A DNA stretch of 57,661 nt, taken from Betaproteobacteria bacterium. Lineage in GTDB: Bacteria; Pseudomonadota; Gammaproteobacteria; Burkholderiales; SG8-39. The notes below the pieces were generated by a model. It made no database searches. It was not told where the DNA came from and saw only the letters and a program-made list of their open reading frames with translations. How positions within the stretch are numbered: position 1 is the first letter of the stretch; each line of letters begins with the position of its first letter. The stretch is from assembly GCA_004298325.1 (NCBI GenBank), contig SCUF01000187.1, positions 1 through 57,661 on the forward strand, given 5' to 3'. Position numbers and translations under genes: made by a program. Shown here piece after piece: positions 1-57,661 of this stretch.

Positions 1-165
1 CTCGAGCGAATAGACGTTGAGGACGAACAGGTGGAACACGGTGAAGCCGACGCACAGCACCGCGACCAGCATGGACTCCCAGCGACGCAGCTCGCGCTTG
101 TTGCCCGCGAACTCCTCCTCGGCCATCGGCGGCTGGATGACTTCCTGCGTGCTCGTCGGGCTCAT
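1..165 (-). CDS. TRAP transporter permease, N-terminal part only (truncated by window edge)
   Basis: Reverse-strand translation from ATG at 165: MSPTSTQEVIQPPMAEEEFAGNKRELRRWESMLVAVLCVGFTVFHLFVLNVYSLE, open to the window edge; sits directly downstream of a TAXI binding-protein gene on the same strand. Confidence 0.6.
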   Translation of the reverse strand, partial: MSPTSTQEVIQPPMAEEEFAGNKRELRRWESMLVAVLCVGFTVFHLFVLNVYSLE

Positions 166-166
166 G

Positions 167-200
167 AAAAAAAACCGCGCTGGCTTGCGCGCAGCGCGGT
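167..200 (-). terminator. Intrinsic-terminator-like hairpin between TAXI SBP and TRAP permease genes
   Basis: On minus strand: ACCGCGCTG-CGCGCAAGC-CAGCGCGGT (9 bp perfect stem) followed by an 8-T tract. Confidence 0.75.
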
Positions 201-219
201 CCTCGGTGGCCGGCTCTGG

Positions 220-1206
220 CTACTTGCCGATCAGGTTGGCGGGGACGTTGATGCCCTTCTCCTTGTAGTAGCGCACCGCCCCGGGGTGGAACGGCAGGAA
301 GGTGTTGCGGTTCCAGTTCTGCAGCAGCGTTTCTTTCGACGCGGCATGACCCTTCACCATCTGCGGATTGTTTTCCAGCACCGCCTTGGTGATGGCATAC
401 ACCAGGTCTTCCGGCAGGTCCTTGTGGGCGATGCCGAAGTTGAACACGCCCACGGTCTTGTGGTCTTCGGTCTGCTGCTTGTAGGTGGCCTTCGGGATCA
501 CCGAGTCCGACAGCTCGGGCAGCGCCGTCTTGAGCTTCTTGAGCTCGGCGTCGGTGAAGGTGAAGAAGCGCACCTTGTTGGTGGTCTCGAGCTCCGAGAA
601 GGCCGCGATCGGCACGCCGGCGCAGAACGGGAAGGCGTCGATCAGGCCGTCCTGCAGGTTGGCCGCCATGTCGGAGGCCTGGCCGTTGCGGATCGTGGTG
701 TCGACGCCGAGGATCTTGAAGAACATCGGGAAGTACGTGCCGCAGGTGCCGGCGCGCGGGCCGATGCCCGACTTGCGTCCCGCCAGTTCCTTCACCGACT
801 TGATGCCCGATTTTTCGAGCGCGATGAAATGGAACGGCGTGTCGTACATCGGGAAGGTGGCGCGGATGTTCTGGTACTTCTTGCCCTTGGTCCACTCGCC
901 GGTGCCGTTCCAGGCCTGCAGCGCCACGCCCATCGTGGTCATGCCCAGATCGACCTGGCGGGAATCGGTGAGGATGATGTTCTGGTTCGGGCCCTGAGTC
1001 TGCTGCGTGCTGATGGTGGTGCCGAGCTTTTCGTTCACCAGGCTCGCCCAGACCTGCCCGTAAACGAAGTACGTGCCGCCGACCGAGGCCGTGCCGAGGG
1101 TCAGCGTCTTCGGCCAGGCCGGATTGGGTTTGGGTTGCGCCCAGGCGGCGGCGGCGAGCGAGACCATGGCAAGCGCCGCGATGCAGCGGGCACTGAATTT
1201 CGTCAT
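220..1206 (-). CDS. TAXI family TRAP transporter solute-binding subunit
   Basis: 328 aa ORF with signal peptide; TLGTASVGGTYFVYGQVWASLVNEKLGTTISTQQTQGPNQNI is typical of TAXI SBPs. Confidence 0.9.
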   Translation of the reverse strand: MTKFSARCIAALAMVSLAAAAWAQPKPNPAWPKTLTLGTASVGGTYFVYGQVWASLVNEKLGTTISTQQTQGPNQNIILTDSRQVDLGMTTMGVALQAWNGTGEWTKGKKYQNIRATFPMYDTPFHFIALEKSGIKSVKELAGRKSGIGPRAGTCGTYFPMFFKILGVDTTIRNGQASDMAANLQDGLIDAFPFCAGVPIAAFSELETTNKVRFFTFTDAELKKLKTALPELSDSVIPKATYKQQTEDHKTVGVFNFGIAHKDLPEDLVYAITKAVLENNPQMVKGHAASKETLLQNWNRNTFLPFHPGAVRYYKEKGINVPANLIGK

Positions 1207-1239
1207 GACGATACTCCTTCTCTTTTGCGAATAGGGCGC

Positions 1240-1267
1240 AGCATAGCAGAGCGCAATCCGCCTGCAA
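1240..1267 (-). promoter_or_regulatory. Candidate sigma70-type promoter for the TAXI gene
   Basis: Minus strand TTGCAG - 16 nt - TATGCT, upstream of GAAGGAG SD and ATG at 1206. Confidence 0.35.
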
Positions 1268-1337
1268 GCCCCGTGCGCGCTAGAATCGAACGGCCGTCAA
1301 GGGGCCCGTTCTGCGCGGCGCCTTGAAGGAGCGTCCC

Positions 1338-1364
1338 ATGCAGTTGCGCCGGAGCGAGCAATGA
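1338..1364 (+). other. Putative 8-codon leader ORF (MQLRRSEQ*) overlapping the mscS start
   Basis: AAGGAG (1326-1331), 6 nt spacer, ATG 1338, TGA 1362-1364 overlapping ATG 1361-1363 (ATGA). Confidence 0.4.
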
Positions 1365-2257
1365 ACGATTGGCTGGACGGACTGCGGCAGTCGCTGATCG
1401 CGGGGTCGGGACCCGCGCTGCGCTCGGCGCTCAACGTGCTGCTCATCCTCGTGGCCGGCTGGGTGGCGCTGTCGGTCGTCCAGCGCGCCATCCTGCGCTT
1501 TCGCGCCTTCATGGAGCTGCGCCTGCACGATGCCGAGTCGGCCAAGCGGGTCGGCACCCTGTGCCGCGTGTTCCGCCATTTCGGCTCGGTCGTGATCACG
1601 ATCGTGGCCGCGATGCTGGTGATGAACGAGCTGGGCATCTCGATCGCGCCGGTGCTCGCCACCGCAGGCGTGGCGGGCATCGCCATCGGCTTCGGCGCGC
1701 AAAGCCTGGTGAAGGACTATTTTGCCGGCTTCTTTCTGCTGCTCGAGGATCAGATCCGGCAGGGCGACGTGGTCTCGGTCGCGGGTGTCGGCGGTCTGGT
1801 GGAGGAGGTGACGCTGCGCTACGTCAGGCTGCGCGATTTCGATGGCCACGTCCACTTCGTGCCGAATGGTGAGATCAAGACCGTCACCAACCGCACGCGC
1901 GACCATGCGCAGGCGGTGATCGAAGTCGGCGTCGCGTACCGCGAGAATGCGGACGAGGCGCTCGCGGTGATGTGCGAGGTCGGCCGCGAGCTGCGCGCCG
2001 ATCCCGCGTGGCGCGCCAGGATCCTGGACGACGTCGAGATGATCGGCGTCGAGCGCTGGGCCGATTCGGCGGTGATCCTGCGCTGCCGGCTGAAGGTGGT
2101 CGGCATCGAGCAGTGGAGCGTGCGCCGCGAGTTCCTCAAGCGCCTGAAGCAGGCCTACGATGCGCGCGGCATCGAAATCCCGTTCCCGCACCTGACGCTG
2201 TACGCCGGCCAGGCGAAGGACGGCAACGCGCCGGCGTTCAGGATCGACTCGCGCTAG
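1361..2257 (+). CDS. Mechanosensitive ion channel family protein (MscS type)
   Basis: 298 aa; [73 protein letters not shown] is the MscS pore/beta-domain signature. Confidence 0.93.
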
Positions 2258-2266
2258 CCGCGGCCC

Positions 2267-3475
2267 TTGTCCGATCTGTTCTTCCTGCCGGATCTTGCAT
2301 CGGCTGCGTCGCAGCTGCCCTGGTACGCGCTGCTCGTGCTTGCCGCCGCGCTCGCGGGCGAGGCGGTGCAGCGCTGGCTGCGGCTGCCGCGCCTGCTCGG
2401 CTGGATCGCCGTCGGCGGCGCGCTCGGCCCGCACGCGCTCGGCTTGCTCGACCAGGCGGCGCTCGACGCGCTGCAGCCCGTGCTCGACCTTGCGCTGGGC
2501 GTGGTGCTGTTCGAACTGGGGCAGCGCGTCGACCTGTCGTGGCTGCGGCGCAATCCCTGGCTGCTCGGCACCAGCCTGCTCGAAAGCGCGTTCGCGTTCG
2601 CCGCCATGTTCGCGGTTCTGCTCGCCCTCGAGGTAACGCCGTTGCTGGCCGCCGTGGCAGCGGCCATCGGCATTTCGACGGCGCCCGCGGTCGTGCTCAG
2701 CGTTACGCGCGACCTGCGCGCGCAGGGGCAGGTCACCGAACGCGCCCTGCTGCTGACCGCGCTCAACTGCGCGTACGCCTACGTCGCGGTCAGCGTGCTG
2801 CTCGCCTGGCTGGCGCGCGAGTACGCCGCCAACTGGCGCATTATCGTGCTGCATCCCCTGTACCTGATCTTCGGTTCGCTCGCGCTCGCCGCCGCGTTCG
2901 CCGGCGGGGCGCTCGGACTGCTGCGCCTGCTGGGCCGGCGCCGCGACGCCCAGTTCCTGTGCGTGCTCGCGCTGGTGGTGCTCGCCGTCTGGGCGGCGGC
3001 CACGCTCAATCTGCCGGTCGCGCTGGCGCTGCTCGGCTTCGGCGCCGCGATCCGCATGCTCGACCGGCGACGCCTGTTCGTGTCGCTCGATTTCGGGCGC
3101 GTCGGCGCGATCCTGCTGATCCTGCTGTTCGCGATCATGGCTGCGAGACTCGAGTGGGCGCTGGTTCCCGCCGGGATCGTGGCCGGGGGCGTGCTGGTCG
3201 CGGCGCGCTTCGCCGGCAAGGCGCTGGGCGTGCTGGCGTTGGCGCCGCTCGCCGGGTTGCCGCTGCGCAAGGCCTCGCTGCTGGCGCTCGCGCTCACGCC
3301 GATGTCCGGGGTCGCCCTGGTCCTGGTGCACGACACGTCCCGGCTGTATCCGCAGTTCGGCCCGGGTCTCGCGGCGATCGTGGTGGCGGCGATCGCGATG
3401 CTGGAGCTGCTCGGGCCGCTGTGCGCGCACTTTGCGCTGGTGCGCGCGGGCGAAGCGGCGGACGAAGGTCGCTGA
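2267..3475 (+). CDS. Cation:proton antiporter (CPA2/Kef-like)
   Basis: 402 aa polytopic protein, TTG start; [25 protein letters not shown] and [27 protein letters not shown] motifs. Confidence 0.8.
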
Positions 3476-3477
3476 GC

Positions 3478-4596
3478 GTGGAGCGGCTCGCTTTCAAGCC
3501 ATCGGCACCGCTCACGATGGGCGTCGAGCTGGAGCTGCAGCTCGTCAACTCGCGCGACTGCGATCTGACGCGCGCGGCGTCCGACCTGCTGTCGCAGGTG
3601 GCGAAGCGCGCCCATCCGGGCGAGATCAAGCCCGAGATCACCGAAAGCATGATCGAGGTGAGCACCGGCGTTCACGTGCGCTACGACACCCTGACGCAGG
3701 AACTGCGCGCGATTCGCGGTGTCCTGCTGGAGGTGGCGGAGAAACTGAACGTGGGTGTGTGCGGGGGCGGCGCGCATCCCTTCCAGCACTGGAGCGATCG
3801 CCGCATCATGGATGCGCCGCGCATGAAGCACGTCTCGCAGCTCTACGGCTACCTCGCCAAGCAGTTCACCGTGTTCGGCCAGCACGTGCATATCGGCTGC
3901 CCCGACGGCGACGCCGCGCTCTACCTGCTGCATGCGGTGTCGCGCTACATTCCGCACCTGATCGCGCTGTCGGCCGCCTCGCCGTACTACCAGGGTGTGG
4001 ATACCGCGTTCGAATCCTCCCGCCTCAATGCCGTGTTCGCGTTTCCGCTCTCGGGCCGTGCGCCGTTCGTGCAGACCTGGGACGATTTCAACGCCTATTT
4101 CGGCAAGCTGAGCAGTGCCGGAATCGTCGACAGCATGAAGGATTTCTACTGGGACATCCGGCCCAAGCCCGAGTTCGGCACGATCGAGATCCGGGTCTGC
4201 GACACGCCGCTCACGGTGGAGCGCGCCGCCGCGCTCGCCGCCTACGCGCAGGCGCTGGCGCGCTGGCTGCTGGTCGAGCGGCCGCACCGCATCGCCGAGG
4301 ATCTGTACCTCGCCTACACCTACAACCGCTTTCAGGCGTGCCGCTTCGGCCTGGGCGGCGAGTTCGTCGATCCGGTGGCCGGCACCCGGCGCGGCATCGG
4401 CGAGGAGGTGCTGGCGACGCTCGAAGCGCTCGCAGTGCACGCGCGCGAGCTCGGGTCCGAGGCGGCGCTCGGCGAGATCGAGTCGATCGTGCGCCAGGGC
4501 AACGACGCGCGCTGGATGCGCGAGCGCTTCGCCGACAGCCGCTCGCTGCCCGACCTGGTCTGGCGCCAGGTCGAGCGACTGCGCGCCCGCGCGTGA
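3478..4596 (+). CDS. YbdK-type carboxylate-amine ligase (GCS2 family)
   Basis: GTG start at 3478; [47 protein letters not shown] motifs. Confidence 0.9.
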
Positions 4597-5828
4597 GTCT
4601 CGGCGACTCCGTGCCCGCGCGACTGCAGCGCGTGCAGCGCGATCAGGAATGCCGCGGCGTTCCACGACTGACCCGGCATTCCGCGCGGCGCCAGGCTGCG
4701 GCCGTGCAGCCATTCGCTGAAGCGCCAGCGGCCGAGCGCGTTCGCCCGGGCAAGCGCCGCGAGGTCCTGCGCGGCTCGCCGGCGCCGCCCGTTCGCAGCC
4801 AGCGCCGCGACCCAGAAGCCGCCGATCATCGGCCACACGCCGCCGTTGTGATACTGCCAGGCGAGGTTCTGGCCGTGTCGCGCCATGTACGGCCGCCAGA
4901 GCAGATGCGCGTCGGTGATCGGGCTGCAGGTCGCCCGAACGGGATAGGGCGCGGCGACGCGGGCCCGCTCGAGCGCATCGAGCGTGCGCCGGGCGGCGGC
5001 CGGATCCGCGAGCCCGCACAGGACGGCGAGCAGATTGCCGTACACGTCGCCCTCGTCGCCGAAGAAACCGAAGTTGACGAAGCTGAGGTAGAGCGCGCGG
5101 TTGCGCGCCCCGCGCCGTGCGCTGCGCATCAGCAGTCGGGCGCGGCGGTACTCGGCGAGGCCGGTGGAGAACGGGTGGAACAGCTGGTTGGCGTTGCGCC
5201 GCGTCGCCGCCGCCTGCGGCAGGCGGTACAGCCGCTTCACCAGATACCAGAGCGCGTTCGTGTAGAGCACGAACCCGGAGCGCGGCATGATGTCCGCCCA
5301 GTCGCTCGCTTCGTTCTGCTGCAGCAGGCGGAAGCGCTGGTGCTCCTGGCAGGCAAGCCAGTCGAGCGCGCGGCGCTGCCGCGCCGCGAGGCGCGTGCCG
5401 CGGCGAACCAGGCGCGCGCGTGCGAGGCACGCGGTCGCGATCAGCCACCACAGCGTGGCGTCGATACAGCCGAGATACCAGAAATCCGCCTCGCGGCCGC
5501 CGGTTGCGACGAACTTGGGAATCTGGCCGTTGGCCGCCTGATGCGCGGCGAGCGTCAGCAGGCCGCGCGCGGCCGAGCGCTCGAGCGCGGCGTCGCCGGA
5601 GAGCGCCATGCCGATGGCGCAGATCGCCGCGTCGCGGCCGAACACCGCCTCGTAGCTGCGTCGCGCGGCGCCGGCGCCGCGCGACGCCGCGAGAATTCCC
5701 GCGCCTGACAGGTTGCGCCGGAGCAGCGCGACGGCCCGCCGGCGGCAGCGCTCGATCAGCGCGCGATCCTCGGGGCTCAGCGCGTCGAGCGCCGAACGGC
5801 CGGCGACGCGCCGACGCGCCCTAGCCAC
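4332..5828 (-). CDS. (alpha/alpha)6-barrel glycosidase, debranching/amylo-alpha-1,6-glucosidase-like
   Basis: GTG start at 5828 overlaps the TreY stop (GTGGCTAG); [82 protein letters not shown]; the last ~88 aa run antisense into ybdK. Confidence 0.65.
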
Positions 5829-8800
5829 CGGCCGCGCCGCGCGCCGGCGGTCCGAAACGCAGCAGCGCCACGGGCAGGTGGCGCAAGGCGTCCGCGATGC
5901 GCAGCGGCGCATCGCACGGCCGCGTCTCCTCGGGTGCCAGAACGTCGTGCAGTTGCGTTCCCGGCGGCAGGAAGGAAAGATCGAGCACGCAGTCGCGCCA
6001 GGCCGCCGCACCGAGCGGCGCCATGCCCGGCGCGAGGCCGAGCGAGGCGAAGAACCGGCCTGCAATCGCGATGAGGCCTTCGTCCCCAGCGCGCCGCGCG
6101 AATGCGATCACGTGCCGGTTGCGCTCGCCGGCGGCGGCAAGCGGCACGTACGCGGCGCCGGCGAACAGCTCCGGCCGGTCGCGGCGCAGCGCGAGGCAGC
6201 GCCACGCAACCCAGAGCTTGGCGCGGCCGTCGTGCGGGGTCGCGAGCATTTCGCGCAGACCCTCGGACTGCGCCTGCGCCGGCGCGGCGGCGAGCTGCTC
6301 GAGCGCCTGCAGCAGCGCGCTGCGATGGGCGAAGTCCACCGGGCGCCGGTTGTCCGGATCCACCAGCGACAGGTCGATCAGTTCGGTGCCCTGGTAGGTG
6401 TCGGGCACGCCGGGCGAGGCGTGCTTGACGAGCGTCTGCGAGAGGCTGTTGAGCGCGCCGTACCACGCCAGCACCGCCGCCTGCGCGCGAAGGTCTTCGA
6501 GGAACGGGTTGGCGCGGGAACTGTCGAGCAGCGCCTGCACGAACCCGCACAGCGCCTGCTCGTACTCCTCGTTGCGGGTGATCCAGCTGGTGGCGTGCTT
6601 CGCCTCGCGTGCGGCCTTCAGCAGGTATTGCTCGATGCGGGCCCGATAGTCCGCCAGCCCCGCCTCGTCAAGCGGGTCCGCCGGGAACGTGCCGAGCAGC
6701 GTCTGGTAGAACAGGTACTGCTCGCTGGGCGTCGGCGCCGTTTCATCGTGGACGCGGCGCAGCCGGGCGCGATTCAGCGTGCGCCAGCGCGCCAGCAGCA
6801 GGCGCCACGCGGCGGGCGTCTCCGACAGGACGTTGATCCTCTGGCGCACGTCCTCGGCGCGCTTGTTGTCGTGCGTCGAGGTCGCGAGCAGCGTGTGCGG
6901 CCAGTGCGCGGCGCGATCGGCGCTCGCGCCGTGGAACGCGCGCAGCGTGATGCCGAACGCGTCCGGGTCCGAGCCGACCTCGTTCAGCGACGCCAGCCGG
7001 TTGTAGACGTAGAACGCAGTGTCCTCGACGCCCTTCGCCGCCACCGGCGCGGTGAACTGCTGGAATTTCATCGCGAAACGCCGCATCTGCGCGGCCAGCG
7101 CGGCAGGCGCTCCCGCAGCCGCCTGCCCGAGCAGCGCCGCGCGCACGAACTCGAGGATCGAGGTATCGGCTGCGCTGCTGCGCCGCCTGGCGCGCGCCAC
7201 CGCCCAGTGGATGAAGCGCCGGTCCTGCGCCGAGACGCGGCGCCCGATGTAGGTGCGGTACACGGGCATGCACGCCGCGATCTCGGCGAGCGCCTGGCGC
7301 AGCGTGTTGAAGGTGTGGTCGCGCGTGCGCCGGTCGGCGCGCGCGATGCGCAGCAGTTCGGCCGCGAGCACCGTCAGCTCGGCGGCAAGCGCATGGCGCG
7401 CGATCGCGCGCCGTCCACGGTAGGCGGCCTCCTCGAAGTCGGACGCCAGGCCGCTGAACCGGCGCCAGACGCGGTCGATGCGATCGCGCGACTGGCCGTC
7501 GACGAACAGGCCGTTCACCACGGCGGCGAAGCGATAGCCGGTGGTGCCGTGCACGGCCCAGCGCTCGGGCACGCGCTCGTGCGCCGCGGCGATCTTCTCG
7601 GCGACGACGTACAGCGGCCGCGGCCGGCGGCCATCGGGCGCGCGTTCCGGCAGTTCGATCCCGGCGCGCCCGGCGTAGGCGCGCTGCAGGCGCTTGAAGT
7701 ATTGCTCGGGGTCGTACAGGCCGTCGGGATGGTCGATGCGCAGCCCCTGCGCGATGTCCGCGGCGCACAGCTCGAGCGGCAGCGCGTGCGTCGCCTCGAA
7801 CACGACCGCCTCCTCGGTGCGCAGGGCGGCGAGGTCATTGACATCGAAGAACCGGCGGTAGTTGATTTCGTCGGAGGCGACGCGCCAGAAGGCGAGGCGG
7901 TAGGCCTGCGCCTCGAGCAATGCATGCATCGCGTCGCGCGCCGCATCGTGCGCGCCGCCGCCCACCTCCGCCGCGGCCGCCGCGATCGCCGATGCCGCTT
8001 CCGGGTGCGCGCGCGCCAGCTGCGCGAGCCGCGCCTGCAACGCGGCGGCCTCGCGCACCCGCTCCGCCGCGGCGCGTTCGCCGGCGTCGCGCGGCGGCAG
8101 CCGCCCGAATGCGGCAGCGAGGTTCGAGCATTCGTCGCGCGCGGCGGGCGCGGCGCCGGTATCGAGCAATGCTCCGGCGCGCTCGAGCAGCGGCGCATAG
8201 CCGCGCGGGTCGGTTGCGAAGCGATGCTCGTGGTAGCACACCACGAGACGGCCCGATTCGGGCACGAAGGCGAGGACCAGCTCGCCGCGCGCGAGTACTT
8301 CGCCGTAGTGGTCGCCGAGGAACGGCAGCAGCACCTTGTCCTTCAGTTCGGGGTCCACCGGGGACCAATCGATGTCGAAGAAGTTCGCGTACGGCGACGC
8401 CGGGCCGTGCTCGAGGACGTGCATCCACCAGCGGTTGTCGCTGCCGATGCCCATGTGGTTGGGCACGATATCGAGGATCAGCCCCATGCCGTGCGCGCGC
8501 AGCGCCGCCGCGAGGCGCTCGAGCGCCTCGCGGCCGCCCAGCTCCGGGTTGATCTCGCCGTGGTCGACGATGTCGTAACCGTGCCGGCTTCCCGGGCGCG
8601 CGCTCAGCAGCGGCGAGCAGTAGAGGTGGCTCACCCCGAGCCGCGCAAGGTAGGGCACGGTCGCGGCCGCGTCGTCCAGCGTGAACTCGCGGTGCAGCTG
8701 CACGCGATAGGTGGCGCGCGGGATCTGCGCCTGCGCCCGTGCGCGCTGGGGCGAAGCGGGCTGCGGGCGTTGCGCGCGCAGCCGGTGCGCGCAGGCCGCG

Positions 8801-10935
8801 ATGCGAGGATCGTCAGCCATCTGCTCGAGCGTCAGCGGGAGCTTGCGCAGCCAGTTGGGGTGCCCGTCGGTCGTGCCTGGCAGGTTGACCTGCTCCGCGA
8901 CGCCGAGAACGTCCTCGAGCTGAATCACGAGCACGCGCGCGGGCGTGCGCGCCAGGAAGTCCTGCACCGCCAGCGCAAGTTCCGGCGTCCGCCCGGCGTT
9001 CGCGCTCGCGTCGCCCCCCCAGCCGGCGGGCAGCAGGTGCTCGCGTCCGAGGGCGCGCATCAGCCGCGGCCGGTCCTCGGCGCGCGCGGCGCGCTGCTGA
9101 TCGCGCAGGCGCTCGGTCGGATAGAGCCCGAGCGACTCGCGCAGCGCGAGATCGCTCCCTGCCCACCAGCCCGCGAGCGTCGGCAGATCGTGCGTGCTTG
9201 CGGCGACCAGCGCCTGGCGCGGGTACGCCGCGGGCGAGCTGAATTCGCCGTCCGCCGCACGCTCGAAATAGAGCAGCCGGTACGACAGCACGCCCGCCTC
9301 CGCGAGCGCCGCGCGCACCTCGTCCGGCACGGTGCCGAGGTCTTCGCCGATCACCATGCACTGGTTGCGCTGGCTCTCCAGCGCAACGATCGCGAGCAGT
9401 TCGTCGAACGCGTAATGCACGTAGCCGCCTTCGAGTGCGCTCGCACCGGGCGGGATCCAGAACAGCCGCATCAGTCCCATCACGTGGTCGATGCGGATCG
9501 CGCCCGCGTGGCGCATCGCCTCGCGCAGCGCCTGCCTGAACAGCGCATAGTGGCCGGCGCGCAGCCGATCGGGGCGCAGCGGCGGCAGTCCCCAGTTCTG
9601 CCCCTTCAGGTTGAAATGGTCGAGCGGCGCTCCGATGCTGGCGCCGAGCGCGAAGCTCTGGCGCTGCCCCCAGGTGTCGGAACCGGCGCGATCCACCGAC
9701 ACCGCGAGATCGAGGTACAGGCCCACCGCCATGCCGCAGGCGCGGCATTGCGCCGCTGCGCTGGCCAGCTGGATCTCGGCCTGCCACTGCAGGTACTCGA
9801 AATACTCGACGCGCTCGAGGTTCGCGGCGCAGAAGCGCGCCACCTCGTCCGAGGCCGGGTCGCGGAACCCCTCGGGCCAGGCCGGCCAGCCCCAGAGCGC
9901 CGGGTCCTCGCCGTGAAACCGCTCCTGCAGCGCCTCGCACAGCGCGTGCAGGCGCAGAGCCTCGCCCTGCTGCGACTGGAATGCGCGGAACGCGCGCCCG
10001 CGCGCGCTCGCACGCCGCACGTGCCGCTCGCGGAAGTGCGCATACAGCGTTTCGAGCACGCCGAACTTGATCCCGGCGACGCCCGGGTAATCGACTCGTG
10101 GCGCTGCGCGTAGCTCCGCCAGCCGCGCCTGGAACGCGGGCGAGCGCACTTCGCGCTGCGCATCCTCGCATTCGGCATAGTCCGCGATGGCCTCGACGTC
10201 GAGATAGAGCACGTTGAGCCGCAGGCGCGACGACGGACTGTAGGGGCTCGCGTGCGCCGGGTTGTGCGGGAATAGCGCGTGCAGGGGACTGAGTCCGACG
10301 ATGCCGGCGCCGCGCGCCGCCCACTGCCCGGACAGGCGCGCGAGGTCGCCGAAGTCGCCAACGCCCCAGTTGCGCTCGGAGCGCACCGCGTAGAGCTGGA
10401 ACGTCGGGCCCCAGACGCCGGGGCCTTCGGCGAGAACGGGCGGGAGGTAGCAGCGCCCGGGCGCTGCGATGAGCAGGGCATCGCCCAGAAAACCGCGCCG
10501 GCGCGCAGGGTCGTACAGCTCGACGCGGTGGTAGCCGGGCGGCAGCTCGACCGGAATCTCGATCGCGCATTCGGCCTCGCCGCCGGCAGCCATGGCCGCC
10601 TCGCCTTCGTGGCGCGCGCCGTCCTCCAGGGTGAGGTGCCAGGCCAGGTGCTGCCCCGCGGCGGCAGAGGCAACGCGCGCGCGCAGCACCCAGGGCGCGT
10701 GTCCGGGCGCGACCCGCAGCACGGGGGGCAGGACCTGTCGTGCCGTGGCCGCGCGCAGCGCCGCATCGGCGGCCAGCGCGCCCTCCAGCGAGCCGGCGTC
10801 GACGTCCAGTTGCGCCAGCAGCGCAACGAGGCTCGCGGGCGGCACCTCGCGCCAGTGGCCGAAGACGTCGTGATAGCCCGTGGCGAGGCCAAGCCGCGCG
10901 CACAGCCGATCGAGCGCGGCGCGATGCTCGTTCAC
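5821..10935 (-). CDS. Fused 4-alpha-glucanotransferase (MalQ) / malto-oligosyltrehalose synthase (TreY)
   Basis: One uninterrupted reading frame, ~1704 aa, from GTG at 10935 (GTGA overlap with treZ stop). N-terminal MalQ (GPTFQLYAVRSERNWGVGDFGDLARL, AIRIDHVMGLMRLFWIPPGA, MVIGEDLGTVPDEVR) then TreY (IPRATYRVQLHREFTLDDAAATVPYLARLGVSHLYCSPL, LILDIVPNHMGI, PVAAKGVEDTAFYVYNRL). Confidence 0.9.
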   Translation of the reverse strand: MNEHRAALDRLCARLGLATGYHDVFGHWREVPPASLVALLAQLDVDAGSLEGALAADAALRAATARQVLPPVLRVAPGHAPWVLRARVASAAAGQHLAWHLTLEDGARHEGEAAMAAGGEAECAIEIPVELPPGYHRVELYDPARRRGFLGDALLIAAPGRCYLPPVLAEGPGVWGPTFQLYAVRSERNWGVGDFGDLARLSGQWAARGAGIVGLSPLHALFPHNPAHASPYSPSSRLRLNVLYLDVEAIADYAECEDAQREVRSPAFQARLAELRAAPRVDYPGVAGIKFGVLETLYAHFRERHVRRASARGRAFRAFQSQQGEALRLHALCEALQERFHGEDPALWGWPAWPEGFRDPASDEVARFCAANLERVEYFEYLQWQAEIQLASAAAQCRACGMAVGLYLDLAVSVDRAGSDTWGQRQSFALGASIGAPLDHFNLKGQNWGLPPLRPDRLRAGHYALFRQALREAMRHAGAIRIDHVMGLMRLFWIPPGASALEGGYVHYAFDELLAIVALESQRNQCMVIGEDLGTVPDEVRAALAEAGVLSYRLLYFERAADGEFSSPAAYPRQALVAASTHDLPTLAGWWAGSDLALRESLGLYPTERLRDQQRAARAEDRPRLMRALGREHLLPAGWGGDASANAGRTPELALAVQDFLARTPARVLVIQLEDVLGVAEQVNLPGTTDGHPNWLRKLPLTLEQMADDPRIAACAHRLRAQRPQPASPQRARAQAQIPRATYRVQLHREFTLDDAAATVPYLARLGVSHLYCSPLLSARPGSRHGYDIVDHGEINPELGGREALERLAAALRAHGMGLILDIVPNHMGIGSDNRWWMHVLEHGPASPYANFFDIDWSPVDPELKDKVLLPFLGDHYGEVLARGELVLAFVPESGRLVVCYHEHRFATDPRGYAPLLERAGALLDTGAAPAARDECSNLAAAFGRLPPRDAGERAAAERVREAAALQARLAQLARAHPEAASAIAAAAAEVGGGAHDAARDAMHALLEAQAYRLAFWRVASDEINYRRFFDVNDLAALRTEEAVVFEATHALPLELCAADIAQGLRIDHPDGLYDPEQYFKRLQRAYAGRAGIELPERAPDGRRPRPLYVVAEKIAAAHERVPERWAVHGTTGYRFAAVVNGLFVDGQSRDRIDRVWRRFSGLASDFEEAAYRGRRAIARHALAAELTVLAAELLRIARADRRTRDHTFNTLRQALAEIAACMPVYRTYIGRRVSAQDRRFIHWAVARARRRSSAADTSILEFVRAALLGQAAAGAPAALAAQMRRFAMKFQQFTAPVAAKGVEDTAFYVYNRLASLNEVGSDPDAFGITLRAFHGASADRAAHWPHTLLATSTHDNKRAEDVRQRINVLSETPAAWRLLLARWRTLNRARLRRVHDETAPTPSEQYLFYQTLLGTFPADPLDEAGLADYRARIEQYLLKAAREAKHATSWITRNEEYEQALCGFVQALLDSSRANPFLEDLRAQAAVLAWYGALNSLSQTLVKHASPGVPDTYQGTELIDLSLVDPDNRRPVDFAHRSALLQALEQLAAAPAQAQSEGLREMLATPHDGRAKLWVAWRCLALRRDRPELFAGAAYVPLAAAGERNRHVIAFARRAGDEGLIAIAGRFFASLGLAPGMAPLGAAAWRDCVLDLSFLPPGTQLHDVLAPEETRPCDAPLRIADALRHLPVALLRFGPPARGAAGG

Positions 10936-12761
10936 GGCAGCTCGAGGCTCGCGTAAACGCCGCCAGGCTCGAGCTCGAGCGCCGCACCGTGCGCGGCGTC
11001 GCCGCGGCCGTAGATCCGGGTGCCGCGCGGCGGCTGCGGGAGCAGCGCCGCTGCGGGCGAAAAATTGGCGGCGAGGTGCCACCTCGCGCCGCCGCCGAGC
11101 ATCCATTCGACGTGCAGCGCGCCGTCGACGATGACGAACCTGCCGCTGCCCGTGCCGGCGAGGCGCGGCACGAGGTGCCTGCGGCGCAGCTCGAGCAGCG
11201 CGGCGATGTTCTGCAGGTGCTCGCGGTGCGGCGCCTGCGCGCGCTCGTCCCAGCGCAGCCGGGAGGCGGCGAAAGTCGCGGCGTCGCCCGGGTCGGGAAT
11301 GCGGCCGCGCGACGCCGGGTCGCGAAAGGCCGCGAACCGGGCGAATTCCTGCCGCCGGCCGTGCGCCACGGCGGCGGCGAGCTCGGGGGCGAAATCGCAG
11401 AAGAACAGGAACGGCGTCGTGGCGCCGTACTCCTCGCCCATGAACAGCATCGGCACCTGCGGCGCGAGCAGCACGCAGGCCTCGGCCGCGCGCAGCGCGG
11501 CAGGCGCCGCGATCGCCGCGAGGCGCTCGCCGAAGGCGCGATTGCCGACCTGGTCGTGCGTCTGCAGGAAGGCGATGAACGCGGTGGCGGGCAGGTGGCC
11601 GCTCGCCGAGCCGCGCGGCGCGCCGCCGCGAAACGCCGAAGGTTCGCCCTGGTAGGCAAAGCCCTCGGCCAGCGCGCGGCCGAGGCGCGCGAGCGGCGCC
11701 TCGGCGTAGTCCGCGTAATAGCCGTCGGATTCGCCCGTAACCAGCACGTGCAGGGCATGGTGCACGTCGTCGTTCCACTGCGCGCTCGCAAGCCGTGGCC
11801 TCAGCAAGTGCGCGTCGCGCTCGAGGTAGTGCGTCTGGTTGCGGTCGTTCTCGAGCACGAGGTGCACGTGGCGCTCGCGCCCGGGGCCGCAGGCGAGCGC
11901 GCGGCCGATTGCGGCGACGATATCCGGCTCGCTCGAGTCACGGATGGCGTGCACCGCGTCGAGCCGCAGGCCGTCGCAGCGGAACTCCTCGACCCAGTAG
12001 AGCGCATTGTGGATGAAGAACTCGCGCACCGTGCGGCTCGCCTCGCCGTCGAAGTTGATCGCGGCGCCCCAGGGTGTCGCATGCGCCGGGTTGAAGAACT
12101 GCGGCGCGTACAGGTGCAGGTAATTGCCTTCGGGCCCGAAGTGGTTGTACACCACGTCGAGCAGCACCATCAGCCCGTGCGCATGCGCCGCCTGCACCAG
12201 GCGCTTGAAATCCTCGGGCGGGCCGTAGGCGGCCTCCGGCGCGAACGGCAGCACGCCGTCGTAGCCCCAGTTGCGCCGGCCGGGAAACTCCGCCACCGGC
12301 ATCAGTTCGAGCGCGGTGACACCGAGCGCCGCCAGCTCGTCGAGCCGCCCGATCGCCGCGTCGAACGTGCCCTGCGGCGTGAACGCACCGACGTGCAGCT
12401 CGTAGATCACCGCCTCTTCCCACGGCCGGCCCTTCCAGTCTGCGTCCTGCCATTCGAAGGCGAGCGGATCGACCACCATGCTCGGCGCGTGGACGTCTTC
12501 GGGGTTGGCGCGCGAGGCCGGATCGGGGACGCTCATGCCGCCGTCGATGCGGAACGCGTATCGGCTCCCCGCGGGCGCATCGGCGATGCACTCGTGCCAG
12601 CCGTCCGCGAGCGGCGCGAGCGGCAGCTCGGCGCGCGTTGCGGATGAGGCGAGGAGGAGCGCTACGCGCCCGGCCGCAGGGGCCCAGAGGCGGAAGCGCG
12701 TCGCGCCGCCGGGCTGGAGCTCGGCGCCGAACGGCATGGCGTGACGGTAGCGCCCGGACAT
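10932..12761 (-). CDS. treZ: Malto-oligosyltrehalose trehalohydrolase
   Basis: MSGRYRHAMPFGAELQPGGATRFRLWAPAAGRV; EEAVIYELHVGAFTPQGTFDAAI; GLMVLLDVVYNHFGPEGNYL; LENDRNQTHYLERD. Confidence 0.92.
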   Translation of the reverse strand: MSGRYRHAMPFGAELQPGGATRFRLWAPAAGRVALLLASSATRAELPLAPLADGWHECIADAPAGSRYAFRIDGGMSVPDPASRANPEDVHAPSMVVDPLAFEWQDADWKGRPWEEAVIYELHVGAFTPQGTFDAAIGRLDELAALGVTALELMPVAEFPGRRNWGYDGVLPFAPEAAYGPPEDFKRLVQAAHAHGLMVLLDVVYNHFGPEGNYLHLYAPQFFNPAHATPWGAAINFDGEASRTVREFFIHNALYWVEEFRCDGLRLDAVHAIRDSSEPDIVAAIGRALACGPGRERHVHLVLENDRNQTHYLERDAHLLRPRLASAQWNDDVHHALHVLVTGESDGYYADYAEAPLARLGRALAEGFAYQGEPSAFRGGAPRGSASGHLPATAFIAFLQTHDQVGNRAFGERLAAIAAPAALRAAEACVLLAPQVPMLFMGEEYGATTPFLFFCDFAPELAAAVAHGRRQEFARFAAFRDPASRGRIPDPGDAATFAASRLRWDERAQAPHREHLQNIAALLELRRRHLVPRLAGTGSGRFVIVDGALHVEWMLGGGARWHLAANFSPAAALLPQPPRGTRIYGRGDAAHGAALELEPGGVYASLELP

Positions 12762-12765
12762 CGCC

Positions 12766-15722
<2,957 letters not shown>

Positions 15723-15853
15723 GGTGCGCTGTTCAGTTCAAGCCGCGAGATCCGGCGTGACGGAGCCTGCGGCCATAGTCTGCCACGGAAACGGCCGTGA
15801 CTTGCGCGCGGCGCCCCGTTGCCCGGTGCCGCGCCGCACCCTCGCATTGCGGG

Positions 15854-15884
15854 TTGACACGAGTCAATATGACGGTGACACAAT
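15854..15884 (+). promoter_or_regulatory. Candidate promoter/operator upstream of first glgC
   Basis: TTGACA (15854-15859) inside a TTGAC-ACGA-GTCAA inverted repeat, CACAAT about 19 nt downstream; TGACAC repeated 21 bp apart. Confidence 0.35.
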
Positions 15885-15928
15885 GCCGCTACGCTGTGCA
15901 GATTCGGCGGTACGGTGCGGAGGATGCG

Positions 15929-17128
15929 ATGAAGCCCCTGCGGGTGCTCGCGTTCGTGATGGCGGGTGGCAAGGGCACGCGCCTGCACCCGTTTACGGAA
16001 GATTATCCCAAGCCCGCGCTGCCTTTCGGCGGGGATTTTCGCATCATTGATTTCGCCCTGAGCAATCTCTACAACTCGGGCGTCCCCCAGGCCTGCGTCC
16101 TGCTGCAATACCGGCCGCTGCCACTGGTGCATCACCTCGCCGTGCGTTGGCGCGGAGTCCGTCCCGGCGGCGCGGAATTCGTCCGCGCCATCACGCCCGA
16201 GGCTGCCTGCGAGCAGCGCTTCTGCGGCACCGCGGACGCCGTGGCGAGCGGCCTGCAGTCGGTGGTCGCCGAGGCGGATCTGATCGCGGTGTTCGCGGCC
16301 GATCATGTCTATCGCATGGACCTGCGCCAGATGATCGAGTTTCACATGCGGCGTGAAGCGGACGCCACCGTCGCGGCGGTGCCGGTGCCACTCGAGCGGG
16401 CTGGTGCGTTCGGAATCGTCTGCACGGACGCGGACAGCCGGATCCTCGGCTTCGAGGAAAAGCCCGCGTGGCCCGGCGCGATGCCGGGCGATCCGGCGCG
16501 CGCGTTCGCTTCGATGGGCAACTACCTCTTCCGGCCCGACGTGCTGCGCGCGGCGCTCGCCGGGGCCGCCGCGCGCGGCGAGACCGATTTCGGCCGCCAC
16601 GTGCTGCCGCGGCTGGTCGAGCGGCACCGCGTGTTCGCCTACGATTTCGGGCGCAACCGCATCCCGGGCGTTCACCGCGGCGAAGAGCCCGCCTACTGGC
16701 GCGACGTCGGGACGGTGGATGCCTATGTGGAGGCGCAATGGGATCTGCTCGGTCCGGAACCGCGCTTTCGGCTCGACAACCCCGAGTGGCCGATTCACGG
16801 CGCCGCGCCGCGCCCACCCGGCGTTGCGGACAGCGGCGGGTTCGAGGACAGCATCATCGGCCCCGGCGCCCGCGCCGACGGCGCCGCCGTGCGCCACTCG
16901 GTGCTGCAGGGCGGCGCGCAGGTCGGCCCTGGCGCCGCGCTCGAGCGCTGCATCATGATGGAAGGCGCACGCATCGAAGGCGGGGTCGAGCTGCGCCGCA
17001 CGATCGTCGGCGCGGGAAACGTGATCACGCAGCGGCGCCACGAACGGCTTGGCGGCGACGCGGGCTGGGCGCGCTCGCCCGCCGGAATGGCGATCGTGCC
17101 GCCGCGCAGCAAGCGCGCGACGGCCTGA
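15929..17128 (+). CDS. glgC: Glucose-1-phosphate adenylyltransferase-like nucleotidyltransferase (divergent paralog)
   Basis: MKPLRVLAFVMAGGKGTRLHPFTEDYPKPALPFGGDFRIIDFALSNLYNSG; FAADHVYRMDLRQMIEFH; left-handed beta-helix C-terminus. Confidence 0.85.
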   Translation: MKPLRVLAFVMAGGKGTRLHPFTEDYPKPALPFGGDFRIIDFALSNLYNSGVPQACVLLQYRPLPLVHHLAVRWRGVRPGGAEFVRAITPEAACEQRFCGTADAVASGLQSVVAEADLIAVFAADHVYRMDLRQMIEFHMRREADATVAAVPVPLERAGAFGIVCTDADSRILGFEEKPAWPGAMPGDPARAFASMGNYLFRPDVLRAALAGAAARGETDFGRHVLPRLVERHRVFAYDFGRNRIPGVHRGEEPAYWRDVGTVDAYVEAQWDLLGPEPRFRLDNPEWPIHGAAPRPPGVADSGGFEDSIIGPGARADGAAVRHSVLQGGAQVGPGAALERCIMMEGARIEGGVELRRTIVGAGNVITQRRHERLGGDAGWARSPAGMAIVPPRSKRATA

Positions 17129-17204
17129 CGCGCAACCTCTGGCTGGCCACGTCTGACGATTGCACGTCGCCGGCGGCTCCCTGCTGCCGTGACTGGAGTA
17201 CACC

Positions 17205-18232
<1,028 letters not shown>

Positions 18233-18233
<1 letters not shown>

Positions 18234-19045
18234 CAGCCTTTCAACGCGCCCGCGGTGAGCCCCGCCAGCACGCGCCGCTGGAACACGATCGCGAGCGCCA
18301 CGGGCGGCAGCGTGGCGATCACCGAGCCAGCCGCGATCTCGCCCCAGGGCACCTCGTGCAGGCCCGGGAAGAGCGCGATGCCGACCGGCACAGTGCGCGC
18401 CGCCATGCTCGAGGTGAGGGTCAGCGCGTAGAGAAACTCGTTCCAGCAGAAGACGAACACGAGTAACCCGGTCGCCGTCAGCCCCGGCACCGCCAGCGGC
18501 AGCATGACCTTGACGAACGCGCCCGCGGCGGAACAGCCGTCCACGCGCGCGGCGATGTAGAGCGCGTCCGGCACGCCGCGGAAGAATTGCGCCATCAGCC
18601 ACACCGCGAGCGGCAGCGCAAAACCGGCATAGACCAGCACCAGCCCGACGAGCGTGTCGCGCAGTCCCGCGGCACTGGCGAGCAGGAACAGCGGGCTGAC
18701 CGTCGCGACCGGCGGCAGCATGGACAGGGCGACCACGGCGGCGAGCGTCGCGGCGCGCCCCGGGGGCCGGAGTTTCGCCAGAGCGAAGCCGGCCAGGCTG
18801 CCGAAGCCGAGCGCAAGCAGCGTGGCGAGCGCCGACACGATGAAACTGTTGAGCAGCAGGCGCGCGAACGGATGGCCGGCAAAGATCGCCTCGTAATGCA
18901 CGAGGGTGATCGCGCCCGGCAGGAAGGGCGGCAGCGCTTCGAGCTCCGCCGCAGGCTTGACCGAGGTGAGCAGCTGCCAGAGGAACGGAGCAAGCGACCA
19001 CGCGCACACCGCGGCGAGGCCGAGCCAGAGTCCGGGGCGCCTCAC
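18233..19045 (-). CDS. Carbohydrate ABC transporter permease (MalG type)
   Basis: GTG start at 19045 (GTGA overlap); ALYIAARVDGCSAAGAFVKVMLPLAVPGLTATGLLVFVFCWNEFLYAL (EAA loop). Confidence 0.9.
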
Positions 19046-19896
19046 TCGATCCCCCCGCGCAGCAGGCGCGCGTAGGCGAGCGCCGCCATCCCGGTGATCG
19101 CCAGCACCACGACCGCGAGCGCCGAGCCGTAGCCGAAGTCGAGCATCTGGAACAGCACGCGGTAGGCGTAGATCGAAAGCGTCTCGGTCGCGTTCGCCGG
19201 GCCGCCACCGGTGAGCACGTAGATCGCGTCGAACACGCGCAGCGCGTCGATGCTGCGGAATACCGCCGCCACCAGGATGACCGGCGCGAGCAACGGCAGG
19301 GTGACGCGGCGAAATGTCGTCCACGCCCCCGCGCCGTCGAGCGCGGCGGCGTGCACCAGCTCGCGCGGGATCGCCTGCAGGCCGGCAAGCAGCAGCAGCG
19401 CGACGAAGGGCGTGGACTTCCAGACATCCATCGCGATCGCCGCGTGCAGGGCTAGCGCCGCATCGCCGAGCCAGTTGACCGGCCGGCCGGCCAGAAAGCT
19501 GAGCACGCCGAGCTCCGGCTGGTACATCCACTCCCACATGCGCGCCGACACCACGGTCGGGATCGCCCAGGGCACGAGCACCGCGCCGTAGATGAGCGCT
19601 CGCGCGCGTCCCGCGCGCGCAAGCAGCAGTGCGATCGCGAGGCCGAGCGCGAGTTCCATCGCGACCGACACGAGCGCGAAGTACAGCGTGTTGCCGAGCG
19701 CATTCCAGAAGCGCCCGTCGCCGGCGAGCCGGAAATAATGGTCGAACCCCGTGAACTGCGCCGCGCGAAACAGCGCGCGCTGCTGCAGGCTGAGCCACAC
19801 GACGTACAGCATCGGCAGCGCGGTGACGGCGGCGAGCAGCGCCAGTGCCGGAGACATCAGCACCCAGGGCTCGAGGCGCGCCGCGCCGGGCCTCAC
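19042..19896 (-). CDS. Carbohydrate ABC transporter permease (MalF type)
   Basis: GTG start at 19896 (GTGA overlap); ELVHAAALDGAGAWTTFRRVTLPLLAPVILVAAVFRSIDALRVFDAIYVLTGGGPANATETLSIYAY. Confidence 0.9.
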   Translation of the reverse strand: MRPGAARLEPWVLMSPALALLAAVTALPMLYVVWLSLQQRALFRAAQFTGFDHYFRLAGDGRFWNALGNTLYFALVSVAMELALGLAIALLLARAGRARALIYGAVLVPWAIPTVVSARMWEWMYQPELGVLSFLAGRPVNWLGDAALALHAAIAMDVWKSTPFVALLLLAGLQAIPRELVHAAALDGAGAWTTFRRVTLPLLAPVILVAAVFRSIDALRVFDAIYVLTGGGPANATETLSIYAYRVLFQMLDFGYGSALAVVVLAITGMAALAYARLLRGGIE

Positions 19897-21191
19897 ACAG
19901 CCTCCAGCACGCGCCGCGCGCGCGCGATCGCGCCAAGCGCCCCCGCGGGGGCGCGCCGGCCGCTCAGCACCGCGCTGAACTCCGACTGCAGGACCTGGGA
20001 CAGCGCGACATAGTGCGGTGACACGGGGCGTGGCCGTGCCGCTTCGAGCAGCGTTGCGAGCGAGGCGAGAAACGGCTGTGCGGCAGCGAGTTCGGGATCG
20101 GCATAGAGCGAGCGCCGCGGGGCGCTGTAGCCGTAGGCGAGGGCGAGCGCCTTCTGCGCCGGCGCAGCGCACAGGAAAGCGGCCAGTTTCTCGGCCACCG
20201 CGGCGTGCCGCGAAAACGCGTTGACGCCGAGGTGCCAGCCGCCAAGCGCTGCCGCCGCGGGGTGGCCGGGCGCGTGCGGCAGCGGGCACACGCCGACCCG
20301 TCCCTCGACTTCGGATCCGGCGCGCTGCAACAGGCTCCAGGCGTACGGCCAGTTGCGCAGGAAGAGCGCCCGAGCGCGCCCGAAGAGCACCCGCGCCGGC
20401 TCTTCGGTGAGCGTCGTGACGTAGGGCGGCGACAGCCCATCGGTCACCAGCGCGCGCATGAAGGCGAGCCCGCGCACCGCGGCCGGCGCGCCCGCATCGA
20501 GATCGCCGCCGTGGCTCCAGATGAACTCCAGCGCGTTGCAGACCAGGCCCTCGTACTGCTTGCCCTGCCAGACGAAGCCGTGCAGCGCCGGCTGCGAGAC
20601 GCGGACGCGGCGCACGGCCTGCGCCAGGTCGGTCCAGGTGCGCGGCGGGGCGAGACCCTCGGCCGCGAGCAGGTCGGCGCGGTAGTAGAGCAGGCCCGCG
20701 TCCACGAACCACGGCAGCGCGTAGCGGCGCGCGCGCCACGTCACGCTCGCGAGCGGCGCGGCGAACAGGTCGCGTTCATCCGCCGCGCTCACGTGAGCGC
20801 TCAGGTCGCGCAGCCAGCCCGCCTGCGCGAATTCGGCGGCCCAGATCGTGTCGAGCGCGAGGACGTCGAACTCGGTCGTCTCGGCCGCGAGGTTGATGGC
20901 GTAGAAGAGGTGCTGCTCGTCGCTCGCGGCCGGCAATGCCTCGCGGCGCACGGCGACGCCGTGCGCGCGCTCGAATTGACCGACGAGACGATCCAGGGGC
21001 TCCGGGTCACCGAAGAGCTTGGGGTGCCGGAAGACCAGCGCGTCGGGGCGGCGCGGCTCTTGGCGACCGCAGGCCGCGGCCAATGCGGCGATGGACAGGG
21101 CGGCGAGCGCGCGCAGCGCGCCGCGCCGCCGCGCCGCAGGCGCCGCCAGGCGCACCGACGGACTGCGCGCGTCGAGCGAGACGCCGATCAT
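19893..21191 (-). CDS. ABC transporter extracellular sugar-binding protein (CUT1 type, lipoprotein-like signal)
   Basis: Signal ALSIAALAAACGRQEP; EFDVLALDTIWAAEFAQAGWLRDLS; YYRADLLAAEGLAPPRTWTDL. Confidence 0.88.
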   Translation of the reverse strand: MIGVSLDARSPSVRLAAPAARRRGALRALAALSIAALAAACGRQEPRRPDALVFRHPKLFGDPEPLDRLVGQFERAHGVAVRREALPAASDEQHLFYAINLAAETTEFDVLALDTIWAAEFAQAGWLRDLSAHVSAADERDLFAAPLASVTWRARRYALPWFVDAGLLYYRADLLAAEGLAPPRTWTDLAQAVRRVRVSQPALHGFVWQGKQYEGLVCNALEFIWSHGGDLDAGAPAAVRGLAFMRALVTDGLSPPYVTTLTEEPARVLFGRARALFLRNWPYAWSLLQRAGSEVEGRVGVCPLPHAPGHPAAAALGGWHLGVNAFSRHAAVAEKLAAFLCAAPAQKALALAYGYSAPRRSLYADPELAAAQPFLASLATLLEAARPRPVSPHYVALSQVLQSEFSAVLSGRRAPAGALGAIARARRVLEAV

Positions 21192-22156
21192 CGCGGCGCC
21201 GCGGCCGCGGCGCCCAGGAGGCCGAGGCGCTCGTTCGTCACGACGTGCAAGGGGCAGGCGCGTGCCGCGCCGGCGAACGCCGCCTTGGCGTTGAATGCGG
21301 CCGCAAAGCCGCCGGCGCGCAGGCGGCCGAGGATGTGCGGGGCAATGCCGCCCGCGACGTAGACGCCGCCGCGCGCAAGCACCGCGAGCGCGTAATCGCC
21401 CGCGGCTGCGCCGTAGCAGGCGATGAAGAGGTCGAGCGCGGCCAGCGCGAGCGGATCGTTTCCTTCGAGTGCGGCGCGCGAGATCGCGTCCGCCGGGTCG
21501 TCCGCGACCCGCGCGGCGGGCTTGGTGCCTTGGCCCGTCTCGCGCAGGAAGCGGTGGATCCGCGCCAGCCCCGCGCCCGAGACGACGTGCTCGAGCTCGA
21601 CGCGGCCGAAGTCGCGCCGCAGATGCTTCAGCAGCGCCTCCTGCAGCGCGTCCGCGGGCGCAAACGCGGCATGGCCGCCTTCGCCCGCGACGACGCGCAG
21701 GCGGCGGCCGCGGCCGAGGACGATCGCGACGCCGAGGCCCGTGCCGGCGCCGATCAGCAGCCGGGGCGCGCGCGCGCGCGGCGCGCCGGGCTGCAGGGTG
21801 ACGAGATCGTCCTGCGTCAGGCCATCGAGCGCGTGCGCGGCGGCCTCGAAGTCGTTCAGCAGCCGCACCTTCGCCACGCCGAGCGCGCGGCCGTCGATCT
21901 CCCAGCCGAGGTTCGTCACGCGGACGCGATTCCCCGTCACCGGCCCGGCGACGCCGAGCGAGGCGCGCGCGATGCGCGGCACCTCGCCGAGCGCCGCGCC
22001 GGCCTCGGCGCGGAAGCGCTCGAGCAGGGCCGCGAACGACGCGAATTCGCCGCAGGCGTAGCGCCGCTCGAAGCGCGCTCCCTGCGCGTCGAACAGGGCG
22101 AGCAGCGCCTTGGTGCCGCCGAGGTCGCCGGCGAGGAGCAGACCGTCCGCGCTCAC
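21188..22156 (-). CDS. glk: Glucokinase
   Basis: LLLAGDLGGTKALLALFD, PRIARASLGVAGPVTGNRVRVTNLGWEID, LLNDFEAAAHAL, RLLIGAGTGLGVAIV, GGVYVAGGIAPHIL. Confidence 0.92.
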   Translation of the reverse strand: MSADGLLLAGDLGGTKALLALFDAQGARFERRYACGEFASFAALLERFRAEAGAALGEVPRIARASLGVAGPVTGNRVRVTNLGWEIDGRALGVAKVRLLNDFEAAAHALDGLTQDDLVTLQPGAPRARAPRLLIGAGTGLGVAIVLGRGRRLRVVAGEGGHAAFAPADALQEALLKHLRRDFGRVELEHVVSGAGLARIHRFLRETGQGTKPAARVADDPADAISRAALEGNDPLALAALDLFIACYGAAAGDYALAVLARGGVYVAGGIAPHILGRLRAGGFAAAFNAKAAFAGAARACPLHVVTNERLGLLGAAAAAPR

Positions 22157-23382
22157 TCGTACATGTTGGTGTCGCCGCGCACCGGCGCGATCGCGACCAC
22201 CACGACGCCCGACTCGGTGAGGTGGCCGCGCGCGCGATCGCGCTCGGCGTCGTAGCCGACGCGCTCGCCGGGCTGGATCACGTTGTAGCGGTCGAGGATC
22301 GCGCGCCGCACGCGCGCGCCGCGCCGCAGCACGCAGAAGTCCATGATGATCGAGTCCTCGACCACCACGTCTTCCTCCAGCAGCACTTCGCGCCGGATGA
22401 TCGAGTTGCGCACCGTGGCGCCGCGGATCAGCGAACCTGCGCCGAGGTGACTGTTGTCGACCTCGCCGCGCACCACGTTGGCGGCGGGTCCGTGATAGGC
22501 GCTCGAGAGGATCGGCCAGCGCGGGTTGAACAGGTGCAGCTTCGGCTCGGCGCCGAGCGTGTCCACGTTGGCGTCGTAATAGGCGTCGAGCGTGCCGACG
22601 TCGCGCCAGTACGCGGGCTCCTCGTGCGGGCGAACGCCGGGAACGCGGTTGGTGCCGAAATCGTAGGCGAACACGCGGCGGCTGCCGACGAGCCGCGGCA
22701 GCACGTGCCGGCCGAAGTCCTTCTCCCCCAGCGCGCGCGCGGTCTCGAGCTCCGTGGCGAGGACGTCGGCGTTGAACAGGTAGTTGCCCATCGAGGCGTA
22801 CGAGCGTTCGGGGTCGCCGGGCATGGCCGGCGGAGCCGCAGGCTTTTCCAGGAAGCCGCGGATGCGGCCGTCGGCGCCGCAGTCAATGATGCCGAACCCC
22901 GAGGCGCTCGCGCGCGGCACGGGAAGCGCCGCCACCGTGACCTCGGCGTCGCGCTGGCGGTGGAAATCGATCATCTGCCGCACGTCCATGCGGTAGACGT
23001 GATCGGCGCCGAACACCGCCACCAGCGAAGGGCGGTCCACCGCGAGCCGGTGCAGGTTCTGGTACACGGCGTCGGAGGTGCCGGCGAACGATTCCGCGCC
23101 CTCGTGCATCTGCGGCGGCATGACGGTGACGAACTGCCCGGGGATGGTCGAGGCGCCCATCCAGGTGCGGCGCACGTGCTCGATCAGCGACTGCGACTTG
23201 TACTGCACCAGCAGGTAGATCGCGAGGACTCCCGAGTTGAACAGGTTGGAGAGCACGAAATCCACGATCCGGTAGCGGCTGCCGAAGGGCACCGCGGGCT
23301 TGGAGCGCTCGCTGGTGAGGGGGCTGAGCCGCGTGCCCTCGCCGCCGGCGAGCACCATGGCCAGGATGCGTTCGTCTCTCAT
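22153..23382 (-). CDS. glgC: Glucose-1-phosphate adenylyltransferase (canonical copy)
   Basis: MRDERILAMVLAGGEGTRLSPLTSERSKPAVPFGSRYRIVDFVLSNLFNSG; SFAGTSDAVYQNL; FGADHVYRMDVRQMIDFH. Confidence 0.95.
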   Translation of the reverse strand: MRDERILAMVLAGGEGTRLSPLTSERSKPAVPFGSRYRIVDFVLSNLFNSGVLAIYLLVQYKSQSLIEHVRRTWMGASTIPGQFVTVMPPQMHEGAESFAGTSDAVYQNLHRLAVDRPSLVAVFGADHVYRMDVRQMIDFHRQRDAEVTVAALPVPRASASGFGIIDCGADGRIRGFLEKPAAPPAMPGDPERSYASMGNYLFNADVLATELETARALGEKDFGRHVLPRLVGSRRVFAYDFGTNRVPGVRPHEEPAYWRDVGTLDAYYDANVDTLGAEPKLHLFNPRWPILSSAYHGPAANVVRGEVDNSHLGAGSLIRGATVRNSIIRREVLLEEDVVVEDSIIMDFCVLRRGARVRRAILDRYNVIQPGERVGYDAERDRARGHLTESGVVVVAIAPVRGDTNMYE

Positions 23383-24062
23383 GGCTCGTCCTTGCGGCCG
23401 TCGCGCCGCCACCAGCGCTCGAGCAGCTCCGCGGCCCAGCGCTGGCCGCCGAGGCCGAATGCGAGCGCGAGCGCGAACACCACGCCGGCGAGCACGATGA
23501 GGAAGCTCAGGCGCACGATCTCGCCGCCGATGTGCACCTGGTCGAGCGCGATCAGCACCACGAAACCGATGATCGCGTACTGGGCGAGACGGCCGAGCAG
23601 CTCGCCGTCCTGGATCCCGATGCTGCGGCAGTAGGTGGCGAGCGTGCCGCCGACGAAGCGCGCGAAGTACGCGCCGAAGGCGAGGATCAGGAGCGCCACG
23701 ATCACCCGCGGCACGAACAGCACCACCTCGCGCAGCAGGTCGGTGATGTAGGTGAGGCCGAGGCTGTTGAAGCCGATCACGAGCGCGGCGAGCACCACCA
23801 GCCAGTACACCAGGGCGGCGAAGATTGCGGTGGTATCGGCGTCCACGCCGCCCTGCCTGAGAAAGCCGTCCATGCCGGCGCGCTCGGTGAGGACGTGGAA
23901 ATTGACCGCGCGCAGGCCCTTCAGGGTCGCCAGGCGCGCGACCTTGGCGAGCAGCCAGCCGCCGATCAGCACCAGCGCGGCGAGCGCGAGCCGCGGCAGG
24001 AACTGGCCCACCTGCACCAGCAGTGCGCGCAGCGGTTCGAGCAGCAGATCGAAGCTTTCCAT
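23379..24062 (-). CDS. TM-helix repeat protein, MscS-related (CmpX-like), no beta-domain
   Basis: 227 aa; repeated VLIGGWLLAKVARLATLKGLRAV / ILAFGAYFARFVGGTLATYC type helices; ALAFGLGGQRWAAELLERWW end. Confidence 0.75.
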   Translation of the reverse strand: MESFDLLLEPLRALLVQVGQFLPRLALAALVLIGGWLLAKVARLATLKGLRAVNFHVLTERAGMDGFLRQGGVDADTTAIFAALVYWLVVLAALVIGFNSLGLTYITDLLREVVLFVPRVIVALLILAFGAYFARFVGGTLATYCRSIGIQDGELLGRLAQYAIIGFVVLIALDQVHIGGEIVRLSFLIVLAGVVFALALAFGLGGQRWAAELLERWWRRDGRKDEP

Positions 24063-24080
24063 GGCTACCTCCGCAATCGG

Positions 24081-27404
<3,324 letters not shown>

Positions 27405-27411
27405 GCGGCCT

Positions 27412-29421
27412 CTACAGGAAGTAGTCGAAGTCCTGCTCGCGGTGCACGCGCGTGCGCACCCGGAACACGTGCGCCGGGACGCGCTGCGGGTCAAGCTGCA
27501 CGAAGTTGCGTGCGCCCTGCCACAGGTAGCGCGCGCCGGAGAGCAGGTCGTGCATCTGGAACGGCGCATCCGGCGCGATGCCGAGCGCCGCGAGGTCGAG
27601 TTCGACCCAGCCGGAGTGGACGTGGTGCGGATCGAGGCTGACGAGCGCGACGACGGCATTGCCGTGCGCCGGAGCGATCTTGGCGTAGCAGATGAGCTGC
27701 TCGTTGCCGGTGTCGAAGAAGCGCAGGCCCTGGTCGGACTGCAGCGCGGGATTCTCGCGCCGGATGCGGTTGAGCAGCGCGACGAAGGGGCGCAGGCTCC
27801 CGGGCCGCTCGAGGTCCCAGTGACGCAGCTGGTATTTCTCGGAATCGAGATACTCCTCCGAGCCGGGCTCGCGCGCCTCGCTCTCGCACAGCTCGTAGAC
27901 CGGGCCGTAGATGCCGTAGTTCGCGGCGAGCGTCGCGGCAAGCACGAGGCGCGCCATGAACGCCGGCCGGCCGCCGTACTGCAGCGCCTCGGTCAGGATG
28001 TCGGGCGTGTTCGGCCAGACGTTGGGGCGCAAGTATTCGCGTCCCGGGCCGTGCGCCAGTTCGAGGAAGTACTCTGTCAGCTCGTGGCGCGTGTTGCGCC
28101 AGGCGAAGTAGGTGTAGGACTGCCCGAAGCCCAGCTTGGCGAGCCGGTGCATCACCTTCGGCCGCGTGAAGGCCTCCGACAGGAAGATCACCTCGGGGTG
28201 CGCGCGCTTCACCGTCTCGATGGCCCACTCCCAGAACGCGAACGGCTTGGTGTGCGGATTGTCGACGCGGAACACGCGCACGCCCTCGCCGATCCAGAAC
28301 TCGAGCACGCCCTTCAGCTCGTCCCACAGTGCGCGCCAGTCCCCGCTCTCGAAATTGAACGGGTAGATGTCCTGGTACTTCTTCGGCGGGTTCTCGGCAT
28401 ACTGCACGCTGCCGTCGGGGCGCCTGCGGAACCACTGCGGGTGCTCGCCGACGTACGGGTGGTCGGGCGCGCACTGGAACGCGATGTCGAGCGCCAGCTC
28501 GATGCCGAGCGCGCGCGCGCGCGCGACGAGGCGCCGGAAATCCTCCAGCGTGCCGAGCTCGGGGTGCAGCGCGTGGTGCCCGCCCTCGCGCGCGCCGATC
28601 GCCCAGGGGCTGCCGACGTCGCCGGGCCCGGCGAGCAGCGCGTTGTTGCGGCCCTTGCGCCGCTCGCGCCCGATCGGGTGGACCGGCGGCAGGTAAAGCA
28701 CGTCGAAGCCCATTTCGGCGACGTAGTCCAGCCGCGCCTCGACGTCGCGCAGCGTGCCATGGCGTCCCGGCGCGCGCGAGGCCGAGCGCGGGAACATCTC
28801 GTACCACGCCGAGCAGCGCGCGAGCACCGGATCGACGTCCAGCGGCAGTTCCGCGGGCCAGTGCACCGCAAGGCCGCGATCGGGGTATTTCGACGCCAGC
28901 GCGGCCAGTTCCTCGTCGAGCGCGACCGGGCGCAGCGCCTCGATCGCCTCGGCGGCTCTCAGCGCCTGCGCCCAGTCGGCGAGGCGCCGGCGCGCTTTGC
29001 CGGAGGCGCGTGCGGCAATCTGCGCGATCTGCGCCGCGCCCACGCGCGCCGCGACGCGCAGGTCCTCGGCCTCGGTGCGGCGCGCGAATTCGGTGCGCCA
29101 GGTCAGGAAATGGTCCACCCAGGCGGTGACCGTGTAGCGGTAGCGCCCGAGCGCCTCGAGCGGGAACGAGGCGCGCCAGAGGTCGTTGCCGAGCGGCTGC
29201 ATCTCGAGCTCGCGCCATGCCTTCTCCGTTTCGGGCCGCCAGCGCAGCATCACCCGCAGCTGGTCGTGGCCGTCGGTGAAGCAGTCGGCCTCCACGGTCA
29301 TGCGATCGCCCACGCAGCGCTTCACCGCGAAGCGGCCGCCGTCCACCGCGGGCCGCACGGCGTCGATCACGGCGCGCGCGCGGCCGTCGGCGGGCTGGTC
29401 CCGATCGCGCGACTCAGCCAT
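27412..29421 (-). CDS. glgE: Alpha-1,4-glucan:maltose-1-phosphate maltosyltransferase
   Basis: 669 aa; [95 protein letters not shown]. Confidence 0.95.
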
Positions 29422-31309
29422 GGCCGTTGCTCCGGAAGTACAGAACGGAAAGCGCCGGCAGCGTCACGCTGAGCGAATACGGCCGCCCGTGCGCAGGCAC
29501 GGGCGCCGCCAGCGCGCCGCCGAGGTTCCCCCAGCCCGCGCCGCCGTATTCGCGCGCGTCGCTGTTCAGGATCTCGCGCCACTGCCCGCCCGAGGGCACG
29601 CCGATGACGTAGTTCTGCCGCGGCACGGGCGTGAAATTGCAGGCGACGAGCACGCTCGCCGCGCCGCGCGTCTTCGCCCTGCGCAGGTACGTGAACACGC
29701 TGTTCTCGGCGTCGTTGGCGTCGACCCATTCGAAGCCCTCCTGACCGAAATCGATCTCGTGCAGCGCCGGCTCCTCGCGATAGACGCGATTCAGCTGGCG
29801 CAGCCAGCGCTGCACGCCGCCGTGCTCGGGGCGCTCGGTGACCCACCATTCGAGCTCGCCTTCGTGCGTCCATTCGCGGCGCTGGCCGAATTCGCCGCCC
29901 ATGAACAGCAGCTTCTTGCCGGGATGTCCCCACATGTAGCCGTAGAGCGTCCTCAGGTTCGCGGCCTGCTGCCACGTGTCGCCCGGCATCCGGCTCATCA
30001 GCGAGCCCTTGCCGTGCACCACCTCGTCGTGCGACAGCGGCAGCATGAAGTTCTCGTTGAACGCGTAGAGGAGGGAAAACGTGAGCTTGCCATGGTGGTA
30101 CTTGCGGTGCACCGGATTCTCGCGCAGGTAGGCGAGCGTGTCGTGCATCCAGCCGAGGTTCCACTTCATGCCGAAGCCCAGTCCGCCGAGATGCACCGGC
30201 CGCGACACCATCGGCCACGCGGTGGATTCCTCGGCGATGGTGACGATGTCGGGGTGCTCGCGGTAGGCCGCGATGTTGAATTGCTGCAGGAACTCGATGG
30301 CCTCGAGGTTTTCGCGGCCGCCGTGGCGGTTGGGGATCCACTCGCCGTCCTTTCTCGCGTAATCGAGATACAGCATCGAGGCCACGGCGTCCACCCGCAG
30401 GCCGTCGACGTGGTAGCGGTCGAGCCAGAACAGCCCGCTCGAGGCGAGGAAGCCGCGCACTTCGTGCCGGCCGTAATTGAAGAGGCTCGAGCCCCATTCG
30501 GGGTGGTAGCCCTGGCGCGGGTCGGCGTGCTCGTAGAGGTGCGAGCCGTCGAAAAGCGCGAGGCCGTGCGGATCGTCGGGAAAATGCGACGGCACCCAGT
30601 CGAGGATTACGCCGACGCCGCGGCGATGCAGATGGTCCACCAGATACATGAAGTCCTGCGGCGTGCCGTAGCGCGCGGTGGGGGCGAAATAGCCGGTGGT
30701 CTGGTAGCCCCAGGAACCGTAGAACGGGTGCTCGGTGACGGGCATCAGCTCGACGTGGGTGAAGCCCATGTCGTTGGCATAGTCCGCGAGCCGGTGCGCC
30801 AGCTCGCGGTAACCGAGAAAGGCGCCGTTTGCGCGCCGCCAGGAACCCGCATGAACCTCGTAGACGGACATCGGCGCATCGAGCGCGTTGTGCCGCGCGC
30901 GCGTGCGCATCCACTCGCCGTCCTGCCAGTCGAATTCGAGCGTCCAGGCGCGCGAGGCGGTTGCCGGCGGCGCCTCGGTGCAGAAGGCGAATGGATCCGC
31001 CTTGTCGCCGGTGTGGCCGCCGATGCTCGAGACGATGCGGTACTTGTACGCCTGGCCGCGCCGCACGCCTTCGGCGCGCCCCTGCCAAAGGCCGCTGCCG
31101 TCGTCGCGCAGCCGCAGCGGATCGGCGCCGGCGCGCCAGCCGTTCCACTCGCCGATCACCGAGACCTGGCGCGCGTTCGGTGCCCAGACCGCGAAGGCGG
31201 CGCCGCAGCCCCCGGCATCGAGCTGGCACCCGAGCTTCTCGTACAACCTGCAATGGGTGCCCTCGCGGAACAGATAGATGTCGTGATCGGTGGACATCGT
31301 TGCCGTCAT
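29414..31309 (-). CDS. glgB: 1,4-alpha-glucan branching enzyme
   Basis: VWAPNARQVSVIGEWNGW; YEVHAGSWRR; HVELMPVTEHPFYGSWGYQTTGYFAPTARYGTPQDFMYLVD; GGRENLEAIEFLQQFN; FMLPLSHDEVVHGKGSL. Confidence 0.96.
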   Translation of the reverse strand: MTATMSTDHDIYLFREGTHCRLYEKLGCQLDAGGCGAAFAVWAPNARQVSVIGEWNGWRAGADPLRLRDDGSGLWQGRAEGVRRGQAYKYRIVSSIGGHTGDKADPFAFCTEAPPATASRAWTLEFDWQDGEWMRTRARHNALDAPMSVYEVHAGSWRRANGAFLGYRELAHRLADYANDMGFTHVELMPVTEHPFYGSWGYQTTGYFAPTARYGTPQDFMYLVDHLHRRGVGVILDWVPSHFPDDPHGLALFDGSHLYEHADPRQGYHPEWGSSLFNYGRHEVRGFLASSGLFWLDRYHVDGLRVDAVASMLYLDYARKDGEWIPNRHGGRENLEAIEFLQQFNIAAYREHPDIVTIAEESTAWPMVSRPVHLGGLGFGMKWNLGWMHDTLAYLRENPVHRKYHHGKLTFSLLYAFNENFMLPLSHDEVVHGKGSLMSRMPGDTWQQAANLRTLYGYMWGHPGKKLLFMGGEFGQRREWTHEGELEWWVTERPEHGGVQRWLRQLNRVYREEPALHEIDFGQEGFEWVDANDAENSVFTYLRRAKTRGAASVLVACNFTPVPRQNYVIGVPSGGQWREILNSDAREYGGAGWGNLGGALAAPVPAHGRPYSLSVTLPALSVLYFRSNGHG

Positions 31310-31475
31310 TCTCCCCCGATTGGCGGCGAGCGTCCCGGCGAAGTGCCGGCGCGGCCGTTCCTTGTCACATCCCTGACTGATATGGGGCAGACCCACCGGC
31401 GGCGCCGGAGTTCCGCGGCGCCGCCGCCCCGGGTTTTCGCTATCATCGGCGCGTCCCGCCGATGCCGCGCCGACC

Positions 31476-32951
31476 TTGAACTCGCAAGCGCTCCGCGTCC
31501 TCTTCGTCACGCCGGAATGCGCGCCGTGGGTGAAGACCGGCGGGCTCGGCGACGTGAGCGCCGCGCTGCCCGCGGCGTTGCAGGCGCTCGGCCACGATGT
31601 GCGGGTGCTCATGCCCGCGTATCGCGCCGTGCTCGGCGCGGTGCGCGCGCGCCATGTCGTGGCGCGCCTGATGCCGAGCGGCCAGTTTCCGCAGGCAGAG
31701 CTGATCGCTGCACGCTTGCCCAGCGGCGTGCCGATCCGGCTGCTGCACTGTCCCGCGCTCTATGACCGGGAGGGCGGACCCTATCAGGACGCCTCGGGCG
31801 CGGACTGGGCGGACAACGCGCTGCGCTTCGGCCTGCTGTCGTACGCGGCGGTCGCGCTGGCGCGCCGCGGCGGTCGCGCCTGGCGTCCGCAACTGATCCA
31901 CTGCAACGACTGGCAGGCGGGTCTGGTGCCCGCGTACCTGCATTACTTCCCGGGTCCGCGCCCCGCGACGCTGCAGTGCGTGCACAACCTCGCCTTCCAG
32001 GGACTGTTTCCGCCGCAGGCGGTCGCGACGCTCGGGCTCCCCGCGGAAAGCCTGAACGCCGAAGGCGTCGAGTTTTTCGGTCGCCTGTCGTTCCTCAAAG
32101 CCGGACTGCGATATGCCGATGCCATCGTCACCGTCAGTCCGAGCTACGCGCTCGAAATCCAGCGCGAGCCCCTGGGGTTCGGCCTGCAGGGCCTGCTCGC
32201 GGCGCGCCGCGAGCGGCTGCACGGCATCCTCAACGGCATCGACGAGCGCGAGTGGGATCCGGCGCGCGACGCACACCTCGCCAGCCGCTACGACGCCGCG
32301 CACCTGGAGGCGAAGCGCGCCAACAAGCGCGCGCTGCAGGAGCGGCTCGGGCTGCCGCCGGCGGATGACGCGATGCTGTTCGCGATGGTGGCGCGCATCA
32401 CGGAGCAAAAGGGCGCGGACCTCGCGGCGCGGCTTGCCCCGCGCATCGCCGCGCTCGGGGCGCAGCTCGCGGTGCTGGGAACGGGCGAGCGCGCCATGGA
32501 GCAGGAACTGCTCGCGGCGGCGCGCGCGGCCCCGCGCAGCGTGGCCGTGCGCATCGGCTTCGACGAGCCGCTGTCGCACCTCATGATGGCGGGCGCCGAC
32601 GCCTTCCTCATGCCCTCGCGCTTCGAGCCCTGCGGCCTCAACCAGATGTACGGGCAGCGCTACGCTACGCCGCCGGTCGCGCACGCCACCGGCGGCCTGA
32701 GCGACACCGTCGTGGACGCGAGTCCCGCGGCGCTCGCCGACGGCAGCGCGACCGGTTTCCTGTTCCACGCGCCGGATGCCGAGGCATTCTGGACCGCGAT
32801 CGGGCGCGCGCATGCGGCGTGGCGCGATGCGCCCACCTGGCGCGCGCTGCAACTGAACGGCATGGCGAAGGACTTCGGCTGGGGTCCGAGCGCCCGCGCC
32901 TACGCGCGCCTGTACGAGACGCTCGCCGCCGCGCTCAGAGCCAGCGCATGA
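31476..32951 (+). CDS. glgA: Glycogen synthase (ADP-glucose type)
   Basis: TTG start; RVLFVTPECAPWVKTGGLGDVSAALPAAL; CNDWQAGLVPAYL; VHNLAFQGLFP; DAFLMPSRFEPCGLNQMYGQRYATPPVAHATGGLSDTV. Confidence 0.95.
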   Translation: MNSQALRVLFVTPECAPWVKTGGLGDVSAALPAALQALGHDVRVLMPAYRAVLGAVRARHVVARLMPSGQFPQAELIAARLPSGVPIRLLHCPALYDREGGPYQDASGADWADNALRFGLLSYAAVALARRGGRAWRPQLIHCNDWQAGLVPAYLHYFPGPRPATLQCVHNLAFQGLFPPQAVATLGLPAESLNAEGVEFFGRLSFLKAGLRYADAIVTVSPSYALEIQREPLGFGLQGLLAARRERLHGILNGIDEREWDPARDAHLASRYDAAHLEAKRANKRALQERLGLPPADDAMLFAMVARITEQKGADLAARLAPRIAALGAQLAVLGTGERAMEQELLAAARAAPRSVAVRIGFDEPLSHLMMAGADAFLMPSRFEPCGLNQMYGQRYATPPVAHATGGLSDTVVDASPAALADGSATGFLFHAPDAEAFWTAIGRAHAAWRDAPTWRALQLNGMAKDFGWGPSARAYARLYETLAAALRASA

Positions 32952-35502
32952 GCCCCAGCTCGAACGGGTGCGTCAGACGGGCGTGCGCCGGGTAGGCGCG
33001 GATGCGGTACTCGAGCTGGCCGCAGATCTCCGGGCGCAGTTCGCAGCCGAAGCGGTATTCGCCGGCAGCGGACTCGGCGCCCTCGCAGCCGAGCCGGTGG
33101 CTCTGCGGTGGTGCGTCCGGCGCGCCTCGCATGACCACCTCGATCACGAGGTCCGAGGGCGCGATCCCGTTCAGCCGCGCCGCGATCTCCACGCGCATCG
33201 CGGCGCCGAACGACAGGCGCTTGGGCGGCGCGTCGAGGCGGCGCAGCGACACGCCGTGCCACGCCGCGCGCACGCGCGCCTTCCACTGCGCGATTTCGCG
33301 CGCCACGGCGTATCCGTTGTCGGCATAGACGCGTCCCTGGCGCGCCGCCGGCGCATAGAAGCGCTCGACGTACTCGCGCAGCATCCGGTTGCTGTTGAAC
33401 TTCGGCAGCAGCGAGGCGATAGAGCGCTTGGCGAGCGCGACCCACCCCGGCGAGTAGCCGTGCCGGCCGCGCGCGTCGTAATACAGCGGGATGACGTGGT
33501 CCTGCAGCAGTTCGTACAGGGTGCGAGCCTCCTCGCGGTCGCGCCGGTACTGCTCGAGCGCCGCGGAGGCCGGCTTGATCGCCCAGCCGTTGTCGCCGGT
33601 GCTGCCCTCGGCCCACCAGCCGTCGAGCACCGACAGGTTGATGGTGCCGTTGATGCCCGCCTTCATGCCCGAGGTGCCCGAGGCTTCCAGGGGGTAGATC
33701 GGGTTGTTGAGCCAGACGTCCACGCCTGCGACCAGACGCCGCCCGAGGTGCAGGTCGTAGCCTTCGACCAGCAGGATGCGGCCTTCGAATTCGGGCATCC
33801 GCGCGCATTGCGCGATCTGGCGCATCAGGTCCTGCGCCGCGGTGTCGTCGGGGTGCGCCTTGCCCGCGAACAGGAACAGCACGGGGCGGTGCGGGTCGCC
33901 GAGAATGCGCTTGAGACGGTCCGGGTCTTCGAACAGCAGCATTGCCCGCTTGTAGGCCGCAAAGCGCCGCCCGAATCCGATCGTCAGCACGTCCGGATGC
34001 TCGGGATCGGCGAGCCGCACCAGCCGGTCGTAGTGCGACTCGCTTTCCTGGTTGCGCGCGAACTGCAGCCGCAGGCGGTGGCGCAGCAGATACAGCAGGT
34101 TGACCTTGAGCTGGCGCCGCACGTTGACGAACAGCTCGTCGGGCAGTTCGGCGATGCGCAGCCAGAAGGCGGGCTCGGTGACGCGCTCGCTCCACTGCGG
34201 CCCGTAGGTCTGCTCGAGGGCGCGCGCCAGCGCGGGCGCGAGGAACGTCGGCACGTGCACCGCGTTGGTGATGTAGCCGACGGGATTTTCCTCGGGCGGC
34301 ACCTCCGGCCAATGCGCGGCGAGGATGCGCGCAGAGACGCCGCCGTGGATTCGCGAGACGCCGTTCTGGAAGCGCGAACCGCGCACGGCGAGCGCGGTCA
34401 TGTTGAAGCGCGGGCCGTGCGGATCGCGGCCGAGGGCGGCGAACTGTTCGGGCGTGATGCCGGCGCCGGCGCAGAAGTCCGCGAAATAGCGCTGCACCAT
34501 TTCGTCCTCGAACGCGTCGTGCCCCGCAGGCACCGGCGTGTGCGTCGTGAACACGGTGTTCGCGGCGCAGGCCTCGAGCGCGGCGTCGAACTCGAGTCCG
34601 TGCTGCAGCAGCACGCGCAGGCGCTCGACCAGAAGGAACGCGGCATGCCCTTCGTTGACGTGCCAGGCGGCCGGCTGCAGCCCGAGCGCCGCGAGCGTGC
34701 GCACGCCGCCGATGCCGAGCACCATCTCCTGCTCGATGCGCGTGCCGCGGTCGCCGCCGTAGAGCCGGCGCGTGATGCGCCGGTCGCGCTCCTCGTTTTC
34801 CGGCACGTCGGTGTCGAGCAGCAGGAGCGCTATGCGCCCGGCGCGCGCGCGCCAGACCCGCAGCGCGAGGCGCCGCCCGGGGAGCTCGAGGTGCACGCGC
34901 AGCTCGCCGCCGGCGCCCTCGACCGGCTCGATCGGCAGGTCGTCGAAGTCGCTCTCGCGGTACTCCGCGCGCTGGCCGCCATCGCTGTCGATCGCCTGCT
35001 GGAAGTAGCCCTGGCGGTAGAGCAGGCCCACGGCGACGAACGGCAGGTGCAGGTCGCTCGCGGTCTTGCAGTGATCCGCGGCGAGGATCCCGAGGCCGCC
35101 GGAGTACAGCGGCAGGCTTTCGTGGAAGCCGTACTCGGCGCAGAAATAGGCCACGAGGTCGGACGTGCCGAGCGCCGCATCCTGCGGCGGCGGCGCGGCG
35201 CGGTAGGCGTCGTACGCCCGCAGCACATGCTGCAGCGCATGCTGGTAGTCCGGATCGGTCACGGCCGCGGCGAGGGCGTCGGCGTCAACGCGCCTGAGCA
35301 GCGCGCGCGGGCTGCGGCCGACCGAGTCCCAGAGTCCCGGGTTGAGCCGCGCGAACAGCGCGCGCGCCGGCCCGTGCCAGCTGTACCAGAGGTCGCTGGC
35401 GAGTTCCTCGAGGCGCGCGAGCGCCGGCGGAATCTTCGGGCTGACCTGCAGCGGGAACGCGGTTCCCGGCGGCTCGGCGCCGGGAACCTCGAGCGGACTC
35501 AT
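32935..35502 (-). CDS. glgP: Alpha-glucan phosphorylase
   Basis: VAYFCAEYGFHESLPLYSGGLGILAADHCKTASDL; HVNEGHAAFLLVERL; SGTSGMKAGINGTINLSVLDGWWAEG; 17 bp tail overlap with glgA. Confidence 0.95.
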   Translation of the reverse strand: MSPLEVPGAEPPGTAFPLQVSPKIPPALARLEELASDLWYSWHGPARALFARLNPGLWDSVGRSPRALLRRVDADALAAAVTDPDYQHALQHVLRAYDAYRAAPPPQDAALGTSDLVAYFCAEYGFHESLPLYSGGLGILAADHCKTASDLHLPFVAVGLLYRQGYFQQAIDSDGGQRAEYRESDFDDLPIEPVEGAGGELRVHLELPGRRLALRVWRARAGRIALLLLDTDVPENEERDRRITRRLYGGDRGTRIEQEMVLGIGGVRTLAALGLQPAAWHVNEGHAAFLLVERLRVLLQHGLEFDAALEACAANTVFTTHTPVPAGHDAFEDEMVQRYFADFCAGAGITPEQFAALGRDPHGPRFNMTALAVRGSRFQNGVSRIHGGVSARILAAHWPEVPPEENPVGYITNAVHVPTFLAPALARALEQTYGPQWSERVTEPAFWLRIAELPDELFVNVRRQLKVNLLYLLRHRLRLQFARNQESESHYDRLVRLADPEHPDVLTIGFGRRFAAYKRAMLLFEDPDRLKRILGDPHRPVLFLFAGKAHPDDTAAQDLMRQIAQCARMPEFEGRILLVEGYDLHLGRRLVAGVDVWLNNPIYPLEASGTSGMKAGINGTINLSVLDGWWAEGSTGDNGWAIKPASAALEQYRRDREEARTLYELLQDHVIPLYYDARGRHGYSPGWVALAKRSIASLLPKFNSNRMLREYVERFYAPAARQGRVYADNGYAVAREIAQWKARVRAAWHGVSLRRLDAPPKRLSFGAAMRVEIAARLNGIAPSDLVIEVVMRGAPDAPPQSHRLGCEGAESAAGEYRFGCELRPEICGQLEYRIRAYPAHARLTHPFELGLMRWL

Positions 35503-35534
35503 GCGGCGGTTGCGGCGGATCTCACGCGGCGCGC

Positions 35535-37793
35535 TCAGGCGCGCCGCAGATCGACGATCTGCGCGGGGCGCCGCGCGCCCGCGGCGAGGCGGCGGCGCTG
35601 GCGCACGCGCGCGGCATCCAGCAGCATGCGCCCGGCCCAGCGGTAGACGTTGAATTCCTGCACCAGCCTGCGCATGCTGCGCATGCGGCTGCGCTGCTCG
35701 TCGGGCGGCATGGTGAGCGCCTGCGACAGCGCGGCGGCGCATTCCTCGGTGTCGTAGGGATTGACGATCAGCGCCTCGGGCAGCTCGCGCGCGGCGCCGG
35801 TGAACTGCGACAGGATCAGCGCGCCGCGCTCGTCGTCGCGCGCGGCGACGTATTCCTTGGCCACCAGGTTCATGCCGTCGTGCAGGCTCGAGACGAAGCA
35901 CAGATCGGCGGCGCGGTAATAGGCGTACACCTGCGCCGCGTCGTGATGCTCGATCTTGAGCACGATCGGCTGGCAGGTCGGCGTACCGAAGCGCGCGTTG
36001 ATGCGCTGCGCGGCGGCGCGCACGCGCGCATCCAGGCTCTGGTACTCCTCGATGCTCGAGCGCGACGGCGCAGCGATCTGCACGAAGGCGACGCGGCCGA
36101 TCCAGTGCGGCTCCAGCTCGAGCAGGCGCTCAATGGCGGCGAAACGCTCCAGGATGCCCTTGGTGTAATCGAGCCGGTCGACGCCGATGCCGATGCGCGC
36201 ATCGGCCGCGAGCCCGAGCTCGAGGCGGACGCGCTCGCGGCATTCGGCGACCGGCTTCTGCTGCGCCAGCGGCGCCGGCGGCCACTCGATCGAGATCGGA
36301 TAGCGGTGCACCTCGGTCGGCTCGCCGCCGTAGGAGATGGTGAAGGTCTCGCGGTCGACGCGCGCTTCGAGGAAGCGGTCCACCGTGTCGAAGAAGTTGT
36401 TGCAGTGGAACTGGGTGTGGAATCCCAGGATCGAGGAGCCGAGCAGTCCCTCCAGGATCTCCCGGCGCCACGGGCAGACGCCGAAGGCCTCGGGATTCGG
36501 CCAGGGAATGTGCCAGAAGGTGATGATGGTGGCGCGCGGCAGGCGTTCGCGGATCATGCGCGGCAGCAGGGCGAGGTGGTAATCCTGCACCAGCACGATC
36601 GGGTCGGAAGTGCGCGATTCGCTTTCCACCGCGCGCGCGAAACGCCGGTTGACCTCGCGGTAATGCTCCCAGTCGGGAGCGCGGAACACCGGCCGGGTGT
36701 GAGCCATGTGGCACAGCGGCCACAGCCCCTCGTTGGCGAAGCCGTAGTAGTAGCCGGCCTCTTCCTCCTTGCTCAGCCAGACGCGGCGGATGCGGTAGGC
36801 GGGCTTTTCCGGCGGCACCATGATGTGATCGTTGTCGTCGACCGTGTCGCGGTCGGCGTTGCCCGAGCCGTGCGCGATCCAGGTGCCGGAGCAGGCGCGC
36901 ATCACCGGCTCGAGCGCGGTCACCAGGCCGCTCGCCGGGCGCCGCACCTCGACCTGGCCGTCGCGCCGCACGTGGATGTAGGGCTCGCGGTTGGAGACGA
37001 TCAGGATCTCGTCGCCCTTCAGGTCCTCGCGCAGGATGCCGCGCAGCGCCTCCGGCGTCCAGCTGATCTGCGCCTCGTCGCGCATGCGCCGCTCCGCATC
37101 CAGATCGTGCACCAGCGCCTCGAGGTCGCGCGCGATCGGGCGCAGCTCGCGCGCCTTTGGCTGCGGCGTCAGCGAGAGCGACTGGCCGCGGATCAGCGCC
37201 TTGATGCCCGCCATCCAGCCGCGGAAGGAGATTTCGGCGATCACCACGGTGATCAGCGCGACCACCGCGCCGAGCGCCGCGAACAGGTACACGATGTACT
37301 CCTTGGTGTCGGCGCTGCGCCGCTCGATGAAGCTCATGTCGTGCACCACCAGCACCTCGCCGAGGCGCTGGTCTTCCAGCGTCACCGGTCTCGCGACCAC
37401 GTGCAGCGGGCCGCCCGGCAGTTTGAGCACGTGGCCGCTTTCTTCGAGTTCCGCGTTCGCCTTGCGGCAGGCGATTTCGGCCGGCAGCGTCGGCGTCTTG
37501 TACAGGAGCCTGCCCGTGGTGTCGCAGAAGCCGAGCGCGTAGAGGCGTTCGTCCTGCAGCAGGCGGGCGAAAAACGCCTGCACGCGCCGCACGCGTACGA
37601 TGTCGCGCTCCTTGGCGGTGAGCAGCTCGACCAGCGGTTCCTCCGCGGCCGCGGTCACCAGCTTGGCCCGCATGTCGAGGTCGCGCACGAACCACTTCAG
37701 CGTCAGGTCGTCGACCAGCGGCGCGACGCCGTAGGCGATGGCGCCGAGCGCGATCGCAAGCGGTATGATGAAGCGAAGCGAAAGGCGCATCAT
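35535..37793 (-). CDS. otsA: Trehalose-6-phosphate synthase (GT20) with N-terminal TM/periplasmic sensor-like/HAMP-like module
   Basis: ~752 aa. TM1 [22 protein letters not shown]; ~140 aa predicted periplasmic segment; TM2 [24 protein letters not shown]20 motifs [63 protein letters not shown]. Confidence 0.92.
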
Positions 37794-37845
37794 GGCTGAC
37801 TCCGCGCCGCGGCAGGAAAGCCCCGATTCTACTAGCTCCTGATTG

Positions 37846-38793
37846 ATGGACCCGCTTGCGATCGTCGCCAACAGCCTCGGCGGCCTGGCCGCGCTCTATT
37901 TCGGCGCGCGCTGGCTGGTGGGGGCGGCGAGCGATGTCGCGCGGCGGCTCGGCGTCTCGCCGCTGCTGATCGGACTCACGGTGGTTGCGGTCGGTACCAG
38001 CCTGCCGGAACTTTTCGTCGGCGTCGCGGCCTCGATCGGCGGCCACGCGGGCGTGTCGCTCGGCAACGTGATCGGCGCCAACGCGCTCAACATCGGCCTC
38101 ATTCTCGGCGTCGCGGCGCTCATCCGGCCGATCGTCGTCAGCCTGCGCGTGCTGCAATGGGATCTCCCGGTCATGTTCGCGGCGACCGCGCTGCTGGCGT
38201 GGTTCTCGGCGGACGGCGAAGTGACCCGCGGCGAGGCCGTGATACTGCTCGCCGCGATGCTGGCCTATCTCGGCCTGAACATCGCGGCGGGACGCCGGGA
38301 GCGCAAGGCCTCGGCGCTTGCGGGTGCGCTCGAGGTGCCGCACGCCGCGAGCCTCGCCGGCGATCTTGCGCGCGGGGCCGTCGGCGCGGCGGCCCTCGCC
38401 ATCGGCGCGCGCCTGCTGATCGACGGCGCGCTGGGCCTCGCGGCGGCGCTCGGGCTCGCCGAAGGCCTCGTCGGCATGACGCTGGTCGCCGTAGGCACGA
38501 CGCTGCCCGAACTGGTCACGACGCTGGTGGCGGCCGCCCGGCGGCAGGGGGATCTCGCGTTCGGCAACATCGTCGGCTCGAACATCAACAATGCGCTCAC
38601 CGTGGTCGGCGCAGCCGCCGCCGTGGCGCCGCTCGCCGCGGGCGACGTGGCCCGCGCGCCGATGTACGCGCTGCTGGCCCTCACGCTGCTCGCCGCGCCG
38701 GTGATGTGGCGCGGATTCGTCATCAACCGCTGGGAGGGCGGCTTGCTGGTGTGCGGCTATGCCGCATTTCTCTGGGTCGGTCTCGGTGGCTAG
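37846..38793 (+). CDS. Calcium/sodium antiporter (CaCA family)
   Basis: GLTVVAVGTSLPELFVGVAASIGGHAGVSLGNVIGANALNIGLILG and GMTLVAVGTTLPELVTTLVAAARRQGDLAFGNIVGSNINNALTVVG alpha-repeats. Confidence 0.95.
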   Translation: MDPLAIVANSLGGLAALYFGARWLVGAASDVARRLGVSPLLIGLTVVAVGTSLPELFVGVAASIGGHAGVSLGNVIGANALNIGLILGVAALIRPIVVSLRVLQWDLPVMFAATALLAWFSADGEVTRGEAVILLAAMLAYLGLNIAAGRRERKASALAGALEVPHAASLAGDLARGAVGAAALAIGARLLIDGALGLAAALGLAEGLVGMTLVAVGTTLPELVTTLVAAARRQGDLAFGNIVGSNINNALTVVGAAAAVAPLAAGDVARAPMYALLALTLLAAPVMWRGFVINRWEGGLLVCGYAAFLWVGLGG

Positions 38794-38906
38794 GGTCGCC
38801 CGCCGGCCGCGGTGCATCGATCGGGCGGGCCTGCGGATCGGTAACCGCTTCGCCGATCGCGCGCAACTTTTTGCCAGGTCCTGCGGTCACAGACCCAGTT
38901 GGTTTG

Positions 38907-38928
38907 CGAACCGGAAACGACCGGTTCG
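38907..38928. repeat. Perfect 8-bp inverted repeat upstream of terD-like gene
   Basis: CGAACCGG-AAACGA-CCGGTTCG, just before the GGGGGAGG SD. Confidence 0.7.
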
Positions 38929-38948
38929 ATTGCGGGGGAGGAAAGCTC

Positions 38949-39524
38949 ATGCGAATCAATGATTGCGCCGACCCGGAGGGCGGCGTGCAGGCCGGCGCGG
39001 ATGCCGAATTGAAGGACATCGTGATGGGGCTGCACTGGGACCCGCCGCAAGGCGACGCCGGCGCCGATGCCGCGGACCTGGATGCGTGGTGCGTACTGTT
39101 CGATGCGCAGGGCAGCGTGCTCGAAGTGATCCATCCGGGACGGCTGCGCGGCGCCGATGGCAGCGTCATCCACACGGGTGACTCGCGCAACGGCGCGAGT
39201 CACTGGGATGACGAGAGGATCTTCGTTTTCCTGGGCGCGCTGCCGGAGGCGGTGTCGAGACTCGCTTTTTTCGTGGCCAGCGCGACCGGCCGCGCGTTTC
39301 ACGAGATCCGCGGCGCGTACTGCCACGTCAGCGATCGCACCAGCGAGCGCGAGCGGCTGCGGCTCGAGCTCACCACGCTGGCCGGGTGCACGGTCCATGG
39401 GGTGGCTACCGTGCAACGCGTTGCAGCGGGCTGGAACATGTCCGCAGACGCGCATGCCGTGCCCGCCGACTTGCGCGCGCTGCTGGAGGGCGCGAAGCGC
39501 AGCGGCGCAGCGAGCGGGGTCTAG
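38949..39524 (+). CDS. TerD-family domain protein
   Basis: IVMGLHWDPP...ADLDAWCVLFDAQGSVLEVIHPGRL...GSVIHTGDSRNGASHWDDERIFVFLGALPEAVSRLAFFVAS matches the TerD fold pattern. Confidence 0.7.
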   Translation: MRINDCADPEGGVQAGADAELKDIVMGLHWDPPQGDAGADAADLDAWCVLFDAQGSVLEVIHPGRLRGADGSVIHTGDSRNGASHWDDERIFVFLGALPEAVSRLAFFVASATGRAFHEIRGAYCHVSDRTSERERLRLELTTLAGCTVHGVATVQRVAAGWNMSADAHAVPADLRALLEGAKRSGAASGV

Positions 39525-39555
39525 ACCTGCAGCGCTGATCCACGGGACGGGCGCG

Positions 39556-40323
39556 TCAGTGACGCGCGCGAATCGGCCGCACCGGTCCGCGGTAACGCTC
39601 GCGGCCCGGCTTGCCGTCGAGCGCCGGCAACTCGAGCGGCGCTTCCTTCAGCCTGCGGTAGGGCACCTGCTCGAGCAGGTGCGCGATGAGCTCGAGCCGG
39701 CCGCGGCGCTGATCGTTGAACTCCACCACGTGCCAGGGCGCATGCCTGCGGTGCGTCGCCTCGAACATGGCATCGCGCGCGCGGCCGTACTCGGCGTAGC
39801 GCTGGCGCGCCTCGAGATCGATCGGCGAGATTTTCCAGCGCTTGAGGGGATTGCCGGCGCGCTCGGCGAAGCGTTCCTCCTGGACGCGCTGGTCCACGGC
39901 CAGCCAGTACTTGCAGAGCAGGATGCCGTCTTGCGTCAACAGCTTCTCGAACAGCGGTGCCTGCCTCAGGAAGCGGCGGTATTCGGCTGCGCTGCAATAG
40001 CCCATGACCCGCTCGACGCCCGCGCGGTTGTACCAGCTGCGATCGAACAGCACCATTTCGCCCGCCGCGGGCAGGTGCGCGACGTAGCGCTGGAAATACC
40101 ACTGCGTGCGCTCGAGCTCGGTCGGTTTCGCCAGCGCCACGATGCGCACCTGGCGCGGGTTGAGCGTCGCCGCAATCGCGCTGATGCTGCCGCCCTTGCC
40201 GGCGGTGTCGCGGCCCTCGAACAGCACCAGCATCCGGCGGCCCGTGTGGCGCAGCCAGTGCGCGAGGTTGTTGAGCTCGAGCTGCAGCGGCTCGAGTTCC
40301 CTTTCATAGTCCTTTTTCTTCAT
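39556..40323 (-). CDS. ppk2: Polyphosphate kinase 2 family protein
   Basis: RMLVLFEGRDTAGKGGSISAIAATLNPRQVRIVALAKPTELERTQWYFQRYVAHLPAAGEMVLFDRSWYNRAGVERVMGYC. Confidence 0.95.
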   Translation of the reverse strand: MKKKDYERELEPLQLELNNLAHWLRHTGRRMLVLFEGRDTAGKGGSISAIAATLNPRQVRIVALAKPTELERTQWYFQRYVAHLPAAGEMVLFDRSWYNRAGVERVMGYCSAAEYRRFLRQAPLFEKLLTQDGILLCKYWLAVDQRVQEERFAERAGNPLKRWKISPIDLEARQRYAEYGRARDAMFEATHRRHAPWHVVEFNDQRRGRLELIAHLLEQVPYRRLKEAPLELPALDGKPGRERYRGPVRPIRARH

Positions 40324-40335
40324 GCAGCTTCGCCG

Positions 40336-41103
40336 TCAGTCGGCTTTCGCTGCGCCCCGCGTCAGGGCCTGATAAAGCTCCACCGGCAGCGGAAAGACGA
40401 TGGTGTTGCTCTTGTCGCCGGCGATGGCGTTGAGCGTCTGCAGGTAGCGCAGCTGCATCGCCTCGGGCTGGCGGGCGAGCATCTGCGCCGCGGCGAGCAG
40501 CTTTTCGGAGGCCTGCAGCTCGCCCTCGGCGTGGATCACCTTGGCGCGCCGCGCGCGCTCGGCTTCGGCCTGCTGCGCGATGGCGCGCACCATCGATTCG
40601 TTGAGGTCGACGTGCTTGATCTCGACGTTCGACACCTTGATGCCCCACGGATCGGTCTGCACGTCGAGCACCTTCTGGATGTCGAGGTTGAGCTTTTCGC
40701 GCTCGGCGAGCATCTCGTCGAGCTCGTGCTTGCCGAGCACCGCGCGCAGCGTGGTCTGCGCGAGCTGGCTGGTGGCATCGAGGTAATTCTCCACCTGGAT
40801 GATCGCGCGCTGCGGATCGACCACCCGGAAGTAGATCACCGCGTTGACCTTCACCGAGACGTTGTCGCGCGAGATCACGTCCTGCGTCGGCACGTCGAGC
40901 ACCACCGTGCGCAGGCCGACGCGCACCATCTGCTGCACGCCCGGCACCACCAGCACCAGGCCCGGGCCCTTGACCTTCCAGAAGCGTCCGAGCAGGAACA
41001 CCACGCCGCGCTCGTATTCGCGCAGGATGCGGAACGAAGCCACCACCAGCGCAATGAGGAGCAGCAGCACGCCGCCGATGCCGAAGTCGTAACCGAAGTC
41101 CAT
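40336..41103 (-). CDS. Slipin family (SPFH) membrane protein
   Basis: [109 protein letters not shown]. Confidence 0.95.
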
Positions 41104-41104
41104 G

Positions 41105-42448
41105 TCAGCCTCCTGGTCTGCCGGGCGGCGCCGCGGCCACCACGAGCATCAAGCCGTCCCGTGCGCTCACCCGCACCCGTTCCCCCGGCGCGAAACGCCG
41201 GTCGCCATGCGCGCGCCAGAGTTCACCGTGCACCCGCACCATGAGGTCTCCGTCGGCGGCTTCGACGACCTCGCCAAGCGCTCCGATCATCGCCTCCGAG
41301 CCGGTGCTCACCGGGCGCCGCCGCGCGCGCAGCGCATAGGCACCGGTGCCGGCGAGCAGCAGCGCGCTGGCGATGGCCAGCGGCACGAGGAGCCCGATCG
41401 AGATCTGCATACCGGGGATGTCGGCGTCGATCAGCATCAGCGCACCGGCGACAAAGGCCGCGATGCCGCCGATGCCCAGCGCGCCGAAGCTCGGCAGGAA
41501 CGCCTCCGCCGCCATGAGCGCGACACCCACGAGCAGCAGCAGGGCGCCGACCGCGTTGAGCGGCAGCATGGCGAGCGCGTACAGCGCCAGCAGCAGGCAG
41601 ACGGCGCCGATCACCCCCGCGACGCCGAAACCGGGCGTGTAGAACTCGAACAGCAGCCCGTAGACGCCGAGCATCAGCAGGATGAGGGCGATGTTGGGGT
41701 CGGCCACCGCCGCCAGCAGCCGCTCCTTCCAGTTGCGCTCGATGACGAGCGTCGTGGCCCCGGCGAGGGCGAGCGTGGCTTCGCCTGCGGCCAGCTTGAC
41801 GCGCCGTCCGTCCAGCTGGCGCAGCAGATCCGACAGGTCTGCCGCGACCAGGTCGACGACGTTGTGCTTCGCGGCCTCGTCCGCGGAGAGACTTTCGGCC
41901 TCGCGCACGGCTTTCTCGGCCCATTCGGCGTTGCGGCCGCGCAGTTGCGCCAGGCTCCTCAGGTAGGCGGCGGCATCGTGCACGGCCTTTCTTTCCATGG
42001 CGCCGCCCGGGAGCGCGCGGCCCTTGCCGTCCTCCGGCTTTTCCTCCGCCCCGGGCTTCGCGGATTCGCCGCCGATGCCGATCGCGACCGGCGTGGCGGC
42101 GCCGAGATTGGTGCCGGGTGCCATCGCGGCCACGTGGCTGGCATAGAGAATGTAGGTGCCGGCGCTGGCGGCGCGGGCGCCCGAAGGCGCGACGTAGGTG
42201 GCGACCGGCACGGGCGAGGCGAGAATGCCCCGGATCATCTCTCGCATGGCGGTGTCCAGCCCGCCCGGCGTGTCGAGCCTGAGCACCAGCAGTGGCGACC
42301 CGGTGCGCTGTGCGACCTCGAGTGCGCGCAGGAAATACGCGGCGCTGGCGGGGCTGATGGCGCCGCGGATCTCCGCCACCACCACGGCCCTGGCGAAGGT
42401 CGTGCAAGGCAGAAGCAGCAGCGCGGCTAGGAACAGGGCGCGTTTCAT
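41105..42448 (-). CDS. NfeD family protein (ClpP-class membrane serine protease)
   Basis: [101 protein letters not shown]. Confidence 0.93.
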
Positions 42449-42568
42449 CGTCCCCTTTCCAGGCAATCGATGCGGACACCATAGCACAGGCACCGCCTGT
42501 TTCCCGACAAGTCGATCACGCTACAATCCGGCTGCCCTGCGCAAGTCAGTGTCCTTGGATGGGAACGC

Positions 42569-43045
42569 ATGTTCCGGATCGTCAGTCTCGTCGCCGCGCT
42601 CTCCGTGTTCTGGATCCTGATGTCCGGGTTCTTCACGCCGTTTCTGCTCGCCGCGGGGCTCGGCTCGGCGCTGTGCGTGGCCTGGCTCGCGCACCGCATG
42701 GACGTGATCGACCGCGAAGGTCATCCCTTCCATCTCACCTGGTCGGCGGTGAGCTACTGGCCGTGGTTGATCCGCGAGATCCTGAAATCGGCGCTCGATG
42801 TGGCGCGCATCGTTCTCGACCCCAGGCTGCCGGTGAGCCCCACGGTGGTGCGCTTCAGCCCGCGGCAGAAGACCACGGTCGGGTTGGTGACCCACGCCAA
42901 TTCCATCACCCTCACGCCCGGCACGCTCTCGATCGAGGTCGGCCATGATCATTTCACGGTACACGCGCTGACGCGCGAGGCTGCGGCCGCGGTCGCATCC
43001 AGCGAGATGGACCGGCGCGTCGAGCGCTTCGAGGGCAGCGCCTGA
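42569..43045 (+). CDS. Na+/H+ antiporter subunit E (MnhE/MrpE)
   Basis: 158 aa; LTWSAVSYWPWLIREILKSALDVARIVLDPRLPVSPTVVRFSPRQKTTVGLVTHANSITLTPGTLSIEV. Confidence 0.9.
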   Translation: MFRIVSLVAALSVFWILMSGFFTPFLLAAGLGSALCVAWLAHRMDVIDREGHPFHLTWSAVSYWPWLIREILKSALDVARIVLDPRLPVSPTVVRFSPRQKTTVGLVTHANSITLTPGTLSIEVGHDHFTVHALTREAAAAVASSEMDRRVERFEGSA

Positions 43046-43326
43046 TGTTCGCGCTCGCTGCGATCGCGCTGCTCGTGGCGCTCGGCCTCGCGCTGGCGCG
43101 CGCGATCGGCGGGCCGACGGTGTTCGATCGCGCGCTGGCGGCCAACTCGATCGGCACGCTCGCCCTGCTGATGCTCGCGGTGTTCGGTTTTCTCACGGCG
43201 CGGCCCGAATTCCTCGATCTCGCGATCCTCTACGGCCTGCTCAACGTCATCGGCACCATCGCCGTGCTGAAGTTCTTCCGCTACGGCGACCTCGGCAATC
43301 CGGGCGAGGAAGAGGCGGGCCGATGA
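43045..43326 (+). CDS. Antiporter subunit F (MnhF/MrpF)
   Basis: LALARAIGGPTVFDRALAANSIGTLALLMLAVFGFLTARPEFLDLAILYGLLNVIGTIAVLKF. Confidence 0.88.
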   Translation: MFALAAIALLVALGLALARAIGGPTVFDRALAANSIGTLALLMLAVFGFLTARPEFLDLAILYGLLNVIGTIAVLKFFRYGDLGNPGEEEAGR

Positions 43327-43649
43327 GCCTGGCGCTCGAGGTCCTTTCCTGGGCGCTGATCGTCGCCGGCGGTGCGTTCTGCGTCATCGGCGGCATCGGC
43401 CTGCTGCGCCTCAAGGGGTTCTACACGCGCACGCATGCGGCGAGCGTGATCGATTCCGCCGGCGCCGGCCTGCTGCTCGCCGGCCTGATGTTGCAGGCCG
43501 GCTGGACCCTGACCTGCGTCAAGCTGGCGGTGATCGGTGTGCTGATCTTCTTCGCCTCGCCGACCGCCACCCACGCGCTGGCCAACGCGGCGCTGGTGCG
43601 CGGGCTGCGGCCCGATGCCGATCCGGAGGGCGAGCCATCGAAGCGCTGA
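43323..43649 (+). CDS. Antiporter subunit G (MnhG/PhaG)
   Basis: GGAFCVIGGIGLLRLKGFYTRTHAASVIDSAGAGLLLAGLML; SPTATHALANAAL. Confidence 0.9.
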   Translation: MSLALEVLSWALIVAGGAFCVIGGIGLLRLKGFYTRTHAASVIDSAGAGLLLAGLMLQAGWTLTCVKLAVIGVLIFFASPTATHALANAALVRGLRPDADPEGEPSKR

Positions 43650-43657
43650 TCGTCCAG

Positions 43658-44176
43658 GTGCTGCTCACCATGATGGTCGTGACGGTGCTCGCCATCGTCC
43701 TGCAGCGCAACCTGTTCTCCGTCGTCGTGCTGGCGGGCATCTACAGTTTTCTGATGGCCACGGTGCTGCTCGCGCTGGACGCGGTCGACGTCGCGATGAC
43801 CGAAGCTTCGGTCGGCGCCGGCATCTCGACCGTGCTGCTGCTCGGGGCGCTCTACCTTTGCGGGGGCGAGGAGGCGAAGCCGCTGCACCGGCCCTGGCTG
43901 CCGCTGGGCGTCGCGCTGTTGATCGTCGCCGCGCTCGTCTACGGCACCTTCGGGTTGCCCGAATTCTCCGATCCGCTGGCGCCGTTCCACACGCATGTCG
44001 TGCCACGCTATCTCGAGCAGGCCTTGAAGGAAACCGGCGTGCCGAACGTGGTGACGGCCGTTCTTGCGAGCTACCGCGGTTACGACACGCTGGGGGAAAC
44101 GGTGGTGGTGTTCACCGCGGGCATCGGCGTCATCGCGCTATTGCGCCGCACACGGCGCCGCGAGGAGGACCGATGA
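43658..44176 (+). CDS. MbhD/MbhE-like (DUF4040-type) subunit, equivalent to the C-terminal part of MrpA
   Basis: SFLMATVLLALDAVDVAMTEASVGAGISTVLLLGALYL and PNVVTAVLASYRGYDTLGETVVVFTAGIGVIALLRR; start codon uncertain. Confidence 0.8.
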   Translation: MLLTMMVVTVLAIVLQRNLFSVVVLAGIYSFLMATVLLALDAVDVAMTEASVGAGISTVLLLGALYLCGGEEAKPLHRPWLPLGVALLIVAALVYGTFGLPEFSDPLAPFHTHVVPRYLEQALKETGVPNVVTAVLASYRGYDTLGETVVVFTAGIGVIALLRRTRRREEDR

Positions 44177-44604
44177 GACGCCAGATGGTGCTGCGCGTGG
44201 TGGGCAAGCTGTTCATCCCCTACATGCTGCTGTTCGCCCTGTACGTCCAGTTCCACGGCGACTTCGGTCCGGGCGGCGGTTTCCAGGCCGGCGTGATCGC
44301 TGCCGCGGCGATCATCTTCTACGCCCTCATCTTCGGCCTGCCCGCGGCGCGGCGGCTTGCGCCCGACGCGGTGGTCGAGGCGATGGTGGCGCTCGGCGTG
44401 CTGCTCTACGCCGGCGTCGGCGTCGCCGGCATGGTGCTGGGCGGCAACTATCTCGATTACTTCGTGCTCGACCGCGACCCCGTTGCCGGCCAGCACCGCG
44501 GCATCTTCTGGGTCGAGGCCGGCGTCGGCACGACCGTCACCGGCGTGATGCTGAAGATCTTCTACATGTTCGCCGGCCGCGGCCGCGGCCTGGAAGAACG
44601 CTGA
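44173..44604 (+). CDS. Antiporter subunit B (MnhB)
   Basis: LFIPYMLLFALYVQFHGDFGPGGGFQAGVIAAAAIIFYAL; GIFWVEAGVGTTVTGVMLKIFYMF. Confidence 0.9.
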   Translation: MRRQMVLRVVGKLFIPYMLLFALYVQFHGDFGPGGGFQAGVIAAAAIIFYALIFGLPAARRLAPDAVVEAMVALGVLLYAGVGVAGMVLGGNYLDYFVLDRDPVAGQHRGIFWVEAGVGTTVTGVMLKIFYMFAGRGRGLEER

Positions 44605-44622
44605 GCGGATTCTGCAGCGCGC

Positions 44623-44988
44623 ATGAGCGTTCTCGGTCACTACAGCTACTGGATCACCGTGATCCTGATGGTCGCCGGACTGTACATCGTGATCGCGCGC
44701 GGCAACCTGATCAAGAAACTGATCGGGCTTTCGATCTTCCAGACGTCGGTCTACCTGCTCTACATCGCGCCCGGCAAGCTGATCGGCGGCACGGCGCCGA
44801 TCGTCGCCGACGGCTTCAAGCTCTACTCGAACCCGCTGCCGCACGTGCTGATCCTCACCGCCATCGTGGTCGGGGTTGCGACGCTGGCGCTCGGCCTCGC
44901 GATCGTGGTGCGTATCCGCGAGGCGTACGGCGCCATCGAAGAGGACGAGATTCTCGCCGCCGACCGCGACCGCGGGGCCGGCGCGTGA
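44623..44988 (+). CDS. Antiporter subunit C (MnhC, NuoK-like)
   Basis: GLYIVIARGNLIKKLIGLSIFQTSVYLLYI; NPLPHVLILTAIVVGVATLALGLAIVVRI. Confidence 0.9.
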   Translation: MSVLGHYSYWITVILMVAGLYIVIARGNLIKKLIGLSIFQTSVYLLYIAPGKLIGGTAPIVADGFKLYSNPLPHVLILTAIVVGVATLALGLAIVVRIREAYGAIEEDEILAADRDRGAGA

Positions 44989-46466
44989 CGCTCGCGCACC
45001 TGCCCGCGCTGGAAGTGGTCGTGCCCCTGCTGGCGGCGCCGCTGGCCGTGCTGCTGCGCCGCTCGTCCCTGGCCTGGGCGATCGCGACCGCGGCCTGCGC
45101 CTTCAGTTTTGCCGTGGCGCTGCTGCTCGCCTCCGAGGTCTCGGCGCACGGGCCGATTTCCTACCATCTCGGCAGCTGGCCTCCGCCCTGGGGCATCGAA
45201 TACCGGGTCGACGCGCTGTCGGCGTTCGTGCTGGTGCTGGTCTCGGGCATCGGCACGCTGACGGCGCTTTACGCCTGGCGCAGCATCGCCGCCGAGTTGC
45301 CGCGCGACCAGATCTATCTCTATTACGCTCTGCACTGCCTGTGCGTCGCCGGCCTGCTCGGCATGACGATCACGGGCGACGCCTTCAACCTGTTCGTGTT
45401 CATGGAGATCGCCTCGCTCTCGAGCTACGTGCTGATCGCGCTTGGCCGCGACCGCCGCGCACTGGTAGCGGCCTACCAGTACCTGATCCTCGGCACCATC
45501 GGCGCGACCTTCTACGTCATCGGCGTGGGGCTGCTTTACCTCTCGACCGGCACGCTCAACATGGACGACCTCGCCGCGCGCCTGCCGCAGGCGGCGAGCC
45601 CGCGCGCGGTACTTGCGGCGCTCGCCTTCATCACCGTCGGCGTGTCGCTCAAGCTGGCGCTGTTCCCGCTGCACCTGTGGCTGCCGAACGCCTATGCCTA
45701 CGCGCCCTCGGCGGTGACCGCATTCCTCGCCGCGACCGCGACCAAAGTGTCGGTCTACGTGCTGTTGCGTTTCTACTTCGGCATTTTCGGTCTCGAGCTG
45801 GTCGCCGAATCGCTGCCGATGCGCGAGATCCTGCTGGTGCTGTCGCTGGTCGCGATTGTGACCGCATCGCTGGTGGCGCTGTGGCAGGCGGACCTGAAGC
45901 GCCTGTTTGCCTACTCGAGCGTGGCGCAGATCGGCTACATCACGCTCGGCATCAGCATGGCTTCGCGGGACGGCCTCACCGCGGCCGTCGTGCACCTGTT
46001 CAACCACGGCGTCACCAAAGGCGCGCTGTTTCTCCTGGTCGGCGGCATCGCGCTGCGCGCCGGCAGCGCCGGCCTGGAATGCGCGCGCGGCCTCGGGCGC
46101 ACCATGCCGCTCACATCCCTCGGCATCGTCATCGCCGGGCTGTCGCTGATCGGAGTGCCGGGGACGGCCGGTTTCGTGAGCAAGTGGTACCTCGTGCTGG
46201 GCGCGATCGAGGCAGGCCGCTGGTGGCTGGTCGCCTTCGTGGTCGCGACCTCGCTGATCGCGGTGGCCTACGTCTGGCGTTTCGTCGAGGCCGCCTACCT
46301 GTCCGCGCCCGGCGGTCGCACGCCGGAGCCGGGCGAGACCCCGGCGACGATGCTGGTGCCGGCCTGGATCCTGGTGGCGGCCTGCGTCGGCTTCGGGCTG
46401 CAGACGTCGTGGACCGTAGGCGGGGCGCAGCGCGCTGCGGCGCTGCTGCTCGGAGGCGCGCCATGA
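44985..46466 (+). CDS. Antiporter subunit D-like (ND4/ND5 family), first copy
   Basis: GTG start overlapping mnhC stop; MTITGDAFNLFVFMEIASLSSYVLIALG; LFPLHLWLPNAYAYAPSAVTAFLAATATKVSVYVLLRF. Confidence 0.9.
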   Translation: MTLAHLPALEVVVPLLAAPLAVLLRRSSLAWAIATAACAFSFAVALLLASEVSAHGPISYHLGSWPPPWGIEYRVDALSAFVLVLVSGIGTLTALYAWRSIAAELPRDQIYLYYALHCLCVAGLLGMTITGDAFNLFVFMEIASLSSYVLIALGRDRRALVAAYQYLILGTIGATFYVIGVGLLYLSTGTLNMDDLAARLPQAASPRAVLAALAFITVGVSLKLALFPLHLWLPNAYAYAPSAVTAFLAATATKVSVYVLLRFYFGIFGLELVAESLPMREILLVLSLVAIVTASLVALWQADLKRLFAYSSVAQIGYITLGISMASRDGLTAAVVHLFNHGVTKGALFLLVGGIALRAGSAGLECARGLGRTMPLTSLGIVIAGLSLIGVPGTAGFVSKWYLVLGAIEAGRWWLVAFVVATSLIAVAYVWRFVEAAYLSAPGGRTPEPGETPATMLVPAWILVAACVGFGLQTSWTVGGAQRAAALLLGGAP

Positions 46467-47929
46467 ACGGCGCGCAACTCATCGCCGCGGCGCTGCTCGT
46501 GCCAGCGGCCGGCGCCGCCGGGATCGCGCTCGCCGGACGCCGGCCGAACCTGCGCGAGAGCGCGACGCTCGCCACCGCGGCGACGCTGCTCGTCTGCGTG
46601 CTCGGGTTGCTGCCACTGGTGCTCGCCGGCGAGCGGCCGCAGCTGGTGCTGCTCGAGATGCTGCCCGGCATCACGCTCGGCTTTCGCCTCGAGCCGCTCG
46701 GCATGCTCTTTGCGCTGGTCGCTTCCAGCCTGTGGATCGTCAACTCGGTCTATTCGATCGGCTACATGCGCGGCAACAACGAGCCGCAGCAGACGCGCTT
46801 CTACGTCTGCTTCGCGCTCGCGCTTGCCGCCACCATGGGCATCGCGTTCTCGGCGAACCTGCTGACCCTGTACCTGTTCTACGAGCTGCTGACGCTGGTC
46901 ACCTGGCCGCTGGTGACGCATCACGGCGACGGCGAAGCGCGCGCCGGGGGGCGCACCTATCTCGGATTCCTGCTCGGCACTTCGATCGTGCTGCTGCTGC
47001 CGGCGATCATCGTCACCTGGGCGTTCGCCGGGACGCTGGATTTCGCTCCCGGTGGCATCCTGCGCGGCGCCGGTCTGTCGAACGCTGCGCTCGGCGGCCT
47101 GCTCGCGCTCTACATGTTCGGCATCGGCAAGGCGGCGCTGATGCCGTTCCATCGCTGGCTGCCGGCGGCGATGGTGGCGCCGACACCGGTCTCGGCGCTG
47201 CTGCACGCGGTGGCGGTGGTGAAGGCGGGCGTGTTCACGGTACTCAAGGTCATCGTGTACGTGTTCGGCGTCGAGACGCTGGCCGAGGTGCGCGCGGCCG
47301 ACTGGCTGCCCACGGTTGCGGGATTCACGATCATCGCGGCCTCCGTTGTCGCGCTGCGCTCGGACAATCTGAAGCGGCGACTGGCCTATTCGACCGTCAG
47401 CCAGCTGTCCTACGTGGTGCTCGCCGCGTCGCTGCTGGCGCCGCTGTCGGTCGCGGCCGCCGCGCTGCATATCGCGACGCACGCGGTCGGCAAGATCACG
47501 CTGTTTTTCGCCGCCGGAGCGATCTACACGGCGTCGCACAAGACCGAGGTCAGTCAGCTCGACGGCATCGGCCGGCGCATGCCCTGGACCATGGGCGCAT
47601 TCGCGATCGGCGCGCTTTCGCTCATCGGCATACCGCCGACGGCAGGATTTCTCAGCAAGTGGATGATCTTTCAGGGTGCCGCCGCCGCTGGGCATCATGC
47701 CGCGCTCGCTGTGCTGGCGCTGAGCACGCTGCTCAATGCGGCCTATTTCCTGCCGATCGTGCACGCGGCATTTCTGCGCGAGCCGCGTGCGGGCGGTGGC
47801 GTGCACGGCGAGGCGCCGAAGCCGATGCTGGCGGCACTCGTGCTGACCGCCCTGGCGACGCTTGCGCTGCCGTTCGTTGCTGCGGTGCCGCTTGCGCTGG
47901 CGCGCGCCGCCGCCGGCATCGGAACCTGA
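46463..47929 (+). CDS. Antiporter ND5/MrpA-N-like subunit, second copy
   Basis: VNSVYSIGYMRGNNEPQQTRFYVCFALALAATMGIAFSANLLTLYLFYELLTLVTWPLVTH; GKAALMPFHRWLPAAMVAPTPVSALLHAVAVVKAGVF. Confidence 0.9.
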   Translation: MNGAQLIAAALLVPAAGAAGIALAGRRPNLRESATLATAATLLVCVLGLLPLVLAGERPQLVLLEMLPGITLGFRLEPLGMLFALVASSLWIVNSVYSIGYMRGNNEPQQTRFYVCFALALAATMGIAFSANLLTLYLFYELLTLVTWPLVTHHGDGEARAGGRTYLGFLLGTSIVLLLPAIIVTWAFAGTLDFAPGGILRGAGLSNAALGGLLALYMFGIGKAALMPFHRWLPAAMVAPTPVSALLHAVAVVKAGVFTVLKVIVYVFGVETLAEVRAADWLPTVAGFTIIAASVVALRSDNLKRRLAYSTVSQLSYVVLAASLLAPLSVAAAALHIATHAVGKITLFFAAGAIYTASHKTEVSQLDGIGRRMPWTMGAFAIGALSLIGIPPTAGFLSKWMIFQGAAAAGHHAALAVLALSTLLNAAYFLPIVHAAFLREPRAGGGVHGEAPKPMLAALVLTALATLALPFVAAVPLALARAAAGIGT

Positions 47930-47942
47930 CGGGACACAGAGG

Positions 47943-48191
47943 ATGCAAGACGGGAAACCATCGTGGCTCGATCAGCCGGCAAACGTGAGCCGGCTATATC
48001 GCGGATTGTGGGTGCTTGGCGCGCTGCTGGTGCTCGCCGATCTCGTCGTGCACCGGCATGCCGAGGCCGGTTTCGACGGCTGGTTTGCCTTCTACGGCGG
48101 GTACGGGTTCGTCGCCTGCGTCGCCCTGGTGCTCGCGGCCAAGCTGCTGCGGCGCGCCGTGATGCGCTCGGAGCAATACTATGATCGCTGA
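47943..48191 (+). CDS. Small (82 aa) two-TM membrane protein in the antiporter operon
   Basis: MQDGKPSWLDQPANVSRLYRGLWVLGALLVLADLVVHRHAEAGFDGWFAFYGGYGFVACVALVLAAKLLRRAVMRSEQYYDR; overlaps the next gene start. Confidence 0.75.
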   Translation: MQDGKPSWLDQPANVSRLYRGLWVLGALLVLADLVVHRHAEAGFDGWFAFYGGYGFVACVALVLAAKLLRRAVMRSEQYYDR

Positions 48192-49872
48192 GCTCCCGGC
48201 GGGACTGATCCTGATCGCCGCCGGGCTGGCGCTGCCGTTGCTGCCGCGCGCGGCGCGCGCGCCGCTGGCGCTCGCTGCGCCGGCGCTGGCTTTCGCGCAA
48301 CTGCTCGGGATGGCTCCGGGATACCGGCTCGAGGCGGAGGCGTTCGGCTTCGTGCTGACGCTGGTCCGCGCGGACCGCCTGAGCCTCGTTTTCGGCTACA
48401 TTTTCACGATTGCGGCGCTGCTCAACGCAATCTTCGCCTGGCAGGTCCGCGACGGCCCCGAGCAGCCCGCAGCGCTGGTCTACGCCGGCAGCGCGCTCGC
48501 CGCCGTTTTCGCCGGCGACCTGCTGACGCTGTTCGTGTTCTGGGAGTTGTCTGCGGTAGCCTCAGCGCTCGTGATCTGGGCGCGCGGGACGCAACGCGCT
48601 TACCGCGCCGGCATGCGCTACATGGCGATCCAGCTCGGTTCCGGCATGCTGCTGGCGGCCGGTGCCGCCTTGCGCTACGCCGAAACCGGCTCCCTCGCGT
48701 TTGATTTCATCGGACTCGCCTCGCCGGGCGGCGTGCTGATCCTTGCCGCGTGCGGCGTCAAGTGCGCGTTTCCGCTGCTGCACAACTGGCTGCAGGACGC
48801 CTATCCGGAGGCGAGTGCGACGGGCACCGTGGTGCTGTCGGCGTTCACGACCAAGCTCGGCATCTACGCGCTGGCGCGCGGGTTCCCGGGCACCGAGGCG
48901 CTGATCTGGATCGGCACCGCGATGACTGCGTTCCCGATCTTCTACGCGGTGATCGAGAACGACCTGCGCCGGGTGCTCGCCTACAGTGTCAACAACCAGC
49001 TCGGTTTCATGGTGGTCGGAATCGGCCTCGGCACGGATCTCGGGCTGAATGGCGCCATCGCGCACGCCTTTGCAGACATTCTGTTCAAGGCGCTGCTGTT
49101 CATGTCGATGGGTGCGGTGCTGCTGCGCGCCGGGAGCGTGAACGGCACCGACCTGGGCGGCCTTCACAAGTCGATGCCGCTGACCACGGGCTTTTGCATC
49201 GTCGGCGCGGCATCGATTTCCGCGTTCCCGCTGTTCAGCGGCTTCGTCACGAAGTCGATGATCATAGTTTCGGCGGCGCAGCAGGGGCACGAAGGCGTGT
49301 GGCTCGTCCTGTTGTTCGCGTCCGCGGGTGTCTTTCACCATGCCGGAATCAAGATTCCGTTCTTCGCGTTCTTCGCGCACGACTCCGGAATCCGCTGCCA
49401 GGAAGCGCCAGCCCACATGCTGGTGGCGATGGCGCTCGCAGCGGCGCTGTGCATAGGCATCGGCATTTTTCCGGAGGCGCTTTACGCCATTCTGCCGCGA
49501 CCGGTTGAGTACGTGCCCTATACCGCATCGCACGTGCTTTCCCAATTGCAGCTGCTCGTGTTTTCGGCGCTCGCCTTTTCGTGGCTGATGCGCAGCGGCA
49601 TCTATCCGTCCGAAATGCGTTCGGTGAATCTCGATTTCGACTGGCTCTACCGGGGACCCGGCAAGCGCCTGGCGTTGGGCGCGCTCGACGCGCTGGCCAT
49701 GCTCCGCCGTACACTGGATCAAGCGGCGCATCGCGCCGGGGGGGGAATCGGCAACTGGGTGCGGCTGCACCACGCCGCGCAGGGCGTACTCGCGCGCACC
49801 TGGAGCACCGGCGGCATGGCGCTCTGGGTGGCCCTGATGCTGGGCGCGTACCTGCTCGTGTACTACTTGTGA
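48181..49872 (+). CDS. Antiporter subunit D-like (ND4/ND5 family), third copy
   Basis: DLLTLFVFWELSAVASALVIWARGTQRAYRAGMRYM; CAFPLLHNWLQDAYPEASATGTVVLSAFTTKLGIYALAR. Confidence 0.9.
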   Translation: MIAELPAGLILIAAGLALPLLPRAARAPLALAAPALAFAQLLGMAPGYRLEAEAFGFVLTLVRADRLSLVFGYIFTIAALLNAIFAWQVRDGPEQPAALVYAGSALAAVFAGDLLTLFVFWELSAVASALVIWARGTQRAYRAGMRYMAIQLGSGMLLAAGAALRYAETGSLAFDFIGLASPGGVLILAACGVKCAFPLLHNWLQDAYPEASATGTVVLSAFTTKLGIYALARGFPGTEALIWIGTAMTAFPIFYAVIENDLRRVLAYSVNNQLGFMVVGIGLGTDLGLNGAIAHAFADILFKALLFMSMGAVLLRAGSVNGTDLGGLHKSMPLTTGFCIVGAASISAFPLFSGFVTKSMIIVSAAQQGHEGVWLVLLFASAGVFHHAGIKIPFFAFFAHDSGIRCQEAPAHMLVAMALAAALCIGIGIFPEALYAILPRPVEYVPYTASHVLSQLQLLVFSALAFSWLMRSGIYPSEMRSVNLDFDWLYRGPGKRLALGALDALAMLRRTLDQAAHRAGGGIGNWVRLHHAAQGVLARTWSTGGMALWVALMLGAYLLVYYL

Positions 49873-49937
49873 GTCCTGGCCAGGGGACCCAGGCCTGCCG
49901 CGGCGCGCGTGCCCGCGCCGTGCGTCGCGCAATCGCC

Positions 49938-49967
49938 TTGCCGGGCCTGATCGCGCAGGAGTATGAT
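49938..49967 (+). promoter_or_regulatory. Candidate sigma70-type promoter for the DctPQM operon
   Basis: TTGCCG - 18 nt - TATGAT. Confidence 0.45.
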
Positions 49968-50029
49968 TCCGCGGCAATTCCGAACGGGGCTGCAGCCCCG
50001 CACGTAACAATCCTTAAGGAGGCAAATCG

Positions 50030-51160
50030 ATGAGCAACGAACAAGTCAAGGCATCGCGCCGCAAGTTCCTCACGGGCGCAACGGCCGCGGCTGCGGGGAC
50101 GGCGGCGCTCGGTTTCCCGATGATCGCCAAGGCGCAGACTCCGATTGTCCTGAAAATGCAGGGTGCGTGGGGCGCCAAGGACATCTTCAACGAGATGGCC
50201 GAGGAGTACGTCAAGCGCGTCAACGAGATGGCGGGCGGGCGCCTGCGCATCGACTACCTCGTGGCGGGCGCGGTGGTGAAGCCCTTCGAGGTGATGGACG
50301 CGACCAGCAAGGGCGTGCTGGACGCCTGCCACAGCGTGACGGTGTACTGGTACGGCAAGTCGAAGGTGGCGTCGCTGTTCGGCACCGGGCCGATTAACGG
50401 CATGGACGCGCACCAGACGCTCGCCTGGATCTACCGCGGCGGCGGTTTGGCGCTCTACAACGAGCTGCTTCCCAAGATCGGCCTCGACGTGGTCGGCTTT
50501 TTCGCCATGCCGATGCCGACCCAGCCGCTCGGCTGGTTCAAGAAACCGATCACCAGCGCGGCGGGGCTCAAGGGCCTGAAATACCGCACCGTGGGTCTCG
50601 CGGCCGACCTGTTCCAGCTGATGGGCGCCAAGGTGACGCAGCTGCCGGGCGGCGAGATCATCCCGGCGCTGGAAAAGGGCGTGATCGACGCCTTCGAGTT
50701 CAACAACCCGACTTCCGACATGCGTTTCGGCTCCCAGGACGTGATCAAGAACTACATGATGGGCAGCTTCCACCAGGCGACAGAGTTCTTCGAGATCGCC
50801 TTCAACAAGAAGAAGTGGGCCACCATTCCGAAGGACCTACAGGCAATCCTTCAATACGCCGCCGAGGCTGCGAATTCGGCCAACTACTGGACGGGGATGG
50901 ACAACTACTCCAGGGACCTGCAGGATCTAATCACCAAGCACAAGGTCAATGTGATCCGCACGCCAAAGTCGATCTTTCAAGAGCAGCTCAAGGCCTGGGA
51001 TGTCCTCACCAAGAAGCTGTCGGACGAGGATCCGTTCTTCAAGAAGGTGGTCGAGTCGCAGCGCGCCTTCGGCAAGCGCGTGGCGTACTTCCACTTCCTG
51101 AACGACGCGGACTACAAGCTCGGTTACGAGCACATCTTCAAAACCAAGATCCCGACTTGA
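50030..51160 (+). CDS. TRAP transporter substrate-binding protein DctP (Tat-type signal)
   Basis: SRRKFLTGATAAAAGTAALGFPMIAKAQ signal; LKGLKYRTVGLAADLFQLMGAKVTQLPGGEIIPALEKGVIDAFEFNNPTSD; AAGGAGG SD. Confidence 0.93.
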   Translation: MSNEQVKASRRKFLTGATAAAAGTAALGFPMIAKAQTPIVLKMQGAWGAKDIFNEMAEEYVKRVNEMAGGRLRIDYLVAGAVVKPFEVMDATSKGVLDACHSVTVYWYGKSKVASLFGTGPINGMDAHQTLAWIYRGGGLALYNELLPKIGLDVVGFFAMPMPTQPLGWFKKPITSAAGLKGLKYRTVGLAADLFQLMGAKVTQLPGGEIIPALEKGVIDAFEFNNPTSDMRFGSQDVIKNYMMGSFHQATEFFEIAFNKKKWATIPKDLQAILQYAAEAANSANYWTGMDNYSRDLQDLITKHKVNVIRTPKSIFQEQLKAWDVLTKKLSDEDPFFKKVVESQRAFGKRVAYFHFLNDADYKLGYEHIFKTKIPT

Positions 51161-51187
51161 GTCGGGCGCAAGCCTGTCGTGACGGCT

Positions 51188-51221
51188 GGGGCGTCACCTT
51201 CGGGTGTCGCCCCATTTTCTT
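51188..51221 (+). terminator. Intrinsic-terminator-like hairpin between dctP and dctQ
   Basis: GGGGCGTCACC-TTCG-GGTGTCGCCCC (one T.T mismatch, UUCG loop) followed by ATTTTCTT. Confidence 0.75.
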
Positions 51222-51240
51222 GTCCGAGCTTGGGTAGCAG

Positions 51241-51834
51241 ATGACTCAACGACTCATCTACATGATCGACCAGCTGAGCAAGACGGTCGGTCACGCGTTC
51301 GCCTGGTGCATCGTCATCCTCACCTTCGGCACCTGCTACGAGGTGTTCGTGCGCTACGTGCTCGACGACCCCACCAGCTGGGCGTTCGACATGAGTTACA
51401 TGTTGTACGGCGCGGTCTTCTATATGACCGGGGCCTACACGCTGTCGCGCGCCGGCCACGTGCGTGCCGACATGTTCTACCGCCTGTGGTCCGACCGCAC
51501 GCAGGCGATCGTGGAGCTGGTGCTGTACGTCCTGTTCTTCTTCCCGGGAATCCTTGCCCTCGTCATCGCGGGGTGGGGCTACGGAACCGAGTCGCTGCGA
51601 CTGCGCGAAGTGAGCGTCAACAGCCCGGCCGGCGTGCCGATCTGGCCGCTCAAGATGATGATCCCGTTCGGCGCCGGGCTGATCGCACTGCAGGGCTTCG
51701 CGGAGGTGCTGCGCTGCGTGCTGTGCCTGCGCGACGGTCGCTGGGTCGGGCGGCTGCACGACGTCGAGGAGCTTGAAAAGCAGATTATCGAGGAAGCGGC
51801 GCGCAGGCGCGCCGCGGAAGGGACGGCGTCATGA
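51241..51834 (+). CDS. TRAP transporter small permease (DctQ)
   Basis: VRYVLDDPTSWAFDMSYMLYGAVFYMTGAYTLSRAGHVRADMFYRLWSDRTQAIVELV. Confidence 0.92.
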   Translation: MTQRLIYMIDQLSKTVGHAFAWCIVILTFGTCYEVFVRYVLDDPTSWAFDMSYMLYGAVFYMTGAYTLSRAGHVRADMFYRLWSDRTQAIVELVLYVLFFFPGILALVIAGWGYGTESLRLREVSVNSPAGVPIWPLKMMIPFGAGLIALQGFAEVLRCVLCLRDGRWVGRLHDVEELEKQIIEEAARRRAAEGTAS

Positions 51835-53177
51835 GCGATCCCGGAGTCGCCCTGACGATGCTCGGGATCCTGGTCTTCACCATCATGATCGGGTTCCCGG
51901 TGGCCTTCACGCTGATGGCACTCGGCGTCGGCTTCGGCTACTACGCCTACTTCCAGCCGCACCAGGACTTCTTCGACAACCGCGTCTTCTACCTGCTGAC
52001 GCAGAACACGTTCACGGTACTGAACAACGACGCCCTGGTGTCGATTCCCCTGTTCCTGCTGATGGGGTATCTGGTCGAGCGCGCCAACATTCTCGACAAC
52101 CTGTTCAAGAGCCTGCAGATCGCCCTCAAGGCGATTCCCGCGTCGCTGGCCGTGGCGACGCTGGCCACCTGTGCCCTGTTCGCGACCGCAACCGGCATTG
52201 TCGGCGCGGTGGTGACCCTGATGGGCATGCTCGCGTTCCCGCAGATGATCAAGGCCGGCTACGACACGCGCCTCGCCTCGGGCGTGGTGTGCGCCGGCGG
52301 TTGCCTGGGAATCCTGATTCCGCCGTCGATCATGTTGATCGTTTACGGCGCCATGGCGAGTCTGTCGGTGGTCAAGCTCTACGCCGCGGCGATGATTCCC
52401 GGCGTCTTGCTTGCCGGCATGTACGTGCTCTACGTCATTGGCGTGGGGATCTTCCAGCCGCAGAAGGCGCCGCCGTTGCCCAAGGGGGAGGGCGACGTCA
52501 GCCTGCGCGTACTGATCACGATGCTGGCGAAATCTTTCTTCCCGCTCGCAGTGATGATCCTGGCGGTGCTCGGCGCGATCATGTTCGGTCTGGCAACGCC
52601 GACCGAGGCGGCGGCGGTGGGCGCATTCGGCGCCATGCTGCTGGCGGCGGGCTATCGCGCGCTGACCTGGCAGGCCTTGCGCGAATCGGTGTTCCTCACC
52701 GCGCGCACCTCGGCGATGGTGTGCTGGCTGTTCGTGGGCTCGGCGACCTTCGCGTCGGTCTTCGCCTACCTCGGCGGCAATGTGCTGATCAAGGATTTCG
52801 TGCTGAGCATGGACTTGAGCCCGATCACGTTCATGATCCTCGCGCAGATCATCATCTTCATTCTCGGCTGGCCGCTGGAGTGGACCGAGATCATCATCAT
52901 CTTCGTGCCGATCTTCCTGCCGATGCTGCCGCACTTCGGCATCGATCCGATGATGTTCGGCATCCTGGTGGCGATCAACCTGCAGACGGCGTTCCTGTCG
53001 CCGCCGATGGCCATGGCGGCGTACTACCTGAAAGGCGTCAGCCCGCCCTCCGTGCTGCTGACGCAGATCTTCAGCGGCTGCATGCCGTTCGTCTACATCG
53101 TGCTGATCACGATGCTGATGATCTACGTGTTCCCGCAGATCACGCTGTGGTTGCCGAGCATCCTTTACAGCAGTTGA
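51831..53177 (+). CDS. TRAP transporter large permease (DctM)
   Basis: TGIVGAVVTLMGMLAFPQMIKAGYDTRLASGVVCAGGCLGILIPPSIMLIVYGAMASLSVVKLYAAAMIPGVLLAGMYVLYV. Confidence 0.96.
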   Translation: MSDPGVALTMLGILVFTIMIGFPVAFTLMALGVGFGYYAYFQPHQDFFDNRVFYLLTQNTFTVLNNDALVSIPLFLLMGYLVERANILDNLFKSLQIALKAIPASLAVATLATCALFATATGIVGAVVTLMGMLAFPQMIKAGYDTRLASGVVCAGGCLGILIPPSIMLIVYGAMASLSVVKLYAAAMIPGVLLAGMYVLYVIGVGIFQPQKAPPLPKGEGDVSLRVLITMLAKSFFPLAVMILAVLGAIMFGLATPTEAAAVGAFGAMLLAAGYRALTWQALRESVFLTARTSAMVCWLFVGSATFASVFAYLGGNVLIKDFVLSMDLSPITFMILAQIIIFILGWPLEWTEIIIIFVPIFLPMLPHFGIDPMMFGILVAINLQTAFLSPPMAMAAYYLKGVSPPSVLLTQIFSGCMPFVYIVLITMLMIYVFPQITLWLPSILYSS

Positions 53178-53180
53178 CGC

Positions 53181-54518
53181 ATGGACGCATCGCGACTTGA
53201 GCTGCTGAGCGCCAGCGACGCGGCCCGGGCGATCGCCGAAGGCGCGATCAGCTCGGAGCAACTGGTGGCAGCCTGCCTCGCCCGCATCCGCACCGTCGAG
53301 CCGGAGGTGCAGGCCTGGCAATACCTGGATCCGGATCATGCCCTGGCGCAGGCGCGCGCGCGCGACCTCGACCGGCGCGAGGGCCGCGCGTGCGGGCCGC
53401 TGCACGGGGTGCCTGTCGGAATCAAGGACATCATCGACACCGTCGACATGCCGACCGAGGACGGCACGGTGCTGCATGCCGGACGCACGCCGGACCGCGA
53501 CGCCACGGTGGTCGCCATGCTGCGCGCCGCGGGGGCGGTGATTCTGGGCAAGACCGTGACCACCGAATGCGCCTATTTCCATCCCGGGAAGACGCGCAAC
53601 CCGCACCATTCCGGGCACACGCCGGGAGGCTCGTCTTCCGGCTCTGCGGCTGCGGTTGCCGCGGGCATGGTGCCGCTCGCTCTGGGCAGCCAGACCAACG
53701 GCTCGGTGATCCGGCCGGCGGCGTTCTGCGGCGTCTACGGCTTCAAGCCGACGCATGGGCTGATTTCGCGGCACGGCATTCTCAAGCTCTCACGGACGCT
53801 CGACCACGTCGGGGTTTTCGCCCGTACGCTGGAAGACATCGCGCTGGCTGCCGAGCAGCTGGTCGGGCACGACGAACGCGACCCCGACACGACTCCGCGC
53901 GCGCGTATCCCGTTGGTGCGCACGGCGGCCGAAGAGCCGCCGCTGCCGCCGCTGCTGGCCTTCGTGAAGACCCCGGTCTGGGACCGCGCCGCTGCCGAGA
54001 CGCGCGACGCCTTCGCCGAGCTGACCGAGGCGCTCGGCGCGCAGTGCGAGGTCTACGAGCTGCCCGAATCGTTGCGCGCGGCCTGGGACTGGCATCGCAC
54101 CATCATGGAGGCGGAGATGGCGGCCAATCTCGAGCGCGAGTGGGAAAAGGGGCGCGACCGGCTTTCGGAGCCGCTGCGCGCGCTGCTGGCGCGCGGGCAC
54201 GAAGTGAAGGCGGTCGAATACCAGAAGGCGCTGGCGCGGATTGCGGTCCTCAACCAGGGATTCGAGGAGCTGTTCTCGCGCTATGACGCGGTGCTGACGC
54301 CGTCCGCTCCCGGCACTGCACCCGAAGGACTGACGGCAACCGGCGACCCCGCGTTCTGCTCCCTCTGGACCCTGTGCGGAATGCCCGCGCTCAACCTGCC
54401 GCTGATGCGCGGCGAGAACGCGCTGCCGCTCGGCGCGCAACTGGTCGGGGCACGCCATGACGACGCGCGCCTGCTGCGCACGGCACGCTGGCTCGTATCC
54501 CAAGTGCAGGCGGATTGA
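53181..54518 (+). CDS. Amidase signature family protein
   Basis: GVPVGIKDIIDTVDMPTEDGT; HTPGGSSSGSAAAVAAGMVPLALGSQTNGSVIRPAAFCGVYGFKPTHGLI (Ser-cisSer-Lys triad context). Confidence 0.95.
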   Translation: MDASRLELLSASDAARAIAEGAISSEQLVAACLARIRTVEPEVQAWQYLDPDHALAQARARDLDRREGRACGPLHGVPVGIKDIIDTVDMPTEDGTVLHAGRTPDRDATVVAMLRAAGAVILGKTVTTECAYFHPGKTRNPHHSGHTPGGSSSGSAAAVAAGMVPLALGSQTNGSVIRPAAFCGVYGFKPTHGLISRHGILKLSRTLDHVGVFARTLEDIALAAEQLVGHDERDPDTTPRARIPLVRTAAEEPPLPPLLAFVKTPVWDRAAAETRDAFAELTEALGAQCEVYELPESLRAAWDWHRTIMEAEMAANLEREWEKGRDRLSEPLRALLARGHEVKAVEYQKALARIAVLNQGFEELFSRYDAVLTPSAPGTAPEGLTATGDPAFCSLWTLCGMPALNLPLMRGENALPLGAQLVGARHDDARLLRTARWLVSQVQAD

Positions 54519-54542
54519 GACCGAAGAAAGGAACCCCGGATC

Positions 54543-54710
54543 ATGCCGATCAAGCTCTTCGCCGGACTCGTCGCCGTGGTGCTGATGGTGTCCTTCCTGA
54601 GCCCGGTGGTATACAAGCTGAAGGACGTCGCGCTCGGCATCGTCATCGCGATCGGCATCGTCCTGATGCTGGTCGATCTCTGGGAATCGCTGCAGTCGAA
54701 GGAAGACTGA
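54543..54710 (+). CDS. Small (55 aa) two-TM membrane protein
   Basis: MPIKLFAGLVAVVLMVSFLSPVVYKLKDVALGIVIAIGIVLMLVDLWESLQSKED; below the ORF-track length cut-off. Confidence 0.6.
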   Translation: MPIKLFAGLVAVVLMVSFLSPVVYKLKDVALGIVIAIGIVLMLVDLWESLQSKED

Positions 54711-54747
54711 GGGCGCGCCGCAGCCGGCGCCCGGGTGGCCGGCACGG

Positions 54748-55710
54748 CTAGCGGCTCTGGGAGTTCGCCTGCGCTGCCGGTTGCGCCGACAGCGAATAGC
54801 AGGCGCGGCGCATCCGGTCCAGCTCGTCATTCTGGATGGCCGCGCGCAGGAAACGCATCGTCGTCTCGATCTCCACGCGGTACAGATTGGCGCCGCCGAA
54901 ATGCGCCTCGGCGTAGCGCTCCACGCCGCCGAGCTTGCCTTCGATGCGCTTGCGCGCCACGTTGTCGTAGTAGTCCGGCGTCTTCAGCACCACGTCGCTG
55001 GGCGAACGGTAGTTCACCACCTCGCGGCCGTTGAGCAGCGTTTCGCGCGCGAGGCCGCCCCAGACGAACTCCTGGTAGAGAAAATCGCGGCATTTCTCGA
55101 GATAGGTGCGGTCGGCCATCTGCGCGATCAGGTCGGCGGTGCCGACGATGCAGCCGAGCACGTGATCGCGCGGGTCCTCCACCGCGAGCTCATCGATGTC
55201 GATTTCGTAGCCGGTGAAGTGCACCAGCCTGGCGGCCACCAGCGCCTCGGCAGCGAAGCCGAGGCGCGGCAGGTAGTCGAGCAGGAAATCGGCGCTGCGG
55301 CTGACGTGCACCTTGGTGAACACGGCGCCGTTTTCGACCTGGCTTTCGGCCTTGCGCTTCAGGTAGCCCGAATCGTGCAGCAGCGCGATGATGACGCCGA
55401 GCATGGCGCGCCGCGGCCCGAGGCGTGCGCTCTCCGGCTGCGTGCGGTCGTGACCGTCGATCAGTCGCGCCGTCGCCAGTGCGGCGTCCAGGGTGTGGCG
55501 CAGGTCGTGGTAGAGCGTGTCGCAGACGAGGTAGCCGGGATAGGTGCCGCTAAACAGGGCCTTGATGTCCTCGAAGGCGCTCGTCAGCTTGCCAAAATCC
55601 GCCCCCGGATAGCGCGACGCGAACAGCCGCACCACCGCACTGCCAACGAGGTCCGCATCCTCGACGTTGACGCGGTTGGAAACGTCATTCTGGGTGAGTC
55701 GGCCCTGCAT
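54748..55710 (-). CDS. HD-domain phosphohydrolase-like protein
   Basis: DTLYHDLRHTLDAALATARLIDGHD...MLGVIIALLHDSGYLK; SD GGAGG 7 nt before ATG. Confidence 0.75.
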   Translation of the reverse strand: MQGRLTQNDVSNRVNVEDADLVGSAVVRLFASRYPGADFGKLTSAFEDIKALFSGTYPGYLVCDTLYHDLRHTLDAALATARLIDGHDRTQPESARLGPRRAMLGVIIALLHDSGYLKRKAESQVENGAVFTKVHVSRSADFLLDYLPRLGFAAEALVAARLVHFTGYEIDIDELAVEDPRDHVLGCIVGTADLIAQMADRTYLEKCRDFLYQEFVWGGLARETLLNGREVVNYRSPSDVVLKTPDYYDNVARKRIEGKLGGVERYAEAHFGGANLYRVEIETTMRFLRAAIQNDELDRMRRACYSLSAQPAAQANSQSR

Positions 55711-55805
55711 TGCAGAGCCTCCGGAGGGGTGGGGAAGTTGGGACATTCTCGCCACCCGGATCCCGCTTACGCCATGACTTATTTCACTTTTCCAGCCAAT
55801 CTGGA

Positions 55806-56153
55806 AACGGGAGCCGGCCGATAAGCCGGGTTCTGTAGGCAAGTACCCGTGAGGGCCATGCCCTGGCAGCCATTCCTCTGGCCCCGGGGTTACCCTCGGG
55901 GCTCAAGCCACCTACCCGCAAGCTCGGCCGAGCAGGCCTCAGACGCTTGCCTATTTGGTGTTGCTCCGGATGGAGGTTGCCGCGTTTCACCCCCCGGTTT
56001 TGAGGCCGGGGACTCGTCTCTGTGGCCCTGTTCGTCGCCTTCGCGCCGCTTGCGCGGCATTTATGCGCGCCGGGGTGTTACCCCGCATCCTGCCCTGCGG
56101 AGCCCGGACTTTCCTCCACGCCTTGCGGCGCAGCGGCTGCCTGGCCAGCTCCC
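55806..56153 (-). ncRNA. rnpB: RNase P RNA (bacterial type A)
   Basis: Minus strand: GGGAGCTGGCC 5' P1, GGAGGAAAGTCCGGGCTCC, CACAGAGACGAG, CATCCGGAGCAACACCAAATAGGCA, CAGAACCCGGCTTATCGGCCGGCTCCC 3' P1. Confidence 0.95.
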
Positions 56154-56162
56154 GCGCGTATT

Positions 56163-56927
56163 CTACCGCGCTGCAGCACCGGGAGCGCCGCAAACATCCT
56201 TGCGCAGCGGCCGGAAGTAGCGTTCATCGGCATAGAACGCCTCGCACGCTGTCCCCGGGTGCCAGTCCGGGTAGCCGAAGATCGGCAGCGACGCGAGCGC
56301 CTTGGGCGAGCCGCCCGGCGCGTGAAGCCGCAGCCACTCGGCGGCGCTGGCATCGGGGTCGGCGTCGTGGGGCGCGAACATCACCTTGCAGGTGATGCCG
56401 GGCCATGGATGGCGCGACTGATCGAGCACCGCGTGACCCAGCACGACGATCCGGAGCCCGCGCCGCACGCGTTCGCGATGCTCCCAGAACAGTTCCTTCC
56501 AGCGGCAGGCACGCACCATCGCCTCGAGGCCGGCATCGTCGCAGAGCACGATTGCGCCGCCTTCGTCGAAAATCGTCAGCAGGTCGCGCAGCCGCCCCCG
56601 GCGGCCGGATTCGCGCGGCAGTTCGGCTGCGTGCAGCGCATTGATCATTGCCTTGGTGCGCGGAAAGGCGAGCCACGCCAGTGCGTTGAAGAGGTCATGC
56701 CAATTCTGCGCGCGCGTCGAGACCTGCCCCGACTCATGGACGTGGATTTCATAATAGGGACCGGAGGCGGCCGGCGGCACGAAGCGCACCGGCTTGTCGC
56801 TGGCGGTGCGCACGCCGGCTGCTTCAGCCAGCGCGTTGAGCGCTTCGAGCGTCGGCCAGCCGTCCCGAGGCAGCCGGTCCAGCCAGCGCGCTAGCGGGTC
56901 GTAGACGGGGTGGACGCAAGCTTCCAC
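56163..56927 (-). CDS. DUF3025 domain protein
   Basis: [63 protein letters not shown]. Confidence 0.85.
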
Positions 56928-57661
56928 GGCAGGACCTCGCCGGCGCGCAGCGGAACGAGCTCCTCGCCCGGACCGAAGGCGATCACCGCCGGCACCGTCC
57001 AGTCCTCGCGCACCAGGGTGATGGTGTCGCGATTCGGCGGCAGGCCGTAGAACCGGGGTCCGAATCGGCTGGCGAAACCCTCCAGACGGTCGAGCGCCCC
57101 GGCCTCTTCGAACGCAATGGCGTACAACTCGATCGCGGCGTGCGCCGTGTACAGGCCGGCGCAGCCGCAGGCCGCCTCTTTCGCGCTGCGCGCATGCGGC
57201 GCGCTGTCGGTGCCGAGAAAGAACTTGGGATTGCCGGAAATGACCGCTTCCACCAGCGCTTCGCGATGCGCTTCACGCTTGAGCAGCGGCAGGCAATAGT
57301 GGTGCGGCCGGATGCCGCCGAGGAAGAGCGCGTTGCGGTTCAGCAGCAGATGGTGCGCGGTCACCGTCGCGGCGATGTTGGGGCCGGTCACCTCGACGAA
57401 ATGCACCGCGTGGCTGGTGGTGATGTGCTCGAGCACCACCTTGAGCGTCGGATAGCGCGCCACCAGCGGGCCGAGCACGTCCTCGAGGAAGACCTTCTCG
57501 CGATCGAAGATGTCCACTTCGGGGTCGGTCACTTCGCCGTGCACCAGCAGCGGCAGGCCGAGTTCCGCCATGCGCTCGAGAACGCCGAAACAGCGCGAGA
57601 GGCGCGTGACGCCCGCATCCGAATGCGTGGTGGCGCCGGCCGGGTAGAGTTTCACCGCGTG
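56891..57661 (-). CDS. pyrC: Dihydroorotase (5' truncated at window edge)
   Basis: [101 protein letters not shown]. Confidence 0.95.

Follow-up and report, generated by a model that had tools for sequence, protein, structure and literature searches.

Bacteria can begin making compatible solutes seconds after an osmotic or desiccation shock, and this rapid response is commonly explained by transcription or by the action of ions on soluble enzymes. The canonical trehalose-6-phosphate synthase, OtsA, is itself a soluble protein of ~450 to 490 amino acids. Cache domains, in turn, make up the largest extracellular sensor family of bacteria. The main survey of them names kinases, chemoreceptors, c-di-GMP enzymes, cyclases, transcription factors, and channels among their outputs and states that they occur with signalling outputs only (PMC4822843). 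A Cache/HAMP-like module and a GT20 glycosyltransferase are each known. As far as we found, their combination is undescribed: our search of the open-licence literature returned no paper describing a membrane-bound OtsA or a Cache or HAMP domain fused to GT20.

The window considered here is the whole 57,661-nucleotide stretch of betaproteobacterial DNA that was analyzed, and it carries a single gene in which the two are joined. We are highly confident that this architecture, a membrane-receptor module followed by a GT20 enzyme, is real. Its parts, together with two related genes, are as follows.

35535..37793, minus strand: whole gene, 752 amino acids, a membrane-anchored GT20 protein of the trehalose-6-phosphate synthase type (reading frame, Pfam, full-length relatives)
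37713..37775, minus strand: first transmembrane segment (TM1), residues ~7-27, with the conserved N-terminus MRLSLRF (hydropathy, conserved start, helix 2-59 in the model)
37335..37712, minus strand: periplasmic single-Cache/PDC-like domain, residues 28-153 (AlphaFold2, Foldseek, sub-threshold CHASE4 in 8/53 members)
37524..37526, minus strand: codon of Cys90, invariant in 53/53 proteins and three distant relatives (alignment)
37467..37469, minus strand: codon of Cys109, invariant in the same 53/53 and three distant relatives (alignment)
37224..37298, minus strand: second transmembrane segment (TM2), residues ~166-190 (hydropathy, helix 154-201 in the model)
37068..37223, minus strand: divergent HAMP-like linker, residues 191-242 (model, hhalign against 15 HAMP segments)
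37008..37067, minus strand: linker helix, residues 243-262, with invariant W245, L250, and L254 (alignment; also in single-TM rhizobial relatives)
35616..37007, minus strand: GT20 catalytic domain, residues 263-726 (PF00982, conserved OtsA residues, structural match)
32935..35502, minus strand: alpha-glucan phosphorylase (glgP type, DUF3417), the next gene downstream (domain match)
14898..15722, minus strand: otsB, trehalose-6-phosphate phosphatase, the sole copy found in the genome, 20 kb from otsA

An earlier note on this DNA had placed a reading frame of ~752 residues at 35535-37793, naming no strand. Those coordinates are right, and translation assigns the gene to the minus strand, read from 37793 to 35535, with a product of 752 residues; a plus-strand frame over the same interval was rejected as the antisense shadow of this gene. 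Hydropathy peaks at residues ~7-27 and ~166-190 agree with the two membrane segments that had been predicted (~7-27 and ~167-190). The periplasmic segment and the full GT20 motifs reported for the C-terminal part also lie where they had been put, with a complete PF00982 match on residues 263-726 (E 2e-123; 413 bits against a gathering cut-off of 32.5). The start codon is M1 or M2 (MRLSLRF...) and is conserved among relatives.

Because DNA of 70% G+C often contains long open frames, one could argue for a start-site or assembly artefact, in which the true enzyme begins near residue 245-260 and the frame upstream is chance or a separate gene. We found nothing else in favor of this explanation. 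A scan of GTDB genomes yielded 260 candidate relatives, and among the best 80, which were kept, 79 were long enough for full reading. All 79 share the layout and a MRLSLRF-like start, with the match running from residue 1 or 2; the internal start near the GT20 domain that the earlier note had asked about occurs in none of them. These relatives align over their whole length at ~59-91% identity and come from Pseudomonadota (37), Nitrospirota (25), Bdellovibrionota (6), Gemmatimonadota (5), Acidobacteriota (4), Myxococcota (1), and Thermodesulfobacteriota (1), although many are metagenome bins, for which single phylum assignments may be wrong. Nitrospira moscoviensis, whose genome is complete, and several isolates of Noviherbaspirillum are also in the set. 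Furthermore, comparison with five close relatives gave dN/dS of 0.16-0.48 for the N-terminal module, with 0.30-0.77 for the Cache part alone versus 0.12-0.23 for the GT20 domain. Values below 1 indicate that the module is translated and constrained, if more loosely than the enzyme. Conservation of the start and the whole module, along with these ratios, refutes the artefact, to which we assign next to no probability. Mean pairwise identity is 39% in the Cache part versus 72% in the catalytic part, and such faster divergence would be usual for a sensor whose ligand varies.

The segment between the two membrane helices is predicted to have the fold of a sensor domain. AlphaFold2, run on residues 1-268 with 53 relatives, returned a model with a mean pLDDT of 85.7, rising to ~90-97 in the periplasmic part, where residues 28-153 make up one Cache/PDC-like domain. 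In this model, a helix spanning residues 2-59 is continuous with TM1 and is followed by a second helix (64-82), five strands, and a helix (154-201) that contains TM2. Foldseek matched it in the PDB to the sensor domains of WalK/YycG, DctB, KinD, Tlp3, and CitA, with a probability of 1.00 for WalK, DctB, and CitA, and all five are extracytoplasmic Cache/PDC domains. Cache domains are told apart from PAS domains by a long helix extending TM1 and by a domain that fills the region between two transmembrane segments (Upadhyay et al. 2016, PMC4822843). The model has the corresponding single-Cache features: a long N-terminal helix from TM1, a PAS-like five-stranded sheet, and an extracytoplasmic region lying entirely between the two membrane segments. 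AlphaFold2 and Foldseek thus agree on the single Cache fold that the earlier note had proposed, and Pfam support is sub-threshold. No Cache-clan model scored above its Pfam cut-off in the protein or in 53 relatives, and CHASE4, a member of that clan, appeared below cut-off in 8 of the 53 (best E, 0.0015). By sequence alone the Cache assignment is weak; the evidence for it is the fold together with the weak CHASE4 match.

A Pfam match to Adeno_E3B was dismissed as similarity between transmembrane helices, the N-terminal alignment, searched as a sequence profile against the PDB, found a chance match only, and a CHASE4 search of 56 genomes found one locus above cut-off, too few for a profile comparison. 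The module has no conserved cysteines other than Cys90 and Cys109, and these two likely form a disulfide that links the end of strand 1 to the loop following strand 2. Even when three distant relatives are included, W34, D38, R42, R83, C90, C109, G145, H151, D152, and R159 are invariant.

Beyond TM2, the model has a helix to residue 201, a connector (202-214), and a second helix (215-240) bearing the pattern ELxPIxxDLxxLVxDL. This is the geometry of a HAMP domain, namely, TM2, an amphipathic helix, a connector of ~13 residues, and a second helix with an E-[LI] motif. The linker aligns in register over 39 columns with 15 HAMP segments from the same genome (hhalign, P 6.6e-4), while seven other segments of the same protein, used as controls, gave P of 0.017 or worse. 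Searches with the HAMP model PF00672 listed no match at E up to 10 in the protein itself or up to 1 in 53 relatives. The HAMP-like linker of the earlier note therefore stands as to its place, geometry, and profile similarity, but it is divergent and below Pfam detection; we call residues 191-242 HAMP-like and withhold the name HAMP. P219 is invariant in this part, as are W245, L250, and L254 in the last linker helix.

The enzyme has the active site expected of a trehalose-6-phosphate synthase. We tested 12 residues of Escherichia coli OtsA: R9, W40, Y76, W85, R300, G22, D130, H154, R262, D361, and E369, which constitute the published glucose-6-phosphate/UDP-glucose binding list (PMC1769515), and K267. 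We took Trp40 of that paper to be W39 in Met-1 numbering, since the residue equivalent to W42 is H308 here. Each of the 53 proteins compared keeps all 12 of these substrate-binding or catalytic residues, which supports the enzyme identity given in the earlier note. Conservation of Arg300 (R301), a glucose-6-phosphate contact, is informative since 8 of the 22 other GT20 sequences in the comparison have N or A at this position. Structurally, the GT20 model is nearest to Mycolicibacterium thermoresistibile OtsA with ADP and glucose-6-phosphate (5jio/5k41; TM 0.88, 38% identity). The protein very probably has trehalose-6-phosphate synthase activity.

An alternative is a receptor whose GT20 domain makes another product from a related NDP-sugar and phosphorylated acceptor, such as a compatible solute resembling glucosylglycerol-phosphate. 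The family is a clade apart from characterized OtsA, and its scores fall under the curated cut-offs of all OtsA models (430 vs 565 bits for TIGR02400 and 263 vs 759 bits for PRK10117, both NCBIfam equivalogs), so it is best described as an OtsA-like GT20 of a separate clade and not as a curated OtsA equivalog. Yet the residues that bind glucose-6-phosphate are all conserved, R301 included, otsB sits in the same operon in most relatives with a trehalase-like GH15 gene beside it, and the gene is the only GT20 in a host genome that carries otsB, as its type is the only one in 12 other genomes. We consider a different product improbable.

The neighboring genes describe a trehalose unit. Raw clustering of neighbors missed otsB in many loci, where long frames overlap, and direct tblastn was used instead. 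By this measure, otsB lies directly downstream on the same strand, often overlapping, in 71 of 79 loci, and a GH15 gene adjoins in 55 of 79; the usual unit is therefore a sensor-OtsA, OtsB, and a putative trehalase. The one GH15 protein that was scanned (L081:1602-3449) has the trehalase-like N-terminal domain PF19291 and scored best with archaeal trehalase models, below their cut-offs. The source window is an exception, with the alpha-glucan phosphorylase gene after otsA and with otsB 20 kb away next to a glgX-type gene. GT20 and otsB each occur once in the host genome, and both genes lie inside the window.

Positions 12766-35502 of the window form a dense alpha-glucan/trehalose island encoding a glgX-type protein, OtsB, a glgC-like nucleotidyl transferase, glucokinase, a TreS-maltokinase fusion, GlgE, GlgB, GlgA, and GlgP, and MalQ and another amylase-family stretch lie just outside it (5824-11778). 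TreS, Mak, and GlgE provide a route from trehalose to alpha-glucan, which trehalose made in this host would feed. Ion and osmotic genes occur around the island, encoding an MscS-type channel (1361-2257), a Na/H exchanger (2267-3475), a second MS-channel-like protein (23379-24062), and a Na/Ca exchanger (37843-38793) whose gene is divergent from otsA. A PPK2 polyphosphate kinase followed by a Band_7/slipin and NfeD pair occupies 39556-42493.

Across genomes, the architecture is widespread, and the sensor module was seen with one enzyme. Among 399 Pseudomonadota genomes, 124 had a GT20 gene but only 4, our own included, had the module; among 300 genomes of the host's order, 21 had it. Every confident readable match in these two samples was fused to the same GT20, and none to a kinase, cyclase, or chemoreceptor. 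Two weak matches (E 8e-4), a histidine-kinase-type protein (L087) and L088, were left out of these counts. A search of viral contigs for the module was empty. In 12 further genomes each GT20 gene was of the membrane type, which makes 13 with our own, Nitrospira moscoviensis among them. Two Noviherbaspirillum genomes (L056 and L072) have two membrane-type GT20 genes each and would allow a comparison between two sensors that share one output. In a GT20 tree, the membrane forms make up one clade, with soluble haloarchaeal enzymes as its sister group. The clade splits into three branches: the main group of sensor forms, a second such group, and the rhizobial enzymes, which have one TM and lack the Cache domain. 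The rhizobial line may have lost the Cache domain, or the domain may have been gained twice; the data fit both.

The rhizobial branch bears on the main rival to a signalling role. The N-terminus could be a plain anchor or scaffold that keeps trehalose-6-phosphate synthesis on the inner membrane, where it would serve OtsB, alpha-glucan enzymes, or a transporter, with a Cache domain that is structural or dimerizing and does not signal. Because this related clade (L117 and the Aminobacter forms L137 and L138) keeps one TM, the linker helix, and the enzyme without Cache, plain anchoring is a possible explanation, albeit one that we hold to be less likely than a signalling role. A simple anchor would not need a folded periplasmic domain of 125 residues with invariant cysteines and charged residues, and that domain and the two-helix HAMP-like linker are kept across seven phyla. 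Moreover, the rhizobial forms have different neighbors (GT4, amylo-1,6-glucosidase), with no otsB in the stretch read, and their role may differ.

We favor direct extracytoplasmic gating of trehalose synthesis as the best reading, with a probability slightly above even. The protein would be an inner-membrane receptor-enzyme whose cytoplasmic GT20 domain transfers glucose from NDP-glucose (UDP or ADP) to glucose-6-phosphate, giving trehalose-6-phosphate, which OtsB would convert to trehalose. The periplasmic Cache domain, fixed between TM1 and TM2 and probably braced by a Cys90-Cys109 disulfide, would bind a small ligand or report the state of the periplasm or membrane. Its signal would pass through TM2 and the divergent two-helix HAMP-like linker to GT20, with the protein probably assembled as a dimer or a larger oligomer, and would thereby raise or lower trehalose-6-phosphate synthesis. 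The osmotic signal that the earlier note proposed is plausible and finds no support in the data. We put at about even odds the reading that the protein represents a kind of one-component transmembrane receptor not described before. Its Cache/HAMP module would act directly on a glycosyltransferase of central metabolism, and an extracytoplasmic signal would set trehalose-6-phosphate synthesis with no kinase, second messenger, or transcription in between, in a lineage covering several phyla and including nitrite-oxidising Nitrospira.

Here the sensor domain that faces outward is part of the enzyme itself, and no other GT20 type was found in the 13 genomes that were checked. Annotation pipelines call the relatives simply trehalose-6-phosphate synthase, so the sensor goes unnoticed in databases. 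In some soil, groundwater, and nitrite-oxidising bacteria, outside conditions may control a sugar-making step directly. If gating is true, metabolic enzymes join the outputs of the Cache family, and a single protein offers a testable system for osmosensing or ligand sensing.

How the protein departs from known systems can be set out from either end. Like OtsA of E. coli and M. thermoresistibile (5jio/5k41), it has a GT20 domain (32-38% identical in structure alignments, TM up to 0.88) with every listed substrate-binding residue and an OtsB partner, but it adds 262 N-terminal residues, two membrane segments, and a Cache domain, and it falls in a separate clade under the NCBIfam equivalog cut-offs. 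The nearest soluble sister is haloarchaeal trehalose-6-phosphate synthase (39-45% identity), and the two examples examined (484 and 560 amino acids) lack a TM segment. Rhizobial single-TM enzymes, such as L117 and those on Aminobacter plasmids pANY103b and pAA02, share the GT20 clade, the membrane anchor, and the linker helix W-[ST]-x-[DE]-T-[LM]-R, but have neither Cache nor HAMP. The Aminobacter forms (L137:1-9737, L138:1-9500) adjoin a GT4 glycosyltransferase, an amylo-alpha-1,6-glucosidase, and a HAD-type hydrolase, with no otsB beside them in the stretch read, and may belong to a different pathway. From the other end, the module resembles the Cache receptors WalK/YycG, DctB, and CitA in its TM1, long helix, PAS-like five-stranded sheet, TM2, and HAMP-like segment. 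Unlike in those receptors, its output is a metabolic glycosyltransferase.
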